Assembly: GCF_019264485.1 (NCBI RefSeq)
Contig: NZ_JAHVAA010000006.1
Location: forward strand, 62,001 to 126,000
Reading direction: 5' to 3'
DNA length: 64,000 nt
Source: Sediminibacterium sp.
GTDB taxonomy: Bacteria; Bacteroidota; Bacteroidia; Chitinophagales; Chitinophagaceae
Positions within the stretch are counted from its first letter, which is position 1. Each line of letters begins with the position of its first letter. The notes beneath the pieces are model-generated. The model worked only from the letters and a program-made list of their open reading frames with translations, did not search any database and was not told the origin of the DNA. This document shows positions 1 to 64,000 of this stretch, one piece after another. Made by a program: the position numbers and the translations under genes.

Positions 1-73
1 CGGACTTCCGGTCTTTCCGACTCCTGAACTACCCAATTAATTTGTACATTGAATCAATAATTGCCTGTCTGTT

Positions 74-895
74 ATGATCGAAAACATCATTCAATATTTC
101 AGTACCATCCCCAGTTTACACCGGGCTTTAATACTGGCCGGTGGCATTACTTTTTTCTGGATAATAGAAGGTGCCATTCCTTTGTTCGGTTTTAAGTATA
201 ACAAATGGAAACATGCATCCATTAATATCTTTTTTACGATTACCACCATCGTCATCAACTTTGCTTTTGCCTTATTGATTGTACAATCGAGCGACTGGGC
301 AGTAGCCAATGGTGTTGGTTTACTGCAATGGGTGAACGTGAGTCAATGGCTCTTCCTGATCCTTGGCCTCCTGTTACTTGATCTCATTGGTGCCTGGTTT
401 ATTCATTTTATTGAACACAAGATTAAATGGATGTGGAAATTTCATATGGTGCACCATGCCGATACACATGTTGATACCACCACGGCCAATCGTCATCATC
501 CGGGTGAAAGCGTATTTCGTGCGGTGTTTACGATGATCGGTGTAATCGTATGTGGTGCTCCCATGTGGCTGGTAATGTTGTACCAGAGTATGAGTGCGGT
601 ATTGTCGCAATTCAATCATGCCAATATACGTTTGCCTTTGTGGCTTGATAAAGCGATCAGTTGGGTAATTGTTTCACCCGATATGCATAAAGTGCATCAT
701 CATTATGTGCGTCCGCAAACCGATTCTAATTATGGGAATATTTTTTCTGTATGGGATCGGCTCTTTGGTACTTTCAATTATACACCAGTAGAACAGTTGC
801 GTTATGGACTCGATGTACTCGATGACAGTACTGATGAAAACTTAGCCTACCAGTTAAAGATACCCTTCGATAGTAAGGTGAAAACAGACTACTGA
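74..895 (+). CDS. Sterol desaturase / fatty acid hydroxylase family membrane protein
   Basis: A 273-residue integral membrane protein of the fatty-acid hydroxylase superfamily, di-iron enzymes that hydroxylate or desaturate lipids. The His clusters of the family are visible: HX3H at residues 111-115, HX2HH at 124-128 and a final HKVHHH at 205-210. Hydrophobic segments lie around 17-38, 52-72, 92-112 and 150-172. The substrate cannot be told from sequence; Bacteroidota members are often annotated as sterol desaturases although sterols are rare in the phylum, so a fatty acid or carotenoid substrate is as likely. The gene stands alone, ahead of an inverted repeat and kdsB. Confidence 0.88.
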   Translation: MIENIIQYFSTIPSLHRALILAGGITFFWIIEGAIPLFGFKYNKWKHASINIFFTITTIVINFAFALLIVQSSDWAVANGVGLLQWVNVSQWLFLILGLLLLDLIGAWFIHFIEHKIKWMWKFHMVHHADTHVDTTTANRHHPGESVFRAVFTMIGVIVCGAPMWLVMLYQSMSAVLSQFNHANIRLPLWLDKAISWVIVSPDMHKVHHHYVRPQTDSNYGNIFSVWDRLFGTFNYTPVEQLRYGLDVLDDSTDENLAYQLKIPFDSKVKTDY

Positions 896-900
896 AACAG

Positions 901-955
901 ATGAACAGCAGAATGTCGAATATCCAACTTCGATATTCGACATTCTGCTGTTCAT
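901..955. repeat. Perfect inverted repeat, family A (24-nt arms)
   Basis: The arms 901-924 and 932-955 are exact reverse complements around a 7-nt loop. The element begins six bases after the stop of the hydroxylase gene and has no T-tract on the plus strand. The first 24 bases of the unit at 903 recur almost unchanged at 35862, so it is a dispersed element rather than a private terminator. It could still stop transcription as a long hairpin. Confidence 0.85.
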
Positions 956-995
956 TATTGACAACATATAACGCATCTTTGCTGAAATTTGTTTC

Positions 996-1724
996 ATGAA
1001 AACTGCGGCTTTTATTCCTGCCCGTTATGCTGCCACCCGTTTTCCGGCAAAGCTCATGCAAACGCTTGGTTCGAAAACAGTGATCAGGCATACGTATGAT
1101 AATACACTGGCAACAGAACTGTTCGATGATGTGTATGTGGTAACCGACAGCGATATTATTTTTCAGGAAATTACCACGCATGGTGGTAAAGCTATCATGA
1201 GTAAAAAAACACATGAAAGTGGCAGCGACCGTATAGCTGAGGCTGTAGCCGGTATTGAAGTTGATATTGTGGTAAATGTACAGGGCGATGAACCTTTTGT
1301 AAAACGCCAGCCACTAGAACAGTTGTTGCAGGTATTTGAAGCTGAGGCCGGACAATCCGTTCAGGTGGCTTCACTGATGCAGGTGCTAAAGGAGAAACAG
1401 TTTATTGAAGACCCTAACTATGTGAAAGTGGCGGTTGACAGGAATTACAATGCATTGATGTTTTCGAGGAGTGTATTGCCATATCCGAGAGATAGGGCAT
1501 TACCCATTACTTACTATGAACATATTGGTGTATACGCTTTTCGTAAGCAGGCCCTGCTCAATTTTACCGACTGGCCCATGACGCCACTGGAAGCAGCCGA
1601 AAAAATTGAATGCCTTCGTTACCTCGAATATGGTGTTTCCATAAAAATGGTGGTTACAGACTATATGGGTGTGGAAATTGATACCCCCGAAGACCTTGAA
1701 AGGGCCAGCAGGATGCTAAGCTGA
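996..1724 (+). CDS. kdsB: 3-deoxy-manno-octulosonate cytidylyltransferase
   Basis: CMP-Kdo synthetase: activates Kdo (or 8-amino-Kdo) with CTP for transfer to lipid A in the cytoplasm. At 242 residues it has the usual length. The N-terminal nucleotide-binding signature [13 protein letters not shown] (residues 7-19) fits the family pattern IPARxxSxRxPxK; the metal-binding VNVQGDEP motif lies near residue 95 and the [10 protein letters not shown] motif in the C-terminal third. The start is the only in-frame ATG giving a complete nucleotide-binding motif. Because kdnB lies 11 kb downstream, the real substrate may be 8-amino-Kdo, as in Shewanella; that is inference. Confidence 0.95.
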
Positions 1725-1805
1725 AAAAGGCCTTAAATCGATGCAACAGTGAATGGCAAGACCTATCTTTACATACCCCGGTCTTTACCCATAACTGATT
1801 GAAGC

Positions 1806-4778
1806 ATGAGTACTCCCCTAAAGAGCAAAGCACCTAAAATGTATGGCAGGGTTCGCTGGTTGTTTTTCTTTTCCCTTCTTACCCTGGTATGTCTGGGAGG
1901 GGTTTTATATCAACAGCAAAAAGACCTTTCACAAGCAAGCTACTGGCTCAACCATACTTATTCTATCCTGAAAGAAGTAGCACAGTTGAAATCATCTGTG
2001 GCCAGAGCCGAGTCGTCTACCAGAAATTTTATCCTTTCAAAAGATGCTGGATGGAAACAGCAGGTTATACAAATACAGACTGAATCAGGACAATATATTC
2101 AGCAACTGGAACAGAGATTTAAAAATGATACGGCGTTTTCACTTGATCAACTTCAGTCTGTAAAAGAACTGATCGCCAATAAAAGCAGTTTTCAGCTAAA
2201 GGTACTCGAGGGAAAACCATCAAGCGAAGAAATTCTGGAGAGAATAGAATTCAGGGGAGAGGGTACGCAAATTTCACAAGCTATTTATAGAATACTCGAC
2301 AGGATGACGGCAACGGGAGAAAAATTGCTGGTTACACGTGCAACAGCGAATGAACGAAGCACTTCAAGTATTGGTTATACATCCATCATTGGCGGGGTCA
2401 TTGCTTTTATTGTGGTGCTGATCCTCATCATACAATTGAACAGAGATCTTGCCTTGCGAAAAAAAGCGGAAGAAAGTGTTGGTTACAGCGATGAAAAGTA
2501 CCGGAACATTATTGAAAATGCAAGTGTGGTAATGTACACAACCGATGAAAACGGTACCATTACTTTTGCCAATAGACAGGTAGGTGAATTAACAGGTTAC
2601 ACGGTAGAAGAATTGATTGGGAAAGATTTTTCATTTTTACTGCATCCTTCCTGGTTACAACAGGTATTTAATCATTACAGCAATCAGTTCCAGCAAAGAA
2701 TACCATCTACCACACTGGAGTTTATAACAAGAACGAAAAGCGGTCAACAAAAATGGGTTGAGCAAACGGCGCAATTGCTGATGAAAGAAGACCGTGTAAC
2801 AGGTTACCAGTGTATGGTAAAAGATATAACCGAGAAGAAAAAAATTGAACTGGAACTCAAGGAATCAGAACAGGAAAGAAAAGAAAACCAGTCGCGATTG
2901 GAAGCCATCCTGGAAAATACCACTTCACTTATTTTTATTAAAAACCTCGACGGGAAATATATTATGATTAACCGGCGCTTCAGGGAAGTAATGGGTGTTA
3001 CGGATGAAATGGTGATTGATAAAACCGATTATGATTTCAGCGAGAAAGAAACGGCTGATCATTATAAAAGATTAGATGATGAAGTAATCAGCACGCGTAA
3101 ACCTGTTGAAACAGAGGAGTGGATATTTGGTCCGGAAGGAAGAAAAAATTTACTGGTGATCAAATTCCCGTTAATAGATCACAGAAGAAAAATTTTCGGT
3201 ATCAGTGGCATAGCAACTGATATTACCGACAGGGTATTGTATCAGCAGAAACTGATTGAAGCAAGGAAAAATGCCGAAGAAGCCAAACAGCTTCAGGAAC
3301 AGTTCCTGGCGAATATGAGTCATGAAATACGTACACCGATGAACGGTATACAGGGCATGACCAATCTGTTAATGCAGACAGAACTCAACAGCCAGCAAAA
3401 AGAATTCACAGGGATGATCAAAAGATCGGTGAATAACCTGCTGGTAATTGTAAATGATATCCTCGATTTTTCGAAGATCAAAGCCGGAAGGTTAACCATC
3501 GATAAAACAGCGTTCAGTATAAGAGAAGTGCTCAATAATATAAAGGCGCAGTTTGAGCACGAAGTATCAAGAAAAGAACTGCAGTTGCTCGTAGAACACG
3601 ATTCAAACCTGCCTGAGACGGTATTAGGCGATCCTTACAGACTTAACCAGGTATTGGTGAACATAGTGGGCAATGCCATTAAATTCACTGTAAGTGGCGA
3701 AGTGCGGATAAAAGTGGAACAGCTGAACCAGCAGGGAAATAAGACTGATTTTTTATTTACGATAGCTGATACGGGTATTGGTATTCCGGAAGATAAAACA
3801 GCCGTAATTTTCGATGCATTTACACAGGCAGGACCTGATATAGCGCGTAATTATGGTGGCGCAGGTTTGGGTCTGGCTATTTGTAAAGGACTGGTAGAAT
3901 TACAACAGGGAACTATTGGAGTGTCGAATATACCAGGTGGTGGATCTGTTTTTTCGGTAAGCATACCCTATGAGGTACAGGAAAACACAAATGATACCAC
4001 CGATGGTTCATTATTACTGAAGGGGAAAAAGTTTTTAGTAGTAGAAGACAATGAAGTAAACCAGAAACTGGTTGCTTATGTATTGAAAAAAGTTGGAGGA
4101 GCCGTAGACATAGCTCATAACGGAAGAATGGCGATTGATTTACTCGAAAATAAAACAGCTCATTATGATGTTATCATAATGGATATTCAGATGCCGGTGA
4201 TGGACGGGTATGAGGCAACAGAATATATCCGTACCGTTTTACAATTGCAAACTCCAATTATTGCGATGACGGCAACAGCTTTAAAAGGCGATCAGGAGAA
4301 AGCAGAACTGGTAGGGATGAATGAATTTATGCTGAAGCCATTTGATTTTGATGACCTGTATAAAAGACTGGCCAGATTGCTCTCAACAAAAAAAGAATCA
4401 CTCACCGTAAATGAAAAAATAATGAATGGTGAAAAACTTTATGACCTCTCCCTGCTGGAAGGATTGGATGACAAAGAATCTTTGTTAGATGTGTTAGATC
4501 TTTTCCTGGAGAATACACCCAACCAGATCAGTGAACTGATGCAACTTGGTAAAACAGACCAGTTTGATGATATATACAAACTTGCACATAAGTTAAAAGG
4601 GGCATTGGCTATGTTACAGGCTTCGCGTATTTCTGAATTGCTGGGGAAAATTGAAGCAGATGCCCGGGAAAGAAAGGAGACAGATAAAATACTGGAAAAA
4701 ATAACGGAAGCATCCCGGCTTTTCGATCAAATGCAAAAGCAATTGGTAGCTGAAAAGGAACAGATCATGGGGCAATAA
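1806..4778 (+). CDS. Hybrid sensor histidine kinase (CHASE3-like, PAS-PAS-HisKA-HATPase-REC-HPt)
   Basis: A 990-residue membrane-bound phosphorelay kinase. Order seen: TM helix at about 16-36, an extracytoplasmic helical region resembling CHASE3 (37-185), a second TM (190-211), PAS domains (225-345 and 362-478), HisKA with phospho-acceptor H506 in SHEIRTPMNG, HATPase_c with DTGIGIP (655-661) and GGAGLGLAI, a receiver domain (about 740-860) with D793 in IIMDIQMPVMDG, and a C-terminal HPt domain with H928 in AHKLKGAL. All catalytic residues are present. A single-domain response regulator follows after 49 bp, and an outer-membrane barrel and anchored protein after that, so it probably controls the surface-polysaccharide genes nearby (inference). 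Confidence 0.95.
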   Translation: MSTPLKSKAPKMYGRVRWLFFFSLLTLVCLGGVLYQQQKDLSQASYWLNHTYSILKEVAQLKSSVARAESSTRNFILSKDAGWKQQVIQIQTESGQYIQQLEQRFKNDTAFSLDQLQSVKELIANKSSFQLKVLEGKPSSEEILERIEFRGEGTQISQAIYRILDRMTATGEKLLVTRATANERSTSSIGYTSIIGGVIAFIVVLILIIQLNRDLALRKKAEESVGYSDEKYRNIIENASVVMYTTDENGTITFANRQVGELTGYTVEELIGKDFSFLLHPSWLQQVFNHYSNQFQQRIPSTTLEFITRTKSGQQKWVEQTAQLLMKEDRVTGYQCMVKDITEKKKIELELKESEQERKENQSRLEAILENTTSLIFIKNLDGKYIMINRRFREVMGVTDEMVIDKTDYDFSEKETADHYKRLDDEVISTRKPVETEEWIFGPEGRKNLLVIKFPLIDHRRKIFGISGIATDITDRVLYQQKLIEARKNAEEAKQLQEQFLANMSHEIRTPMNGIQGMTNLLMQTELNSQQKEFTGMIKRSVNNLLVIVNDILDFSKIKAGRLTIDKTAFSIREVLNNIKAQFEHEVSRKELQLLVEHDSNLPETVLGDPYRLNQVLVNIVGNAIKFTVSGEVRIKVEQLNQQGNKTDFLFTIADTGIGIPEDKTAVIFDAFTQAGPDIARNYGGAGLGLAICKGLVELQQGTIGVSNIPGGGSVFSVSIPYEVQENTNDTTDGSLLLKGKKFLVVEDNEVNQKLVAYVLKKVGGAVDIAHNGRMAIDLLENKTAHYDVIIMDIQMPVMDGYEATEYIRTVLQLQTPIIAMTATALKGDQEKAELVGMNEFMLKPFDFDDLYKRLARLLSTKKESLTVNEKIMNGEKLYDLSLLEGLDDKESLLDVLDLFLENTPNQISELMQLGKTDQFDDIYKLAHKLKGALAMLQASRISELLGKIEADARERKETDKILEKITEASRLFDQMQKQLVAEKEQIMGQ

Positions 4779-4827
4779 GAGAAAACCCGTACTTTTAAAT
4801 ACAATATCCCTAATAGTCACACTGAAT

Positions 4828-5199
4828 ATGAAAATTCTTGTAGCCGAAGATGAACCAATGTTGTTAAAAACGATTGAGCTGAAGCTGAAGAAAGAAGGCT
4901 ATGAAGTAATTACAACTCATGACGGAAGAGAAGCCATCGCTAAAATTGAGGAACTGTCGCCCGATCTGGTAATATCAGATATCATGATGCCATATGCATC
5001 GGGTCTTGAGATAACAGCACTTTTAAAACAAAAGATGGAAAAACAAATTCCTATTATCATTCTTTCGGCCATGGAACAGGAGAAAGTAGTGATGGAAGCT
5101 TTTGAACTGGGAGCGGATGATTATATAACAAAACCGTTTAGTCTGAATGAATTATCCATCCGTGTTAAAAGACTGATGGCACGCCTGGGTAAATCCTGA
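4828..5199 (+). CDS. Single-domain response regulator (CheY-like)
   Basis: A 123-residue receiver domain without an output domain. The acidic pair ED at residues 7-8, phospho-acceptor D51 in ISDIMMP, the conserved Ser in ILSA and Lys in TKPF are all present. Standing between the hybrid kinase and the YaiO-like barrel, in the same orientation with short gaps, it is likely the partner that accepts phosphate from the HPt domain and acts by protein contact rather than DNA binding. The target is unknown; the membrane protein at 6469 or the glycosyltransferase fusion on the opposite strand are candidates. Confidence 0.92.
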   Translation: MKILVAEDEPMLLKTIELKLKKEGYEVITTHDGREAIAKIEELSPDLVISDIMMPYASGLEITALLKQKMEKQIPIIILSAMEQEKVVMEAFELGADDYITKPFSLNELSIRVKRLMARLGKS

Positions 5200-5224
5200 T
5201 GATCCACAACTTAGTAAGTAAGTT

Positions 5225-6487
5225 ATGCGCCTACCAACACTCTTTACCTGTTTTTGTTTTACCCTGATGATGTTCACTGCTGTAAAAGCAACTTCGCAGG
5301 CCGATACTACCAGTTCAGATGGTTTGCTCCTTGCTGCCAAAGCAGCAGCATTTAATGAGGACAACTACCCCAAAGCAAAAACCTATCTGTACAAAGCCAT
5401 TGCAAAAAGCCCGAACTATGCCGATCTCCGTGTTTTCCTGGGTAGGATTTATACCTGGACCAAAAACTACGACAGTGCCCGCATTTGTTTTGAAGAAGTA
5501 TTGAGGCAAAGTCCGGGCTATGAAGATGCCTGTATGGCTTATGCCGACATGACTTACTGGAGCGATGATTACAAGCAATCATTAACAGTATCGGAAGAGG
5601 GTCTCAAGTATCATCCTAAATCGGAAGGGCTATTATTGAGGAAGGCAAGGGTATTAAATTTCATGCGCAGGTTTCAGGAGGCTGATAAAACCATTGAGGA
5701 ACTGGTTAAACTCAATAAAAATAATACCGAAGCAAGAGCCTTGGCAAATCGGATCAGGGAGAATGCCACCAAAAATAAAATTGGGGTGAGTTACGATTTT
5801 GTAAGTTTTGATAAACAGTTTGCTGACCCCTGGCACCTCGTAAGTGTAGACTATGGACGTACAACAGGTATTGGTTCCATAACCGGCAGGGTTACTTATG
5901 CGAATCGGTTCAAGACAGACGGTTATCAGTATGAACTGGAAGCATACCCCCGTATATCCAACACTTTTTACAGTTATGTAGGTGTAGGTTATTCAGATCA
6001 GGTAGGCGTATTTCCGCAATGGCGTGGAGGGTTTTCGTTATATGCCAATCTTCCAAAAAGTTATGAAGCTGAATTAGGGATACGTTACCTGAAATTCAGT
6101 GGAAATCCTACATGGGTGTATACAGGTTATATTGGCAAGTATTATAAAAGCTGGCTTTTTGGTGCAAGAACCTATATTACTCCCAGCACTTTTACCAGTA
6201 CCGTATCCTCTTCTTACAATATATCTGCCCGTTATTATTATGCCAGTGCCGATGATATGTTAGGGTTTAATGTGGGTTATGGTATTTCTCCCGACGATAG
6301 GTTTAATGCCATACAGATTAATGGGAACACAAAACTCATTTCTTACAAGGCCGGAATCATGTTTAGAAAAAAAGTAGCACGGTTTAATGTATTCACGATT
6401 GATGGAAGCTGGTTTAATCAGGAATACCTGCCTAAGACCATCGGTAATCAGTATCAATTCAGTGTTGCATGGCTCAGAAGATTTTAG
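5225..6487 (+). CDS. YaiO-family outer membrane beta-barrel protein with TPR domain
   Basis: A 420-residue secreted protein: signal peptide at 1-25, tetratricopeptide repeats at about 30-170 (NYADLRVFLGRIYTWTKNYDSA and following repeats), and a C-terminal region of alternating aromatic beta strands (190-420) ending in a terminal strand with the last residue Phe, as expected for a barrel inserted by the BAM machinery. YaiO-family barrels are found with exopolysaccharide synthases, where TPR plus barrel modules serve in export (compare PgaA, BcsC). Its last 19 bp overlap the next gene, which suggests translational coupling. The substrate is not known. Confidence 0.85.
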   Translation: MRLPTLFTCFCFTLMMFTAVKATSQADTTSSDGLLLAAKAAAFNEDNYPKAKTYLYKAIAKSPNYADLRVFLGRIYTWTKNYDSARICFEEVLRQSPGYEDACMAYADMTYWSDDYKQSLTVSEEGLKYHPKSEGLLLRKARVLNFMRRFQEADKTIEELVKLNKNNTEARALANRIRENATKNKIGVSYDFVSFDKQFADPWHLVSVDYGRTTGIGSITGRVTYANRFKTDGYQYELEAYPRISNTFYSYVGVGYSDQVGVFPQWRGGFSLYANLPKSYEAELGIRYLKFSGNPTWVYTGYIGKYYKSWLFGARTYITPSTFTSTVSSSYNISARYYYASADDMLGFNVGYGISPDDRFNAIQINGNTKLISYKAGIMFRKKVARFNVFTIDGSWFNQEYLPKTIGNQYQFSVAWLRRF

Positions 6488-7665
6488 GACAAAAATCCAC
6501 CCGCATCAGATTATCCTGGAGAGGCTTTCTGGCACTTGCCCTGTTTTTATTCCCTTTCTGGATGCTGCTGTTATGGCATTTTACACCCAACAGAGAGCTA
6601 TTGATAGCCATTATTGATAAAACAGTGGTAGCACAACCCGGTCAGGAGCATCTTTCACTGCATTGGGTATTGAACCAGGAAAAATTCAGCAAGAACAAAA
6701 CGGAACTGTATGATCCTAACCAGGATTATTTTGGTTTTTTCCCGCTGGAAAAAGAGCAATACAAATTAAAAGGACTGGAGCGGTTTAATATAGCTCAACT
6801 GAACGACCTGAGTAACCGTGCTGATGCAACTTATATAACAGATGCATATGGTGTTTTCAGGAATGAATGGTTTAAGGTAGGTAATGATCAGGATCGTTCG
6901 GGTATTGTGTATGGGGGCATGAGCAGGCAGGATCTTTTTTTGCTGCAGAAAATGAAAGAAAAAAAGAAGCTCATCATTACAGAGTTTAACTCCATCGGCT
7001 CTCCAACAGATACTGCTATCCGCCAACAGTTTGAACAGCTTTTCGATATTACATGGTCGGGCTGGATAGGAAGATACTTTGAATCCTTCGATACTACGGT
7101 TAACAAAGAATTACCTCCATGGCTTATCCGTAATTATAAACGCACCCATAATGATAAGTGGCCGTTTAAAAACAGCGGTATTGCTCTTATTCATGCAGCA
7201 AACGATCAGGTAGTAATTCTTGAAAATAAAACACATCTCGATAATGAGCTGCCCTTTATCTATACAAATACTGAAGGAAAAGACCACTATGGTATGCCCG
7301 ACAAAATAAAGTATTCATTCTGGTTCGATATTATCAGTGTTAATAATAAAACCAACGATGTGCTTTCAGAATTTGTGATTGATGTAAATGAAGCTGGTGC
7401 CCGCGAATTGGCAAAGTTTAATATTCCTGCCCGCTTCCCGGCTATTACATCGCATGTCGACGACGACTACCGGTTTTTTTATTTCTCTGCCGATTTTTGT
7501 GATAACCCGGTAACCCTTACTTCTTCTTATTTTAAAGGGGTAGGTTATTTTAAATGGATGATGTATACACGGAGAGATGCCCTTGAACGAAAAAGTTTTT
7601 TCTGGAAATTATACCGCCCGCTATTGACAACTATTCTGAATGATTATTACGATTCGCTGCAATAA
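6469..7665 (+). CDS. Uncharacterised membrane-anchored protein, polysaccharide cluster
   Basis: I do not recognise the family. The 398-residue protein has a basic N-terminus and one hydrophobic helix (about 18-38), followed by a large soluble region that should lie in the periplasm. Segments such as IVYGGMSRQDLFLL and KLIITEFNSIGSPTD look like an alpha/beta fold with a possible ligand-binding site, but no catalytic motif can be named. It overlaps the YaiO-like gene by 19 bp and ends 4 bp from the convergent glycosyltransferase fusion. Inference: an inner-membrane partner for export or modification of the polysaccharide. Confidence 0.75.
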   Translation: MAQKILGQKSTRIRLSWRGFLALALFLFPFWMLLLWHFTPNRELLIAIIDKTVVAQPGQEHLSLHWVLNQEKFSKNKTELYDPNQDYFGFFPLEKEQYKLKGLERFNIAQLNDLSNRADATYITDAYGVFRNEWFKVGNDQDRSGIVYGGMSRQDLFLLQKMKEKKKLIITEFNSIGSPTDTAIRQQFEQLFDITWSGWIGRYFESFDTTVNKELPPWLIRNYKRTHNDKWPFKNSGIALIHAANDQVVILENKTHLDNELPFIYTNTEGKDHYGMPDKIKYSFWFDIISVNNKTNDVLSEFVIDVNEAGARELAKFNIPARFPAITSHVDDDYRFFYFSADFCDNPVTLTSSYFKGVGYFKWMMYTRRDALERKSFFWKLYRPLLTTILNDYYDSLQ

Positions 7666-7669
7666 TCAT

Positions 7670-10600
7670 TTATTGCCTGCCATATTTTCTAACTAAGCTG
7701 TCTGGCAATAAACGGCCATTCGTTACAAAGTCCTGGTTTTTCTTTTTGAATCGGTTAAAAGCTGATTTGAGTGCAAACTTTTTCTCTGGTATATTTTCTG
7801 GTTCAAGGTCCATATTGGGCCTGATTTTAAATACGGCATCCCCATTCAGCATATATTCTCCACGAATAAAATCAATTAATTCGGGTTTGGTTTGTTTAAG
7901 CGGTATAGAATGAATGTTTCTGAATTTTTTTGCGGTATCAACCCCTGTTCCAACCCATGCATTGATATCAGGTATATTCAAACCATAACTATATTTCAAC
8001 CAGGCGCTAAGGGTAGGTGCAATATCGAAGTGACTGGATATGGATGAAAACTTCTCGGTTTTACGAAGTAATGGTGAATAAATAAACAAGGGAACATGGT
8101 ACCTGTCTATCTTGGTACTCATAGGTATCTCAGGCATACGGTGATCTCCGGTGATCAGGAAAACAGTATTGGCAAAATCGGGTCGCTTGCTGTATGCATT
8201 GATAAATTGCTGAATGGCATGATCGGCATATAAAATGCTTGCGTATTGTTTGGTGTAATTCCGGTAACTCTTTTTTTGTGCTTCAGAAAACTTCAACTCA
8301 CTCATCCTTTTTTCAAAGCGGTCAGTATAAACCGCTTCATTATTGATGAGAAAGGGACTATGGGTAGCAACGGTAAGTATAATCTTTAAAGAAGGAGATA
8401 AAGTAGCTGTATCTGTAAGCGCATATTTAAATAATGAAGCATCTTCATATCCCCAGCTAAAGCCGGAAGTAGAAGCCGGAAGCTGCTGATAGCCATTCTG
8501 CGGGAAGCTTTTCTCATCATTCACCCGATCAATACCGCTTTTGTTGAGAAAGGCAGACATATTATCAAAAGAGGCATCACCACCATAATAGAAGGAGGTT
8601 TTATAACCATTACGTTTTAAAAGACTGATGAGTGATATATGTTCGGGCATTTCATCACCCAGTTCAGTAAATCCATTTGGGCCAAAAGGCAAAGACCCTA
8701 ATAAAGCTGGTAATACCCCAAATGTTCTACCGCTGGTACTTAAAAAATTCTCCCAGTACAGACTTTTTAAAGATAGTGAATCAAGATAAGGCGTAAAGCT
8801 TCCGAGATAAGCATTCTCATTGCTAAAAGCACGCCCAAGACCTTCAACCAGTACGATCACAATATTTGGGGGAACAGAATCTTTTTTATTAAAGAAAGGA
8901 GCCAATACATTTTTTGTACTGTCTGACTGGTGTAAGAATGGGTAATTGTTTTTATCGATCAACCTGTTTTCATAAGCGGCATTTGCGAGAAAATCATCTC
9001 CGTAAATATCATCTTCTTCAGCCGAAGGGAAGAACTGATCATAGGAAGCTTTGTAAAAAAAATATGACTTATTCAGGGAAAGATTATTACTGTATTCATG
9101 ACCGGGTAACATGTTTTCTGTAACCTTGGTAAGGTTGCGAATACCACCTGTTACAACGATTAAAATGAAAAACACAACAATTCCATCGTTGGGTAATAAG
9201 AGACGTGGCAATTTGATTAATGTAAATACAAATAAGCTGGTAGCTGCAACCAATAATAGAATGGTAATCAGGTTTAATCCGCCTGAAGCACCAACTGTTT
9301 GTTCTATATCGGCCCAGGAATAACTCCAGAGATCGGCACCCAGCGGCACCAGCGATGTAACAAAATATTGAGATAAGGCAACCTGTATGAGTGTGAGCAG
9401 TGTGCCAAAAATAATAAAACTGACATGCGCTGTTTTCTTGCCAATCAGAAAAAGGGCAGTGAAGGGTAAATAACCCCAGATGGTGATGAGTGTGGCAAAA
9501 GCAACATCTTTCGCCAGCCCGTACCAGATAATTTTATCGAGATATTGTGGTTTACCGTGTTCAAAATAATCAATACCCAGTTCTATACCACGTGCTACAA
9601 ACAGTAATAATAACAACACCAGTATATGACCCATATAATACCGGAACGATTCAAACAATACTTCAGGAACTTTTGAGATAAAGGGTGCAATCTTTCTTTT
9701 ATAGAATGATTCTTTTGGTAAGTCAGCAGTTTCTTCAACTGTTTCAGGCACTACTATTACGGGCTCGGGAGTAATAATAACGGGTGCTGCTTCAATGAGC
9801 ACGGGTGTAGTATCAGCAGGTTTTTTTGCAAAACCCTGTCTCGTCATTTCACCCCAGGCTTTTTTCTTTCTGATATAATCAATATACCCTTTGATAGCAC
9901 TCCATACCACAAAAGGATGAAAATAGAAAGGCTCTGTTAAAGCCGTCAACAGCAGTATAAGAATATCTGTTCGTCGTTTGTACTGGTTATAAGTAATTAC
10001 TTCCATTAATATGGCAAAGGCAGAATAGAGATAACCAAACGAAACAATAAATAGCAGGTAGGAAAAGAAAAAGCCCCAGTCGAGTAAACCAAATGCCGCA
10101 AAAATAAAAAAGCAAACAAAGCCAAAGAATTCAATCACCGGTGCACACATTTCAAAGAAAAACCAATAAGGATAACTCAGCATACCGAGTAGGCCATATT
10201 TGGGGTTGAAGAACATTTTCTTGTGAAACTTTAGCGTTTCAATGGTTCCTCTTGTCCAGCGGTTTCTTTGACGGCCCAGAATATTAAATGAATTGGGGGC
10301 TTCTGTCCAGCAAAGCGGATCGGGGATATAGGTTACCCGATATTTCTCGTTTCTTTCTTCCATATACCTCCTCATCCTCACTACGAGTTCCATATCTTCT
10401 CCAACGGTGTTATGGTCGTACCCTCCCGCTTTAATAGCTATTTCTTTATCAAAAGCGCCAAAAGCACCCGAAATAAGCATTAAACCGTTCAGGCGGCTCC
10501 AGGCCATTCTTCCGAGAATAAATGCACGGATATATTCAAGGATCTGCATCCTCGGTAAATAGTCGGTAGCCAGTTTTACTTTTACCAGTTTACCATCTTC

Positions 10601-11245
10601 AATGATGCAGGAGTTGGCAATACGAACCACACCCCCCGACGCAATTACTTTTTCGTTTGTCTGTTCCAGAAAAGGCTTTACCATTTTCAGTAGTGCATCC
10701 TGTTCAAGTATACAGTCTACGTCAATACAGACTAAGTATTTATTGGAGGCGATATTAATACCCACATTCAATGCATCTGCCTTACCACCATTTACTTTAT
10801 CAACTACAAGCAGCTTATGAAAAATCGGATTGCGGCTTTTATAAACACCACGTACTTCTTTTGTTTTTATTTTATAGTCAACGAAATAGTCGATTTTCTC
10901 AAGGTCATATGCTGCAATCATTTTTTGCAGACAGTCGTCCTTACTTCCATCGTTGATAACAATCAGTTCAAGGTTCACATAATAAATAGATAATAATGAC
11001 CTGATATTTTCTACAATGGTCATACCCTCATTATAAGCAGGCGCAAGAATAGTTACGGTAGGAGCATGTACGGAAGAAGCCAGTATACGATAATCGGTAA
11101 AACTGTTTTTGTGAACATATTTTCTGGTTTCGCCAATAGAGAAAATAGCGATGGCGATATAGGATAATAAAAGCAGGGTGGAATAAATAAATATTCCATA
11201 AGTAAGTATATCAAATAATATATCGATTACTAAGTTCCAGTTCAT
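7670..11245 (-). CDS. Fusion of family 2 glycosyltransferase and LtaS-like phosphoglycerol transferase
   Basis: A 1191-residue two-module membrane protein. The N-terminal module is a processive GT2 synthase like PgaC or hyaluronan synthase: TM at 12-36, GT core 60-335 with LAPAYNEG (67-74), D175/D177 in the DVD motif, catalytic ED at 283-284 and QRNRW at 326-330, then TM helices to about 470. A Pro/Val-rich linker (about 478-512) leads to a second module with further TM helices (530-760) and a C-terminal alkaline-phosphatase-like domain of the LTA synthase type (from about 790), showing IVLVEGLG, the nucleophile region STSGRTFG and the metal motif ITGDHRMPE. It starts inside the stop codon of the HEAT-repeat gene (ATGA overlap). 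The fusion implies that a glycan is polymerised and decorated with phosphoglycerol or phosphoethanolamine by one polypeptide (inference). Confidence 0.9.
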   Translation of the reverse strand: MNWNLVIDILFDILTYGIFIYSTLLLLSYIAIAIFSIGETRKYVHKNSFTDYRILASSVHAPTVTILAPAYNEGMTIVENIRSLLSIYYVNLELIVINDGSKDDCLQKMIAAYDLEKIDYFVDYKIKTKEVRGVYKSRNPIFHKLLVVDKVNGGKADALNVGINIASNKYLVCIDVDCILEQDALLKMVKPFLEQTNEKVIASGGVVRIANSCIIEDGKLVKVKLATDYLPRMQILEYIRAFILGRMAWSRLNGLMLISGAFGAFDKEIAIKAGGYDHNTVGEDMELVVRMRRYMEERNEKYRVTYIPDPLCWTEAPNSFNILGRQRNRWTRGTIETLKFHKKMFFNPKYGLLGMLSYPYWFFFEMCAPVIEFFGFVCFFIFAAFGLLDWGFFFSYLLFIVSFGYLYSAFAILMEVITYNQYKRRTDILILLLTALTEPFYFHPFVVWSAIKGYIDYIRKKKAWGEMTRQGFAKKPADTTPVLIEAAPVIITPEPVIVVPETVEETADLPKESFYKRKIAPFISKVPEVLFESFRYYMGHILVLLLLLFVARGIELGIDYFEHGKPQYLDKIIWYGLAKDVAFATLITIWGYLPFTALFLIGKKTAHVSFIIFGTLLTLIQVALSQYFVTSLVPLGADLWSYSWADIEQTVGASGGLNLITILLLVAATSLFVFTLIKLPRLLLPNDGIVVFFILIVVTGGIRNLTKVTENMLPGHEYSNNLSLNKSYFFYKASYDQFFPSAEEDDIYGDDFLANAAYENRLIDKNNYPFLHQSDSTKNVLAPFFNKKDSVPPNIVIVLVEGLGRAFSNENAYLGSFTPYLDSLSLKSLYWENFLSTSGRTFGVLPALLGSLPFGPNGFTELGDEMPEHISLISLLKRNGYKTSFYYGGDASFDNMSAFLNKSGIDRVNDEKSFPQNGYQQLPASTSGFSWGYEDASLFKYALTDTATLSPSLKIILTVATHSPFLINNEAVYTDRFEKRMSELKFSEAQKKSYRNYTKQYASILYADHAIQQFINAYSKRPDFANTVFLITGDHRMPEIPMSTKIDRYHVPLFIYSPLLRKTEKFSSISSHFDIAPTLSAWLKYSYGLNIPDINAWVGTGVDTAKKFRNIHSIPLKQTKPELIDFIRGEYMLNGDAVFKIRPNMDLEPENIPEKKFALKSAFNRFKKKNQDFVTNGRLLPDSLVRKYGRQ

Positions 11246-12375
11246 TTTACAGATTTAACATGCCTGAGAATTCTTTCAAAGGGTTCGGGCTCAAGCGCTG
11301 CTCTTTTTTCGATAACAGACAGTCCGTCTGTACAGTTATTGGCCAGTACAACGGATGCTTTAAGTTTAATGATATTATCAGGTGCATCCAGTAATTTCTC
11401 CAAGAAACCCGCCTGTTCATCTGTGGCCAAACTTGTTAAACTGTTTAATATATGTACCTGATTGTCGAAATTCTCTTTTGAAAAATAACCTGTCAATATA
11501 AAAGGTGTTTGTTCGTCGGCCAGTACAATCAGTGTTTTGATGGCCCGGGTACGAACAGCCCCCGATGGGTGTACAAGACAACCCATAATGGCATCTTTCA
11601 CTGCATATTGCTGGTATTCTGCCGCAAGCCTGAGCGCGAATACAATAACGGTATCGTTTTTTGACTGCAGCCACCTGGGTATGCGATCGGAGAGATCTTC
11701 TTTCTTTCCAAATAGCCGTAATTGTTCTAATAATTTGATTTGCTGCCAGAGTGTGAGTGGGTAGGAGATCACATCCAGAAACCGCAGACCATTAAAACCG
11801 GTCATATAAATAATGGCTATCTGCGCTTCAGAGCGCACAAAATCATTTTTACTGTTGGTTTCACGATAAATTTTGGTGAGCAGGTTTTTCTGATCCATAA
11901 GGTATAATTCCTGAATACCTCTGGCCTGCAGGTACCATTTTCGTTTGTTCTGCATTTTCTCCAGCGAATCTTCGCGAAGGCCTAACTTGTTATATAACGC
12001 AACAATATTTTCGGCTACAATACCTGAAAAGTTCTTTTTACAATTAGTGAGCTCATCAATAGCAACCTGCCGTGCCTTTGGGTCATCAAGGAGGCGGTAG
12101 AATTTTTTTGGGATATCAATGCCATCAACAGATTCTTCCAGAATAATATGACTGATCCATACTTCAATATTGTTCCTGATACGCTGGGTGTAGAAATACA
12201 TTCTCTTTTTGGCAAGCAACTGGGCATAGATGAGTATTACAATCAATAAAATGCCAATACCCATGATCTGAACACCTATTAAAAGATTTTCAGGGCTCAT
12301 AAAAGTCAGGAAATCCTTCCCGATAGAGCTATTCAAAAACTGACTGGTGAACATTTGTTGTAAAATGACTGTCAT
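11242..12375 (-). CDS. HEAT-repeat-like membrane protein coupled to the glycosyltransferase fusion
   Basis: A 377-residue protein with one TM helix at about 31-52 (LLIGVQIMGIGILLIVILIY) and a cytoplasmic helical-repeat region (about 180-370) whose units, such as AVRTRAIKTLIVLAD, resemble HEAT repeats. It is the first gene of the minus-strand unit; its stop codon overlaps the start of the GT-LtaS fusion, so the two are almost certainly translated together. A scaffold or regulatory subunit of the synthase is the simplest reading. HEAT assignment is by eye. Confidence 0.8.
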   Translation of the reverse strand: MTVILQQMFTSQFLNSSIGKDFLTFMSPENLLIGVQIMGIGILLIVILIYAQLLAKKRMYFYTQRIRNNIEVWISHIILEESVDGIDIPKKFYRLLDDPKARQVAIDELTNCKKNFSGIVAENIVALYNKLGLREDSLEKMQNKRKWYLQARGIQELYLMDQKNLLTKIYRETNSKNDFVRSEAQIAIIYMTGFNGLRFLDVISYPLTLWQQIKLLEQLRLFGKKEDLSDRIPRWLQSKNDTVIVFALRLAAEYQQYAVKDAIMGCLVHPSGAVRTRAIKTLIVLADEQTPFILTGYFSKENFDNQVHILNSLTSLATDEQAGFLEKLLDAPDNIIKLKASVVLANNCTDGLSVIEKRAALEPEPFERILRHVKSVK

Positions 12376-12561
12376 GTAAGTAACCCCAAAACTTTAAAGA
12401 GTAAAATACATCAATCCTGTAAAAGGAAAGAAAAAACCCGCAAATATCTACCTACCTGTCTCTTGTCACTTGTTTCTTGTACCCTTACTCCCGGTCTTTC
12501 ATTTTTCAGAAGTAAATCCTTCTGAGTATGTTTGCAGTATTCATTTATTAAAATACTTGTC

Positions 12562-13635
12562 ATGAGTTTCCGGAATTTTAAGATGGTCGATTATGTGGTA
12601 TTTGGTCGAGGTGCGTTTAATCAGTTAGATGAGATACTGGCACCCAGAAGAAAAGGAGAGGCGCCGATGGTCTTTCTCGTGGATCATTTTTTTGAAGGAA
12701 AGCCTTTGGCAGAAAGGGTTCCGTTGCGTGGTAAGGACCAGTTGATTTTTGCGGACGTAACTTATGAGCCCAAAACAACACAGGTAGATGCACTGGCCAA
12801 CAGCCTCAAAGAACAATTTGGAACCGTAAGCGGTGTTATTGGTATTGGTGGCGGGTCTGTGATGGACCTGGCCAAAGCCGTGTCGCTGATGATGAATAAT
12901 CCCGGCTCATCTGCCGATTACCAGGGTTGGGACCTGGTGAAATTTCCCGGTGTATATAAAGCCGGTATCCCTACGCTCAGTGGAACAGGTGCTGAAGTAA
13001 GCAGAACAACGGTATTAACCGGACCTACCCGCAAACTGGGCATGAACAGCGATTTTACTCCTTTCGATCAGATTGTACTCGATCCTGAATTAACCAAAGA
13101 TGCACCGGCGAACCAGCGCTTTTATACGGGCATGGATTGTTATATACATTGTATTGAAAGTCTGGAAGGAACATTCCTGAACGAATTCAGTAAAAGTTAT
13201 GGGGAGAAAGCACTGCAGCTCTGCCAGAAAGTATTTGTAGACAAGGATCACTGGGATGATGAGTGTGATGATCAGTTAATGATGGCATCTTATGCCGGCG
13301 GAATGAGTATTGCTTATTCGCAGGTAGGTGTGGCACATGCGGTGAGTTATGGTTTGAGTTACCTGCTCGGAACCAAACATGGTATTGGTAACTGCATTGT
13401 TATGAATCACCTGGAAGAATATTACCCTGCTGGTGTAAAGGAATTCAAGTACATGGTAGAGAAGAATAAAATTGAAATCCCTCAGGGAATCTGTAAAGGA
13501 CTTACCGATGAACAGTTTGATGCCATGATGAATGTATCACTCGGTATGAAACCATTGTGGGAAAATGCGCTGGGGAAAGACTGGGAAAAAATCATGACAA
13601 GAGAAAAACTGCGAAAACTCTACGAAAAATTGTAA
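12562..13635 (+). CDS. kdnB: 3-deoxy-alpha-D-manno-octulosonate 8-oxidase (KdnB), iron-type alcohol dehydrogenase
   Basis: A 357-residue group III (iron-containing) alcohol dehydrogenase. Besides the family signatures (GGGSVMDLAKA, SGTGAEVSR), long stretches match my memory of Shewanella KdnB: MSFRNFK at the start, RKLGMNSDFTPFDQI, YTGMDCYIHCIESLEGTF and MSIAYSQVG, with metal-binding His in HAVSYG and KHGIGN. KdnB oxidises Kdo at C8 so that the aminotransferase KdnA can make 8-amino-Kdo, which alters LPS charge. An upstream in-frame ATG at 12532 sits inside a TATGTTTG promoter-like element, so I chose the start at 12562. kdnA is not in this window. It diverges from the polysaccharide operon. 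Confidence 0.88.
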   Translation: MSFRNFKMVDYVVFGRGAFNQLDEILAPRRKGEAPMVFLVDHFFEGKPLAERVPLRGKDQLIFADVTYEPKTTQVDALANSLKEQFGTVSGVIGIGGGSVMDLAKAVSLMMNNPGSSADYQGWDLVKFPGVYKAGIPTLSGTGAEVSRTTVLTGPTRKLGMNSDFTPFDQIVLDPELTKDAPANQRFYTGMDCYIHCIESLEGTFLNEFSKSYGEKALQLCQKVFVDKDHWDDECDDQLMMASYAGGMSIAYSQVGVAHAVSYGLSYLLGTKHGIGNCIVMNHLEEYYPAGVKEFKYMVEKNKIEIPQGICKGLTDEQFDAMMNVSLGMKPLWENALGKDWEKIMTREKLRKLYEKL

Positions 13636-13716
13636 ACCCGTTTCCGGAAAAATACAAGTCATTTGCATGGATACAAACCTGTATGCCACAAGAGTTATAT
13701 AGGTTGATCTTAACAC

Positions 13717-14019
13717 ATGAAAAGAATAATTGCTTTTATACTATTACTCATTACCCTTACCGCAGTATTTACACCCTGCTGTGGTTACGACGATTGTAAT
13801 GAAACTGCAGTAGTAATGAATGAGCACCCCGACGAAGAAACTGGTGAAAATTGCTCACCATTTGTGGCCTGTGGTTATTGCCCCGGGTTTACACAATTGA
13901 ATGCAACAGAAGAAATACCAGTACTCATGCCCCCTGCTATTGCTCATTGTTCAAAAGAAATCGGCTGGCATTCTTCATCTTATTCCGACCGGTTGTTACA
14001 ACCTCCAAGAGCTGTTTAA
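13717..14019 (+). CDS. Small secreted Cys-rich protein ahead of TonB receptor (DUF6660-like)
   Basis: A 100-residue protein with a signal peptide (KRIIAFILLLITLTAVFTP) and seven Cys in a CCGYDDC... CSPFVACGYC pattern, then a short hydrophilic tail. Proteins of this shape, often labelled DUF6660, sit directly before TonB-dependent receptors for metals in Bacteroidota; I offer that name from memory. It is followed after 44 bp by the receptor and is probably co-transcribed. A role in periplasmic metal binding or sensing is inference from the cysteines and the neighbour. Confidence 0.7.
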   Translation: MKRIIAFILLLITLTAVFTPCCGYDDCNETAVVMNEHPDEETGENCSPFVACGYCPGFTQLNATEEIPVLMPPAIAHCSKEIGWHSSSYSDRLLQPPRAV

Positions 14020-14063
14020 TTTTTTTGACAGACACTTTATTTGTTATTCATTTTAAAATAATT

Positions 14064-16220
14064 ATGAAACATATACTTTCATTGTGTATGCTGTTATGTG
14101 TATTTACAGGTGTTAATGCACAGCATACAATTAAGTTATCGGTTAAAGACAAACATGATAGTGCTGCACTTGCAGGCGCATCTGTTACTATTGTTACGTT
14201 GAAGAAAACTGCTGTATCAGACAGTTTGGGGCAGGTTTTATTTACCAATATTCCGCAGGGAAATTATGTGCTAAAGCTCTCGTATGTAGGCATGGAAGAA
14301 CAGGAAATAAGCATTAGTGTACCACAGAAAGATGAAAATGGAGCAATAGTATTGCTGGAAGAATCGGAAGAACACGAAGAAGAAGTAATTATAACTGCCA
14401 CAAGAATAAGCAGGAGTATCAGTGATATACCTACAAGGGTAGAAACCATATCAGGAGAAGAGCTTACCGAAAAAGGAAACATGAAACCCGGCGATATACG
14501 TATGCTGCTGAATGAGAGTACAGGCATACAAACACAACAAACGTCGGCCACTTCCTATAATTCCAGTATCCGTATACAGGGGTTGGATGGAAGATATACC
14601 CAGGTACTCAGAGACGGGTTCCCGCTCTACGCAGGTTTTTCGGGAGGTTTAAGTTTAATGCAGATAGCTCCGCTCGATTTAAAACAGATAGAAGTAATTA
14701 AAGGATCAGCATCCACATTATATGGCGCAGGTGCTATTGCAGGATTGGTAAACCTGGTTTCAAAAACACCCGGTGAGGATAGCGAGTTAAGTTTTATGGC
14801 CAACGGAACAACAGCCGGTGGACTTGACCTCAGCGGTTTTTATAGTCAGCGTTTTGAGAAAACGGGGATTACTGTTTTTGGTTCACGTAATACGGCAATG
14901 CCATATGATCCGGCAAAATCAGGGCTAACGGCTATTCCGAAATTTGAACGATATACCATTAACCCCCGGTTATTTTTTTATGGCGAAAAAACAACGGCGA
15001 ATATTGGGTTCAGTTATATCAGTGAAGACAGAACCGGTGGTAATATGAATTATATTAAAAACGGAACACCGGGCTATTTTGAACAAAACAATACCGATCG
15101 CTTCACCACACAGGCTCAATTAACAAAAAAGCTGAGTGAAAAAGGACAGTTAAATTTTAAAAATAGCTATAGCAGATTCAACCGTTTTATTCAGGTACCC
15201 GGCTATGCATTCAAAGGAGTACAGCAGTCTACTTTTTCGGAAGCAACCTATAGTACGAAAACAGAAAAAACAGATTGGGTACTGGGTGCCAACCTGATCA
15301 CTGATAAATTCACGGAAAACAAACAGACCAGCAATATACTGCGCAATTATGCTTACAATACCATGGGTGTATTTGTACAGCATAGCTGGACGCCCTCTTC
15401 CATGTTTGCAATAGAAACAGGCTTACGTGGCGACTATGTAAAACAATATGGGTTTGAATTATTGCCAAGGATATCTGTTATGCTGAAACCTGCTGCTGGT
15501 CTTACATTCAGACTGGGTAGCGGGCTGGGTTATAAAACACCAACTGTGTTTAATGAAGAGTCGGAAAAAATTCAGTTTCAGCGAATCCTGCCTATCAATG
15601 AGAACAGTACACAAAATGAAAAATCTGTTGGTACCAATTTCGATATTAACTACCGTACACATATCGGGGAGGTAGGAATAGCCATTAACCAGTTGTTTTT
15701 TTATACGAGACTAAACAGACCTCTCGTATTAACAACAAACGGTATGGGCGATCAACAGTTTCAGAATGCAACAGGTTATATGGATACAAAAGGTATGGAA
15801 ACCAACCTGCGGTTTAGTTACCAGGACCTGAAATTATTTATAGGTTATACATATGCTGATGTAAACACCAATTATAATAATAGTAAAAACTGGTTTCCAC
15901 TTACTGCCAGACACAGACTGAATAATGTACTGATGTATGAAAAAGAAGAAAAACTAAAAATAGGTCTTGAAGCATATTTCTTCAGTCCACAGCAGTTAAA
16001 TGACGGAACCAAAGGAAAATCATACTGGATATTTGGTCTGATGGCAGAAAGATCATGGGAACGATTTTCTCTTTTTATAAATTTTGAAAACCTTACCGAT
16101 ACAAGGCAGACAAAATTTGGCCCTCTTTATTCCGGCTCCATCAACAACCCGGTATTTAAGGATATATATGCACCGGTAGATGGATTTGTAACCAATGGGG
16201 GTGTTAAAATACGACTATAA
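14064..16220 (+). CDS. TonB-dependent outer membrane receptor (metal/siderophore type)
   Basis: A 718-residue receptor: signal peptide ending at VNAQ (about residue 19), a carboxypeptidase-regulatory-like beta-sandwich (20-105), a plug domain (about 115-230) with PTRVETISGEEL and IEVIKGSASTLYGAGAIAGLVNLVSKTP, and a 22-strand barrel to the end. No SusD partner is present, and the plug resembles receptors for iron complexes, copper or cobalamin rather than glycans. The reading frame runs open upstream to 13851, but the ATG at 14064 gives a proper signal peptide and avoids overlapping the Cys-rich gene, so I use it. Confidence 0.9.
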   Translation: MKHILSLCMLLCVFTGVNAQHTIKLSVKDKHDSAALAGASVTIVTLKKTAVSDSLGQVLFTNIPQGNYVLKLSYVGMEEQEISISVPQKDENGAIVLLEESEEHEEEVIITATRISRSISDIPTRVETISGEELTEKGNMKPGDIRMLLNESTGIQTQQTSATSYNSSIRIQGLDGRYTQVLRDGFPLYAGFSGGLSLMQIAPLDLKQIEVIKGSASTLYGAGAIAGLVNLVSKTPGEDSELSFMANGTTAGGLDLSGFYSQRFEKTGITVFGSRNTAMPYDPAKSGLTAIPKFERYTINPRLFFYGEKTTANIGFSYISEDRTGGNMNYIKNGTPGYFEQNNTDRFTTQAQLTKKLSEKGQLNFKNSYSRFNRFIQVPGYAFKGVQQSTFSEATYSTKTEKTDWVLGANLITDKFTENKQTSNILRNYAYNTMGVFVQHSWTPSSMFAIETGLRGDYVKQYGFELLPRISVMLKPAAGLTFRLGSGLGYKTPTVFNEESEKIQFQRILPINENSTQNEKSVGTNFDINYRTHIGEVGIAINQLFFYTRLNRPLVLTTNGMGDQQFQNATGYMDTKGMETNLRFSYQDLKLFIGYTYADVNTNYNNSKNWFPLTARHRLNNVLMYEKEEKLKIGLEAYFFSPQQLNDGTKGKSYWIFGLMAERSWERFSLFINFENLTDTRQTKFGPLYSGSINNPVFKDIYAPVDGFVTNGGVKIRL

Positions 16221-16270
16221 GAATCGCATATTATTTTTCCTATCTCTGCGAAACCTCTGCTATCTCATGT

Positions 16271-16332
16271 TCTCTGCGAGACCTATTCCTGCCCTGGATT
16301 TAAATCCAGGGCAGGAATAGGTCTCGCAGAGA
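16271..16332. repeat. 62-bp perfect palindrome without loop (family B)
   Basis: Positions 16271-16301 are the exact reverse complement of 16302-16332. The centre reads GGATTTAAATCC, the same core as the terminator at 50666, and the outer part contains TCTCTGCGAG, related to the elements at 22571 and 37497. It lies between the receptor gene and the helicase promoter. A cruciform or very stable hairpin is expected; there is no T-tract right after it. Confidence 0.9.
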
Positions 16333-16341
16333 TATGTTGCC

Positions 16342-16369
16342 TTGGGGCGATTTTTTCATAGTACCTTTA
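16342..16369 (+). promoter_or_regulatory. Probable sigma-A promoter of the DEAD-box gene
   Basis: TTG at 16342-16344 and TACCTTTA at 16362-16369, 17 bp apart, fit the Bacteroidota -33 (TTG) and -7 (TAnnTTTG) elements with one mismatch in the last base. Transcription would begin about 25 bp before the TTG start codon. Confidence 0.55.
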
Positions 16370-16400
16370 CCAGCAACGAACAAATAATAATTTATCTATT

Positions 16401-17639
16401 TTGAAGTTTACAGATTTAGGACTCGATCAGAGAATACTGGATGGCATTGATGCAATGGGATACGAAACGGCCACACCGGTACAACAGCAGGTGATGGTTC
16501 CTATTCTGGAAGGGAAAGACATTATTGCTTCTGCCCAGACCGGAACCGGCAAAACCGCAGCTTTCCTGCTCCCGCTTATACATCGCTTACTTACAGTGCC
16601 CCATGCGGCGAACGATATCAATGCCATGATCATTGTACCTACCCGCGAACTGGCTATACAAATTGCAGAAAGTCTGGAAGGCTTGTCGTATTTCACCGAT
16701 GTAAGTTCTATTGCAGTATATGGAGGAGGTGACGGTAATTCATTCAACAGTGAAAAGAAAGCATTGACAACAGGGGTTGATATTGTGGTTTGTACACCGG
16801 GTCGAATGATTGCGCACCTGAATATGGGTTATGTAAAACTCAAAGGGCTGAAATACCTGGTACTGGATGAAGCAGACCGTATGCTCGACATGGGTTTTAA
16901 TGACGATATCATGCGTATCATATCCTTTCTTCCCAAAGAGCGGCAGAACCTGCTTTTTTCTGCCACCATGCCACAGAAAATGAGGGAACTGGCGAGGAAA
17001 ATCCTGCACGAACCCATTGAGATTAATATTGCTATTTCAAAACCACCAGAGAAAATTGTTCAGAAAGCATTCATAGTATATGAGGCGCAGAAAGCACCGA
17101 TTATAAAAGATATGCTGAGCGGAAACAAATACCAGAATGTAATTGTATTCTGTTCCAAAAAACAAAACGTAAAACAACTGACGGCTGAACTGAAAAGAGC
17201 AAAACTTTCAGCAGAAGAAATTCATTCCGATCTCGAGCAACAAAAACGCGAACAGGTATTACAGGATTTCAGGAACCATAAACTTAATATACTGGTGGCC
17301 ACAGATATCCTGAGCAGGGGTATTGATATTGAAGATATAGATCTCGTTATTAATTATGATGTACCCAATGATGGGGAAGATTATGTGCACCGTATCGGTA
17401 GAACGGCACGTGCTGCCAGTACAGGAACAGCTTTTACACTGGTTGGCGAAAGAGAACAGAATAAAATGGCCGCTATTGAGTCTTTATTGGGAGCACCTGT
17501 TCCCAAAGGAAATGTACCCGAAGAGTTTGGTCCAACACCCGCCTATTCACCCCGGGCCCCACGTTCAGGCTCCGATAACCGCCGGCATGGAGGAAACAGA
17601 AGACAAAGTTCTTCAAGACCCAACCGAAAACCATCCTGA
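16401..17639 (+). CDS. DEAD-box ATP-dependent RNA helicase
   Basis: A 412-residue RhlE/CsdA-like RNA helicase. Motifs in order: Q motif (GYETATPVQQQ), Walker A AQTGTGKT at about 51-58, PTRELAIQ, TPGRMIAH, DEAD box VLDEADRML at about 154, SAT, then in the second RecA domain IATDILSRGIDIEDI-type motif V and HRIGRTAR motif VI. The C-terminus (370-412) is basic and Arg/Ser/Asn-rich, typical of RNA-contacting tails. No ATG precedes the Q motif; the start is TTG at 16401. Likely role: cold-shock RNA unwinding or ribosome assembly. Confidence 0.94.
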   Translation: MKFTDLGLDQRILDGIDAMGYETATPVQQQVMVPILEGKDIIASAQTGTGKTAAFLLPLIHRLLTVPHAANDINAMIIVPTRELAIQIAESLEGLSYFTDVSSIAVYGGGDGNSFNSEKKALTTGVDIVVCTPGRMIAHLNMGYVKLKGLKYLVLDEADRMLDMGFNDDIMRIISFLPKERQNLLFSATMPQKMRELARKILHEPIEINIAISKPPEKIVQKAFIVYEAQKAPIIKDMLSGNKYQNVIVFCSKKQNVKQLTAELKRAKLSAEEIHSDLEQQKREQVLQDFRNHKLNILVATDILSRGIDIEDIDLVINYDVPNDGEDYVHRIGRTARAASTGTAFTLVGEREQNKMAAIESLLGAPVPKGNVPEEFGPTPAYSPRAPRSGSDNRRHGGNRRQSSSRPNRKPS

Positions 17640-17652
17640 TAACAGTTTACCC

Positions 17653-18099
17653 ATGAAATACCTTGTTTATATTCTGCCACTGATGGCAGGTTTAACCATA
17701 ACTACACAGGCAGGTGTAAACAGCCAGTTAAAAGTAGCCGTAAATAACCAGTGGGTAGCTGCATTCATCTCTTTCCTCGTAGGCACTATTGCACTGGCGC
17801 TTGTAATCGGGTTTACCAGACAACCGGTACCCGGTATGCAGCAGCTACAGCAGATAGAATGGTATAAGTATACCGGAGGTTTGCTGGGCGCCTTTTTTGT
17901 AACCGTAATTATTTACTCGGTGCAACAGATTGGTTCAGCCAATGTATTTGCGCTTGTTATTGCCGGGCAGCTTCTTTTTGCTCTTGTTTTTGATCATTTC
18001 GGCTTATTTGGTTTTCGCCAGAGTCCTATTAACTGGCAAAAAATACTGGGTGTGGTTATGTTGATTGGAGGGGCCTGGCTCATTAACAGGAAAGCCTAG
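17653..18099 (+). CDS. DMT-superfamily transporter, YdcZ/DUF606 type
   Basis: A 148-residue, five-helix membrane protein of the DUF606 (YdcZ) branch of the drug/metabolite transporter superfamily, with the family-typical N-terminal LMAGLTITTQAGVNSQL and the C-terminal KILGVVMLIGGAWLIN. These small proteins act as dimers; substrates are not known. The start at 17653 is 13 bp after the helicase stop; the frame is open much further upstream, but only by running antiparallel to helicase codons in another frame. Confidence 0.85.
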   Translation: MKYLVYILPLMAGLTITTQAGVNSQLKVAVNNQWVAAFISFLVGTIALALVIGFTRQPVPGMQQLQQIEWYKYTGGLLGAFFVTVIIYSVQQIGSANVFALVIAGQLLFALVFDHFGLFGFRQSPINWQKILGVVMLIGGAWLINRKA

Positions 18100-18163
18100 T
18101 AAATTATTAAAGAATAAGCAATTTTCTATTTCATAACAGCGTTATAGTAGTAAATAACCTGTT

Positions 18164-18637
18164 ATGGCCTCTTTCAGAAGCTTTGTAGGATCGGAACTGA
18201 TGTCGTTCAGACAGCATATTGCGGCGTTGAGAAATATGCTTCCCCAGAATATAAAGCTGAAACCCACGGAGCGCAGAAGCATGTTTAAGCTGAACGATAA
18301 GAAAAAAGAATTTGTGGAGAAGGCAGTGTTGTATATGCGAAAGAACCCGGCTACTGTTCCTTCATATGTTGATGTAAATACCTGTAATAATTATGTGCAG
18401 TTATACAAACAATACAATGAACTCATTAGTGAACTGGAAGAAGTAAGAACAAAAATGGAAGATGCCAAACTGGTATTGGGTAATGAAATACTGAAACAGA
18501 CACGCGCCTATTTTCACAATTCAAAAAATGCGGCATTATCGGGGAGTGAACAGTTTGGTCAGATTTATAAAGAACTAAAACCGCATTATGCTGTAGGTAG
18601 AAACAGCCGGAAAAAAGACAAAGAACAGATTGATTAA
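18164..18637 (+). CDS. Hypothetical protein, coiled-coil
   Basis: A 157-residue cytoplasmic protein I do not recognise. It is basic at both ends (RNSRKKDKEQ at the C-terminus) and has a heptad-rich helix at about 85-115 (YNELISELEEVRTKMEDAKLVLGNEIL), suggesting a coiled-coil dimer. No signal peptide or TM helix. It is separated by 64 bp from the transporter and followed by a strong terminator. Confidence 0.72.
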   Translation: MASFRSFVGSELMSFRQHIAALRNMLPQNIKLKPTERRSMFKLNDKKKEFVEKAVLYMRKNPATVPSYVDVNTCNNYVQLYKQYNELISELEEVRTKMEDAKLVLGNEILKQTRAYFHNSKNAALSGSEQFGQIYKELKPHYAVGRNSRKKDKEQID

Positions 18638-18659
18638 ACCTTGCCTGCTATAAATTAAA

Positions 18660-18687
18660 GGGCTCCCGATATTTCGGGAGCCCTTTT
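18660..18687. terminator. Bidirectional intrinsic terminator
   Basis: A 10-bp GC-rich stem (18660-18669 with 18674-18683), TATT loop, followed by TTTT on the plus strand and preceded by A-rich sequence for the minus strand. It separates the convergent coiled-coil and metalloprotease genes. Confidence 0.88.
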
Positions 18688-18725
18688 GCTGTAAATCACT
18701 TTTAGTTTTTGTCAGGCAGAAGCTA

Positions 18726-19538
18726 TTAATATAAATAGCTTAATGCAGTTCTGTCGTTGGCATTGAATGGACGGTTTACACCAGAACCAATACAAGCCAG
18801 CATCCAGGAGTTGGGGTCTGGTCCGGAAGGTGTACCGGGAATCAGAATAGCACCAACAGTAGAAGCTCCTTCATTTACTGCAGAACCACCGCAACTATAT
18901 GCACGGTTCATGTAGTCTGTATGACGGAAACCAATGCAATGCCCCAGTTCATGGGCAAAGATGGTAGCAGCATAATTAATAAATGTGCTTGAAGTACCCG
19001 AGCCGATAGCCCTGGTATTTACTTTTACTGAATTGAAAGGCTGACCATTTGATGTTGGGAACCCGGCAGAAGCCAGGTAACTTCCGCTGGCGCGGTCGAA
19101 TGTAATGTTGGCACCAGAACTAACACGCTGTAAAGTAATTTGCAGGTTTTCTGCATTGTAACGACGTACCACTTCATCTAAAACCGGTCCATATACAGCA
19201 GCATCAATACGGCTGGTTAATGCAACGGTAATAACACGCGGTAAGCCTGTTACCAGATTGGTAGTTCTGTACTGCTCAACATCACCTACTCTTAAAATGG
19301 TGCCATTTAAAGAGCGTTTGAGATCAGATGTTGGAATAAAAATATCTCCTTCAACTATATAGCCTCCTTCTTCAGGAATAATATCGGTTGTGGAGAAACC
19401 AAGAGCTTTGATGCTGTTGATGACATCCTGTGAAACTTCTTGTTTGATTTCCTGCTCAGGACCAACAGCTTTTTTACAGGAAACAGCTGCCATCAGCAAT
19501 ACAATGGCAACCAGGGAAAGGCGCATGTTTTTTCTCAT
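18726..19538 (-). CDS. Lipoprotein zinc metalloprotease, HEIGH/M57 type
   Basis: A 270-residue secreted lipoprotein: signal peptide with lipobox ending at C21, then a metzincin-like domain with the zinc motif HELGHCIGFRH (H196, E197, H200, H206). The N-terminal region (FSTTDIIPEEGGYIVEGDIFIP, about 48-69) is typical of the dual-action HEIGH metallopeptidase family common in Bacteroidota. Probably anchored in the outer membrane and cleaving proteins outside the cell. Single-gene unit, with convergent neighbour on its 3' side and the subtilase gene diverging on its 5' side. Confidence 0.9.
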   Translation of the reverse strand: MRKNMRLSLVAIVLLMAAVSCKKAVGPEQEIKQEVSQDVINSIKALGFSTTDIIPEEGGYIVEGDIFIPTSDLKRSLNGTILRVGDVEQYRTTNLVTGLPRVITVALTSRIDAAVYGPVLDEVVRRYNAENLQITLQRVSSGANITFDRASGSYLASAGFPTSNGQPFNSVKVNTRAIGSGTSSTFINYAATIFAHELGHCIGFRHTDYMNRAYSCGGSAVNEGASTVGAILIPGTPSGPDPNSWMLACIGSGVNRPFNANDRTALSYLY

Positions 19539-19756
19539 GTGTTTTAGTTTGGATTTTTACAAAGGATTTACAGCTTGAATTGGATTTAAGATTGAATTTA
19601 AGAAATGTAGGAATCAGTCAAAAGCAAATTTGAGCAACCCTGTTGCAAAACCGCAATGAAACTCAACATTCCTCAAAAACACTCAAAATCCTTTTAATAG
19701 ATATACGTAAACGGGTAGAAAAATGATTTCCTTATCTTTAATTATTCCGGTTTCCT

Positions 19757-22570
19757 ATGCACAAGAGATTATTGCTGTTCTGTTGGGTATTTGCACTGTT
19801 CTATGCAGGGGCACAAGATAAAATTCCACCTCATTTTTCTTATTTTGTTGAAGGTTCTTATACAGATAAGCCTTTGTTCAATCAACAAAAAACAGCTTTT
19901 CTCTTTCTTGGTAAAATTCCCGCTTCCATTAAAATAGTACGCAGACTGGCAGACACTATTGCTATTGTGCAGGTACCTGATTATTCCACATTTGATTTTC
20001 TTACCACAACAGGACGTTTATTCAATGCCAATAACCGGTGGAAACTTGCAGAAAATTTTATTGTTCCGGTCAGTGAAAAAGAGAAAGAAAAAATACAAAG
20101 CTGGATACTCGAACCGGAAAATGCAAAAACTTTTAACCAGTTCTTAGGTATTCACCCTTTTATTCAAATAGAAAAGATTGCAGACAACAATAAAGCTGTT
20201 CAGGTAAAAACATCCTGGAAATATATTGAACAATATATACTCAGCAGAAGTGATCTGCTTTTTATTGACCGGGTAAGACAGGCATTTACAGAAAGAGAGT
20301 TAACGGGTTTTGATCTCTCTGCCAACAAGGGAAACCTTGCGCATCGTACCTGGCCCAATATCAATGGTAACGGCATTACGATTTCAATTAAAGAAAATAA
20401 ACCGGATACGGCGGATGTTGATATGGCTGGCCGGTACCTTTCATCCAATCTGTCATCGCCACGTGTTGAAACACATGCTACTACCATGGCCACCATTGCT
20501 GCCGGAGCCGGTAATAGTTTTTATACAGGCAAAGGTTTTGCATACGGAGCTTCCATTACTTCATCAGATTTTAGCAACCTGCTTCCCGATGCTTTATCTG
20601 AACTAATGCGACTGGGTGTTACGGTTCAAAATCATTCTTATGGAACGGGGATTGAAAATTATTATGGAGCTGATGCGGCAGCATATGATGATCAGATGCA
20701 TACAGCCAATCTGAATTTACTGCACATATTTTCTGCCGGCAACCTGGGAACACAAACTCCGGTATCAGGAACTTATGCTGGCATTAATGGATTTGCAAAT
20801 TTGACGGGCAGTTTTAAAATGTCGAAAAACAGTATTGCAGTAGGTGCTGCAGATTCATTTGGTATAGTGCCTTTGCTGAGTTCACGTGGGCCAGCTTATG
20901 ATGGCCGTCTTAAACCCGAACTGGTGGCTTTGGGTGAAGATGGATCTTCAGGTGCCGCTGCTATTGTTTCGGGTATGGCTGCTTTGCTGCAACAAACCTG
21001 GAAACAAAAGTACACTGTGTTACCATTGTCATCAGCAATAAGGGCTGTTTTATTTAACAGCGCCGATGATGTGGGCATTCCACATATTGATTATCGTTCA
21101 GGTTATGGTATGGCAAATGCTTACAGGGCTGTGCAAACCATTCAGGATAACAGGGTGGTGCAGGATTATGTGAGAGATCAGCAACAATGGACACATCGCA
21201 TACAGGTGCCTCCAGGGGCGAAGAACCTGAAGATTACCCTTAACTGGACAGACGCTCCTGCAAAAACAAATTCATACAAAGCAATTGTGAATGATTTAGA
21301 TCTTGTATTGGAACACTTACCTTCTGCACAACAATGGCAGCCATGGGTATTGAGTTCATTTCCGCATGCCGACTCACTCAACAAACCTGCTGTAAGAAAG
21401 AAAGATACATTGAATACCAATGAACAGATAGTAGTTGAACAACCTGCTCCAGGAACCTATGAAGTAAAAGTGAATGCTTTTTCAATACAAACGGGCGGGC
21501 AGGATTTTGCCATTGCCTGGCAGTATGATACCACTGCTGATTTTTTATTCAGTTATCCGGTGAAAGGAGATCAGATGGATCCAGACAGAAAAAATACCAT
21601 CCGCTGGGAAAGCAATATAACAGATACCGCTACGTTGGAATATCGACTCAATAGCGGAAACTGGTCAACAGTGTCAAATGCTGTTGATGTAACTAAAAAA
21701 TACTTTCAATGGCAACCGCCAGATACACTGGCTACTATTCAGTTTCGTTTGAAAACAACACAAAATGTTTGGGTAAGTGATACGGCTGTTATATCAAGAA
21801 ACCTGCAAATCTATACAGGGTTTAATTGTGCAGATTCATTTTTACTCTACTGGCAAAAAGCAAGGGTTGACAGTTATCGGGTATATCGGCTGGGTCAAAA
21901 ATATTTAGAGCCACTGGTTAGTTTGGCCGATACTTCATTGATTCAATTCAAACAAAATAATTCCTTTCGGGTTTTCACAGTGGCTGCTTTATTACCAGGA
22001 AATATTGAAGGTAAACGGGCCTATGCATTTGATTATACCAACCAGCAAATCGGGTGTTATCTCAAAGGTTTTATAGCCGACCCGGTTGGTACAAATTCAG
22101 CAAGACTCAACCTGCAGCTTGGAACAACCTACCAGGTTTCTAAAATTGTGTTTGAAAAACTTACAAAGAATGGTTATGCTGCTGTTCAGGAAATAACGCC
22201 TGTAACTGCAAACCAGTTTACCATTACCACAGCCGCTAATAAAGGATTGAATATATATCGTGCAAGGGTTCAGCTAAACAATGGTGCATCTTATTATACA
22301 CAACCTGAGCAGGTGATTCATTTTGTTGGACAGCCTTATTATGTATTCCCCAACCCGGTTCAGCCAGGGTCATCTATACAGGTACTTACTGAAGATCCGG
22401 ATAATAAAATATTCCGGTTGTATGATTTGTTTGGAAGATTGCTGATGAAAGCAGTATTAACAGGAACAAGAAACCAGTTAGCAATGCCTTTGCTTCAAAA
22501 AGGAATTTATTTTTATACCATTACTCAAACCAACCAGCGTGAAATAAGTGGTAAGCTCGTAGTAGAATAA
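19757..22570 (+). CDS. S8 family serine peptidase with T9SS C-terminal sorting domain
   Basis: A 937-residue secreted subtilase. Signal peptide 1-20; peptidase domain about 190-460 with H240 (VETHATTMAT), oxyanion N329 (FSAGN) and nucleophile S398 (GSSGAAAIVSG). The position expected to hold the catalytic Asp reads ITISIKENKPD, so E213 appears to replace it, an oddity described in the findings. Beta-sandwich regions follow, and the last 80 residues (VFPNPVQPGSSIQV ... GIYFYTITQ) form a type A Por secretion sorting domain. TATCTTTA at 19733-19740 is a plausible -7 element. Role: extracellular protein degradation. Confidence 0.92.
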   Translation: MHKRLLLFCWVFALFYAGAQDKIPPHFSYFVEGSYTDKPLFNQQKTAFLFLGKIPASIKIVRRLADTIAIVQVPDYSTFDFLTTTGRLFNANNRWKLAENFIVPVSEKEKEKIQSWILEPENAKTFNQFLGIHPFIQIEKIADNNKAVQVKTSWKYIEQYILSRSDLLFIDRVRQAFTERELTGFDLSANKGNLAHRTWPNINGNGITISIKENKPDTADVDMAGRYLSSNLSSPRVETHATTMATIAAGAGNSFYTGKGFAYGASITSSDFSNLLPDALSELMRLGVTVQNHSYGTGIENYYGADAAAYDDQMHTANLNLLHIFSAGNLGTQTPVSGTYAGINGFANLTGSFKMSKNSIAVGAADSFGIVPLLSSRGPAYDGRLKPELVALGEDGSSGAAAIVSGMAALLQQTWKQKYTVLPLSSAIRAVLFNSADDVGIPHIDYRSGYGMANAYRAVQTIQDNRVVQDYVRDQQQWTHRIQVPPGAKNLKITLNWTDAPAKTNSYKAIVNDLDLVLEHLPSAQQWQPWVLSSFPHADSLNKPAVRKKDTLNTNEQIVVEQPAPGTYEVKVNAFSIQTGGQDFAIAWQYDTTADFLFSYPVKGDQMDPDRKNTIRWESNITDTATLEYRLNSGNWSTVSNAVDVTKKYFQWQPPDTLATIQFRLKTTQNVWVSDTAVISRNLQIYTGFNCADSFLLYWQKARVDSYRVYRLGQKYLEPLVSLADTSLIQFKQNNSFRVFTVAALLPGNIEGKRAYAFDYTNQQIGCYLKGFIADPVGTNSARLNLQLGTTYQVSKIVFEKLTKNGYAAVQEITPVTANQFTITTAANKGLNIYRARVQLNNGASYYTQPEQVIHFVGQPYYVFPNPVQPGSSIQVLTEDPDNKIFRLYDLFGRLLMKAVLTGTRNQLAMPLLQKGIYFYTITQTNQREISGKLVVE

Positions 22571-22656
22571 AACCCTGCGTAAACTCCTTTATCTCATATT
22601 CTCTGCGGTAAAAATTCACCGCAGAGAACGAGAGGAAATAGAGTTTACGCAGGGTT
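22571..22656. repeat. Inverted repeat, family B (39-nt imperfect arms)
   Basis: Arms 22571-22609 and 22618-22656 pair perfectly over their outer 16 and inner 11 bases, with mismatches between, around an 8-nt loop. The element starts at the base after the subtilase stop codon. Its right arm shares a 19-base stretch (from 22618) with the element at 37547. Confidence 0.85.
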
Positions 22657-22679
22657 ATTGAGAAATCTTGGAAATGTGC

Positions 22680-23150
22680 TTATCCTTTACCTTTTCCCTT
22701 TCCTTTACCGTTGCCATTGCCTTTGCTATGACCCACGGCTCTTCCGGGATGGTTTCTGTAACGATCATCATCGCTGTCTCTGATGACAATCTGTTTAGGA
22801 CCTTTCCATCCTTTGTATTTTACACGATATACATCGGCTCTTAAATAAGGTCTGGGTTCATTGATCACCACTTTGGGTACCGAATACAAATTAATGTTTC
22901 CAAAACGGGTAGGCAGCGAAGCTGCAAATATCCATCTGCCACCATCGAGGTAAATAAAACGGCGTTGCGGCACATTATAATATACATCAACATCGGGGAG
23001 GTAATAATAATCTACATAATCATAACCCACCGGACCCCATAAGGGTTGTGAACCGATATTGATATTGGCATTGACACGAATCTGTGCAGTTGATTGCTGA
23101 ACAAATGCCATACTCAATACAAAGCTGAATAGCGTAACTAATTTTTTCAT
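22680..23150 (-). CDS. Secreted protein with Gly-Lys repeat tail, function unknown
   Basis: A 156-residue exported protein: signal peptide KKLVTLFSFVLSMAFVQQSTAQ, a Tyr/Pro-rich middle (WGPVGYDYVDYYYLPDVDVY, RRFIYLDGGRWIFAASLP) and a C-terminal tail of alternating Gly-Lys and Gly-Asn. The middle resembles small Bacteroidota periplasmic proteins of unknown role. The frame is open a further seven codons upstream, but the ATG at 23150 begins a standard signal peptide. The basic tail might bind nucleic acid or polyanions; that is speculation. Confidence 0.8.
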   Translation of the reverse strand: MKKLVTLFSFVLSMAFVQQSTAQIRVNANINIGSQPLWGPVGYDYVDYYYLPDVDVYYNVPQRRFIYLDGGRWIFAASLPTRFGNINLYSVPKVVINEPRPYLRADVYRVKYKGWKGPKQIVIRDSDDDRYRNHPGRAVGHSKGNGNGKGKGKGKG

Positions 23151-23273
23151 GTTGCATGGTTTAATAACCATACTAAGGCAAATAGGATGCCAGCTTTAGC
23201 ACTTAAGTATAACTTGCTTGCTTTCAGTACGTTATAATATAAAACTTATATGAGTTTTGAAAGAGACGATTTG

Positions 23274-24395
23274 TTAATAAAAGATTTTCCGGTCGCGCCC
23301 CACTACCATCCACTCTCCCTTTTTTTGATGATCCTGAACAGTAATGGCTCTTTCATAGAGTGCACAGGTTGGACAGATATGATAAGGTAACCCATACAGC
23401 ACATCGCCCACTTTATAATGGTGATCTATCGGTGCTTTTAATACCATGTGTTCTTCACTTTGCGAAATGGGAACAAGATCATCTGCATTCAGCAAAACTA
23501 CCCGCTTATCGATCGGGTTTTCTGCTGCAATGGATTTATGACCAAGATCGGTACAGATAATACCGGGCGCTGGTAAAGAAATAATACGGGTCATTACCAA
23601 TGCAGCATGCACAAAAGGCTGTTCGGGAAATGAACTTGTATAACCATGATCCCAATACACAAAAGTACCTGGGCTGCAAACGATATTTTCTCTCTTTGCA
23701 TGAATAGGGAAACTTGGACTTCCACCTGCAATGATGGATAGATGATCGGGATATTTAATCGCTATTCTGTTTTGTAAATGGATAACGCGGGCAAAAGCAT
23801 CATCGCATTCCTGTTTTCTTTTCTCAGGGTCGGGGTTGCGCAAATGACCATCGTATGCATGTAAACCTGAGAGCCGGAGACCGGGTTCATTCAAACAGAA
23901 ATCAACAAGATCCATTGCATCTTCAGGAGCTATACCTGTTCGGTTCATACCTACATTCAGATCGATATAAATGTTCAATATGCTATTATGGGTACGTGCA
24001 TGTTTTGCGATAGCGGTTGCAGCAGCAATATTATCTGTAAGACAGGCATACGCTGTATCGCTGTAATGTTGAACAAGAGAAAAGAAACGATTCAGTTTAG
24101 GTCCGAGTGGCTGATAAGCTAATAACACATCCGGAGCTTTACAGATACCTAATAGTTCTGCTTCGGCAATAGTGGCACATTTAAACTGCTGAATACCGGC
24201 TTGCATGAGTAGCTGTGCCACTTCTTTTGTCTTATGTGTTTTAATATGCGGTCTTAACCTTTCGGGTCCACCCGTCATGGCAATAGCAGCATCTATATTT
24301 TTTTGTACACGATCGGGGTATACCAATAAAGCTGGAGAATCAACCTCATCGGTATTCTTCAATGCAAACCAGGATGTATGATTATTTAACGGCAT
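23274..24395 (-). CDS. PLP-dependent D-threonine aldolase / D-serine dehydratase-like enzyme
   Basis: A 373-residue fold-type III PLP enzyme. The cofactor Lys is K52 in RPHIKTHK; the alanine-racemase-like barrel spans about 20-255 with NVGMNRTG and GGSPSFP phosphate-binding loops; the C-terminal domain holds H and C of HICPTC, the zinc ligands of the D-serine dehydratase/D-TA group. It cleaves or deaminates D-hydroxy amino acids. It lies 9 bp after the RidA gene on the same strand; RidA deaminates the enamine/imine intermediates that such dehydratases release, so the pairing makes biochemical sense. Confidence 0.88.
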   Translation of the reverse strand: MPLNNHTSWFALKNTDEVDSPALLVYPDRVQKNIDAAIAMTGGPERLRPHIKTHKTKEVAQLLMQAGIQQFKCATIAEAELLGICKAPDVLLAYQPLGPKLNRFFSLVQHYSDTAYACLTDNIAAATAIAKHARTHNSILNIYIDLNVGMNRTGIAPEDAMDLVDFCLNEPGLRLSGLHAYDGHLRNPDPEKRKQECDDAFARVIHLQNRIAIKYPDHLSIIAGGSPSFPIHAKRENIVCSPGTFVYWDHGYTSSFPEQPFVHAALVMTRIISLPAPGIICTDLGHKSIAAENPIDKRVVLLNADDLVPISQSEEHMVLKAPIDHHYKVGDVLYGLPYHICPTCALYERAITVQDHQKKGEWMVVGRDRKIFY

Positions 24396-24404
24396 AATTT
24401 TTTA

Positions 24405-24878
24405 TCAGGCATGTAATTCGAAAAGGGCTTCAATTTCAACGGGAATATTTCCAGGTAGTGAACTCATGCCTACAGCACTTCTTACACCAACACCATTATC
24501 GGGTCCCCAGATGGCAGCAAACAATTCACTGCATCCATTGATTACATATGGATGGTCTGCAAAACCCTGTACAGCATTTACCATGCCCAATACTTTGATC
24601 ACCCGTTTAATCTTATCAAGACTACCCAGTTTCTTTTTAATAGTGGCAAGCATGGCAAGTCCAACCTGTCTGGCTGCAAGTTTGGCGGCTTCTTTATCCA
24701 TATCCAGACCTACAATACCCACTATCCAGCTACCATCGTTCTGTAAAGTGCCATGTCCTGAAAGATAAAGGTATTCGCCATCTATTAAACAGGGTTTATA
24801 AACGCCCAATGGCTCAGGTGCAGGAGGAAGTGTTAATTGTAAGGCTTCAAAAGCGGCATCAGGAGAGATAAAAGACAT
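24405..24878 (-). CDS. RidA/YjgF family enamine-imine deaminase
   Basis: A 157-residue member of the RidA superfamily, of the longer YjgF-like subgroup. The core runs from about 25 to 155, with GVRSAVGMSSLPGNIPVEIEALF as the family signature near the C-terminus and the substrate Arg in GVRSAVG. It hydrolyses 2-aminoacrylate-type intermediates from PLP enzymes. First gene of a two-gene unit with the D-threonine aldolase-like enzyme, and divergent from the SET/ATP-grasp operon. Confidence 0.9.
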   Translation of the reverse strand: MSFISPDAAFEALQLTLPPAPEPLGVYKPCLIDGEYLYLSGHGTLQNDGSWIVGIVGLDMDKEAAKLAARQVGLAMLATIKKKLGSLDKIKRVIKVLGMVNAVQGFADHPYVINGCSELFAAIWGPDNGVGVRSAVGMSSLPGNIPVEIEALFELHA

Positions 24879-24950
24879 ATAGATAATATTTAAAAGAAAT
24901 TCTGTTGCTCAAATTAAAAGATTCTATAGATATGCGCAACAGAACTGTTA

Positions 24951-25006
24951 TTATCGCCACAGATTCACAGATTTTAAACAACTAATCTGTGAATCTGTGG
25001 CGATAA
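24951..25006. repeat. Perfect inverted repeat, family C (23-nt arms)
   Basis: Arms 24951-24973 and 24984-25006 are exact reverse complements with a 10-nt loop. The arm sequence GCCACAGATTCACAGATT recurs at 45477. It lies between divergent units, so it is not a terminator for either. Confidence 0.85.
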
Positions 25007-25038
25007 AATACTTGCCCGATTGCAAAGCAACTTTTTAT

Positions 25039-25053
25039 TGTGAATAATTCACA
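25039..25053. promoter_or_regulatory. 15-bp perfect palindrome ahead of the SET/ATP-grasp operon
   Basis: TGTGAATAATTCACA, centred on 25046, resembles CRP/FNR-family sites (TGTGA and TCACA half-sites), but with a 5-bp rather than 6-bp spacer. It lies 83 bp before the first SET gene and about 55 bp before a TATTTTGT element at 25101, an upstream-activator position. The regulator is unknown. Confidence 0.45.
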
Positions 25054-25135
25054 CCCAAATGTGGACTAATAACGACGCGGCTTTCGGTGCTATGCAGCAG
25101 TATTTTGTACTTTAAAGAGTTAATCCTGAAGCCGC

Positions 25136-25630
25136 ATGATACCATTACCATTGGTGATACCCGAAACACCCAAAATTGCAAAGACAGATTTTGCAAAAGT
25201 GTTCAGAAATCCTGCTACGGGTCATCATTCTTTACACGCTGCAGCATTCTTCGATACAGGAGATTTAATCTGTTCTTTTTCGGCACAGGAAACCTACACC
25301 ACACCCAGTTATCTTACTTTGCAAACAGGATTGCACAAACATATTTCTTTATCACCAGACTGTTTACAATACACCAATCATAGTTGCGACCCAAATGTTT
25401 TTTTTGATACGGATAAAATGGAGCTTATTGCACTTCGTTCCATACAGCCTGATGATGAATTAGTATTTTTTTATCCATCTACTGAATGGCAGATGGCTTC
25501 ACCTTTTTCATGTAATTGTGGTAGTGTAAAATGCCTCGGAACAATAGCAGGTGCAGCAGCTTTGCGACAGGACCAGTTGAATACTTACCGGCTCACTTCT
25601 TTTATTCTGTTACAAATTGAAAACCGATAG
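25136..25630 (+). CDS. SET-domain protein (putative protein-lysine or amine methyltransferase)
   Basis: A 164-residue stand-alone SET domain with post-SET zinc cluster. NHSCDPN at 81-87 forms the pseudoknot and SAM site, Y113 in FFYPSTEW is the likely catalytic Tyr, and C126, C128, C133 (CNCGSVKC) with C84 match the post-SET zinc ligands. SET enzymes methylate amino groups using SAM; in bacteria many substrates are unknown. It is the first gene of a unit with an ATP-grasp ligase (12 bp gap) and an ATP-grasp-SET fusion (6 bp gap). Shorter alternative frames at 25087 lack these motifs. Confidence 0.88.
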   Translation: MIPLPLVIPETPKIAKTDFAKVFRNPATGHHSLHAAAFFDTGDLICSFSAQETYTTPSYLTLQTGLHKHISLSPDCLQYTNHSCDPNVFFDTDKMELIALRSIQPDDELVFFYPSTEWQMASPFSCNCGSVKCLGTIAGAAALRQDQLNTYRLTSFILLQIENR

Positions 25631-25642
25631 TTATTATTGCGC

Positions 25643-26803
25643 ATGCAGATCTACGAGTTAAGTAAAGAGCAAACTACTCAAATCCACGTATGGGTACTGG
25701 CACCATCGCTGCAAACCAATGATCCGAACCTGGATTATTATTACGACTTCTCACAAAGCATTGCTGAGTACACAAAAATATTTTCAGACTTAGGTATTAA
25801 CTGGCAATGGCAACCGGTGACTTTACAGGATTATGCTATTGTGATCAGCAGGATTATTGAGGAAAAAGAAAAGGGGATATATACACCCGTTGTATTGAAT
25901 TTATGCGACGGAGATGAAATCAACGGAACTCCCGGAATTTCTGTGGTGCGTATGCTTGATGCATCGGGATTAATTTATACCGGCGCAGATGCTTTTTTTT
26001 ATGCAATCACCACATCGAAAATACCCATGAAAAAAGCCTTTGATGCAGCTAATGTATCAACAGCGCCCTGGTTACCCATTCATGTGGCGGCAGATGCAGG
26101 AAAAGGATTGTTTGAAAAATTAGGAACACCTGTTATTGTAAAACCATCGGTATCAGGTGGAAGTATGGGTGTAGGTGTACGCAATGTGGTTGATAATATA
26201 AATGACCTTGAGACACAGGTGGCAGCCATGTTTAAAGGCTATCGGGGCTGGGATCTTGCTGTAGATGGATTGATAGCAGAGGCATTTATTGAAGGCCCCG
26301 AATACACCACCATGATTGTAGGTTCCTGGACAGAGCCGCAATATTGCAAAGTGTATAAGGGAGTAGAAAGGGTGTTTCATGCATCATTACCGGAGAAAGA
26401 AAAATTTCTGTCTTTCGACCGCTTATGGGAAATCTATGAAGAAGAAACACCCATGCCGGAAGATGAAAATTTTTATGAATACAGGGAGGCAGACGCATCC
26501 ATACAAAATGAACTGAAAAAATTAAGTCTCGCAGCTTTTCTGGCGGTAAAAGGAACAGGATATACAAGGGTGGATATCAGACAGGATAAAAAGTCGGGAA
26601 AACTATATGTGCTCGAGGTAAATGCACAATGTGGTTTAAGTGAAGATGAAGATTATACTTCTATTGGAGCCATTTTAAAAGTAAACCAGCAAAGTTTTGC
26701 TAATCTTATCATGGAAATCATCGGCGAAGCTATTCACCGTTATACAAAACAAACCGAAGAAAGAACAGCAGCATGGCCTGCCAACAGTTCAGCACGTAGA
26801 TAA
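25643..26803 (+). CDS. ATP-grasp ligase, D-Ala-D-Ala ligase-like
   Basis: A 386-residue ATP-grasp enzyme. The ATP-binding core has PVIVKPSVSGGSMGVGV (about 165-180), EGPEYTTMIVG, and the Mg-binding acidic set with VDIRQDK and LEVNAQCGLS (about 310-340). It differs from housekeeping Ddl by its length, a 90-residue N-terminal domain with LNLCDGDEINGTPGI, and its genomic setting. It should join a carboxylate to an amine with ATP hydrolysis; the substrates are unknown. The ATG at 25643 is chosen over the TTG two codons earlier. Confidence 0.87.
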   Translation: MQIYELSKEQTTQIHVWVLAPSLQTNDPNLDYYYDFSQSIAEYTKIFSDLGINWQWQPVTLQDYAIVISRIIEEKEKGIYTPVVLNLCDGDEINGTPGISVVRMLDASGLIYTGADAFFYAITTSKIPMKKAFDAANVSTAPWLPIHVAADAGKGLFEKLGTPVIVKPSVSGGSMGVGVRNVVDNINDLETQVAAMFKGYRGWDLAVDGLIAEAFIEGPEYTTMIVGSWTEPQYCKVYKGVERVFHASLPEKEKFLSFDRLWEIYEEETPMPEDENFYEYREADASIQNELKKLSLAAFLAVKGTGYTRVDIRQDKKSGKLYVLEVNAQCGLSEDEDYTSIGAILKVNQQSFANLIMEIIGEAIHRYTKQTEERTAAWPANSSARR

Positions 26804-26809
26804 AGGACC

Positions 26810-28279
26810 ATGGAAAAACAGCAAACTACTTTCAACGCAAACTGGGCAGCAGGGAAAAAAATTGCCGTATTGCAACCTGATTATTCAACTACTGATGTTG
26901 ACTATAAAGATTATGATCCGCCACGTAACCTCAGCCATTTATTACCCGGCGCCACAGTGGATCACATTTTTCTGAATAAACTCACTACCTATAAACAATT
27001 AAAAACATTACAATACAAAGGCTACGATATTTTTGTAAATCTCTGTGAAGGATACCTTGAATGGGAAGTACCTTCCATAGATGTAATCTATACACTCGAA
27101 CTGTTAGCACTTCCTTATACCGGTCCAACCACACAACTCTACGATCCTTCCAAAGAAATGATGAAATACCTCGCTTATTGCGAAGGAGTGAATACGCCGG
27201 CCTATTTGCTGGCAGATGAAACAACTGATATAAACAGCATAGCCCTGCTTGGGTTTCCTTTATTTGTAAAACCTGCTAAAGCAGGAGACAGTCTGGGTAT
27301 TGATCAGGCATCACTGGTACACAACAAAGAAGAACTCGGCAAAAAAATTGCATCCTTGGTTCCTGAATACCCGCAGTTGCTGGTGGAACAATATATTGCA
27401 GGAAGAGAATTTACCATACTTATTGCAGCCAATGATGATGGACATACCGCAACTACTTTTCAACCTGTTGAATTTATTTTTCCGGAAGGATACACATTCA
27501 AGACTTATGAACTGAAAACATCGGCCTTACATCCATCTGCAAATATTCCCTGTACGGATCCTGTCATTAACAAAGAACTGAGAGCAGCAGCACAAAAAAT
27601 CTTTAAGGGATTTAATGGTGTGGGTTATGCAAGACTCGATTTCAGGATGGATGAAAAAGGTGTATTGTATTTCCTGGAAATTAATTTTACCTGCTCTGTT
27701 TTTTATACCAATGGCTATGAAGGATCGGCCGATTATATACTGCAATACGATGGTATTGGGCAGGCCGGTTTTTTGCGGCACATGATCCTAGAAGGAATTG
27801 CCAGGCATTTACGCATGCAGAAAAATTACCAGATTAAAGGCAATGCCCTGGCTGGTTATGGCATTTACGCCACAAGAAATATCATGTGTAATGAACTGGT
27901 CTTCAAAGGTGAGGAGCGGGCACAACGCATAGTTACCCGCCGTCAGGTAGAACTGCACTGGAACGATGTTGAAAAAGAAATTTTCAGACGATATGCTTAT
28001 CCCCTGAGTAATGAAGTATTTTTGCTCTGGGACAATGATCCTGCAGCATGGGCTCCCCAAAACCATAGTTGCGAACCCAACACTGCTTATGATGGTTTGA
28101 ATGTTAAAGCCATCAGACCCATACAAAAAGGCGAAGAACTAACCCTCGATTACGCCAGTTTTCTGGACGAACACATGGAGCCCTTTCAATGCCAATGCGG
28201 AAGCACAGGCTGTAGAAAATGGATCACCGGAACACCCGGTAATACCGTTACACTAAGAGAAATGCAACAACGCTCTTAA
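26810..28279 (+). CDS. ATP-grasp ligase fused to a C-terminal SET domain
   Basis: A 489-residue bifunctional protein. Residues 1-335 are a D-Ala-D-Ala-ligase-like ATP-grasp domain: FVNLCEGYLEWEVPS (75-89), the ATP-binding FVKPAKAGDSLGI (152-164), and Mg ligands in RLDFRMD (275-281) and LEINFTC (289-295). Residues 342-470 are a SET domain with GYGIYATR (349-356), NHSCEPN (418-424), DYASF (447-451) and a post-SET CQCGSTGC (461-468). The same two activities are encoded as separate proteins just upstream, so ligation and methylation must act in one pathway. The intact motifs argue that both halves are active. The product is unknown. Confidence 0.9.
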   Translation: MEKQQTTFNANWAAGKKIAVLQPDYSTTDVDYKDYDPPRNLSHLLPGATVDHIFLNKLTTYKQLKTLQYKGYDIFVNLCEGYLEWEVPSIDVIYTLELLALPYTGPTTQLYDPSKEMMKYLAYCEGVNTPAYLLADETTDINSIALLGFPLFVKPAKAGDSLGIDQASLVHNKEELGKKIASLVPEYPQLLVEQYIAGREFTILIAANDDGHTATTFQPVEFIFPEGYTFKTYELKTSALHPSANIPCTDPVINKELRAAAQKIFKGFNGVGYARLDFRMDEKGVLYFLEINFTCSVFYTNGYEGSADYILQYDGIGQAGFLRHMILEGIARHLRMQKNYQIKGNALAGYGIYATRNIMCNELVFKGEERAQRIVTRRQVELHWNDVEKEIFRRYAYPLSNEVFLLWDNDPAAWAPQNHSCEPNTAYDGLNVKAIRPIQKGEELTLDYASFLDEHMEPFQCQCGSTGCRKWITGTPGNTVTLREMQQRS

Positions 28280-28373
28280 ACTACTGCAGAAGGAAATTGT
28301 CCAACTACTAACCCAATCATCACCGGTGTATTATCGGTAACAGGTGCCTGTAACCTGATTGTTCATTATTTGA

Positions 28374-29309
28374 ATGAAAGGAATTGTTATGTTAGAAATG
28401 AATGTCTTGAGCAAACTGATTCGTCAGCATAAAATGCGACTGGGTGTTACCTATCTGCTGTTTTCACTTGAAATGACGGGTGCCTTATTGCGCCCCTTTT
28501 TTCTGGGTATGGCCATTAACGATCTGATGCAGGGTTCTTATCGCGGACTTATTATACTATCAGCCGTGCATTTTGCCTGGCTGGTAATCGGTACGATCAG
28601 GCATCGATATGATACAAGAACTTATTCCACTATTTACACATCGCTGGTTACAAAGTTTTTATCAAAAAGAATCAAGTCGGCTGAAGTATCAAAATTGAGT
28701 GCACACTCAACACTGGCAAGGGAGTTTGTTGATTTTCTGGAGTTTGATCTTGTGTATATTATAGAAGCATTCTACAATATAGTAGGGTCAATGATTCTAT
28801 TGTTCTTTTACCAGTCGTCGGTGGTGTTTTTGTGTCTTGCTATATTATTACCTGTAATGGCCATCAGTTATATCTATGGTAAAAAAATGAAACGACTCAC
28901 CCGATTAAAAAACGATGAGCTGGAAAAACAGGTAAACATCATCTCATCGGGCGATAATAAAGCCATTCACCGGCATTTTAATAACCTTCGCAAATGGCAG
29001 ATACGCATCAGCGACCAGGAAGCCTGGAACTTTGGTATCATGGAAATGATGGTAATGGTAGTTATAGCAGTATCCTTACTCATTACCAACCAGGTAACGG
29101 GTACAACCGTATTGGCGGGGCATATTATTGGCATTTATAACTATATCCTCAAGTTTGTATCGGGTTTGGATACCATTCCATACACGGTTCAACGTATCAC
29201 GGCACTGAACGATATTACACAAAGGATACAGTTGCAGATGAATGAGCAAGAGGAAGAAATAAGTCCTTCATCAGTGCCATCTATCAAACCGAGAGAGAGC
29301 GCAGCCTGA
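28374..29309 (+). CDS. ABC transporter-like six-TM protein without ATPase domain
   Basis: A 311-residue membrane protein with about six helices (22-40, 53-75, 137-160, 163-183, 240-262 and a weaker one near 268-290), resembling the ABC_membrane_3 family (exporter-type TM domain). There is no Walker A or signature motif here or in the adjacent genes, so it either recruits an ATPase encoded elsewhere or works without one. It follows the ATP-grasp-SET gene after 94 bp in the same direction; that gap contains an imperfect hairpin at 28336-28355. Export of the operon's product is a reasonable but unproven idea. Confidence 0.75.
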   Translation: MKGIVMLEMNVLSKLIRQHKMRLGVTYLLFSLEMTGALLRPFFLGMAINDLMQGSYRGLIILSAVHFAWLVIGTIRHRYDTRTYSTIYTSLVTKFLSKRIKSAEVSKLSAHSTLAREFVDFLEFDLVYIIEAFYNIVGSMILLFFYQSSVVFLCLAILLPVMAISYIYGKKMKRLTRLKNDELEKQVNIISSGDNKAIHRHFNNLRKWQIRISDQEAWNFGIMEMMVMVVIAVSLLITNQVTGTTVLAGHIIGIYNYILKFVSGLDTIPYTVQRITALNDITQRIQLQMNEQEEEISPSSVPSIKPRESAA

Positions 29310-29331
29310 TGGGATAGTATTTTTTGCTACT

Positions 29332-29401
29332 GAGGGCACAGTCCAAAGGACTCCTATGGAGAAAAGCACTGAAATTTTTCTGTGTATATCAGTGCCTTCA
29401 G
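29332..29401. repeat. Imperfect inverted repeat after the ABC-like gene
   Basis: The arms ACTGAGGGCAC (29332-29342) and GTGCCTTCAGT (29391-29401) pair with one mismatch and enclose a nested pair GCACTGA/TCAGTGC. This is the only structure seen in the 200-bp gap; an open frame that crosses it shows no protein features. Confidence 0.6.
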
Positions 29402-29511
29402 TGGCAACAATCACTTAATAGCTTAAACAGTCTCACTACTCCACCCGATAAAGGTTTTCTGGTGTGCAGAAATCTTCCTAATTTATCGTCTCATAAAAGG
29501 AAGAAACTGTT

Positions 29512-30819
29512 ATGTCATCTAGAAGAAAATTTTTACAAAACACTTCATTGCTTACAGCGGGGGCGATACTCGCATCATCATTCAGAAATGGCTTTATGCC
29601 CAGCGACCAGGTACGTATTGGCGCCATCGGCATCAATGGTATGGGATGGTCGAATCTCACCGCTGCCTTAAAAGTACCGGGTGTAGTAGTGGTTGCCATT
29701 TGCGATGTAGATCAATCCGTAATTGACAAACGTTTGGCCGATCTGCAGAAAATGGGGATTGATATCAATACGGTTCGTGTTTACCGCGACTACCGCAAAC
29801 TGCTCGATCAGAAAGATATTGATGCAGTGATTATCGGCACGCCCGATCATTGGCATGCATTGCAGATGATACATGCCTGTGAAGCAGGTAAAGATGTTTA
29901 TGTAGAAAAACCAGTAGGCAACTCCATCGTAGAATGTAATGCCATGATGGCCGCACAAAAACGCTATGGAAAAATAGTACAGGCCGGACAATGGCAACGC
30001 AGCCAGCAACATTTTACCGATGCAGTGAATTTTGTACACAGCGGTCAACTCGGAAATATAAGAACTGTAAAAGTGTGGTGTTACCTCGACTGGAAACAAC
30101 CGCTTGACCGTAAACCCGATTCAGCAGTACCACCGGGTGTTGATTACCAGCAGTGGTTGGGTCCGGCGCAGAACAGACCCTTCAACAGTAACCGTTTTCA
30201 TTTTACGTTTCGCTGGTTCTGGGATTATGCCGGTGGCTTAATGACAGACTGGGGTGTACACCTGTTAGATTATGCATTGATGGGTATGAAAGCCGATACG
30301 CCAAAATCAATTGCAACACTCGGCGGCAAATTTGCCAAACCCGATTCGGCTGATGAAACACCCGATACACTCATGGCATTGTATGAGTTTGATAAATTTA
30401 ATATTGTGTGGGATCATGCAGTAGGTATTGGCAATGGAAACTATAACCGCGATCATGGTATTGCATTTATAGGCAATGCAGGAACACTGGTGCTCAACCG
30501 TAATGGGTGGGAAGTGATAGAAGAAAAAAAGAATGAACCAAGGGTAGCACTTCCATTTCAGAAATCAACAGATAATGGGTTGAATAAACACTGGGAGAAT
30601 TTTATTGCAGTGGTACGATCACGTAAAGCAGAGCAGTTGAATTGTTCGATACAAGAAGCTGTAAAAATTGCACGTTTATCTCAAATGGGTAATATTGCAT
30701 ACAGGACCAACAAAAAATTATTCTGGGATAATAAACAGGGACAGTTCACCGATAACAGCATCAACCAGCAATACCTGGCAGCTAAATACCATAATGGTTA
30801 CAAATTGCCGGTTGTTTAA
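29512..30819 (+). CDS. Gfo/Idh/MocA family oxidoreductase with Tat-like signal
   Basis: A 435-residue NAD(P)-dependent sugar oxidoreductase. The N-terminus SSRRKFLQNTSLLTAGA is a twin-arginine-type signal, the Rossmann motif IGAIGINGMGW starts near residue 36, and EKPVGNSIVECN carries the catalytic EKP. The C-terminal domain includes DWGVHLLDYAL. Secreted members act on glycosides, oxidising or hydrolysing through 3-keto intermediates. A DUF1080 protein follows after an inverted repeat; such pairs are frequent in Bacteroidota. Confidence 0.92.
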   Translation: MSSRRKFLQNTSLLTAGAILASSFRNGFMPSDQVRIGAIGINGMGWSNLTAALKVPGVVVVAICDVDQSVIDKRLADLQKMGIDINTVRVYRDYRKLLDQKDIDAVIIGTPDHWHALQMIHACEAGKDVYVEKPVGNSIVECNAMMAAQKRYGKIVQAGQWQRSQQHFTDAVNFVHSGQLGNIRTVKVWCYLDWKQPLDRKPDSAVPPGVDYQQWLGPAQNRPFNSNRFHFTFRWFWDYAGGLMTDWGVHLLDYALMGMKADTPKSIATLGGKFAKPDSADETPDTLMALYEFDKFNIVWDHAVGIGNGNYNRDHGIAFIGNAGTLVLNRNGWEVIEEKKNEPRVALPFQKSTDNGLNKHWENFIAVVRSRKAEQLNCSIQEAVKIARLSQMGNIAYRTNKKLFWDNKQGQFTDNSINQQYLAAKYHNGYKLPVV

Positions 30820-30849
30820 AACTTAAATTATAACGAATAACTCAGTATA

Positions 30850-30950
30850 ATCTCCCCTTCTCCCTTTCTCTTTGTTAAAGACGTTCAAAGTATTCGTGAG
30901 TAGCTGTTTTGGGAGACTTTTTTAACAAAGAGAAAGGGAGAAGGGGAGAT
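30850..30950. repeat. Inverted repeat with perfect 30-nt arms
   Basis: Positions 30850-30879 and 30921-30950 are exact reverse complements around a 41-nt loop. The arms are pure pyrimidine then purine for most of their length. It lies just after the oxidoreductase gene and may end its transcript. Confidence 0.88.
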
Positions 30951-31001
30951 AATGCAGGGGGATTCTTAATTATTATTCATCACTAACGAAGCAGAGATCA
31001 T

Positions 31002-31781
31002 ATGAAAAAACAACACATCTTATTACCACTTGCCATCATGGTTTGTGGAATGGTACAGGCGCAGAACAGAAGAATTAATATGGACAGTTTAGTACAGCTC
31101 TCTAAGAAAACAGAAGTATGGGAACCTGTTCCGGCCAAAGTAACACCTGGTAAAACAGCAGCCGATGCGCCATCAGATGCCATTGTATTATTCAACGGAA
31201 AAGACATGAATGCTTTTCAGAAAAAAGGCGGAGGTGCACCTGGATGGAAAATAGAGAAAGACGGGTCACTCACTGTTGTAAAAATGTCGGGTGATATAGA
31301 AACCAAACAGGGCTTTGGCAGTTGCCAGTTACATATTGAATGGAAATCACCGGCTGTTATTGCAGGTAGTGGACAGTCGAGAGGAAACAGCGGTATATTT
31401 TTTATGGGTGAATATGAATTACAGGTATTAGACTCATACGAAAATCCAACCTATGTAAACGGACAGGCAGGCAGCATTTATAAGCAACATATTCCTCTGG
31501 TAAATGCCAGCCGCAAACCCGGTGAATGGCAATCGTATGATATCGTTTTTACTGCACCACAGTTTTATGGTGATGGAACCGTACAAACACCCGCACGTAT
31601 TACCGTGTTTCATAATGGTGTACTGGTACAAAACAATGTAGAGATTAAAGGAGGCACAGAATGGATTGGTGCACCCAGCTATAAGAAACACAAAGACAAG
31701 GAACCAATTGTATTACAGGATCATGGAAATGATGGTGGCAACCCGATGAGTTATAGAAATATCTGGGTGAGAGAGCTGTAG
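31002..31781 (+). CDS. Secreted DUF1080 protein (3-keto-disaccharide hydrolase family)
   Basis: A 259-residue exported protein with signal peptide (KKQHILLPLAIMVCGMVQAQ) and a concanavalin-like DUF1080 domain from about 60 to 259: IVLFNGKDMNAFQKKGG, a GNSGIFFMGEYELQVLDSY motif and the final NPMSYRNIWVREL, all family hallmarks. DUF1080 proteins include enzymes that split 3-keto-glycosides, the products of Gfo/Idh/MocA oxidases such as the one upstream. A shared route for glycoside breakdown in the periplasm is likely. Confidence 0.9.
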   Translation: MKKQHILLPLAIMVCGMVQAQNRRINMDSLVQLSKKTEVWEPVPAKVTPGKTAADAPSDAIVLFNGKDMNAFQKKGGGAPGWKIEKDGSLTVVKMSGDIETKQGFGSCQLHIEWKSPAVIAGSGQSRGNSGIFFMGEYELQVLDSYENPTYVNGQAGSIYKQHIPLVNASRKPGEWQSYDIVFTAPQFYGDGTVQTPARITVFHNGVLVQNNVEIKGGTEWIGAPSYKKHKDKEPIVLQDHGNDGGNPMSYRNIWVREL

Positions 31782-31784
31782 AAA

Positions 31785-31862
31785 CAGAGGAATAAGGAAC
31801 AGAGGAATAAGGAACAGAGAAAGTGAGGAGGAGAATATTTTCTACTTTCTCTGTTCCTTATT
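31785..31862. repeat. Tandem 15-mer plus 19-nt inverted repeat
   Basis: The unit CAGAGGAATAAGGAA occurs twice in tandem from 31785, and AATAAGGAACAGAGAAAGT at 31806-31824 is the exact reverse complement of 31844-31862. It directly follows the DUF1080 stop and may act as a terminator hairpin. AGCTAA-type repeats follow at about 31880-31906. Confidence 0.8.
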
Positions 31863-31929
31863 TCTAATATATAGAGTGCCTAATAGCTAAAAGCTAAAGG
31901 CTAATCCCCAAATCAGGTAAAAATACCTA

Positions 31930-31961
31930 TTGACAATCCCCGCATTCTGCTCTTATCTTGC
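31930..31961 (+). promoter_or_regulatory. Probable recQ promoter
   Basis: TTG (31930-31932), 21-bp spacer and TATCTTGC (31954-31961) match the -33/-7 pattern in most positions. This supports the start codon at 31987, since a TTG start at 31930 would lie inside the promoter. Confidence 0.45.
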
Positions 31962-31986
31962 AGCCGTATCATTATTTAATGGATTC

Positions 31987-34158
31987 ATGAAACAAATAGC
32001 AGCACCTGCAGAGATATTACAAACGGTTTTTGGATACAACGATTTCAGGCATAACCAGCAGGAGATTATTGAACATTTACTAAATGATCAGGATGCGGTT
32101 GTACTCATGCCCACCGGTGGTGGTAAAAGTTTATGCTACCAGGTACCTGCTTTATGTGTAGATGGAGTAACGGTGGTGGTGAGTCCATTGATCGCCCTCA
32201 TGAAAGACCAGGTAGATGCACTCCTGCTCAACGGAGTAAAAGCTGCTTTTCTAAACAGTACACAACACCCTTCAGAAAGAGAACAGATATTACAGCAGCT
32301 CAGGCGAAACGAATTAAAACTATTGTATGTGGCACCGGAACGTTTGGTGGGTGCTGAAATTAATTTACTTCAATTCTTAAAAACAGAAGCCAAACCAGCA
32401 CTCTTTGCCATCGATGAAGCACATTGTATCAGTCAGTGGGGACACGATTTCAGACCGGAGTACAGGGTATTAAGCGAACTGAAAACACAGTTCCCCCATA
32501 TTCCTGTGATTGCATTAACGGCTACTGCAGATGCTCTTACCAAAAAAGACATCATCGACCAGCTTCACCTGAAGCAATACAGGGTTTTTGAAAACAGTTT
32601 CAACCGGCCCAATATCACTTACTACGTAAAACCCAAACGTAATTATTATGATGAGCTGACAGATTATCTCGAAGAACATAAAGAAGACAGTGGCATCATT
32701 TACTGTTTGAGCAGAAATGCTACAGAACGATTGGCCGAAGACCTGAAAGAAGATGGTTTTAATGCAGCAGCTTATCATGCCGGACTCGATAAAACCACAC
32801 GTGATGAAAGACAAGATCTTTTTCTGAAAGATGATATACGCATTATTGTGGCCACCATTGCATTTGGTATGGGTATCAATAAAAGCAATGTGCGCTTTGT
32901 AATACATGCCGACCTTCCTAAAAATATTGAGGGCTATTACCAGGAAACAGGAAGAGCGGGCAGAGACGGACTACCCAGTGAGGCATTGTTATTTTATGGA
33001 TCAGGTGATGTAATAAAGCTCAAGAATTTTGCACAGGTAGAAGACAATCCGGAGCAGACAAAAATTCTGCTCGACAAACTGGATAAGATGGTGGCCTTCT
33101 GCGAAACCCGGCAGTGCCGCAGAAAATACCTGCTGAATTATTTTGGTGAACAGGCACCAGACTATTGCGGTACCTGCGATACCTGCATTCATAAACCCGA
33201 ATTATCGGATCAGACCATTGTGGCACAAAAAATTATGAGTGCAGTGGCAAGGGTGAATGAAAAATTCGGACTGGGTTATATTGTAGACCTGTTAAGGGGA
33301 AGTGCCAGTGAAAAAATAAAAACAGAACATAAACAGTTATCGGTATATGGTATTGGTAAAGACAAACCTAAAGATGAGTGGATGCACTATACCAAAGAAT
33401 TATTGGCCAGTGGTTACCTGCAAATGAGCGACGGGCAATACCCCTTACTAAAACTCACCGAAAAAAGTAAAGCAGTATTATTCAAAGGAGAGAAAGTATA
33501 CCTGCATGCACCTGTACAGATAGTAACCACGATAAAAGAACCGGTAGTATATCAACAGCATGCGTATGAAAAAGAACTCTTTGAAAACCTGAAAAGACTT
33601 CGCAATAAAATGGCGCATGAAGAAAATGTGCCGGCATATTTAATATTGAGTGATAGTAGTTTGATGGACCTGGCCACATACCTGCCACTGGCTGCAACCG
33701 ACCTGAGTAAGATATCGGGTTTTGGTATGTATAAGATTGAAAGATATGGTCAACCCTTTTTAGAAATGGTGCAGGACTATTGTAATGAACAGGGTCTGGA
33801 TACCCGTATAGAACTCAAACAACCCAAAAGAGAAAGAAGAACAGCAACACCAAGAGAAAGAGAAACCGATACTAAAAAACTCAGCCTCGATTTGTTTAAA
33901 AGCGGCATGAGTGTGGAAGCCATTGCAGCACAGCGCGTGTTATCACCTAATACCATTGAGTCGCACCTGGCTTATTATGTATCAAAATCGCAACTGGATA
34001 TTGCAGCACTCGTGCCTGCCGATAAAAGAGAACTCATCGTGGCAGCCATTCAGCGGTTTGGTAAAAACGGGCTGAAACAACTCAAAGAAAACCTGCCGGA
34101 AGAAATCAGTTATGGTGAAATCAGGTTGGTGATTGCTGCAGATGAAACAGTTGCCTGA
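31987..34158 (+). CDS. recQ: ATP-dependent DNA helicase RecQ
   Basis: A 723-residue RecQ helicase with full domain set: helicase core with MPTGGGKSLCYQ, DEAH in AIDEAHCISQWGHDFRPEY and TGRAGRDGLPSEA; a zinc site (CETRQCRRKYLLNYFGE and CGTCDTC, about 370-405); an RQC winged helix; an HRDC domain (about 515-590); and a C-terminal helix-turn-helix-like segment (SVEAIAAQRVLSPNTIESHL). It acts in recombination and fork repair. The next gene, for a response regulator, begins 19 bp after its stop. Confidence 0.96.
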   Translation: MKQIAAPAEILQTVFGYNDFRHNQQEIIEHLLNDQDAVVLMPTGGGKSLCYQVPALCVDGVTVVVSPLIALMKDQVDALLLNGVKAAFLNSTQHPSEREQILQQLRRNELKLLYVAPERLVGAEINLLQFLKTEAKPALFAIDEAHCISQWGHDFRPEYRVLSELKTQFPHIPVIALTATADALTKKDIIDQLHLKQYRVFENSFNRPNITYYVKPKRNYYDELTDYLEEHKEDSGIIYCLSRNATERLAEDLKEDGFNAAAYHAGLDKTTRDERQDLFLKDDIRIIVATIAFGMGINKSNVRFVIHADLPKNIEGYYQETGRAGRDGLPSEALLFYGSGDVIKLKNFAQVEDNPEQTKILLDKLDKMVAFCETRQCRRKYLLNYFGEQAPDYCGTCDTCIHKPELSDQTIVAQKIMSAVARVNEKFGLGYIVDLLRGSASEKIKTEHKQLSVYGIGKDKPKDEWMHYTKELLASGYLQMSDGQYPLLKLTEKSKAVLFKGEKVYLHAPVQIVTTIKEPVVYQQHAYEKELFENLKRLRNKMAHEENVPAYLILSDSSLMDLATYLPLAATDLSKISGFGMYKIERYGQPFLEMVQDYCNEQGLDTRIELKQPKRERRTATPRERETDTKKLSLDLFKSGMSVEAIAAQRVLSPNTIESHLAYYVSKSQLDIAALVPADKRELIVAAIQRFGKNGLKQLKENLPEEISYGEIRLVIAADETVA

Positions 34159-34177
34159 TTTTTTAAATGCAGTACCC

Positions 34178-34843
34178 ATGGCAAATAAAAAAATCTCCAT
34201 ATTGATTGCTGATGATCACCTGATCTATCGGGAAGGGTTAAAGATCATGCTGTCGAGAGATCCGCAGTTTTGGATCAAGGGAGAGGTGAGCAATGGGAAA
34301 GATTTGTTACTGCGTGTAAAACAGCTGGCACCCGATATCATCATTACCGATATTAAAATGCCGATGATGGATGGTATAGAAGCAGTGAAAAAATTATGCC
34401 GCACTTATCCCGGCATAAGAATCATTGCACTGAGTTCATTCAGTGAAGACTATCTCATCATTGAAATGCTGGAAGCGGGGGCACATGGTTTTTTGGTAAA
34501 AGGTATTGGTATGGAAGAATTATCAAGGGCCATCCGAATCGTATACCAGCATAAATCATATTTCTCACAGGAGATCACCGAAAAAATTTCGCGGATCATT
34601 GCCGGAAAAAATACCGATCAAAAGAGCCTGCGGCATATTTCACTCACAGAAATGGAAAAACAGATCGTAAAACTGATTTGTAAGGAGTTAACCAGTAAGG
34701 AAATAGCCGCCCGTTTGTCTGTAGGTAAAAGAACCATCGAAAGTTACCGTATCCGTATTATGGATAAACTGGGGGCTAAAAGTGTGGCATCCATCATAAC
34801 ATATGCGCTCAGATCGGGTTTAATCAGGGCGGGTGGTTGTTAG
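34178..34843 (+). CDS. LuxR/NarL-type response regulator
   Basis: A 221-residue two-domain regulator: receiver with DD in IADDH, phospho-acceptor Asp in IIITDIKMPMMDG, Lys in LVKG, and a C-terminal LuxR helix-turn-helix (about 150-212) with LTSKEIAARLSVGKRTIESYRIRIMDKL. No sensor kinase lies beside it, so it is an orphan here. Upstream in-frame ATG codons at 34133 and 34142 fall within recQ; the start at 34178 begins the receiver domain properly. Confidence 0.9.
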   Translation: MANKKISILIADDHLIYREGLKIMLSRDPQFWIKGEVSNGKDLLLRVKQLAPDIIITDIKMPMMDGIEAVKKLCRTYPGIRIIALSSFSEDYLIIEMLEAGAHGFLVKGIGMEELSRAIRIVYQHKSYFSQEITEKISRIIAGKNTDQKSLRHISLTEMEKQIVKLICKELTSKEIAARLSVGKRTIESYRIRIMDKLGAKSVASIITYALRSGLIRAGGC

Positions 34844-34904
34844 CTTTTAGGGGGGTAAATGAGTGCATGCTTACTTGCCAACAACTAAATATCTTTATAA
34901 ACCT

Positions 34905-34970
34905 GAACAGCTGATAACTCCTGATTGCTAACTGCTAATAGCTAAAAGCTAATTGCTAACATCCAACAGC
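34905..34970. repeat. Degenerate AGCTAA-type repeats
   Basis: Repeated GCTAA/AGCTAAT/AGCTGATAAC units fill about 60 bp of the gap after the response regulator. Similar units occur at about 31880-31906 and, in a diverged form (TATAGCTCATAGCTCACAGC), at about 44340-44366. Confidence 0.6.
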
Positions 34971-35067
34971 AATCCACTACACCAATAAATTCCTGCTATT
35001 CGGGGTAAAAAAGCAGGAAATCAACGATTTGACTAATTTTTAACCACTTCCATGCAACCAATTCTGT

Positions 35068-35075
35068 TATTTTTG
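35068..35075 (+). promoter_or_regulatory. -7 element TATTTTTG ahead of a barrel protein gene
   Basis: A perfect TAnnTTTG match 38 bp before the start of the barrel protein gene. No convincing -33 TTG at the usual distance was seen. Confidence 0.4.
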
Positions 35076-35113
35076 CGCCCTATTGCCATATATTGGCGCA
35101 ACGAAACGAGAAC

Positions 35114-35854
35114 ATGAAAAAGATAGTATTACTGCTTTTGGCCTTTACAGGAACCCTGCTGGCTACCGCACAAAAGAATGAGACGAAGAAAAAAACAGAC
35201 TGGAGCAAGATCGACCTCAGCGACCGTCCTGCAGATCACCTGATGATACAGTATGGTGGCGATAGCTGGACCAACCGTCCCGACAGTGTTCGTACCGGTA
35301 ATGGCTTCAGCAGGCATTTCAACATCTATTTTATGGTAGATAAGCCATTCAAGACCAATAAAAGAATGAGTATTGGCCTGGGTGCAGGTTTGGGAACGAG
35401 TAATATCTTTTTCAATAATACCAAAGTAGATATCAAATCACCCACCACCCGTTTACCATTTACCAATGTAGACAGTGCGAATCATTTTGATAAATTTAAA
35501 CTTACCAGTATCTATTTTGAAATACCGGTAGAACTGCGTTATTATTCAAACCCGGAAGATCCTTCCAAATCCTGGAAAGCGGCCATCGGCTTTAAGCTGG
35601 GTACCCTGCTGAAATCATATACCAAGGGAAAGAACCTGGTAAACAAAAATGGCCAGAGTTTATATGGAACTTCTTATGTAGAAAAAGAAAGCAGCAAGCG
35701 ATTCATCAACGGAACCATGCTGGCAGCTACTGCAAGAGTAGGTTATGGTATCTTTTCTATTGATGCGGGCTACCAGTTGAATGGTGTGCTGAAAGATGGA
35801 ACAGGTCCAAGCATGAGAAAGTTTTCAGTAGGTGTAACCATTAGTGGATTATAA
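35114..35854 (+). CDS. Outer membrane beta-barrel protein (PorT-like)
   Basis: A 246-residue secreted protein: signal peptide (KKIVLLLLAFTGTLLATAQ), then eight or more amphipathic strands (RMSIGLGAGLGTSNIFF, IYFEIPVELRYYS, FKLGTLLKSY, MLAATARVGYGIFSIDAGYQL) as in small OmpA/PorT-type barrels. The start at 35114 yields the signal peptide; an upstream TTG adds seven unlikely residues. Role unknown; PorT itself is a T9SS factor, but this protein could be one of many unrelated small barrels. Confidence 0.82.
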   Translation: MKKIVLLLLAFTGTLLATAQKNETKKKTDWSKIDLSDRPADHLMIQYGGDSWTNRPDSVRTGNGFSRHFNIYFMVDKPFKTNKRMSIGLGAGLGTSNIFFNNTKVDIKSPTTRLPFTNVDSANHFDKFKLTSIYFEIPVELRYYSNPEDPSKSWKAAIGFKLGTLLKSYTKGKNLVNKNGQSLYGTSYVEKESSKRFINGTMLAATARVGYGIFSIDAGYQLNGVLKDGTGPSMRKFSVGVTISGL

Positions 35855-35861
35855 AACAGAA

Positions 35862-35926
35862 GAACAGCAGAATGTCGAATATCCAGTTTCGAAGTTGGAC
35901 ATTAGATATTCAACATTCCTCTGTTC
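35862..35926. repeat. Inverted repeat, family A, second copy
   Basis: The left arm 35862-35883 is identical to bases 903-924. The right arm (35905-35926) pairs with it with three mismatches. Like the first copy it directly follows a gene. Confidence 0.82.
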
Positions 35927-35929
35927 ACC

Positions 35930-35970
35930 AAAACCCCGTCACCCGCTCAATAGGCGGTGACGGGGTTTTT
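35930..35970 (+). terminator. Intrinsic terminator
   Basis: AAAACCCCGTCACC pairs with GGTGACGGGGTTTT around a short loop, with one bulged C, followed by a T-run. It ends the barrel protein transcript. Confidence 0.85.
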
Positions 35971-36068
35971 AGTTAAAAAACCAAATGGGTTGACTGGCTC
36001 ATTCGCTATTCTTTCTAAAAGGGTACAGGGTAATAGTTAGAACAGGTCAGGCAAATCATTTTTAATCA

Positions 36069-36175
36069 GTCCCTATGGACGGGCCTCATTGGGGTCGGTG
36101 TCAAGCGCAGCGAAGACAGATCAGATCGTGCGCAGCAGATCTGATCAGAGGCCAATGCAGCCCGGGAATAGGGAC
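36069..36175. other. Large nested inverted repeat, possible structured RNA or element remnant
   Basis: Nested stems: GTCCCTAT/ATAGGGAC (36069-36076 with 36168-36175), GGGC/GCCC (36081-36084 with 36160-36163), CATTGG/CCAATG (36087-36092 with 36152-36157) and GATCAGATC/GATCTGATC (36119-36127 with 36138-36146). The stretch is more GC-rich than its surroundings and lies in a 426-bp gap with no gene. A further GGGCC/GGCCC hairpin follows at 36177-36190. I do not recognise an RNA family. Confidence 0.5.
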
Positions 36176-36280
36176 GGGGCCCAACGGCCCATGAGTGAAA
36201 ATGAATTTTGAATAGTTGGGTATTTGTTTTTAATAGCACAATGCGTTAACGGTTACCTTTGCAAAAAAGAGGAGTAGATT

Positions 36281-37468
36281 TTGATTGAGAAGCAACATAA
36301 AATAAAAGAAGAAGAGAAAGCAGTACTCGTGGGTGTTATTCAGAAAGAACAAACCCAGGAGCAGGTATACGAGTACCTAGATGAACTGGCATTTCTCGCC
36401 GAAACAGCAGGTGCACAAACCGTGCGGAAATTCACGCAGAAATTGCCACATCCCGACAGCAGAACATTTGTGGGTAAGGGGAAGCTGGAAGAGATTAAAG
36501 AATATGTGTCGGGGAAAAATATTGACCTTGTTATTTTCGATGATGAACTTACCGGTTCACAAATCACCAATATTGAAAAAGAACTGGGTGTAAAAACCAT
36601 TGACCGAAGCGATCTGATTCTCGACATATTTGCCCGCAGGGCGAGAACGGCACAGGCCAAAGTGCAGGTAGAGCTGGCACAATACCAGTATCTGTTACCA
36701 AGATTAAAAGGTATGTGGAAACACCTTGAGCGTCAGGGTGGTGGTATCGGAACCAGAGGTCCGGGTGAAACAGAGATTGAAACGGATCGTCGTATTGTAA
36801 AAGACAAGATTTCACTGCTCCGGAAAAGATTGGCAGAAATAGACAAACAATCATTTACACAGCGAAAAGAAAGAGGAGAGCTCATTCGTGTATCGTTGGT
36901 AGGTTATACCAATGTGGGGAAGAGTACCCTCATGAATTTATTGAGTAAGAGTGAAGTCTTTGCCGAGAATAAATTATTCGCCACGCTCGATACCACCACC
37001 AGAAAACTGGTTTTTGAAAATACACCATTCCTGTTGAGCGATACAGTAGGTTTTATACGCAAGCTGCCGCACCACCTGGTAGAAAGTTTTAAAAGTACGC
37101 TGGATGAAGTGCGTGAAGCCGATATTTTGTTGCATGTGGTAGATATATCACATGTACAGTATGAAGACCAGATTGGTGTGGTGAACAAGACATTACAGGA
37201 ACTGAAAGCCTTTGAAAAACCTATTCTTACCATCTTCAATAAAATGGATCTCTATGAAGAGCGAACATTTGATGAATGGCTGGAAGATGAAGTAAAACAG
37301 GAGATATTATTAGAGCTGCGCGAAAAATGGGAAAGGGCTACCGAACATAATTGTGTATTCATATCGGCACTCGAAAGAAAAAACATTGATGCACTGCGCG
37401 AACTCATACTAAATAAGGTGAGAGATATGTACCAGGTGCGTTACCCTTACAAAACGGTACAGTACTAA
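36281..37468 (+). CDS. hflX: GTPase HflX
   Basis: A 395-residue ribosome-associated GTPase. The N-terminal HflX domain (about 10-190) includes the family GRQGGGIGTRGPGETEIE-like segment (RQGGGIGTRGPGETEIETD), and the G domain (about 200-370) has G1 GYTNVGKST, G3 DTVGFIRKLP and G4 NKMD. HflX splits stalled ribosomes during stress. The start is TTG at 36281, 20 bp after a TACCTTTG -7 element (36254-36261); no ATG precedes the conserved region. Confidence 0.95.
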   Translation: MIEKQHKIKEEEKAVLVGVIQKEQTQEQVYEYLDELAFLAETAGAQTVRKFTQKLPHPDSRTFVGKGKLEEIKEYVSGKNIDLVIFDDELTGSQITNIEKELGVKTIDRSDLILDIFARRARTAQAKVQVELAQYQYLLPRLKGMWKHLERQGGGIGTRGPGETEIETDRRIVKDKISLLRKRLAEIDKQSFTQRKERGELIRVSLVGYTNVGKSTLMNLLSKSEVFAENKLFATLDTTTRKLVFENTPFLLSDTVGFIRKLPHHLVESFKSTLDEVREADILLHVVDISHVQYEDQIGVVNKTLQELKAFEKPILTIFNKMDLYEERTFDEWLEDEVKQEILLELREKWERATEHNCVFISALERKNIDALRELILNKVRDMYQVRYPYKTVQY

Positions 37469-37496
37469 CCAAACCCTCTACGGTTATCTCTGTGTT

Positions 37497-37564
37497 CTCT
37501 CGTTCTCTGCGGTGCCCTTCCTTCGTCAGGGTGACGTTTGGAACCCCACCGCAGAGAACGAGAG
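37497..37564. repeat. Inverted repeat, family B, third copy
   Basis: Core arms 37497-37514 and 37547-37564 are perfect reverse complements (18 nt) around a 32-nt loop; weaker pairing extends outward to about 37473 and 37590. It sits between convergent hflX and the barrel gene and could stop transcription from both sides. Confidence 0.82.
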
Positions 37565-37592
37565 GACGGGGAGTTTTCGCAGAGGAGGTTTG

Positions 37593-38231
37593 TTATAATT
37601 CTTTCAGCCAGTGAATGCTGTAGGTACGGTTTCCATTGGAAACACCACGTATGTTGAAACCGAGGCTCCACCTGGTTTCCCAGGCTTTACCCATTCTGAG
37701 ACCTGCTCTGAGAACAGGATCGAAACTATCGAAAGGCACTTTACCTACAGAAGTATATATTTTGGTATAACTGTACTGATATCCGCCACCTACATAAATA
37801 CCGAGCGATTTTTTAGTATCATCTGAAGCTGAGTGTAAACCAATATTGAGATCGGCAACGATGGGTATTTCAAAAGCGAGGTGCGCCCCTTTTTTACCCC
37901 GGATAGTATCTCTTTTGGTACCATCAAAATCAAAAGAACGATAGCGGTTGGTAAAACTTACACCCAGCATCATAGGAGAGCCGATGCTTACAGAACCCCA
38001 TCTCCATTTAATCAGGTCTTTTCGGATGCTGTACACAATACCAATTTGTTTAACACGCATAGAATATTGTGCATCAATGGCAGAACTATCTGTTCTGTAC
38101 CTGGCCAAACCGCTGATATCAGCTCTGCTACCCAATAAACCAAAGCCTTGGTCAACACCACGGTTCTGTGAAAAACTACTGATATTGGCGGCTAATAAGA
38201 ATATGAGTAAACTGAGTAACGATTTCTGCAT
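37593..38231 (-). CDS. Small outer membrane beta-barrel protein
   Basis: A 212-residue exported protein: signal peptide (QKSLLSLLIFLLAANISSFSQ) and strands such as YSMRVKQIGIVYSI, IPIVADLNIGL, KSLGIYVGGGYQYSY and FDPVLRAGLRMGKAW. The frame is open 60 codons further upstream, but that extension overlaps the divergent Rieske gene and lacks a signal, so the ATG at 38231 is used. Function unknown. Confidence 0.8.
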   Translation of the reverse strand: MQKSLLSLLIFLLAANISSFSQNRGVDQGFGLLGSRADISGLARYRTDSSAIDAQYSMRVKQIGIVYSIRKDLIKWRWGSVSIGSPMMLGVSFTNRYRSFDFDGTKRDTIRGKKGAHLAFEIPIVADLNIGLHSASDDTKKSLGIYVGGGYQYSYTKIYTSVGKVPFDSFDPVLRAGLRMGKAWETRWSLGFNIRGVSNGNRTYSIHWLKEL

Positions 38232-38291
38232 CTTTATGTTTGGATGTTGGAGGCACAAACCTAAGATATTATAAGAAAAAAATATACTAAA

Positions 38292-38621
38292 ATGTTTAAT
38301 TCGGATAAGAAATGGTATAAAATCGGCGAGACGGAAGCGGAATTTCAATGGCAGAGCAACAATATGTGTGTGATTGATGTGGCGGGAAAGAAAATGACAC
38401 TGGCAAAGCACCAGGAAGGCTTATATGCATTTGCGTATAAATGTCCGCATGCCAGTGGTATTATGGCCGATGGTTTTGTGGATGGAATGGGGCAGGTGGT
38501 TTGTCCCTTACACCGTTATCGTTTCAACATAAAAAATGGCCGGAATACCAGTGGAGAAGGCTATTACCTGAAAACCTACCCTTTGGAACAGCGGGCAGAC
38601 GGTATTTACATCTCATTTTGA
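38292..38621 (+). CDS. Rieske [2Fe-2S] ferredoxin-like protein
   Basis: A 109-residue soluble Rieske protein. Cluster ligands C51, H53, C71 and H74 (CPH ... CPLH) are all present, in the short-loop form typical of NirD-like or dioxygenase-type ferredoxins rather than respiratory Rieske proteins. It likely passes electrons to an oxygenase or reductase encoded elsewhere, as no partner lies beside it. Confidence 0.9.
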   Translation: MFNSDKKWYKIGETEAEFQWQSNNMCVIDVAGKKMTLAKHQEGLYAFAYKCPHASGIMADGFVDGMGQVVCPLHRYRFNIKNGRNTSGEGYYLKTYPLEQRADGIYISF

Positions 38622-38640
38622 GCATTTTTTTGGATATAGA

Positions 38641-38671
38641 TTTTGCCAGATTGCATTTTTCCCTATTTTTG
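38641..38671 (+). promoter_or_regulatory. Promoter of the tRNA cluster
   Basis: TTTTG (38641-38645), an 18-bp spacer and a perfect TATTTTTG (38664-38671) give the best -33/-7 pair in the window, 24 bp before the first tRNA-like copy. It implies that all three copies are transcribed together. Confidence 0.65.
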
Positions 38672-38694
38672 CCACCCCGAAAGGGAAACGGTAT

Positions 38695-38770
38695 TCCCAA
38701 ATAGCTCAGTTGGTTAGAGCATCCCGACCGTAAGTCGGGAGGGTCTCTGGTTCAAGTGGTTTTTTTGGAA
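38695..38770 (+). pseudogene. Decayed tRNA-Asn copy (GTA in anticodon position, broken T arm)
   Basis: The first 31 bases equal the functional tRNA-Asn downstream, but the anticodon arm is CCCGA-CCGTAAG-TCGGG, so the loop lacks U33 and reads GTA, and the T arm cannot pair (TCTGG against GGTTT). The acceptor pairs with one mismatch. Confidence 0.75.
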
Positions 38771-38778
38771 ACACATAC

Positions 38779-38852
38779 TCCCAAATAGCTCAGTTGGTTA
38801 GAGCATCTGACTGTTAATCAGAGGGTCGCTGGTTCAAGTCCAGCTTTGGGAG
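38779..38852 (+). tRNA. tRNA-Asn (anticodon GTT)
   Basis: All four stems pair: acceptor TCCCAAA/TTTGGGA, D stem GCTC/GAGC, anticodon stem TCTGA/TCAGA with loop CTGTTAA, and T stem GCTGG/CCAGC with loop TTCAAGT; discriminator G. CCA is not encoded. Confidence 0.96.
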
Positions 38853-38893
38853 CGAAATCCTCACAGCAATGTGGGGATTTTCTTTTTTATACA

Positions 38894-38969
38894 TCCCATT
38901 AGCTCAGTTGGTTAGAACATCCCGACCGTAAGTCGGGAGGGTTCGCTGGTTCAAGTCCAGCTTTGGGAA
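38894..38969 (+). pseudogene. Second decayed tRNA-Asn copy
   Basis: The T arm and 3' acceptor match tRNA-Asn exactly, while the 5' acceptor (TCCCATT) and D stem (GCTC/GAAC) carry mismatches, and there is an extra base before the T stem. It has the same altered anticodon arm as the first copy. Confidence 0.72.
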
Positions 38970-39340
38970 CACCCCCCACATTGAAACTCTCTATTCAGTA
39001 AACCATTGATTAACAGCATCTCGCACCTCCGAAAACAATAATTTCAATTTTCTGTTCTTTTGTTCACCCTGAAACCCTTTGCTGCATTGGGTTTGCTCGC
39101 ACCAACAACACAGTCACAACACGCTTTCAACACTGTTCAACATAGTTATAGTGTTATGCTCTGTTTTGGTTGAGTACATAGTCTCTTTGAAACAGCAGTA
39201 AACCCTGTATGAGGGGTGTTGGGTGAACGATTGGGGTATTACAGAGTAGAAAATAGATTGGTCAGACGATATGGGTAAGTAGGTAGACTGCCAATTGCAC
39301 TTTCATGTACAGTACGGACCAACAAAACAAAGGGAAAATT
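38970..39340. other. 370-bp gap with no gene seen
   Basis: No open frame with protein features, RNA fold or clear repeat was found between the tRNA cluster and the HxlR gene. Confidence 0.5.
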
Positions 39341-39682
39341 TTACTGTACTACTTTCTCCAGCTTCTTCGCCAGGTTTGTATTTCCCCAATTGGCCAGCTC
39401 ATGCAATAGTGGAATAAGGCTTTTGCCCGATTTAGTGAGACGATATTCAACCCTTGGAGGCAGCTCTCTGAACTCCTCACGTTCTATCAGTGATAACTCT
39501 TCCAATTCCTTCAACTCATTCGACAATACTTTATTAGATATACCAGGAATGATCTGGTTGAGTTTGCCAAACCGGATTGATTTGTCGCCAATACAACTCA
39601 GGATAATGGGTTTCCATTTACCACCTATGATAGACATGGTTCGGGTAACAGGGCATTGAAAGGGGTTGGTGATGGATCGCAT
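39341..39682 (-). CDS. HxlR family transcriptional regulator
   Basis: A 113-residue winged-helix regulator. CPVTRTMSIIGGKWKPIIL (residues 9-27) is the family start, with the sensory Cys at residue 9, and GISNKVLSNELKELEELSLIEREE is the recognition helix and wing. HxlR proteins respond to electrophiles or oxidants and usually repress the divergent gene, here a DinB-family protein 87 bp away. Three in-phase GTTAC repeats lie between the two. Confidence 0.92.
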   Translation of the reverse strand: MRSITNPFQCPVTRTMSIIGGKWKPIILSCIGDKSIRFGKLNQIIPGISNKVLSNELKELEELSLIEREEFRELPPRVEYRLTKSGKSLIPLLHELANWGNTNLAKKLEKVVQ

Positions 39683-39691
39683 AAAAAACTG

Positions 39692-39729
39692 GTTACCTGT
39701 AAGTTACTACTATTCACTAATTCAGTTAC
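39692..39729. promoter_or_regulatory. Candidate HxlR operator: three phased GTTAC repeats
   Basis: GTTAC occurs at 39692, 39703 and 39725, i.e. 11 and 22 bp apart, one and two helical turns, in the region between the divergent genes and just before the TAGCTTTG -7 element (39749-39756) of the DinB gene. Confidence 0.45.
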
Positions 39730-39769
39730 AAAAATACACTATTGTTATTAGCTTTGTAAAAAAACAACC

Positions 39770-40291
39770 ATGAAAAAACTATTTGCATTCCTTACCACTA
39801 TTTTATTTATCAGCCATATGCAGGCACAAAATTCAAATGAAAACATCATTAAAGAATGGCAGCGGGCTAAAACTTATACCAAAGAGTATTTAGATGCGAT
39901 GCCCGAAACCGGTTATGCACTAAAGCCCACCAAGGAAATGCGTTCATTCGCTGCCCAGTTTTTACACCTGAGCGATGCCATTTATGGATTTGTAGCATCA
40001 GCGACTGATGAAAAACCTCCTTTCGGTTTTGGTGAAATGGAAAAATCGAATGATGAAAATAAAGCCAGTGTAACCAATAAAGTAATGGCTGCCTATGATT
40101 TCGCCATTAACGCCATCAAAAAATATCCAACACAAAATTTACCACAAACGGTAAAACTGTTTGGTCGTTTCGATATGAGCAGACAGCTGGCCATTGAAAA
40201 ATGTTTTGAACACCAGACACACCACAGAGGACAGGCAACCGTTTATTTAAGATTAGCCGGCGCCACACCACCTGCTGAAAAATTATTTTAA
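39770..40291 (+). CDS. Secreted DinB-family protein
   Basis: A 173-residue four-helix DinB/DUF664-like protein with a signal peptide (KKLFAFLTTILFISHMQAQ). The metal-binding His are seen in FLHLSDAIYG and EHQTHHRGQATVYLRLAG. DinB proteins include thiol-dependent transferases; exported forms are frequent in Bacteroidota. It diverges from the HxlR gene and shares an 11-bp gap with the next gene, so the pair is probably induced together. Confidence 0.9.
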   Translation: MKKLFAFLTTILFISHMQAQNSNENIIKEWQRAKTYTKEYLDAMPETGYALKPTKEMRSFAAQFLHLSDAIYGFVASATDEKPPFGFGEMEKSNDENKASVTNKVMAAYDFAINAIKKYPTQNLPQTVKLFGRFDMSRQLAIEKCFEHQTHHRGQATVYLRLAGATPPAEKLF

Positions 40292-40302
40292 ATACACGAA
40301 TC

Positions 40303-41085
40303 ATGAAACTGCTGAAATTTATTATCACTACCTGTTGCGTATTAAGTGTAACAGTTGAAGCCCGTTCCCAGTTAAACGGTAATGCTTCTGCAAAATGGAA
40401 GAGACTAAGTTTGGGAAAGCAGGCTTTTGACCTGCACAATGTAACAGGTGAAATAGTAAAATTTCAGGGTAAAGAAGTAATGAAGATAGAAAGGGATTTA
40501 AAAGCCATTCCCTTTGACTCAACCAATATTGAAAAAACAGTTGATGAACCTCATTATGCGCGGTTGGTTGATTTAGGTGATTTTGAAAATGGCACCATTG
40601 AAGTGAAAATGTATAGTCAACTTCAAAACCCGGCTCCTTACTCTGGTATCGCAGGTTTTATAGGTGTCTATTTCAGGATTAAAGAGGATGATTCCGCTTT
40701 TGAAGGTATTTACGTGAGACCCAAAGTGGGTAGAAGTAATAACCAGCTTTTTAGAAACCATGCTGTTCAATACATGTCATATCCACATGCCAAGTTTGAT
40801 ACCCTTCGTAAAATAGCGCCATTCAAATATGAGGGTTCTGCGCCTGTGGCTTTGAATGAATGGATCACTATGCGTATTGAAGTAAATGGTGAAACAGCGG
40901 AGATGTTTATCAATGATCTGAAGTACTCCAGTTTTGTTGTTGATAAAATGTTGGGCAAGCATACAACAGGTGGCATCGGACTGTATGTTGATATAGGAAC
41001 CGTTGGTTATTTCAGAGATTTGAAAGTAATCAGGCGATTATTGAAAGCCAAACCTAAAACAGGAGAAAAAGTAAGCTCTATTTAA
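40303..41085 (+). CDS. Secreted protein with concanavalin-like domain
   Basis: A 260-residue exported protein: signal peptide at about 1-22, then a beta-sandwich (DLGDFENGTIEVKMYSQ, GFIGVYFRIKEDDSAFEGIYVRP, LNEWITMRIEVNGETAEMFIND) similar to DUF1080/LamG folds. No catalytic residues can be assigned. It probably belongs to the HxlR-controlled unit with the DinB protein. The palindrome at 41108 ends the unit. Confidence 0.78.
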   Translation: MKLLKFIITTCCVLSVTVEARSQLNGNASAKWKRLSLGKQAFDLHNVTGEIVKFQGKEVMKIERDLKAIPFDSTNIEKTVDEPHYARLVDLGDFENGTIEVKMYSQLQNPAPYSGIAGFIGVYFRIKEDDSAFEGIYVRPKVGRSNNQLFRNHAVQYMSYPHAKFDTLRKIAPFKYEGSAPVALNEWITMRIEVNGETAEMFINDLKYSSFVVDKMLGKHTTGGIGLYVDIGTVGYFRDLKVIRRLLKAKPKTGEKVSSI

Positions 41086-41107
41086 TATTAGCTGCACTTT
41101 ATATCAA

Positions 41108-41155
41108 ATAAATAATCAGCGCCCTTTGCATTTGCAAAGGGCGCTGATTATTTAT
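41108..41155. terminator. Perfect 23-nt-arm palindrome, probable bidirectional terminator
   Basis: Positions 41108-41130 are the exact reverse complement of 41133-41155 with a 2-nt loop. The GC-rich centre (AGCGCCCTTTGC) is flanked by A/T-rich arms, as in an intrinsic terminator. It follows a stop codon by 22 bp. Confidence 0.75.
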
Positions 41156-41224
41156 CGATACAGGCTGATTTGATTTTGCAGCGACTTCAAATACATTGAT
41201 TATATTGAAGACAAATCTGTTTAC

Positions 41225-43636
41225 ATGCATAAGATTGCTCTACTGATGTTCATCACGTTTTCATTCACAACAGTTATTGCCCAGCAAAAAACAACAGTAC
41301 CAATCAAAGGCCTGAAAGCAGAAGTGGAAGTATGGAGAGATGAATGGGGCATGAATCATATCTATGCAAAAAATCAATACGACCTGTTTTTTACACAAGG
41401 GTATTGTGCAGCCAAAGACAGGCTCTTTCAGTTTGAAGTATGGCGCCGTCAGGCAACAGGAACAGTTGCAGAAATATTGGGCGCCAGAGAACTGAAAAGA
41501 GATATCGGCACCCGGTTATTTATGTTCAGGGGTAATATGGATAAAGAACTGAACTATTATCATCCACAGGGAAAAGAAATCATCAATGCATATGTAAACG
41601 GTGTAAACGCCTATATCAAAGAAATTAATCAGACACCGGAAAAACTACCCATTGAATTTAAACTGCTCAATATTCAACCCCAAACCTGGACTCCTGAAGT
41701 AGTTATTTCCAGGCACCAGGGTTTATTGGGCAATATTACGCAGGAACTCAATATTGCATTGGCCATTCAGAAAGTAGGAATAGAAAAAGTGAAAGAGATT
41801 GTATGGTTTCATCCGAAAGACCCGGATCTGAAAATGGACAGTACCATTCGTGTTGACCTGTTAAGTGCTAAAATACTCGATCTCTACAATGCTTATCGCA
41901 AAGATGTAAGCTTCATGAAAGAAGACCTGGCAAATCCGATAATGGATGCAACAGCAATGCTGAGCCAGATGAATATCAAAAGAGAAAAAGAAGCATTTGA
42001 ACTAAACCCTACTACAGAAGGTAGCAATAACTGGATTGTAAGCGGAAAGAAATCAGCCAGCGGTTATCCTTTGCTGGCCAATGATCCACACCGGAAAATT
42101 GCAGCGCCTTCATTAAGGTATATGGTACATTTGGTAGCACCCGGCTGGAATGTGGTAGGTGGCGGTGAACCCGAAATTCCAGGTGTTTCTATCGGGCATA
42201 ATGAATATGGAGCATGGGGTCTCACCATCTATGAAACCGATGGCGAAGATTTGTATGTGTACGACCTGAACCCTTCGAATTTAAATCAGTACCGACATAA
42301 AGGAAAATGGGTGGATATGAAGTTGATAGAAGAAAAGATAGGGGTGAAAAATGCGTCAACGGTTACTGCCCGATTATATTATACCCTGCATGGTCCGGTT
42401 ACCTATATCGATTCAGTTAATCATAAAGCCTATGCGGTTAAATGTGCATGGATGGAACCAGGAGGTGCACCCTATCTCGCTTCTTTAAGAATTGATCAGG
42501 CAAAAGACTGGGCCTCATTCAGGGAAGCCTGTTCTTATAGTCATATACCCGGAGAGAATATGATATGGGCAGATAAAAAAGGAAATATAGGATGGCAGAC
42601 GGTGGGTATTGTTCCTGTAAGAAAAAATTTCAGTGGTTATGTACCCATACCCGGTGATGGCCGGTATGAGTGGGATGGTTATTTACCTATTAAAGAACGA
42701 CCACATATACTCAACCCCGCAAAAGGATTTTTTGCAACCGCCAATCAGCATGTAACACCTGCTTCTTATAAAAGATGGGACGCGGTAGGTTATACATGGG
42801 CCGATGCCTACAGGGGCGATAGGGTAAACCAGGTACTGAGTCAGGATAAAAAATTTACCATTGAAGAAATGGCACAATTGCAAAATGACTATTTCTCTAT
42901 TCCTGCAAGCGAACTGGTACCCTTGCTCAAAACGGTACAGCTTACGGATGAAGCATCCATTGCAGCAAAAAAATACTTCGACCAATGGAATTTTGTATTG
43001 GGTATGGAAAGTATACCGGCAGGTATCTATGCCCAGTGGGAACGGCAAATATATGTGCAGGCTGGAACCATGTTTATACCCGCCGAAGCAAGAGGGTTGA
43101 TCAATTTTCAGTTAACCACTATTATTAAAATGCTGAAATCGCCGGCGTCCTATTTTAAAGAATCGGGCAAGTCTGCAGAGCAATTAAGAGATGCTTTTCT
43201 TGCCACCACCTTCAAAGATGCAGTTGCAGCATTGAAGACAAGACTGGGTACAGATATGAGCCAGTGGCAATATGGACAAACAAAATTTAAACATGCGTTG
43301 ATCCGCCATCCCTTATCGGCTTTTGTAGAAACGGGCTTGCGTAATAAATTAGATCACGGTCCCATGCCAAGGGGCGGTAACGGACATACGCCCGGTGCAA
43401 ATGGTGGAATCGATAATCAATTAAGCGGTGCCAGTTTCAGGTTGGTAGTGGATACCAGAGACTGGGATAAAACATTAATGATTAATACACCCGGACAATC
43501 GGGCGATCCTGCAAGTCCATACTACCATAATTTATTTGAAAAATGGGCAAAGGATCAATTCTTCCCCTCCTATTTTTCGAAATCTAAAATACTGCAACAC
43601 ACAAAAGAAATTTCGCTGTTACAACCGGCTCGCTAA
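41225..43636 (+). CDS. Penicillin acylase family N-terminal nucleophile hydrolase
   Basis: An 803-residue secreted amidase. Signal peptide (about 1-20), alpha-chain region with WRDEWGMNHIYAKNQYDLFFTQGYCAAKDRLFQFE (about 37-72), and after the self-cleavage site the beta chain starting at Ser in TTEGSNNWIVSG (about residue 264), the catalytic nucleophile. Conserved Asn and Arg of the Ntn site follow in the beta chain. Family members cleave penicillins, N-acyl-homoserine lactones or other amides; the substrate here is not known. It is a single-gene unit. Confidence 0.93.
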   Translation: MHKIALLMFITFSFTTVIAQQKTTVPIKGLKAEVEVWRDEWGMNHIYAKNQYDLFFTQGYCAAKDRLFQFEVWRRQATGTVAEILGARELKRDIGTRLFMFRGNMDKELNYYHPQGKEIINAYVNGVNAYIKEINQTPEKLPIEFKLLNIQPQTWTPEVVISRHQGLLGNITQELNIALAIQKVGIEKVKEIVWFHPKDPDLKMDSTIRVDLLSAKILDLYNAYRKDVSFMKEDLANPIMDATAMLSQMNIKREKEAFELNPTTEGSNNWIVSGKKSASGYPLLANDPHRKIAAPSLRYMVHLVAPGWNVVGGGEPEIPGVSIGHNEYGAWGLTIYETDGEDLYVYDLNPSNLNQYRHKGKWVDMKLIEEKIGVKNASTVTARLYYTLHGPVTYIDSVNHKAYAVKCAWMEPGGAPYLASLRIDQAKDWASFREACSYSHIPGENMIWADKKGNIGWQTVGIVPVRKNFSGYVPIPGDGRYEWDGYLPIKERPHILNPAKGFFATANQHVTPASYKRWDAVGYTWADAYRGDRVNQVLSQDKKFTIEEMAQLQNDYFSIPASELVPLLKTVQLTDEASIAAKKYFDQWNFVLGMESIPAGIYAQWERQIYVQAGTMFIPAEARGLINFQLTTIIKMLKSPASYFKESGKSAEQLRDAFLATTFKDAVAALKTRLGTDMSQWQYGQTKFKHALIRHPLSAFVETGLRNKLDHGPMPRGGNGHTPGANGGIDNQLSGASFRLVVDTRDWDKTLMINTPGQSGDPASPYYHNLFEKWAKDQFFPSYFSKSKILQHTKEISLLQPAR

Positions 43637-43746
43637 GCAGGTAGGTTTTTAATGACAATAAATTTGCTTACCGATATTTAGGTATTTTAAACTTAGAGTA
43701 GCAGTTTAGTTTCACTGCTATTAGATGTTCAGTAAACTTTTTTTAC

Positions 43747-43763
43747 TTTACAATTGTTGTAAA
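43747..43763. promoter_or_regulatory. 17-bp palindrome TTTACAA-TTG-TTGTAAA
   Basis: Perfect 7-nt arms around TTG, ending 8 bp before the start codon of the hypothetical protein at 43772. The position suits an operator or an RNA hairpin at the ribosome site. Confidence 0.4.
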
Positions 43764-43771
43764 CAGTATAT

Positions 43772-44317
43772 ATGCGATACCTTTTCTTATTTGCCGCTTT
43801 ACTATCTTTTAAGGTGAGTTTTTCCCAGGATATTACACTCACCAAAGGAGAAACTGTTAATTACCTGAAGAAAAAACTGAATGAAATAAATGGAGAATAT
43901 ACGGTGAGGATCGGGGCGGCTACCAGCTTAGACGATAAATATGTAGCGAACCCCTATATGTATTTTAACGAAAGTAGTATGAACTTTAGCTATAGCCTTT
44001 ATTTCAGACCTTATAATAACACGAGCATACCCGCTCTTTTTTGTAGTTATTCATTTACTTTCAATCCAATGTATATTGATACCATTTATGCCCCAAGTGC
44101 TGGTAGCGGTTTGATGAGTGTTTGGTTAAAAAGAGGTAATGGGAAATATGTATGTACCTGTTCGCAGTATTATCCGCAATTCAATAAAAATGAAAGTACC
44201 AGTTTAATCAGTTGGCCCGTTCCCATAAACGACCCTGATTATGCCAATAAAATCCGCAAAGCATTGCTGCACCTGCGCGATTTATTAAAAGCCGAAGACG
44301 ATCCATTCGGAGGTTAA
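43772..44317 (+). CDS. Secreted hypothetical protein
   Basis: A 181-residue exported protein (signal RYLFLFAALLSFKVSFSQ) I do not recognise. The mature part has mixed beta strands and two Cys in CTCSQYY plus one in FCSYSF; the start TKGETVNYLKKKLNEINGEYTV resembles small Bacteroidota proteins of unknown function. No clear operon partner. Confidence 0.75.
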   Translation: MRYLFLFAALLSFKVSFSQDITLTKGETVNYLKKKLNEINGEYTVRIGAATSLDDKYVANPYMYFNESSMNFSYSLYFRPYNNTSIPALFCSYSFTFNPMYIDTIYAPSAGSGLMSVWLKRGNGKYVCTCSQYYPQFNKNESTSLISWPVPINDPDYANKIRKALLHLRDLLKAEDDPFGG

Positions 44318-44372
44318 TTATTACCGGAAATAATTGCTCATAGCCTATAGCTCATAGCTCACAGCTTTCTCT

Positions 44373-45416
44373 CTAGCTTTCTTCATCGAAATACAGCTTA
44401 TAATAGTGCTTGCCACTCATTTCATCATAGCCTTTTTCAATCAGGTCTTTTCTGCCATGTATATAGACATGAAAATTCTTATCGAGCTTTAATACACTTT
44501 TGAAAACACGTTGCTGTTTTTTTACGGCTGCCAGGTGAATATCGAAACTGTCTTCAATGTTCACCTGTCTGGCTACTTCGTATTGTTGTTTATATTGGGT
44601 AAAGCTGTCAATCACTTCCGGATGATGTAATACTTCTTCTGCAAACTCGTTCAGGTTAAAAGATTCTTTTGTACTGAAGTATTCCATGCTGCGGTTCAGG
44701 TAATCAATCTGATCGCTCTTGTTTACGGAAAACTTTTCATTCAGTTCATTGCTGATAAAAAGTTTACACATACCTAATGTGTCGTTGGTATGGTGATAGC
44801 TGTTGGCCGATCTGGTGACCTGCAAAAAATCGCTGACCCAGTATTGGGTATCCTGTTTATTGGTATTGTCAACCACACAAACCACATAACCCTCCTCTCT
44901 GTTCTTTTTAAAAATGAGGCAGCCTTTGTCGAGTTTGTTAATGTTTACGCCGTCTTCGGCAATTACTTCCCAGCTTTGTCCATGCGGAAATACTTTCAAG
45001 AAAGTTTCTTTGGTTTCGCTTTTAAATAAACCAATGGCATCTACATATTCGGTTCCGAAGGGGACATTGCTGAAGCGGGTAATATATAATTCGCCTTCTT
45101 TCACCCTTGCATGGGTGCTTTTCTGGTATAAAAAAGAAGCCAGCAGGGCAGATTGGGAGACAAAATTTTTCGGATCGTCAAAAATACCATTCACATACTG
45201 GTACACTTCATTCAGTTCCAGGCTGCTGATATGGGTAAACTGGTATTGTTCATGTTCATTAAACGGCGACAGGAAATACCTGGTTAATAAACCCCTTACA
45301 ATTTCATCGTTGAGGCTTAAAGGGTTCACGGAAAGTTTCAGTTCCTCTCCCCGTGTAGGGTTGCCCACTTTATGCAGTATTACCTGCTCTAATTGTACAC
45401 TGTCGATCTGAGTCAT
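44373..45416 (-). CDS. Nucleoid-associated protein, NdpA family
   Basis: A 347-residue protein of the NdpA (37-kDa nucleoid-associated protein) family: LEQVILHKVGNP at the N-terminus, ASFLYQKSTHARVKEGELYITRF in the middle, and the KGCLIFKKNREEGYVVCVVDN core are characteristic. In enteric bacteria the homologue YejK binds the nucleoid; the Bacteroidota forms are uncharacterised, and some sit in defence or mobile contexts, of which there is no sign here. Confidence 0.85.
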   Translation of the reverse strand: MTQIDSVQLEQVILHKVGNPTRGEELKLSVNPLSLNDEIVRGLLTRYFLSPFNEHEQYQFTHISSLELNEVYQYVNGIFDDPKNFVSQSALLASFLYQKSTHARVKEGELYITRFSNVPFGTEYVDAIGLFKSETKETFLKVFPHGQSWEVIAEDGVNINKLDKGCLIFKKNREEGYVVCVVDNTNKQDTQYWVSDFLQVTRSANSYHHTNDTLGMCKLFISNELNEKFSVNKSDQIDYLNRSMEYFSTKESFNLNEFAEEVLHHPEVIDSFTQYKQQYEVARQVNIEDSFDIHLAAVKKQQRVFKSVLKLDKNFHVYIHGRKDLIEKGYDEMSGKHYYKLYFDEES

Positions 45417-45471
45417 GCCGCAAAGTAAAACATCTGTATCAGTTGGAAAATAACTATCAATAGATTGTGAC

Positions 45472-45527
45472 TTTTGGCCACAGATTCACAGATTAGGGCC
45501 TTATAATCTGTGAATCTGTGGCCAAAA
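45472..45527. repeat. Perfect inverted repeat, family C, second copy (24-nt arms)
   Basis: Arms 45472-45495 and 45504-45527 are exact reverse complements with an 8-nt loop; the arm shares 18 bases with the copy at 24956. It lies between divergent units, upstream of the sulfate operon promoter. Confidence 0.85.
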
Positions 45528-45596
45528 TATAAATCACGCTTAAATACTACTAAACATTTGTAAGCACATTCATTTTACATTTCTTTTACAAAAAAG

Positions 45597-45638
45597 TCTA
45601 CCTATTTGGTAGGGAATACATTTTTCCCCCTATCTTTG
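45597..45638 (+). promoter_or_regulatory. cys operon promoter with overlapping 17-bp operator
   Basis: The palindrome TCTACC-TATTT-GGTAGG (45597-45613) overlaps the -33 TTG (45606-45608). A perfect -7 element TATCTTTG follows at 45631-45638, 22 bp further. Transcription should begin about 45645, directly before the riboswitch. Sites of the same 6-5-6 geometry stand before cobA and the TonB receptor. Confidence 0.65.
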
Positions 45639-45654
45639 TACTCGTTCTTATACA

Positions 45655-45768
45655 TTCTTATCAAGAAAGGCGGAGGGAATTGGCCCTGTGAAGCCTTGGC
45701 AACCACTTCATCATTTATTTGGAAAAGGTGCCAAATCCGGTCCCGATAAAATCGGGATAAGATAAGTC
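45655..45768 (+). ncRNA. SAM-I (S-box) riboswitch aptamer
   Basis: The conserved S-box sequence elements are present in order: P1 5' strand CTTATC (45657-45662), CAAGAAAGGCGGAGGGAA, GGCCCTGTGAAGCC followed by TTGGCAACC, GGTGCCAAATCC (from 45727), a P4 hairpin TCCCGAT/ATCGGGA (45741-45757), and P1 3' strand GATAAG (45761-45766). SAM-I riboswitches turn off methionine and cysteine genes when SAM is abundant. Here it precedes the sulfate-assimilation operon. Confidence 0.94.
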
Positions 45769-45804
45769 AGTGTTCTTATACGTATACAGCAACTGTAGTA
45801 ATAC

Positions 45805-45839
45805 AAGGCATTCTGACTGAGCATCGGGTGCCTTTTTTT
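45805..45839 (+). terminator. Riboswitch expression-platform terminator
   Basis: AAGGCATTC (45805-45813) pairs with GGGTGCCTT (45826-45834), followed by a seven-T run. The loop-side CTGACT (45813-45818) is complementary to AGTCAG (45765-45770) at the aptamer's 3' edge, so an antiterminator can form when P1 is open. Confidence 0.8.
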
Positions 45840-45870
45840 GTGAGATGTTTGGAACGATTTAACTGAACGT

Positions 45871-45948
45871 ATGCAATTCAACACTATGACACATTTATCA
45901 ATCGGAAACAGCACCTGCTGTTGTTGTACCGTTATTAAGGTTGACTGA
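45871..45948 (+). CDS. Cys-rich leader peptide (four consecutive Cys codons)
   Basis: A 25-codon ORF, MQFNTMTHLSIGNST then CCCC then TVIKVD, with Cys codons TGC TGT TGT TGT at 45916-45927; a shorter version could start at 45886. It lies downstream of the riboswitch terminator and 50 bp before cysH. The Cys codons form the 3' arm of a small hairpin (AACAGC/GCTGTT). Ribosome stalling on these codons when Cys-tRNA is scarce could control cysH; polycysteine leader ORFs with this role are known in mycobacteria. No Shine-Dalgarno is seen, which is usual in this phylum. Translation is not proven. Confidence 0.6.
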   Translation: MQFNTMTHLSIGNSTCCCCTVIKVD

Positions 45949-45998
45949 TACTGTTCATACCTGCGCTTGCCGCACTTTCATCGATCCAAACAAAAAAC

Positions 45999-46739
45999 AT
46001 GTCACAAGTTCACAATAGCAGCACTGCTGCAGCTTTACAACAACAAATACGGGATCGCTCTATTGAAGAGGCGATACAATTACTCGTGGCAGCATACCCG
46101 GGTGCGGTAACTTTCTCTACCAGTTTTAGTTATGAGGATCAGGTGATAACTGATATCATTCAAACCCATGAGTTCCCGGTATCATTATTTACACTCGATA
46201 CAGGTCGTCTTTTTCCTGAAACCTATAGCACCTGGAGCCGTACGCTGGAATTTTATAAAACCAGTATCAAAGCCTATTATCCCGATGCGCAGGCATTGTC
46301 TGATTATATAGAAACCAATGGCCCCAACGCATTTTATGATTCACCGGAACTGAGATCAGCCTGTTGTACCATCCGAAAAGTGATACCGCTGAAAAAAGCA
46401 TTGGCAGGTAATGCCATCTGGATCACAGGTTTGAGGGCAGAACATTCACCTGCACGACATGATCTCACACCCATTGAATGGGATGCGGCGAATCAAATAA
46501 TAAAATATCATCCATTACTACACTGGACAACCGAAGAAGTAAAACAGTATATCCATCAAAAAGCCATACCCTATAATCCTTTACACGATAAAGGTTTTGT
46601 GAGCATTGGTTGTGCACCCTGTACAAGGGCTATTAAACCGGGAGAAGATTTCAGGGCGGGTCGCTGGTGGTGGGAAGACAATAGTAAAAAAGAATGTGGA
46701 TTGCATTCGCATGAACCTAAAAAAACAGCAGAAGCATGA
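45999..46739 (+). CDS. cysH: Assimilatory adenylyl-sulfate (APS/PAPS) reductase
   Basis: A 246-residue thioredoxin-dependent reductase that makes sulfite from activated sulfate. The substrate region includes FSTSFSYEDQ and TLDTGRLFPET; C122-C123 and C205-x2-C208 are the ligands of a [4Fe-4S] cluster, and the catalytic Cys is C233 in KKECGLH. The cluster cysteines mark the APS-reductase (bacterial type) rather than the cluster-free PAPS enzyme, consistent with the absence of an APS kinase in the island. Its stop overlaps the cysD start by 4 bp. Confidence 0.95.
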   Translation: MSQVHNSSTAAALQQQIRDRSIEEAIQLLVAAYPGAVTFSTSFSYEDQVITDIIQTHEFPVSLFTLDTGRLFPETYSTWSRTLEFYKTSIKAYYPDAQALSDYIETNGPNAFYDSPELRSACCTIRKVIPLKKALAGNAIWITGLRAEHSPARHDLTPIEWDAANQIIKYHPLLHWTTEEVKQYIHQKAIPYNPLHDKGFVSIGCAPCTRAIKPGEDFRAGRWWWEDNSKKECGLHSHEPKKTAEA

Positions 46740-47644
46740 GTGCGTACAGATTAGATTATTTAGATCAGCTAGAATCGGAAGCCATACATATTATGCGTGA
46801 AGTGGCCGGGCAGTTTGAAAAACCTGCACTTTTATTTAGTGGGGGTAAGGATTCAATTACGCTGGTACACCTTGCCCTGAAAGCATTTCGTCCGGGTAAA
46901 TTTCCTTTTCCACTGGTGCATATTGATACGGGCCACAATTTTCCCGAAGCCTTACAGTTCAGGGATGAACTGGCGGCAACTATTGGTGAAAAATTAGTGG
47001 TACGTAAGGTAGAAGACACCATCAAATCCAGACAACTTACCGAGCCCAAAGGAAAGTTTGCCAGCAGAAATGCATTGCAGACCTATACTTTACTTGATAC
47101 GATAGAGGAATTTGGTTTCGATGCCTGTATCGGTGGTGCGCGAAGAGATGAAGAGAAAGCAAGGGCCAAGGAAAGAATATTTTCAGTGAGAGATGAATTT
47201 GGTCAATGGAACCCCAAGCTCCAGCGCCCCGAATTATGGAACACCTATAATGGCCGGATCAGTAAGGGAGAAAATGTGCGGGTGTTTCCTATCAGTAACT
47301 GGACGGAACTGGATATCTGGAATTATATCAAAAGAGAAAATATTGCATTACCCTCTATTTATTTCGCACACGAGCGTACTGTTTTGGAACATGAAGGACA
47401 ATTGATTGCCTTATCTGAATTTATACAACTGGATGATACAGATTCAATCGTTACCAAAAAAGTACGCTACCGTACTGTTGGCGATATGACCTGTACGGCC
47501 GCTGTAGAATCAAGTGCATCAGGCATTGACGATATCATCCGCGAAATTACCGCCACTAAAACAAGTGAGCGTGGTGAAACCAGAATTGATGATAAAGTAA
47601 GTGAAGCGGCGATGGAAGACAGAAAAAAGAATGGTTATTTCTAA
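46736..47644 (+). CDS. cysD: Sulfate adenylyltransferase subunit 2
   Basis: A 302-residue ATP-sulfurylase small subunit: PP-loop LLFSGGKDSITLVHLALKA (about 32-50), VHIDTGHNFPE and GGARRDEEKARAKERIFSVRD, ending with the family tail AAMEDRKKNGYF. Uses ATP to adenylate sulfate together with CysN. Coupled to cysH by an ATGA overlap; cysN follows after 11 bp. Confidence 0.97.
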   Translation: MSAYRLDYLDQLESEAIHIMREVAGQFEKPALLFSGGKDSITLVHLALKAFRPGKFPFPLVHIDTGHNFPEALQFRDELAATIGEKLVVRKVEDTIKSRQLTEPKGKFASRNALQTYTLLDTIEEFGFDACIGGARRDEEKARAKERIFSVRDEFGQWNPKLQRPELWNTYNGRISKGENVRVFPISNWTELDIWNYIKRENIALPSIYFAHERTVLEHEGQLIALSEFIQLDDTDSIVTKKVRYRTVGDMTCTAAVESSASGIDDIIREITATKTSERGETRIDDKVSEAAMEDRKKNGYF

Positions 47645-47655
47645 AAACAAAACAA

Positions 47656-48897
47656 ATGGACTTACTCCGATTTATAACAGCTGGCAGTGTAGATGATGGT
47701 AAATCGACCCTGATTGGGCGTTTACTGTTCGACAGTAAATCAATCATGATCGATCACCTCGAAGCCCTGGAAAAACAAAGTAAAAACAAGGAAGATGGTG
47801 AGATTGATCTTGCGCTATTGACCGATGGTTTGCGTGCAGAACGTGAACAGGGTATTACCATTGATGTGGCTTACAAATATTTTGCTACACCCAAACGTAA
47901 ATTTATCATTGCCGATGCGCCGGGTCATATTCAGTATACAAGGAATATGGTAACGGGTGCCTCCAATTCAGACCTGGCAATTATTCTTGTTGATGCACGT
48001 CATGGTGTGGTAGAGCAAACACGTCGCCATTCCATCATCACTTCTTTGCTGAATATTCCACATGTGGTGGTGGCGATTAACAAAATGGACCTGGTAGATT
48101 TTTCGCAGGATGTGTACAATAATATCGTGATTGACTATGCAGAAGTGGCGAAAAAACTCGGCCTGAAAGACGTTCGTTATATTCCTATCAGTGCATTGAA
48201 TGGCGATAATATAGTAGCAAAAACAGCAGCATTAACATGGTACGAGGGTCCTTCATTACTGGATATCCTGGAAACGGTAGAGCTTGCAGACGATATTGAT
48301 CTGGAAAAAGCCCGTTTCCCTGTTCAATATGTCATTCGACCACAGACAGAAGAACTGCATGATTATCGTGGTTATGCCGGAAAAATTAACAGCGGTATTT
48401 ATAAAAAGGGAGATGCTGTAACGATATTACCTGCAGGTTTCAGCAGTACCATAAAAGCCATTGAACACAATGGAAAAGAAGTAGACGAAGCATTTGCACC
48501 ACAGAGTGTGGTAATACACCTGGAAGACGATATAGATATCAGCCGCGGTGACCTGATTGTGAAAAATGATAACCGGCCAAAAGTATCGAATGAAGTGGAG
48601 GCGCTATTATGCTGGATGGATCATAAAGCGCTGGTGCCTGGCAATAAATATTTATTACAGATTAACAGCAAGCAGGTTCGTTCGGTGGTAAAAGAGGTAA
48701 GTTATAAACTGGATGTTCATTCATTGGAACAGATAGCATCACCCGAAACAGTAGCATTAAATGATATTGTAAAAGTAACCATTAAAACGGCGAGCCCGGT
48801 AGCATACGATGCTTACCAGGAACTGAGAACCAATGGCGGAGCTATTCTCATTGACGAAACAAGTCATGTTACCGTTGGTGCATGCATGATTCAATAA
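47656..48897 (+). CDS. cysN: Sulfate adenylyltransferase subunit 1 (GTPase)
   Basis: A 413-residue EF-Tu-like GTPase that drives sulfate adenylation. G1 GSVDDGKSTLIGRLLFDSK (about 11-29), G2 region EQGITIDVAYKYF, G3 DAPGHIQYTRNM and G4 NKMDLVD are present, followed by two beta-barrel domains. It ends without an APS-kinase (CysC) domain, as its length shows. Confidence 0.96.
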   Translation: MDLLRFITAGSVDDGKSTLIGRLLFDSKSIMIDHLEALEKQSKNKEDGEIDLALLTDGLRAEREQGITIDVAYKYFATPKRKFIIADAPGHIQYTRNMVTGASNSDLAIILVDARHGVVEQTRRHSIITSLLNIPHVVVAINKMDLVDFSQDVYNNIVIDYAEVAKKLGLKDVRYIPISALNGDNIVAKTAALTWYEGPSLLDILETVELADDIDLEKARFPVQYVIRPQTEELHDYRGYAGKINSGIYKKGDAVTILPAGFSSTIKAIEHNGKEVDEAFAPQSVVIHLEDDIDISRGDLIVKNDNRPKVSNEVEALLCWMDHKALVPGNKYLLQINSKQVRSVVKEVSYKLDVHSLEQIASPETVALNDIVKVTIKTASPVAYDAYQELRTNGGAILIDETSHVTVGACMIQ

Positions 48898-48902
48898 AAA
48901 CT

Positions 48903-49736
48903 ATGGCAGCAGCGCAATTCATACAACAATTATTTCAGCGTAACTGGAAAACACACCAGACTTTCCCGGATAAACAGCTGGCAGAGAGTTTTATAGACGA
49001 CCTGTTCAATTTTTTATTTGGCTCTTACGAAAAAAAATTCAACTCGGCTGAAAAGCTGGCGGTTGAATATGCTGAACTGCGACATACTTTTTCAGCAATC
49101 CTGTTTGAGCTTATCAAAGATGAAACCATTGTAAAAGAACATACAGCTTCTTTCTTTGATAAATTATCTGCTATTTATGAAGCATTACTAAAAGATGCGC
49201 AGGCTGTACTGGAATTTGACCCTGCTGCGCAATCAATTGAAGAAGTGCTGGTAGCTTATCCCGGTTTTTATGCTACTGCTATTTATCGTTTATCGAACCA
49301 GTTGTATCGTCAGCAGATAAAAACATTACCGCGTCTGTTTGCAGAATATGCACACAGTAAAACGGGTATTGATATTCATCCGGGAGCCACCATCGGCGGT
49401 TCATTTGCCATTGATCATGGAACCGGAATCGTAATTGGCGAAACAGCAATCATTGGTGAGCGGGTGAAGATATACCAGGGGGTTACATTGGGTGCATTGA
49501 ATGTAGCCAAGGAACTGGCCAGTACCAAACGTCACCCAACCATTGACGATGATGTAATTATTTATTCCGGTGCTACCATTTTAGGAGGAGAAACAGTGAT
49601 TGGTGCGGGTAGTATAATCGGAGGTAATATATGGCTCACACATAGTGTGGCGCCAAATTCTGTGGTGTATCATAAAAGTGAAATAAAAATAAAAGATAAA
49701 GATCCATTTCCTGAACCATTAAATTTTGTGATTTAA
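48903..49736 (+). CDS. cysE: Serine O-acetyltransferase
   Basis: A 277-residue enzyme that makes O-acetylserine, acceptor of sulfide. The N-terminal helical domain (to about 135) precedes a left-handed beta helix with hexapeptide repeats: IDIHPGATIGGSFAIDHGTG, GVTLGAL, and GATILGGETVIGAGSIIGGN; catalytic Asp and His lie in DHGTG and KRHPTI. The N-terminal part is longer than in E. coli CysE, like EpsC-type forms. The ATG at 48903 lies 5 bp after the cysN stop; an earlier in-frame ATG at 48882 would overlap cysN. Confidence 0.93.
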   Translation: MAAAQFIQQLFQRNWKTHQTFPDKQLAESFIDDLFNFLFGSYEKKFNSAEKLAVEYAELRHTFSAILFELIKDETIVKEHTASFFDKLSAIYEALLKDAQAVLEFDPAAQSIEEVLVAYPGFYATAIYRLSNQLYRQQIKTLPRLFAEYAHSKTGIDIHPGATIGGSFAIDHGTGIVIGETAIIGERVKIYQGVTLGALNVAKELASTKRHPTIDDDVIIYSGATILGGETVIGAGSIIGGNIWLTHSVAPNSVVYHKSEIKIKDKDPFPEPLNFVI

Positions 49737-49745
49737 AAAAATAAC

Positions 49746-50657
49746 ATGAAAGCAAATAACATTTTAGCAACGATTGGTAATACACCACATGTTCGCATCA
49801 ACAAATTATTTGGCAGTCAGCATGAAGTATGGATTAAGCTGGAAAAAAACAATCCGGGTGCAAGCATCAAAGATCGTATTGCATTGTCGATGATTGAAGA
49901 TGCAGAACTGAAAGGTCTGCTTACCAAAGACAGTGTAATTATTGAACCTACCAGTGGTAATACCGGAATTGGACTGGCGTTGGTGGCTGCAGTAAAAGGC
50001 TATAAAATTATTCTGGTGATGCCCGAGAGCATGAGTATTGAGCGGAGAAGACTGATGGCTTTGTACGGAGCAGAATTTGTATTAACGCCACGCGAAAAGG
50101 GAATGAAGGGCGCTATTGAAAAAGCAACCGAACTAACTGAAACCACCCCACATGCATGGATGCCCCAGCAGTTTAATAATCCGGCCAATACAGAAGTACA
50201 CAAAAGAACAACAGCACTGGAGATACTGGCCGATTTTCCGGAAGGGCTGGATTATCTTATTACAGGCGTTGGTACGGGTGGACATATTACCGGTGTTGCG
50301 GAAATACTGAAAGAGAAGTTTCCATCACTCAAAGTATTTGCGGTGGAGCCTGAACTATCACCGGTATTAAGTGGTGGTGCTCCCTCACCACACCCTTTGC
50401 AGGGTATTGGTGCGGGTTTCGTTCCATCTATTTTAAATACAGCTGTACTGGATGGTATTATACTGGTTGGTAAAGATGAGGCTTTCTCTTTCGCACAGCG
50501 TGCGGCAAAAGAAGAAGGTATTTTGCTGGGTGTATCATCGGGCGCATCATTGGCTGCGGTAGCAAAAAAATTACCCGAAATACCGGCAGGTTCCAAAGTG
50601 CTCACTTTTAACTATGATACAGGGGAAAGATATTTATCTATTGAAGGATTATTTTAA
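49746..50657 (+). CDS. Cysteine synthase (O-acetylserine sulfhydrylase)
   Basis: A 303-residue fold-type II PLP enzyme. PLP Lys in [12 protein letters not shown] (about 37-48), substrate loop [10 protein letters not shown], phosphate loop [10 protein letters not shown] and the C-terminal GVSSGAS are all present. It condenses O-acetylserine with sulfide to give cysteine. CysK and CysM cannot be separated with confidence from sequence; it ends the first cys transcription unit, before a terminator. Confidence 0.95.
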
Positions 50658-50665
50658 TTTCTTTT

Positions 50666-50703
50666 CCCTGCTCCGGATTTAAATCCTGAGCAGGGATTTT
50701 TTT
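50666..50703 (+). terminator. Terminator after cysteine synthase
   Basis: The 15-nt arms 50666-50680 and 50681-50695 pair with one mismatched pair and are followed by a T-run. The centre GGATTTAAATCC equals the centre of the palindrome at 16271. Confidence 0.85.
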
Positions 50704-50714
50704 AGCAATAATAA

Positions 50715-50731
50715 TCTACTAAAAAAGTAGA
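50715..50731 (+). promoter_or_regulatory. 17-bp sulfur-operator candidate before cobA
   Basis: TCTACT-AAAAA-AGTAGA, perfect 6-nt arms, ends 2 bp before the start codon. It matches in spacing and sequence the sites at 45597 and 55056. The position would block transcription or initiation of translation if occupied. Confidence 0.6.
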
Positions 50732-50733
50732 CA

Positions 50734-51588
50734 ATGAGTAAGCAACCAACATATGGCAAAGTAATCCTCGCATCAGCAGGCCCTGGCGATCCCGAACTGG
50801 TAACAGTGAAAACGGTTCGCTGGCTGCAACAGGCTGATGTAGTATTAACAGATCGTTTGGTGAGCCCGGATATTCTTACCAATTACGTGAACAATAAAAC
50901 GGAGATCATCTATGTGGGTAAACAATGCCGCAGAGGAATATCTACTTCGCAGCAAACCATCAATGAATTATTGGTTGAGCAGGCATCAAAAAATAAAATT
51001 GTGGTTCGTTTAAAAGGAGGTGATACCAGTATTTTCTCCAATGTACTTGATGAACTGGAAACATTGGTGCAACACAATATTCCTTACGAAATAGTTCCGG
51101 GTGTAACGGCAGCCTTGGGTGCAGCAGCTTATGCGGGTATTCCCTTAACAGCAAGAGGGTTATCTGTAGGTGTTCGTTTTCTTACCTATTATAAATCTGA
51201 TATTGTTAGCGGCGACACCTGGAAAGAACTTGCAGATACAGATGATACACTGGTATTTTATATGTCTGGAGAAACATTGTCAACCGTAGTGGAACAACTT
51301 ACGCTACATGGTATTGATGCAGCTAAAAAGCTGGCAGTAATAGAACAGGCTACCACTCCCTTACAACAAATTCATACCTGTGATCTTTATCAGTATGCAG
51401 ATCAGTTAAAGGATAAAACATTCCGTTCACCCTCACTGGTCATCATTGGTAAAGTAGTATCGTTGCATGAACAGTTTGCATGGCTACCCAATATAAACAG
51501 TACAGAACATTATTTCACACCTCTTACCGGAAGACTTACTCAGTTAGAAGACACCACAACTAAAAAAAGACATGTTAGCAGAGCCTAA
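50734..51588 (+). CDS. cobA: Uroporphyrinogen-III C-methyltransferase (SUMT)
   Basis: A 284-residue SAM-dependent methyltransferase that makes precorrin-2 for siroheme, the cofactor of sulfite reductase. The N-terminal ILASAGPGDPELVTVKTVRWLQQADVVLTDRLV and the RLKGGDTSIFSNVLDEL motif (about 90-105) identify it; GVTAALGAAAYAGIPLTARG follows. The last 17 bp overlap cysJ. The later steps of siroheme synthesis are provided by the fusion protein at 57961. Confidence 0.95.
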   Translation: MSKQPTYGKVILASAGPGDPELVTVKTVRWLQQADVVLTDRLVSPDILTNYVNNKTEIIYVGKQCRRGISTSQQTINELLVEQASKNKIVVRLKGGDTSIFSNVLDELETLVQHNIPYEIVPGVTAALGAAAYAGIPLTARGLSVGVRFLTYYKSDIVSGDTWKELADTDDTLVFYMSGETLSTVVEQLTLHGIDAAKKLAVIEQATTPLQQIHTCDLYQYADQLKDKTFRSPSLVIIGKVVSLHEQFAWLPNINSTEHYFTPLTGRLTQLEDTTTKKRHVSRA

Positions 51589-53263
51589 ACTGAAAATATT
51601 AGCCGATTTCATTGGCCAGCTCAATAAAGAAGAATTGATCTGGGTGAATGGATATTTGTCTGGCCTCGTAGCAACGCCACTCAAAGAGCCTTCGATAGTT
51701 GCTAATGGCACTACTGCCAAAAAAGTAACCATCGCATACGGAACAGAAACCGGTAATTCAAAAAAGCTGGCTACCGATTTTGCAGCAAAAGCAAAAAAGA
51801 AAGGTATTCAAATCAGGCTGGTAAGTCTGGATCAGTATAAACTGACTGATCTGCCTAAAGAAGAATACTTTCTTACCGTCATCAGTACACAGGGTGATGG
51901 AGAACCCCCGGTTACGGCACAAAAATTTTATGACCATATACATAATAATGGATTTAAGCTGCCGCAGTTAAAATATGGTGTACTGGCATTGGGTGATACA
52001 GCTTATCCTTTATTCTGTAAAACAGGGGAAGATGTAGACAAGCAGTTACAACACTTAGGTGCACAAAGAATAGCTGCGCTGCAAAAATGTGATCTTGATT
52101 ATGAAAGCACCGCCGACCAATGGTTTGATACGGTTTTGCAGCAATTACAGGTAACAGAAAATAAAGTGCCGGTAATTACAGCACCCGCAGAGACCAAAAA
52201 ACCGGCAGGGAAATTATATTATGATGGTATTGTTCAAACGCATATTAACCTCACTGCAAGAGGGTCATCTAAAAAGATTTACCATATTGAACTGGTAGCA
52301 GAAGGAGTAGATTTTTTACCCGGTGACTCGATTGGTATTGTTCCGGAAAATGATTCATTACTGGTTGATCAATTGTTACAACTGGTTTCGGTTGATGGAA
52401 ACCGTACTATTACCTGGAAAAATGAAACAGCTTCGATCAGGGAATTACTGATTTCAAAAATCAATATCAGTTACCTGCTGGAGAAATCTGTAAAGCATTA
52501 TGCAACGGTAACGGGATATGAAATACCTGCGGCTAAAACAGATCTGTTATCATTATTGAAACAATATCCCCTCCAAAAACCGGAATTGTTTGAGCAGGTG
52601 GTTGATGGATTAACACAGATTGTACCCCGTATTTACAATATTGCTTCCTCTCCCGGTGCACATAATGGCGAAGTGCATATCACCGTATTGCGTGATGTGT
52701 TTAATAAAGAAGAAGGTGAACAGACAGGCTTGTGTACACAGTATTTGGAAAATAAAAAAGAGGGAGATACTGTTCGTTTTTTCATTCAAAGCAATAAAAG
52801 ATTCCGCTTACCCGCTCCTGATAAAGATATTATCATGATTGGCCCTGGAACAGGTATTGCTCCATTCCGGTCCTTTGTTGCGGAAAGAGATACGATGGCC
52901 GCAAGTGGCAGGAACTGGTTGTTTTTTAGCGAGGATAAGTTTACGACCGATTTTTTATACCAAACCGAATGGCAGGCATGGTTTGAAACAGACACTTTAA
53001 CAAAAATCAGTCTGGCTTTCAAAAATGAAGATGAAAAACCAGCGAGCCTGGCCGATAAAATTATAACGCAGGGGAATGAATTATTTGAATGGCTTGAACA
53101 GGGTGCATTCTTATACCTCTGTGGAGAAAAAGAACCGGCAGGAAAAGCCATAGAAGAAGCATTACTAAAAGTATTTGAAAACCAAACCGGAGATAAAATC
53201 AAGGCTAACACCTACTTTGAAAACCTTAAAAAAGAAAACCGTTACGCCAAGGACCTCTATTAA
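51572..53263 (+). CDS. cysJ: Sulfite reductase flavoprotein alpha subunit
   Basis: A 563-residue diflavin reductase: flavodoxin domain (about 50-195) with AYGTETGNSKKLA, an FAD-binding insert (about 215-430) with RIYNIASSP and GLCTQYLE, and an NADPH domain with MIGPGTGIAPFRSFV and the terminal YFENLKKENRYAKDLY. It carries electrons from NADPH to CysI. The gene overlaps cobA and is followed by cysI after 39 bp. Confidence 0.95.
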   Translation: MLAEPKLKILADFIGQLNKEELIWVNGYLSGLVATPLKEPSIVANGTTAKKVTIAYGTETGNSKKLATDFAAKAKKKGIQIRLVSLDQYKLTDLPKEEYFLTVISTQGDGEPPVTAQKFYDHIHNNGFKLPQLKYGVLALGDTAYPLFCKTGEDVDKQLQHLGAQRIAALQKCDLDYESTADQWFDTVLQQLQVTENKVPVITAPAETKKPAGKLYYDGIVQTHINLTARGSSKKIYHIELVAEGVDFLPGDSIGIVPENDSLLVDQLLQLVSVDGNRTITWKNETASIRELLISKINISYLLEKSVKHYATVTGYEIPAAKTDLLSLLKQYPLQKPELFEQVVDGLTQIVPRIYNIASSPGAHNGEVHITVLRDVFNKEEGEQTGLCTQYLENKKEGDTVRFFIQSNKRFRLPAPDKDIIMIGPGTGIAPFRSFVAERDTMAASGRNWLFFSEDKFTTDFLYQTEWQAWFETDTLTKISLAFKNEDEKPASLADKIITQGNELFEWLEQGAFLYLCGEKEPAGKAIEEALLKVFENQTGDKIKANTYFENLKKENRYAKDLY

Positions 53264-53302
53264 AATTCACCATTGACCATTCACCCTTCACGAAACACCT
53301 CT

Positions 53303-54961
53303 ATGTCAAATAGCAAACCCTCACCCATAGAAAAAATAAAAACCTCCAGTAAAGGTCTCCGTGGCACATTGCAGGAGAGTTTGCAGGATGAAATTACCGG
53401 TGCCGTTCGTGAGCAGGATCACGCACTGATTAAATTTCACGGTATGTATGAACAGGACGACCGTGATGTACGTGAAGAACGGGCAGCAAAAAAATTAGAT
53501 AAGTTATATTCATTTATGATACGGCTGCGTATACCTGGTGGGTATATGAAGGCAGATCAATGGGTGGCAGCACATCATATTGCAGGGAATTATTCAACAG
53601 GTGTTGTCAAGATTACCACCAGACAAACCATACAATTGCATGGTATTCTTAAACACCAGATAAAACCAACGCTTCAGGATTTTAATGCAGTTCATCTCGA
53701 TTCAATTGCAGCCTGTGGTGATGTAAACAGGAATGTAGCCTGTACCAGTCATCCTTCAGAATCGCCCATACACGAAGAAGTGCATGCCTATGCTGATAAG
53801 ATCAGTCGTTTGTTATTGCCTAAAACAAGGGCTTTTTATGAAATATGGCTGGACGAAGAAAAGCTGGTTGAGTACGATGAAACAGATCCATTGTATCAGG
53901 ACCGTTACCTGCCGAGGAAATTTAAAATCGGTATTGCCATCCCGCCCAATAATGATGTAGATGTGCTGACAAATGATCTTGGTTTGATAGCTATTATTGA
54001 AAACGGAAAACTCACCGGTTTTAATATTGCTGTGGGGGGTGGCTTATCTACTACACATGGTAATCCGGATACTTATGCAAGACTGGCAACTGTGATTGGT
54101 TTTACAGCAGGCGAAGAAAAAACACTGAAGGCAGTGTATGAAGTGCTGACTATACAAAGAGATTTTGGTAATCGTTCAGATCGTAAGCTGGCACGACTCA
54201 AATATACACTCGACAAAATGGGTATTGATGCATTCAGAAAAGAACTCGAACAACGTTGTGGTTTTGAATTAGAAGAAACAAAACCATACAATTTTACAGC
54301 AAGAACAGATCGATATGGATGGCAGGCCGATCATCGTGGTAACTGGCATTATACTTTATTTGTTGAAAATGGAAGGGTAACCGATGAGGTTGATGTTCCG
54401 TTGAAAACGGCACTCCTGGAGATAGCAGAAACCGGTAAAATTATTTTCCGTTTTACCAGTAATCAAAACCTGATTCTAAGTGAAATTCAACCTGATGATA
54501 AACCAGTGATAGAAAGTATACTGCAGCGGTATGGTATTTTGGAAAGAGATGAATCAATTGGTCTCATGCGAAAAAATTCAATCGCCTGTGTGGCTTTGCC
54601 TACCTGTCCGCTGGCCCTTGCAGAAGCACAAAGATACCTGCCTTCACTTATCAGCAGTCTTGAACCCTTACTGGAAAAACACCAGTTAAAAGAAGAAGGT
54701 ATTATTACGAGAATGACGGGCTGTCCCAATGGTTGTGCCCGCCCTTATGCAGCCGAAATTGGATTGGTGGGTACGGGCCCCGGGCGTTATAATCTTCATT
54801 TGGGTGGCGACCGCGAAGGAACAAGATTGAATACCAGGTACAGGGAACAATTAGATGAAGCAGGCATATTAAGTGAGCTCGATATAGTGTTTGATCAGTA
54901 TAATAAAAATAAAAAGGAGCAGGAAAATTTTGGAGATTATGTGCAGCGGACCATATTATAA
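53303..54961 (+). CDS. cysI: Sulfite reductase hemoprotein beta subunit
   Basis: A 552-residue siroheme and [4Fe-4S] enzyme that reduces sulfite to sulfide. The cluster/siroheme Cys are in CVALPTC (C-x5-C) and CPNGC (C-x3-C), and the repeated ferrite-reductase domains show GGYMKADQW, TTRQTIQLHG and NRNVACTSHP. An upstream in-frame ATG at 53273 adds ten residues with no similarity; the start at 53303 is preferred. Bases 53268-53293 contain ATTCACCATTGACC-type repeat text. Confidence 0.95.
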   Translation: MSNSKPSPIEKIKTSSKGLRGTLQESLQDEITGAVREQDHALIKFHGMYEQDDRDVREERAAKKLDKLYSFMIRLRIPGGYMKADQWVAAHHIAGNYSTGVVKITTRQTIQLHGILKHQIKPTLQDFNAVHLDSIAACGDVNRNVACTSHPSESPIHEEVHAYADKISRLLLPKTRAFYEIWLDEEKLVEYDETDPLYQDRYLPRKFKIGIAIPPNNDVDVLTNDLGLIAIIENGKLTGFNIAVGGGLSTTHGNPDTYARLATVIGFTAGEEKTLKAVYEVLTIQRDFGNRSDRKLARLKYTLDKMGIDAFRKELEQRCGFELEETKPYNFTARTDRYGWQADHRGNWHYTLFVENGRVTDEVDVPLKTALLEIAETGKIIFRFTSNQNLILSEIQPDDKPVIESILQRYGILERDESIGLMRKNSIACVALPTCPLALAEAQRYLPSLISSLEPLLEKHQLKEEGIITRMTGCPNGCARPYAAEIGLVGTGPGRYNLHLGGDREGTRLNTRYREQLDEAGILSELDIVFDQYNKNKKEQENFGDYVQRTIL

Positions 54962-55055
54962 ACCGGTTATATTCAGAGATGCGCAGGTTCAGACTTGCAT
55001 ATGTAAGCATGAGCGATGTTGTAGGTGTTAAAGAATAAAAAATTTATCTTATAAC

Positions 55056-55072
55056 TCTACTAAATTAATAGA
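55056..55072 (+). promoter_or_regulatory. 17-bp sulfur-operator candidate before the TonB receptor
   Basis: TCTACT-AAATT-AATAGA, one mismatch from a perfect 6-5-6 palindrome, ends 3 bp before the start codon. TATCTTAT at 55045-55052, 23 bp after a TTG at 55019, may be the promoter. It links the receptor to the cys genes. Confidence 0.6.
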
Positions 55073-55075
55073 CTA

Positions 55076-57961
55076 ATGAAATATTTATTGTTATCTTTAA
55101 ACTTCATGATTATCGCTGTATTCCTTTCCGCACAGGATATTTATACTTTATCCGGAACATTAAAAGAGGGTCAGGGAAATACTCCACTGGCAGGAGCAGT
55201 TATTCGTATAAAAAACAGTTCATCCGTTACTACTACCAATGATGATGGCTCATTTCAAATTAAAACCACTGCATCACTTCCGTTAACCATACAGGTGTCA
55301 TCATTGGGTTACGCTACACAGGAATTTATTGTTTCTAACAAAAATAGCCCGCTATTATTGTCGTTGAATGTACAGAATGCTTATGCAAGTCTTGTAGTGG
55401 TTACGGCTTCACGTGTTCCAGAAAGTATTCTGAAATCGCCGGTGAGTATTGAGAAGTTGAGTTTATCTGCTATTAAAGAAGCAGCGGCACCAGGTTTTTA
55501 TGATGCACTGGAGAATTTAAAAGGGGTTCAATTAACTACATCCAGTATCACATTTAAAGTGCCTAATACCAGAGGATTTAATATTCCCAATAATTTTCGT
55601 TTTGTACAACTTGTTGATGGAGTAGATATACAAGCTGCCACACTTGGTGTTTCGTTGGGTAATTCGATTGGCCCCACAGAACTTGATGTAGAGAATGTTG
55701 AAATTACACCGGGAGCTGCATCGGCTCTCTATGGCATGAACGCCATCAATGGTATGGCCAATATTGCTACAAAAAATCCGTTCAAATATCCGGGTCTGAG
55801 TATTTACCAGAAAACCGGGGTGAATCATGTTGATGGAAAGGATCGCAATGTATCAGTGCTAACAGAAACAGCCATTCGCTATGCACATGTATGGAACCAG
55901 AAATGGGCCTTTAAAGTGAATGCAGGTTATACGCGTGCCACAGACTGGGTATCGAATACACAAACCGATCAAAACCCGAATAACCTGAGTACGGCCAATC
56001 CTCAATACAGCGAACTCAATGGTAGTGCTAATGCCGCCTATGATGGATGGAATAAATATGGGGATGAAAATAATAATGCGGTAACAGTTACAGGAATCAA
56101 TTACAACGGCCCTAACAAGTCTTTTATCATCAGAAGAACAGGTTACTGGGAAAAAGATCTTTCGAACCCTACAGTAGAAAACATAAAATTTGATATTGCA
56201 TTACATCATAAATTTTCTACTAAAACAGAGCTCGCCTATAGTTATCGTTTTGGACAGATGGATGGTATTTTTCAAAGAGGTAATAAGATTCAGTTAGATA
56301 ATGCCACTGTACAAAATCATAAGCTTGAACTAAAAGCAGGAGCCTTTACCGCCAGAACCTATCTCTCACTGGAGAATACTGGTAATTCATACAATATTAA
56401 ACCACTGGCAGATAACCTGGACTTAACCCATCTTTCCAATAATGCCTGGCGCGACAGGTTTAGAAACATTTTTCAAACACAGCTAAACAATGGTACAGGT
56501 TTGGCAGAAGCTGCGGCTGCTGCAAGAGTAGCAGCCGATCTGGGTCGTGTGGAACCGGGAACCGCAGCTTTTGAACAATTAAAAAATACGATTACCGGTA
56601 TTAATAATTGGGATCATGCCAATTCCGGAATTACAGGTGCGCCGGCAACCGGTGGTGCCTGGTTAAACCAGCGAAGCAGAATGTATCACACAGATGTACA
56701 ATGGGATCTTTCAGATAAAGTAAAAATCTTCAGTCTGCTGGTAGGTGCCGACTATCGCTTGTATGAGGTAATACCTGACGGAAATAATTTTGTTGATTTT
56801 TCAAGGGCTACAGCAGATCGCAACAAACCATTGGCAGATGGGTCATATGGGAAACCCGTTCAATACACAAAATATGGTGTGTTTGCACAAAGCACAAAAA
56901 CCTTTTTCGATCAACGGTTAAAATTAGTTACTTCTCTGCGAATGGATAATAATCCGGAGTTCTCACCAAAATTCAATCCAAGGATTGCATTGGTTTACAC
57001 AGTTGCTCAAAAACACCATATTCGTACTTCATTCCAAAACGGATTCAGGTTCCCGGCTTTGTTTGAAGCCATTTCATTTGTAAATAATGGTAATGTAAGA
57101 AGGGTGGGAGGACTTTCATACATAAATAAAGGGCTTGGTTATCTTGATAATTCATATACCCTTGCATCTGTAAACGATTTCAACGCAGCGGTGAATAAAG
57201 ATGTAGCAACAGGCTTAACTGCAAATAATGCCGCATTAAAAAACAGGTCCTTATTACAGGTAACAAGTTTGCAACCCACCAGACCCGAAAGAATTAACTC
57301 TTTTGAAATTGGTTATAAAACTGTGTTGCTGAATAATAAGCTGGTTATTGATCTCGACTTATATACCAATACCTACGATGGATTTTTAGGTCAGGTAGAA
57401 GTAGCCGTTCCAGAGAATAATACTGTGCAGGTAGGCTCAGATGCGGCAGTAATTGCTATGCTGGCTTCAAATAGGTCGAGACAAACACGTTACCGGGTGT
57501 ACACCAATGCAAGAAACAAGTATTATAATTATGGAGGTGCATTTGGTTTGATCTTCAGTCTTCCTGAAAATTATACCATATCAGGTAACCTGAGTTATAA
57601 TAATATTTCAGAGAACAGGCAGCGAGATGTATTTGTAACCGGTTTTAACACACCCAAATGGATAACCAATCTATCGCTGCGTAACAGGGAATTTATAAAA
57701 AATACCGGATTTAATATCGTCTGGAAATGGCAGGATTCTTTTAACTGGGAAAGCCCGCTGGCAAATGGCGGTGTTGCAGCATTCAGTACCATCGATTTAC
57801 AATTTACACACCAGTTGCCCGATCTGAAAACTACCATCAAAGTCGGAGCTAGTAATATCTTAAATCATAGGTACATACAATATGCTGCAGGTCCAACAAT
57901 TGGTGCATTGTATTACCTCGCACTGAGTTTCGATACAGGCTTTAAACCCAAATTACAGTAA
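55076..57961 (+). CDS. TonB-dependent receptor in the sulfur regulon
   Basis: A 961-residue outer-membrane receptor: signal peptide (about 1-19), carboxypeptidase-like domain (22-105), plug (about 115-230) with VVTASRVPESILKSPVSIEKLS and VEITPGAASALYGMNAINGMANIATKNP, then a large barrel ending in an aromatic-rich strand. No SusD partner. It lies 114 bp after cysI behind its own copy of the sulfur operator, and its stop overlaps the start of the siroheme/TauE fusion (TAATG). The ligand is unknown; sulfur-containing solutes such as sulfonates, sulfate esters or siroheme precursors are possible. Confidence 0.9.
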   Translation: MKYLLLSLNFMIIAVFLSAQDIYTLSGTLKEGQGNTPLAGAVIRIKNSSSVTTTNDDGSFQIKTTASLPLTIQVSSLGYATQEFIVSNKNSPLLLSLNVQNAYASLVVVTASRVPESILKSPVSIEKLSLSAIKEAAAPGFYDALENLKGVQLTTSSITFKVPNTRGFNIPNNFRFVQLVDGVDIQAATLGVSLGNSIGPTELDVENVEITPGAASALYGMNAINGMANIATKNPFKYPGLSIYQKTGVNHVDGKDRNVSVLTETAIRYAHVWNQKWAFKVNAGYTRATDWVSNTQTDQNPNNLSTANPQYSELNGSANAAYDGWNKYGDENNNAVTVTGINYNGPNKSFIIRRTGYWEKDLSNPTVENIKFDIALHHKFSTKTELAYSYRFGQMDGIFQRGNKIQLDNATVQNHKLELKAGAFTARTYLSLENTGNSYNIKPLADNLDLTHLSNNAWRDRFRNIFQTQLNNGTGLAEAAAAARVAADLGRVEPGTAAFEQLKNTITGINNWDHANSGITGAPATGGAWLNQRSRMYHTDVQWDLSDKVKIFSLLVGADYRLYEVIPDGNNFVDFSRATADRNKPLADGSYGKPVQYTKYGVFAQSTKTFFDQRLKLVTSLRMDNNPEFSPKFNPRIALVYTVAQKHHIRTSFQNGFRFPALFEAISFVNNGNVRRVGGLSYINKGLGYLDNSYTLASVNDFNAAVNKDVATGLTANNAALKNRSLLQVTSLQPTRPERINSFEIGYKTVLLNNKLVIDLDLYTNTYDGFLGQVEVAVPENNTVQVGSDAAVIAMLASNRSRQTRYRVYTNARNKYYNYGGAFGLIFSLPENYTISGNLSYNNISENRQRDVFVTGFNTPKWITNLSLRNREFIKNTGFNIVWKWQDSFNWESPLANGGVAAFSTIDLQFTHQLPDLKTTIKVGASNILNHRYIQYAAGPTIGALYYLALSFDTGFKPKLQ

Positions 57962-59496
57962 TGCAAATGACCATAGAAACCATTGAACAAAAACTATCCG
58001 GAACGCAATGCAGGGCCTCCCGTCAGAATCATTTATTTCCTGTTTTTATACAACTGGAAAGAATGCGTGTACTGATTGTAGGTGGAGGACCGGTAGCTTT
58101 TGAAAAATTACAAACAGTGCTGATAAATGCACCTGCAACAAGGGTTAAAATAGTAGCAAGGGAATTTGATGAAGAACTGGTTTTACTGGCTGAGAAAAAA
58201 GAACAGGTAACACTTGTACAAAAAAACTATTCATCGGGCGATTTATATGATGCCGATATAGTAATTGCAGCAGTAAATGATATTGTTACTGCAGAAGAAA
58301 TCCGGAACGATGCAAAAGCAAGAAAACTATTGGTGAATGTGGCTGATAAACCTGCGTTATGCGATTTTTACCTTGGCTCAGTGGTTCAAAAAGGCAATCT
58401 TAAACTGGCTATTTCTACCAATGGCAAATCACCAACAATTGCCAAACGGTTAAAAGAAACATTAAATGAAATATTACCCGCCGAACTTGATCAGGTATTG
58501 GACCAGATGCAACTGATCAGAAATAAAATTGGGGGCGATTTTTCAGATAAAGTAAAAAAACTGAATGAGATCACTGCTGTATTAGCCGCTACAGATAAAA
58601 AGAATCCAACAGTAGCAGAAAAAAGATGGAAAAAAATTGCTTCCATTTTTCTGTTTGCTTTCTTCTTCATGTTTGTGGGTCACCTGGTACTTTCTTATGT
58701 ACCCTTCTCACAACTGTTTGTACAATCAAAAGAACTCGTAGCTACTTTAGACAGTACTTTTTACTGGATGATACTGGCAGGATTTCTTGCGCAACTGGTT
58801 GATGGTTTACTGGGTATGGGTTATGGCGTGGTATCGGCTACGGTATTATTATCATTAGGAATAAAACTGCCTGCTATCAGCGGAAGTATTCATACGGCAG
58901 AAATGTTTTCCAGTGCGGCTTCCGGATATAGTCATTATCGTTTCGGTAATGTCAATAAAAAATTATTTAAGGCATTGTTGATTCCGGGTGTACTGGGTGC
59001 CATATTGGGGGCAGTTGTATTGTCAAAATTATCTGATCACTACTCAGGCCTTGTAAAACCTATTCTTGCAGCCTATACGCTTTTCCTTGGCTTAAGGATA
59101 TTGCGAACTGGGTTTAAAAAAGTACACAAACCCAAAAAATTCCGTAAAGTAGGATGGCTGGGTGCTGCCGGTGGTTTTCTTGATTCTTTTGGTGGTGGCG
59201 GTTGGGGGCCTCTGGTAACAAGTACCTTGATACTAAAAGGAAGAACACCACGTTATGTGATTGGCTCTGTAAGCATTGCTGAATTTTTTATTACGCTGGC
59301 AAGTGCCGCTACTTTCTTTTCTTTACTGGGTATTTCTCACTGGCCTGTAATAGCAGGGTTGATTATTGGTGGTGTAATAGCTGCACCCATTGCTGCAAGA
59401 CTTACGGGTAAATTACCATTAAAAACAATGTTTATTGCGGTGGGTATTATGGTTATTATCTGGAGTATCCGGATACTCATTAACTCATTCGTATAA
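57961..59496 (+). CDS. Fusion of precorrin-2 dehydrogenase/ferrochelatase with TauE/SafE permease
   Basis: A 511-residue bifunctional protein. Residues about 25-205 form the CysG N-terminal (Met8/SirC) part: RVLIVGGGPVAFEKLQTVL Rossmann motif, IVIAAVNDIVTAEEI, NVADKPALCDFYLGSVVQKG and ISTNGKSPTIAKRLKE, giving oxidation of precorrin-2 and iron insertion to siroheme. Residues about 220-511 form a TSUP (TauE/SafE) membrane protein with eight or so helices, including QLVDGLLGMGYGVVSAT and the repeat GGFLDSFGGGGWGPLV. TSUP proteins export sulfite or move sulfonates and other organosulfur anions. The fusion ties cofactor synthesis to transport; see findings. Confidence 0.92.
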   Translation: MQMTIETIEQKLSGTQCRASRQNHLFPVFIQLERMRVLIVGGGPVAFEKLQTVLINAPATRVKIVAREFDEELVLLAEKKEQVTLVQKNYSSGDLYDADIVIAAVNDIVTAEEIRNDAKARKLLVNVADKPALCDFYLGSVVQKGNLKLAISTNGKSPTIAKRLKETLNEILPAELDQVLDQMQLIRNKIGGDFSDKVKKLNEITAVLAATDKKNPTVAEKRWKKIASIFLFAFFFMFVGHLVLSYVPFSQLFVQSKELVATLDSTFYWMILAGFLAQLVDGLLGMGYGVVSATVLLSLGIKLPAISGSIHTAEMFSSAASGYSHYRFGNVNKKLFKALLIPGVLGAILGAVVLSKLSDHYSGLVKPILAAYTLFLGLRILRTGFKKVHKPKKFRKVGWLGAAGGFLDSFGGGGWGPLVTSTLILKGRTPRYVIGSVSIAEFFITLASAATFFSLLGISHWPVIAGLIIGGVIAAPIAARLTGKLPLKTMFIAVGIMVIIWSIRILINSFV

Positions 59497-59509
59497 AATA
59501 AATAAAAAA

Positions 59510-59537
59510 GCCTTTGCGGGGAAAACCCTGCAAAGGC
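59510..59537. terminator. Terminator hairpin between convergent genes
   Basis: GCCTTTGCGGG (59510-59520) pairs with CCCTGCAAAGGC (59526-59537) with one bulge; the minus-strand reading is followed by TTTTTT. The following 237 bp to 59774 show no gene. Confidence 0.7.
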
Positions 59538-59774
59538 CGCGTAGCGTTTGGTTTTTCAATCTTCGGATATTGCCCGTTTAACTTACACTACAGGAGTCAA
59601 CAGGCTGATTTGGATTTTCTTAAGATGTTTGGATTCTAAACCGAGCAATGATACAGTTGTTTGTATTTCTTGCTGGAACAAAGGAACAATAAAGCGGTAG
59701 CAGGTACAATAGTGCTGCCATTCTAGTTACTGTAACGGATTTACTACAAATTGACGGTGTTTTAACCGGATATG

Positions 59775-60377
59775 TTACCTCCCCGCCTCCGTTAAATTAC
59801 CGTAACGGATATTCCTTGACAGTTCTTCCTGTACTTTTCTGATGGAATTATTGACCTGGGGAATGATATATTGCTGTACATAATCTCTGTCGTTCAGCCG
59901 TCGCTCATTATAAGCTTCCAAACCATATTCAGGCGGTCGCATATCCTGCACATTACTGGTGGTTTTACTGGAGAAACAGATGATATCGCTGATCTGGTTT
60001 TTATAACCGGTATTTGTAAAACTGATGGTCATGGTAAACATTACAAAAGTCTGTTCCATTACCAGTCCGGATGTTTCAAGCGGGTACATGATATAAAAAC
60101 CACATCTTCCGGCAATAGAATTTTTATTTTTATTCTCCACCAGATAAACAGGCTTGCCTTTTTTGGTGACCCTGAACTGATCTTCAAACCTGGATATTTT
60201 ATAATAATTCATAAACCAGGTTTTTACACGGTTGTATTTATCTGCTTTTGAGACGGCAATTTCTTCTGTTTTATGAAAAGAGATTTTACCTGTTGACTGG
60301 TCGGACGGAAAATAAGCCTGACCCATACCACTTAATTGCAGGTATAAAAGAGATAATAACAAAAGAGTCTTCTTCAT
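59775..60377 (-). CDS. Secreted DUF4468-like protein
   Basis: A 200-residue exported protein: signal peptide KKTLLLLSLLYLQLSGMGQ and a mature domain with KADKYNRVKTWFMNYY, followed by alternating strands (FVMFTMTISFTNTGYKNQISDIICF), resembling DUF4468 domains with a TBP-like fold. Function unknown. Monocistronic. Confidence 0.78.
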   Translation of the reverse strand: MKKTLLLLSLLYLQLSGMGQAYFPSDQSTGKISFHKTEEIAVSKADKYNRVKTWFMNYYKISRFEDQFRVTKKGKPVYLVENKNKNSIAGRCGFYIMYPLETSGLVMEQTFVMFTMTISFTNTGYKNQISDIICFSSKTTSNVQDMRPPEYGLEAYNERRLNDRDYVQQYIIPQVNNSIRKVQEELSRNIRYGNLTEAGR

Positions 60378-60568
60378 AAGCTGTAGTCGTAATCAAGATA
60401 GAAAGATTGAGTTAACCTGCCAATTAGATTCGGCTTAAAACTGGCAAACTTTCTGAGTAATGGCTAAAAAAAATTCCTATAGACACAGTTTATTGATGGA
60501 GATCGGTTGTATAATAAGCAGTAACTTAATAGCAGGTAAACCCTAATGAATCAGCTAAAATATCCGCT

Positions 60569-60997
60569 ATGAAACAAGCAAAAATTACAGAAGTGCGTAC
60601 ATGGCATGAACAGCATGCTTCTAAAAGAACTTTTGGTCAGCGGATTGCCGACGGAATATCAGAAGGCATGGGGTCATGGTCATTTATTATTATTCAAACC
60701 ATTATTGTATTGATATGGATGGTATGTAACCTGATTGGATTTTTTTTGCATTGGGATCCTTATCCGTTTATTTTACTGAACCTTTTATTTTCAACCCAGG
60801 CTGCCTATGCCGCCCCAATTATTATGATGTCGCAAAAAAGACAAAACGAACGTGACCGTTTACAGGCCATGGATGATTATAAAACCAATTTTGAAGCAAA
60901 ACAGGAAATAGAAGAACTGCAACGCAGGTTAAACAGGATAGAAATCGATAAACTGGATAAAATTCTCGCGATTCTCGAATCAGGAAACCTGAAGTAG
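60569..60997 (+). CDS. DUF1003 membrane protein
   Basis: A 142-residue protein with two TM helices (about 35-57 and 62-85) separated by a short loop, an N-terminal TFGQRIADGISEGMGSW motif, the MMSQKRQNERDRLQAMDDYKTN signature after the second helix, and a C-terminal coiled coil. This is the DUF1003 family, whose role is unknown. Convergent with the MFS gene, 6 bp apart. Confidence 0.92.
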   Translation: MKQAKITEVRTWHEQHASKRTFGQRIADGISEGMGSWSFIIIQTIIVLIWMVCNLIGFFLHWDPYPFILLNLLFSTQAAYAAPIIMMSQKRQNERDRLQAMDDYKTNFEAKQEIEELQRRLNRIEIDKLDKILAILESGNLK

Positions 60998-61003
60998 GAT
61001 TTT

Positions 61004-62242
61004 TTAATAAGCGGCTAAGTCAGCACAAAAATTCGTGCGCCATAATAATTTAAGGGTACAACACATTCTTATCTGTGCAAGTAGCCCTGCTGCAATAGTA
61101 AGCGCTCCTATAAAGAGTAATGTGCCTGTTATGCCAATACTGTCGGCCAGCAGACCCGCTAAAATAGCACCTACTACATAACCACTGTCTCTCCAGAAAC
61201 GAAATAAACTAAGTCCAACTGCCCGCTGTGAAGGGTGCAGGTTTTCGGCCATTACGGTGAGGAAATTGGGGTATACCAGTGCGGTACCAATACCCAATAG
61301 CGCAGCTGCTAGTAACATGCCGGGAAAAGAATATAAAAAGATCATCAGAAAAATGGCCAGCCCCTGAATAACCATACCTACTGTAATCAGTTGTTTTTTG
61401 CAGACATGGTCGCCCATTTTGCCGGTGAATAATTGTGCAAAGCCCCAGGTAGCAGGATATACTGCTGCAATCCAGCCAATCTCTACTGTACTGAACCCTC
61501 TTTGTATTAACAATAGCGGAAGCACCCCCCAAACCATAGCATCATTCATATTATTTACCAGTCCGTTGATAGAAACAGTACCCATATTATGATGCTTCCA
61601 GCTTACCTGCTTCCATAAATCACTGAATAATTTGTTGGTGGTAGTCTGCGTTTCCTGTAACACAAAATGGCTGGTATCTTTTACCAGCAACAAAGAGATG
61701 AGCAGCCCTGCAGCTGCAAAAAATATACCGGGTAAGAATGGAAAATACTGATAACCAAAATTGGAAGCAATATTACTGGCCAATAAAGCAGCAAGACCTA
61801 CTGCTACATACCCTGCAAACTCATTGATGCCCATGGCGAGCCCACGGTTTTTATTTCCTACCAGGTCAATCTTCATAATAACGGTCGATGACCAGGCCAG
61901 CCCCTGGTTAATCCCCAGGAAAATATTGGCTGCAATTACCCACCACCAGGAAGAGGCATACATGAGCAAAAACGGAACAGGCAGGGCAGCGATCCATCCA
62001 AGAATCAATACCTGTTTTCTTGTTTTTAGCAGGATGAGTTTTGCTACTGCAAGGTTTGCCAAAGCTTTTGTTAAGCCAAATGCAAGAATAAAAGAAAGGA
62101 TGACGGTGTATTCATTGAGAAAAAAAACTTCTTTACCCAGACCCGATAAAACAGATCTTTCAAGTCCGATCATAGCACCAACAAAGGCATTAACCAATAC
62201 CAGCAGGTAAAACTGGAAAGCATTTTTCTTTAATCCCTGCAT
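61004..62242 (-). CDS. MFS transporter, thiosulfate cluster
   Basis: A 412-residue, 12-helix major facilitator. Typical loops include GWIAALPVPF, a GNKNRGLAMGINEFAGY motif between helices 4 and 5, and GKMGDHVCKKQ between 8 and 9. An in-frame extension up to 62389 would overlap the YeeE-like gene and lacks hydrophobic sequence, so the ATG at 62242 is used, 8 bp after the stop of that gene. The substrate is unknown; the neighbours suggest an oxidised or reduced sulfur anion. Confidence 0.85.
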   Translation of the reverse strand: MQGLKKNAFQFYLLVLVNAFVGAMIGLERSVLSGLGKEVFFLNEYTVILSFILAFGLTKALANLAVAKLILLKTRKQVLILGWIAALPVPFLLMYASSWWWVIAANIFLGINQGLAWSSTVIMKIDLVGNKNRGLAMGINEFAGYVAVGLAALLASNIASNFGYQYFPFLPGIFFAAAGLLISLLLVKDTSHFVLQETQTTTNKLFSDLWKQVSWKHHNMGTVSINGLVNNMNDAMVWGVLPLLLIQRGFSTVEIGWIAAVYPATWGFAQLFTGKMGDHVCKKQLITVGMVIQGLAIFLMIFLYSFPGMLLAAALLGIGTALVYPNFLTVMAENLHPSQRAVGLSLFRFWRDSGYVVGAILAGLLADSIGITGTLLFIGALTIAAGLLAQIRMCCTLKLLWRTNFCADLAAY

Positions 62243-62250
62243 ACAATTGT

Positions 62251-62754
62251 TTAATGTGGCAAACGATCCCTGAAATAGCCATATACCCAGGTGCCTGCAA
62301 TAGCGCTTAATAAAACTACAATCATTACGGTAATACCCATACCAATTTGTGCGAAGATGGGTCCGGGGCATGCACCGGTGAGTGCCCATCCTAAACCAAA
62401 AATCAGTCCGCCAATGATTTGTCCTTTATTGAATTTTTTGGGTGTGAAATGGATGTCTTCACCATGAATGGTTTGTACTTTGAATTTTTTGATCAAGGCT
62501 ATCGAAATGGCCGCTACAACAACTGCCGTTCCGATTACACCATACATGTGAAAGCTTTGAAAACGAAACATCTCCTGCATGCGGAACCAGGAAATGATTT
62601 CAGCTTTCACAAAAACAATTCCAAATAAAATACCCACTGCGAGGTATTTAAAATTATACCACCATGGATGTTGCTGCTCCGACTCATTAATACACATGGT
62701 ATCGAGTGAGCGTACTTCAAAATCGGTTACTATTTCAGTTTGAGAATGATTCAT
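62251..62754 (-). CDS. YeeE/YedE-family half transporter (DUF6691)
   Basis: A 167-residue membrane protein corresponding to the C-terminal half of YeeE/YedE (thiosulfate/sulfur transport). The key Cys is C129 in FGLGWALTGACPGP, the family's second conserved Cys motif. Four helices are predicted; an N-terminal extension of about 30 residues is hydrophilic. In the crystal-characterised TsuA the two halves are one chain; here they are two genes, 9 bp apart, as in PmpA/PmpB-type systems. Confidence 0.9.
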   Translation of the reverse strand: MNHSQTEIVTDFEVRSLDTMCINESEQQHPWWYNFKYLAVGILFGIVFVKAEIISWFRMQEMFRFQSFHMYGVIGTAVVVAAISIALIKKFKVQTIHGEDIHFTPKKFNKGQIIGGLIFGLGWALTGACPGPIFAQIGMGITVMIVVLLSAIAGTWVYGYFRDRLPH

Positions 62755-62763
62755 GATTTTCAG

Positions 62764-63327
62764 TTACAGTTTCATAATAAAAGGAAGGATCAGGTTGGCC
62801 ATTAAAAATCCACCAGCCATAAAACAACAGGTAGCTACCAATGAGGGCCATTGCAGGTTAGCTAAACCCATGATGGCATGACCACTGGTACAACCACCTG
62901 CATAACGGGAACCAAAGCCCACTAAAAAGCCACCACCGATCATCATCACCAATCCGCGGGCTGAGAAAAAAGAGTCCCATGATACCAACTCTGTTGGTAC
63001 CATGCTGCTGTAATCGGTAATGCCATAATCTTTTAACTCATTCACCAGTTCGGGATGAACAAGAATGGGATTGGGGTCGGGTATGCCAAATGCTGCAATC
63101 ATTGCCCCAATAAGAATACCACCAACAAAAAACAGGTTCCATGATTCTTTTTTCCAGTTATACTGAAAAAAATTAATCCCCGCAGGAAAGCAGGCTGCAC
63201 AGGCATGACGCAGGTTGGCCGAAATACCAAAATGCTTATTACCCAACAATAATAGTATGGGAACAATTAATCCGATTAATGCCCCCGCTACATACCATGG
63301 CCAGGGCTGTTGTAAAAACTCCTTCAT
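62764..63327 (-). CDS. YeeE/YedE-family half transporter, first half
   Basis: A 187-residue membrane protein with the first-half motif [11 protein letters not shown] (C146), the Cys thought to relay thiosulfate through the pore. Additional Cys are in HACAACFP (about 41-47) and ATCCFMAGG. Helices at about 10-30, 65-82, 112-135, 137-160 and 165-184. Together with the next gene it should form one complete transporter for thiosulfate or a persulfide. Confidence 0.9.
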
Positions 63328-63343
63328 AAAAAAATATTGATTA

Positions 63344-63388
63344 CAAAAATGCTATTTATGGTCTTGTTGAAACGTGATACATGTCACG
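63344..63388 (-). promoter_or_regulatory. CRP/FNR-like site with -7 element ahead of the YeeE pair
   Basis: CGTGATACATGTCACG at 63373-63388 has GTGA and TCAC half-sites spaced by 6 bp, as in CRP-family operators. On the minus strand CATTTTTG (63351-63344) is a near-perfect -7 element, and no -33 TTG is present. The site centre lies about 42 bp before the expected start of transcription, the usual position of a class II activator. Confidence 0.5.
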
Positions 63389-63396
63389 ACTGCGCA

Positions 63397-64000
63397 CTAA
63401 TTTTTTTTGGCCTGAATAATGGGCAGAAAAGGGCCGTATTTATGCTGTTGCTCGCTAAAGCTATCTGTATAAGGGCCAAAAGGATGGTCGAAAGGTTTTT
63501 TTGAGATATCGGGCCAGTCATGCTGATTTCTGAAAACAGGACGTGGCTGTGAGTTTACATAGGCAGCAAGGTCCCAGGCTTCTTCATCGGTAAGACGGTT
63601 ATTATGTGTTAGTTCATTAAAAGGCATATTTGATTGCACAAAACCTGCGAAACTACTGAGACGGTATAACCCCGCACCGGTATTATAACTATCCATACCC
63701 CAAAGCGGAGGATAAATGTATCCGTCATTCCCGGTATTTATTTGCCCTTCTCCATTACTGCCATGACAGCGTTCGCAGTTTATTGCATATAATTTTTCCC
63801 CACGAACAGGGTCGGCAGCACGATCCAGTATTTCAGGAATTTGTATACCGCTGCCCTTCGGGCGATCATTTTTGGCAACATCTTTCCCTATCCATTTAAT
63901 ATATGCTTCAATGGCCCTGAACTCACGGCTATTGCTATCGGGAGCACTGCCATTTAAACTTCTTTCAAAACAATCACTTACACGTTTGTAAACCGTTTCC
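63397..64000 (-). CDS. tsdA: Diheme c-type cytochrome, TsdA-like thiosulfate dehydrogenase (partial)
   Basis: The window edge cuts the N-terminus; 200 residues remain. The visible part starts in a first-heme domain with VSDCFERSLNG, a TsdA hallmark, followed by a second domain with CERCHG (heme c) at about residues 86-91, GYIYPPLWGMDSYNTGAG, a Met ligand candidate in SNMPFNEL and the DLAAYVNSQPRP motif. TsdA joins two thiosulfates to tetrathionate in the periplasm. No start is visible; the reading continues beyond position 64000. The YeeE-like pair follows after 69 bp. Confidence 0.82.
   Translation of the reverse strand, partial: ETVYKRVSDCFERSLNGSAPDSNSREFRAIEAYIKWIGKDVAKNDRPKGSGIQIPEILDRAADPVRGEKLYAINCERCHGSNGEGQINTGNDGYIYPPLWGMDSYNTGAGLYRLSSFAGFVQSNMPFNELTHNNRLTDEEAWDLAAYVNSQPRPVFRNQHDWPDISKKPFDHPFGPYTDSFSEQQHKYGPFLPIIQAKKN

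Follow-up and report, generated by a model that had tools for sequence, protein, structure and literature searches.

What does a bacterium do with an operon that sets SET domains beside ATP-grasp ligases, and that in one protein joins the two in a single chain? SET domains are familiar chiefly from enzymes that methylate lysines in proteins, and amide-forming ATP-grasp pathways are of a known kind. An operon combining them lies in the window analysed here, a 64,000 nucleotide stretch of the 3.64-Mb genome of a member of the Chitinophagaceae (Sediminibacterium sp.). An earlier reading of the letters alone (the sequence-only reading) had proposed that two ligases and two methyltransferases build and N-methylate a peptide-like metabolite or else modify a protein tail, with a membrane protein as a possible exporter. 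The answer that we favour, at slightly better than an even chance, is a self-contained, dedicated cytosolic pathway leading to a methylated peptide-like small molecule of two or three units. We observe directly the domains, the intactness of the catalytic residues, the gene order of the operon, its co-inheritance and purifying selection; all chemistry past what the domains themselves tell, as well as which substrates are used and how the steps follow one another, we infer.

The operon comprises four genes on the plus strand. SET1 (25136-25630) encodes a stand-alone, BurB-like SET-domain protein of 164 amino acids, characterised by its PF00856 match, invariant motifs and nearest solved relative (BurB), with an N81-H82-S83-C84 motif, Tyr113 and post-SET Cys126, Cys128 and Cys133. 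AG1, which ends at 26803 and begins at a TTG at 25637 or, more likely, at the ATG at 25643, encodes an ATP-grasp ligase with the fold of D-Ala-D-Ala ligase (Ddl) and the acceptor loop NAQCG, including the invariant Cys332. The 489 amino acid product of AGS (26810-28279) is a second Ddl-fold ATP-grasp ligase, fused to a C-terminal SET domain: the ligase part, delimited by structure match range and alignment, spans residues about 14-341 (26849-27832) and has the loop NFTCS with invariant Cys295, and the SET and post-SET part spans residues about 349-474 (27854-28231), with N418-H419-S420-C421, Tyr448 and Cys461, Cys463 and Cys468. The fourth gene, TM (28374-29309), encodes a six-helix ABC transmembrane protein of 311 amino acids without an ATPase domain, whose homologues start in alignment at the Met at 28389. 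Gaps of 12 bp (6 bp from the TTG start) between SET1 and AG1, 6 bp between AG1 and AGS and 94 bp between AGS and TM bear out the layout given in the sequence-only reading, three tightly spaced genes followed by a six-helix membrane protein.

The presence of two Ddl-like ligase domains and two SET domains, as had been proposed, is confirmed by Pfam scores above cut-off for SET in SET1 (35 bits, cut-off 22.4), Dala_Dala_lig_C in AG1 (52.9 bits, cut-off 24) and both domains in AGS (78.8 and 40.4 bits, cut-offs 24 and 22.4, respectively). TM matches ABC_membrane_3 (PF13748) at 153 bits (cut-off 27) and PF00664 at 33 bits. The motifs reported as intact are so: NHSCDPN and NHSCEPN, the catalytic Tyr, the post-SET CxCx4C and the ATP-grasp Arg/Asp/Glu/Asn ligands are all found in the window proteins, and the catalytic residues are mostly invariant in alignments of 29 AGS, 22 AG1 and 23 SET1 sequences. 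Comparison with two close relatives gives dN/dS values of 0.04-0.09 for all four genes, indicating strong purifying selection; among named organisms, the nearest relative found was Sediminibacterium goheungense, with 88% identity in the fusion protein. Between SET1 and the divergent upstream gene lies a near-perfect inverted repeat (24955-25008; TTATCGCCACAGATTCACAGATT...AATCTGTGAATCTGTGGCGATAA). The genome has 45 copies of its core, CACAGATTCACAGATT, frequently arranged in inverted pairs, so that this is a dispersed repeat family.

Is this arrangement peculiar to one genome? Synteny was assessed in 61 loci holding an AGS homologue. AG1 lies on the same strand as AGS in 50 of these, with conserved order and a median gap of 9.5 bp. 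In 38 loci SET1 forms a pair with AG1, at a median gap of 4 bp, and in 24 TM is found 3' of AGS. Beyond TM, no further consistent neighbour gene was apparent among the AGS loci, recurrent clusters being judged by eye; the Rid and alanine-racemase/threonine-aldolase-like genes upstream are beside the operon in a single locus of the set (L035, from S. goheungense). Three loci carry an additional gene between AG1 and AGS, each identified by eye: a DNA-methyltransferase-like gene with a TSPPYN motif (L061, 10381-11981), a gene for a P-loop protein (L066, 8143-9135) and a small toxin-like ORF (L080, 10223-10504).

Phyletic patterns were surveyed in 149 genomes drawn from the Chitinophagaceae. AGS is present in 46 and AG1 in the identical 46 plus G195, where it lies at a contig end. 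A SET1 orthologue accompanies AGS in 45 of the 46, the sole exception being G201, in which AG1 begins at base 91 of its contig; outside the 46, SET1 occurs in G195 and G197. In four genomes (G154, G082, G180 and G114) SET1 is unlinked yet present. TM was found in 21 of the 149 genomes, every one of which has AG1, and in two it lies on another contig. The probability of such overlap under independence is 7e-38 for AGS and AG1 and 6e-13 for TM, figures from which shared ancestry has not been removed. With AG1 and AGS in conserved order at 50 loci, coinciding phyletic patterns and dN/dS values of only 0.04-0.09, SET1, AG1 and AGS constitute a real syntenic, co-inherited unit, far beyond chance; the co-inheritance of TM with this module is likewise real. 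The sequence-only reading had suggested a search for co-occurrence of SET and ATP-grasp genes across Bacteroidota, and that search revealed strong synteny rather than scattered homologues. Since the three genes are co-inherited across many Bacteroidota, they probably make up a pathway whose product is a small, methylated, peptide-like molecule.

AGS is present in 18 of 37 genomes of the genus, and across the phylum (395 genomes) full-length fusions were found in four other Bacteroidota families, that of the green sulfur bacteria among them. In a genome from one other family (G413) the fusion is 58% identical and a TM orthologue lies on another contig (E 3e-142). The genus g172 has the fusion in nine genomes, at about 38% identity, and in five of 31 in a wider draw; we take this genus to be green sulfur bacteria because bchI, bchD and bchH adjoin the operon in L120. 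Complete loci from the green sulfur bacteria (L115-L122) consist of SET1, AGS, a complete ABC exporter (ABC_membrane plus ABC_tran) and a second small SET gene, with no AG1. The occurrence of SET1 and AGS in both Chitinophagaceae and the green sulfur lineage identifies these two as the common core, and since AG1 is missing from the latter and from three other loci, two ligases are not always needed. Outside Bacteroidota, a plasmid search for fusions gave single-domain matches only. At locus L113 (genome G412, 4541-10292), AGS is followed on the same strand by genes for an N-formylglutamate amidohydrolase, a MATCAP-family peptidase and a glutathione-synthetase-like ATP-grasp protein.

What kind of ligases are AG1 and AGS? 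AlphaFold models of AGS and AG1 (pLDDT 86.5 and 88.6) both find their best structure matches in Ddl, at Z 29.3 and rmsd 2.5 over 286 residues for AGS, whose match list is filled by the Ddl domain, includes no SET match and is uninformative on the SET part. Ddl has in common with both proteins the fold and the catalytic Arg, Asp, Glu and Asn residues. This fold, together with weak Ddl/Van profile scores, would suit a cell-wall variant in which AG1 and AGS act as Ddl/Van-type ligases for an altered peptidoglycan dipeptide. We regard that as highly improbable, however, given that the best curated NCBIfam Ddl scores (86.1 and 90.3 bits) fall far below the respective cut-offs (243 and 245.65), that the genome's own Ddl is a separate gene (G000:C8:548330), that no mur or van genes are linked at the AGS loci and that, to our knowledge, SET enzymes have no wall role. 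The acceptor loop, too, is altered. It reads NTVPG in the genome's Ddl as against NAQCG in AG1 and NFTCS in AGS, with a Cys that is invariant in both families where Ddl has Pro; neither ligase has the EVNTxPG of the D-Ala acceptor loop. Unlike AGS, moreover, Ddl has no SET fusion, and its operon context differs from that of either ligase. With curated cut-offs failed, the acceptor loop altered and a separate Ddl in the genome, we rejected the possibility that AG1 and AGS are ordinary Ddl, in agreement with the sequence-only reading: they are enzymes other than Ddl, built on its fold. In Ddl a Ser holds the acceptor carboxylate; its counterpart seems to be S342 in AG1 and S306 in AGS, making an amino-acid-like acceptor plausible.

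Relatives of the ligases that lack SET partners offer a further clue. In L125, L126 and L130, a tandem pair of Ddl-like ATP-grasp genes (24-31% identity to AGS) is accompanied by genes for a GNAT acetyltransferase and a lysine 2,3-aminomutase homologue. Like the SET-linked module, these operons combine two adjacent Ddl-like ligases with amino-acid-modifying enzymes, but they have GNAT and radical-SAM enzymes instead of SET domains; no function for them was found in the literature searched. Other relatives without SET are single and lie beside diaminopropionate synthesis and KamA genes. As gene contexts, these point to small products made from modified amino acids.

The methylation step had been framed in the sequence-only reading by the general statement that SET enzymes methylate amines. 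That premise is weakened by the profile comparisons, in which SET1 scores 72.8 bits against BurB (PDB 9l4t), a methionine S-methyltransferase encoded in a Burkholderia toxin pathway, and no more than 38.8 bits against even the best-matching histone-lysine methyltransferase. As SET1 is nearest to BurB rather than to a histone methyltransferase, amine methylation cannot safely be assumed. The SET domain of AGS is less clear-cut (60.6 bits for BurB, 56.4 bits for KMT2D). As a control, ordinary SET proteins from the bacterial family find KMT2A at 88.7 bits, with BurB outside the top 60. SET1 and BurB/MSMT have TLQ...H.H and Y.STE segments in common. BurB S-methylates free methionine, binding it mostly via main-chain contacts, and contacts SAM through His72, Arg133 and His138 (PMC12542666), residues that are not kept in the window SET1, where Leu60, Ser122 and Asn127 stand in their place. 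BurB also has LHSC where SET1 has NHSC with an invariant Asn81, and the SET1 substrate may therefore differ from that of BurB. The partners of SET1, unlike those of BurB/MSMT, are ATP-grasp ligases, and no DMSP-pathway genes recur beside it (recurrent clusters again judged by eye). BurB nevertheless provides a precedent for a SET domain acting on a free amino acid, and on this comparison SET1 is likelier to act on a small molecule than on a histone-like substrate, with S- and N-methylation of an amino acid both compatible.

SET enzymes classically act on proteins, however, and the main rival explanation is that the ligases add amino acids to the end or a side chain of a protein and the SET domains methylate that same protein, making the module a bacterial counterpart of the TTL/TTLL enzymes. 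Human TTLL12 does combine SET-like and TTL (ATP-grasp) domains in one protein, as AGS combines SET and ATP-grasp domains, but in the opposite order and with the TTL rather than the Ddl fold; no TTL domain (PF03133) is among the Pfam matches of AG1 and AGS at E 1. The SET-like domain of TTLL12 lacks a critical Asn, and no methyltransferase activity has been found for it. The G412 locus, where AGS adjoins the amidohydrolase, MATCAP-family peptidase and glutathione-synthetase-like genes described above, would also fit protein modification, but MATCAP occurs in one of the 149 family genomes, and that genome has no AGS; we have rejected the MATCAP link as a general feature. SET1 is nearest to a free-amino-acid enzyme, and a conserved, linked gene for a target protein was not found at the AGS loci. 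Overall we judge modification of a protein to be unlikely, and for the protein tail of the sequence-only reading little speaks beyond domain analogy.

The last gene, TM, had been read as a possible exporter. TM and its homologues are about 285-325 amino acids long and consist of a six-helix ABC region with no ATPase domain: PF13748 is present in all 15 TM members scanned and ABC_tran matches none of these 15. Nor was a nucleotide-binding domain gene found recurrently beside TM at the AGS loci. As the homologues are equally short, the missing nucleotide-binding domain is a property of the family rather than a truncation, and without an ATPase domain TM is at most a putative exporter in the Chitinophagaceae lineage. 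The six-helix ABC region thus stands, and the green sulfur version of the operon does have a complete ABC exporter, but for TM itself export is doubtful and on domain content the label 'exporter' is not justified. A derivation of TM by decay of the green sulfur exporter was rejected, there being no alignable similarity between them (BLASTP). Distant, PF13748-like relatives of TM (L190-L191, L193-L205) occur in many Bacteroidota, mostly short, without an ATPase domain and beside varied, unrelated genes.

How might these proteins work together? In the small-molecule pathway that we favour, the BurB-like SET1 would transfer a methyl group from SAM to an amino-acid building block, at a thioether S or a side-chain N. 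By Ddl-type chemistry, AG1 and the ATP-grasp domain of AGS would convert a carboxylate to its acyl-phosphate and join this to an acceptor resembling an amino acid, forming one amide bond apiece in succession, and the SET domain of AGS would methylate the substrate or product of that protein's own ligation. TM would act with them at the membrane and may ease the passage of the product across it, though alone it cannot power transport. Several observations argue for this pathway: the order and tight spacing of AG1 and AGS kept in 50 loci, the near-identical phyletic patterns of AGS, AG1 and SET1 even where SET1 is unlinked, the joining of a ligase to a methyltransferase within AGS, and the retention of Ddl fold and catalytic residues by enzymes whose acceptor loop has changed, in a genome that encodes its own Ddl besides. 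To these can be added the closeness of SET1 to a free-amino-acid enzyme when KMT2A is the nearest match for the family's ordinary SET proteins, the ligase relatives adjoining lysine aminomutase and GNAT or diaminopropionate genes, and the complete ABC exporter of the green sulfur operon. Against it can be set the Asn in the NHSC motif of SET1 where BurB has Leu, the near-equal closeness of the AGS SET domain to KMT2D and BurB, the absence of AG1 from the green sulfur bacteria and three other loci, and a TM without an ATPase domain. Of the N-methylated peptide-like metabolite proposed earlier, the co-inherited ligase and SET unit is well founded, N-methylation is weakened and the product is a predicted one.

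Could the peptide instead be gene-encoded? Graspetides owe their maturation to ATP-grasp enzymes, often with a transporter alongside (PMC8939145), so that the module, with its ligases and transporter-like gene, might be a graspetide-like RiPP system in which ATP-grasp proteins cyclise, and SET proteins methylate, a ribosomal precursor. No small ORF (20-120 amino acids) recurs within 1.5 kb of 61 operons, however, apart from ssb and noise, and this absence of a conserved precursor-peptide ORF also favours the small-molecule pathway, although a precursor might be unlinked. AG1 and AGS have the Ddl fold and Ddl-type catalytic residues, and the module has SET proteins in place of other methyltransferases. 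We therefore consider a graspetide-like system very unlikely.

A SET-linked, amide-forming ATP-grasp pathway is probably undescribed in the open literature searched, where we found no account of SET and ATP-grasp joined in a bacterial pathway; an earlier mention is possible, a 2009 review of ATP-grasp amidoligases lying outside that literature. More tentatively, and at somewhat less than an even chance, Chitinophagaceae, green sulfur bacteria and other Bacteroidota may have in common an undescribed route to a methylated, possibly sulfonium, peptide metabolite: SET enzymes would have free amino acids or dipeptides as their substrates, ATP-grasp ligases would put these together, and one of the enzymes would be ligase and methyltransferase at once. 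A co-inherited module of SET and ATP-grasp proteins that includes such a fusion would place SET proteins in a second, widespread small-molecule context, and it predicts that environmental Bacteroidota make methylated peptide metabolites of a new class.

Two other regions of the window deserve mention. At 7670-11245, a 1191 amino acid protein joins a family-2 glycosyltransferase to a sulfatase-type domain. An assimilatory sulfate-reduction run occupies 45999-59496, with genes for two PAPS_reduct proteins, an EF-Tu-type GTPase (CysN-like), a PALP protein (cysteine synthase-like), a tetrapyrrole methylase, a flavodoxin/FAD reductase and a sulfite reductase, and it also includes a siroheme-synthase NAD-binding domain fused to a TauE sulfite exporter.

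Follow-up and report, generated by a model that had tools for sequence, protein, structure and literature searches.

Conserved polycysteine leader ORFs, probably cysteine-responsive, before cysH and cysS in Chitinophagaceae

The window analysed here, 64,000 nucleotides of Sediminibacterium sp. DNA, carries on its forward strand an operon whose first gene, cysH (45999..46739), encodes a (phospho)adenylyl-sulfate reductase (NF002537, 256.8 bits; PF01507). It is followed by cysD, cysN, a cysE-like gene, cysK, a cobA/cysG methylase gene, a cysJ-like gene and cysI (46736..54961; NCBIfam and Pfam assignments). Upstream of cysH the sequence TATCTTTG (45631..45638, forward strand) matches the Bacteroidota -7 promoter consensus TAnnTTTG, as given in the accessible part of PMC7366714. 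The 15-nt palindrome CTACCTATTTGGTAG (45598..45612) overlaps the probable -33 region of this promoter and, judged by its sequence, may be an operator, making it a candidate repressor site. Riboswitch-less leaders of other loci (e.g. L008 and L012) instead have GTAGAC/TAGACTA repeats surrounding the -7 box, which are likewise candidate repressor operators.

Between promoter and operon lies a leader ORF, MQFNTMTHLSIGNSTCCCCTVIKVD, which reads on the forward strand from an ATG at 45871 to a TGA ending at 45948 (25 amino acids) and is conserved in relatives; translation might alternatively begin at an internal ATG at 45886. Its most prominent feature is a row of four Cys codons (TGC TGT TGT TGT, 45916..45927). 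The spacer between its stop codon and cysH measures 50 nt (45949..45998), and a scan for intrinsic terminators with loops of 3–8 nt detected none there. The preliminary description had placed a four-Cys-codon ORF 50 bp before cysH and past a riboswitch terminator, and the sequence bears out both coordinates and distances. RNA folding indicates a small hairpin, AACAGC-ACCT-GCTGTT (45907..45922), in which the Asn-Ser codons face the Cys codons; by the same analysis the complete window leader has no more structure than expected (z -0.73 against shuffles).

Upstream of the leader ORF, at 45655..45768 of the same strand, is a SAM-I riboswitch aptamer (RF00162; Rfam, 88.9 bits, E 8.3e-20), well identified in that the gathering cut-off is 44.4 bits. 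A hairpin AAGGCA..TGCCTT followed by a T-run, found by eye at about 45805..45839, is its probable terminator; our scan did not list it because its loop exceeds 8 nt. Riboswitches were surveyed with Rfam on 60 loci and with a covariance model built from eight matches. A SAM riboswitch oriented like cysH precedes that gene together with a polycysteine ORF in 12 loci, the window included, namely those of the window clade and eight others, while L098 and L270 have the riboswitch without a counted polycysteine ORF. The stacked arrangement thus recurs in several lineages, though most leaders have no riboswitch in this orientation. It had been proposed that the operon senses SAM first and Cys-tRNA charging second; the riboswitch does lie upstream in the window clade and a few other lineages, but in this orientation it is absent from most leaders of the family, so that two-layer control would belong to these lineages and not to the system as a whole. 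Other genera have a SAM riboswitch on the opposite strand upstream of cysH; the 17 such cases apparently serve a divergent gene.

The sequence TGYTGYTGYTGY occurs 76 times on the two strands of the 3.64-Mb genome, as against 5 occurrences of the backwards control, and we estimate the probability of one such Cys run in a given leader of ca. 170 nt at roughly 0.002. Given the 76 sites, such a run is by itself no more than moderately improbable, and conservation was therefore examined. Among 135 cysH upstream regions of Chitinophagaceae, 70 contain a short ORF in which three or more Cys codons follow one another, usually just before the stop, and 89 have at least three Cys within eight residues. 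The same test on control genes from the same fetched loci gave 1/499 and 12/499, respectively. The remaining 46 family upstreams score below three of eight, a few of them with a CC leader. A further 76 cysH upstreams, a mixed set that includes some records titled Chitinophagaceae, yielded a run of at least three in 16 and at least three of eight in 20. Both sets were restricted to non-redundant loci that have 150 nt or more of upstream sequence; the family loci are those with the closest cysH (30 + 100 loci of 196 matching genomes), so that distant cysH genes are under-sampled. From a set drawn from many Bacteroidota, oriented and freed of duplicates, three of the 102 loci were excluded for their short upstream regions; in 30 of the remaining 99, cysH is preceded by a short ORF that starts with ATG and contains three or more consecutive Cys, compared with 0.14% of 9,900 dinucleotide shuffles. 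The region near cysH showed no run of at least three Cys in the Spirosoma, Larkinella, Prolixibacteraceae and Flavobacterium loci examined. The preliminary description called the run very improbable by chance: conservation confirms that it is not a chance occurrence, yet it is less rare than had been claimed, and the case for it rests on conservation rather than rarity. The comparison of relatives that it had called for found the Cys run kept (70/135) while the remaining peptide diverges.

The family cysH uORFs specify peptides of 13–45 amino acids whose N-termini differ while the Cys block is retained; MLFASTSLKLYPCCCC, MKRFSHNTPMSFCCKSKCCC, MFRSQTIHIMYISCCNKYCCCC and MEKMKKYMCCCCCCR have in common only a Cys block near the stop. 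Of the 85 family uORFs that end no more than 140 nt from the start codon, a few doubtful ORFs among them, 57 specify a peptide ending in Cys and 79 one with Cys among its final three residues; stop and ATG are separated by a median of 55 nt. Twenty disjoint close pairs of leaders were compared for codon changes: within Cys codons the differences at positions 1/2/3 number 13/13/26 over 117 codons, i.e. mostly silent third-base changes, compared with 58/49/66 over 263 other codons. A -7 box occurs within 60 nt upstream of the uORF start in 80 of 103 leaders, with a peak at 20–30 nt, and the uORF therefore probably comes first among the ORFs of its mRNA. Six uORFs (L178, L195, L208, L244, L269 and L277), and others, have two Cys clusters with an Asn codon between them (CC-N-x-CCCC), and the AAC of this codon could pair with Cys codons.

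A second leader of this type was found in the same genome by inspecting the sequence around every run of four TGY codons (65 distinct sites). Fifty-nine of these sites fall within larger ORFs. Among the rest, just two short leader ORFs are directly followed by a gene, cysH in one case and cysS in the other. The cysS leader ORF, MKLKCIFICCCCC, lies 69 nt before the gene for Cys-tRNA ligase (TIGR00435, 413.8 bits), at about 169006–169047 of the same contig and outside the window, and the -7 box TATCTTCG sits 7 nt before its ATG. For the best 30 of 117 family genomes the cysS leader is present in 18–20: an ATG-started uORF scoring at least three of eight occurs in 19, of which L313 has by eye no convincing Cys block, and in L305 a Cys block, also recognized by eye, follows a GTG start. 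In 16 of the 19 a -7 box lies 4–10 nt before the uORF ATG, so the cysS uORFs, like those of mycobacteria, may have little or no leader sequence ahead of them. In another family approximately one of the 30 cysS loci listed, from 58 matching genomes, has a clear leader (L374), and the polycysteine leader is accordingly rare outside Chitinophagaceae. A pattern search for five Cys codons proved a poor finder of leaders, with many matches of other kinds; several of its matches lie just before cysS starts. In six cysS leaders the uORF is followed immediately by another -7-like box (TACTTTTG, TACCTTTG, TACATTTG); this may be an internal promoter from which cysS is transcribed without its uORF.

By sequence comparison, then, a conserved polycysteine leader appears at two functionally linked loci in Chitinophagaceae, and is more general than first claimed. 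The two targets, cysteine synthesis and tRNA charging, are those that a Cys-tRNA sensor predicts. We consider it very probable that the leader ORF measures the charging of tRNA-Cys, that stalling at the Cys block raises expression, and that the same device precedes cysS. The preliminary suggestion of a cysteine-responsive leader gains support from the conserved Cys run and is strengthened by the independent second locus. We infer that the uORF is translated and that, when Cys-tRNA-Cys is scarce, ribosomes would stall on its Cys block; the stalled ribosome would prevent the leader RNA from shutting off the operon, so that the products of cysH-cysD-cysN-cysE-cysK-cobA-cysJ-cysI would be made. 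With cysteine plentiful the ribosome would reach the nearby stop codon and leave, and expression would fall; cysS would be controlled in the same manner. In the window the SAM riboswitch would act first, the operon thus being gated by SAM and then by cysteine. The data suggest that ribosomes stalling for want of cysteine may turn up the cysH operon and cysS in many bacteria of one family. Rather more tentatively, Bacteroidota may possess a cysteine regulon in which Cys-tRNA-sensing leaders govern the cysH operon and cysS, sometimes behind a SAM riboswitch (SAM and Cys-tRNA being sensed on one mRNA), and in which, in part of the family, the Cys codons serve as both sensor and switch by pairing with the start region.

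If this is correct, polycysteine attenuation arose outside Actinobacteria, and a natural mRNA uses a riboswitch to sense SAM and the ribosome to sense Cys-tRNA. Two testable targets are hereby named in culturable Chitinophagaceae (Sediminibacterium). The phylum Bacteroidota is mostly without Shine-Dalgarno sites, and these leaders offer a route to ask how stalling is read out where Shine-Dalgarno pairing is rare.

The nearest parallels, so far as the accessible portions of the cited papers describe them, are the polycysteine leaderless short ORFs of mycobacteria (Canestrari 2020; Shell 2015, PMC4633059), which share the C-terminal Cys block and the position before sulfur or cysteine genes. As in the mycobacterial type, a short Cys-block ORF lies directly upstream of cysteine/sulfur genes, and by analogy the window and family leaders may work like the mycobacterial attenuators. 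They differ in belonging to another phylum with no detectable relation, and in having cysS as a target. The mycobacterial uORFs are moreover leaderless, whereas that of the window begins ca. 230 nt after the -7 box and behind a SAM riboswitch, for which reason we do not claim membership in that type. An independent origin is presumed, the peptides being too short and divergent to compare. The leader peptides of actinobacterial cys operons and cbs (PMC1262725) resemble ours in their Cys codon runs near the stop and in the lack of a conserved terminator, differing in phylum and in the genes they precede. The uORFC-8-2 motif of Rhodobacterales (PMC8632094) is a Cys-codon uORF before cysS with proposed ribosome-mediated attenuation; this alphaproteobacterial element has two Cys codons, a conserved two-stem RNA and a terminator U-run. 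With respect to these last features, a complement search (not a covariance model) showed post-stop complements in some of our cysS leaders. In Bacteroidota, leader peptides precede amino-acid operons of Flavobacterium psychrophilum, with no cysteine leader named in the available text of PMC9723704, and leader-like short ORFs are described for Bacteroides, likewise without mention of cysteine in the available text of PMC7366714. The open-access literature (PMC), as far as its accessible text extends, yielded cysteine leader ORFs for Actinobacteria (PMC1262725, PMC4633059, PMC9094748, PMC13236596) and Rhodobacterales and none for Bacteroidota.

Other readings of the same observations must be weighed. 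The Cys codons might be a chance or RNA-level repeat, TGTTGTTG being kept for its pairing with AACAAC and not for translation; TGY runs are indeed common in the genome (76 sites) and complementarity in the spacer exceeds that of shuffles. Yet 59 of the 65 own-genome sites are in larger ORFs and only two of the remainder have the anatomy of a leader, an ATG and a stop frame the Cys run in members of the family, and the changes in Cys codons are mostly silent, all of which makes this reading very unlikely. Still less likely is a role for the encoded peptide, namely that of a small Cys-rich protein, metal- or redox-binding, whose co-transcription is mere happenstance. Cys blocks could bind metal, but everything except the block diverges, length included, and the only two loci in the genome concern cysteine supply and Cys-tRNA charging. 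Least likely of all, we believe, is a uORF that merely supplies ribosomes to cysH by re-initiation without sensing cysteine, since the fairly constant stop-to-ATG distance that would suit it leaves the presence of Cys codons at exactly cysH and cysS unexplained. As for the manner in which a cysteine sensor would be read out, the terminator that a trp-type transcription attenuator places between leader ORF and first gene was not detected in the window. Rho might instead load on the untranslated spacer and end transcription before or within cysH, the stalled ribosome shielding the RNA. The terminator scan agrees with this, Rho is encoded in the genome (TIGR00767, 629 bits), in several cysS leaders complements follow closely on the stop codon, far from the cysS start, and a Rho read-out was proposed for Actinobacteria in the accessible part of PMC1262725; we regard it as possible but doubtful, because in several clades complements occur 12 to 14 nt before the cysH start, which speaks for translation.

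These complements would serve a translational read-out in which, in several clades, Cys codons no longer covered by ribosomes pair with the start region of cysH. A complement of at least 7 nt to the Cys block occurs in 27 of 103 spacers, against a shuffle mean of 8.2 and a maximum of 14; the count drops nine leaders and those uORFs ending more than 140 nt away, and adds four kinds of CC-only leader picked by eye. A cluster of them begins 12 to 14 nt before the cysH ATG; examples of complements are the pairs TTCTGTTG/CAACAGAA, CGTGTTG/CAACACG, GCTGTTGTTG/CAACAACAGC and TGCAATTGTT/AACAATTGCA. Such a complement (at least 7 nt) was present in 17 of 37 cysH start regions and 8 of 106 other start regions. 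Among 51 dereplicated leaders, however, cognate pairing was no better than non-cognate (at least 7 nt in 5 versus 5.46; mean length, p 0.03), TGTTGTTG fitting any AACAAC, and anti-initiation pairing as a proven mechanism is rejected for now. The cysH start region of the window has a complement of 5 nt only. Further downstream, TACAACAACA in cysH codons (46036..46045) could pair with TGTTGTTGTA of the Cys run, over 8 nt inside the block and, judged by eye, over 10; this weak candidate pairing is not conserved in L004, and the scan behind it left out five leaders and had three added by eye. Post-stop hairpins with a complement of at least 7 nt are in modest excess in cysH leaders (15/98; shuffle mean 5.25), and the corresponding signal in 18 cysS leaders is weak. 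On balance we lean towards translational control over Rho-dependent termination. A further element, ACCACCACCACCGG or similar, which is not complementary to the Cys codons, is conserved just before the cysH ATG in five loci of Puia and its relatives.
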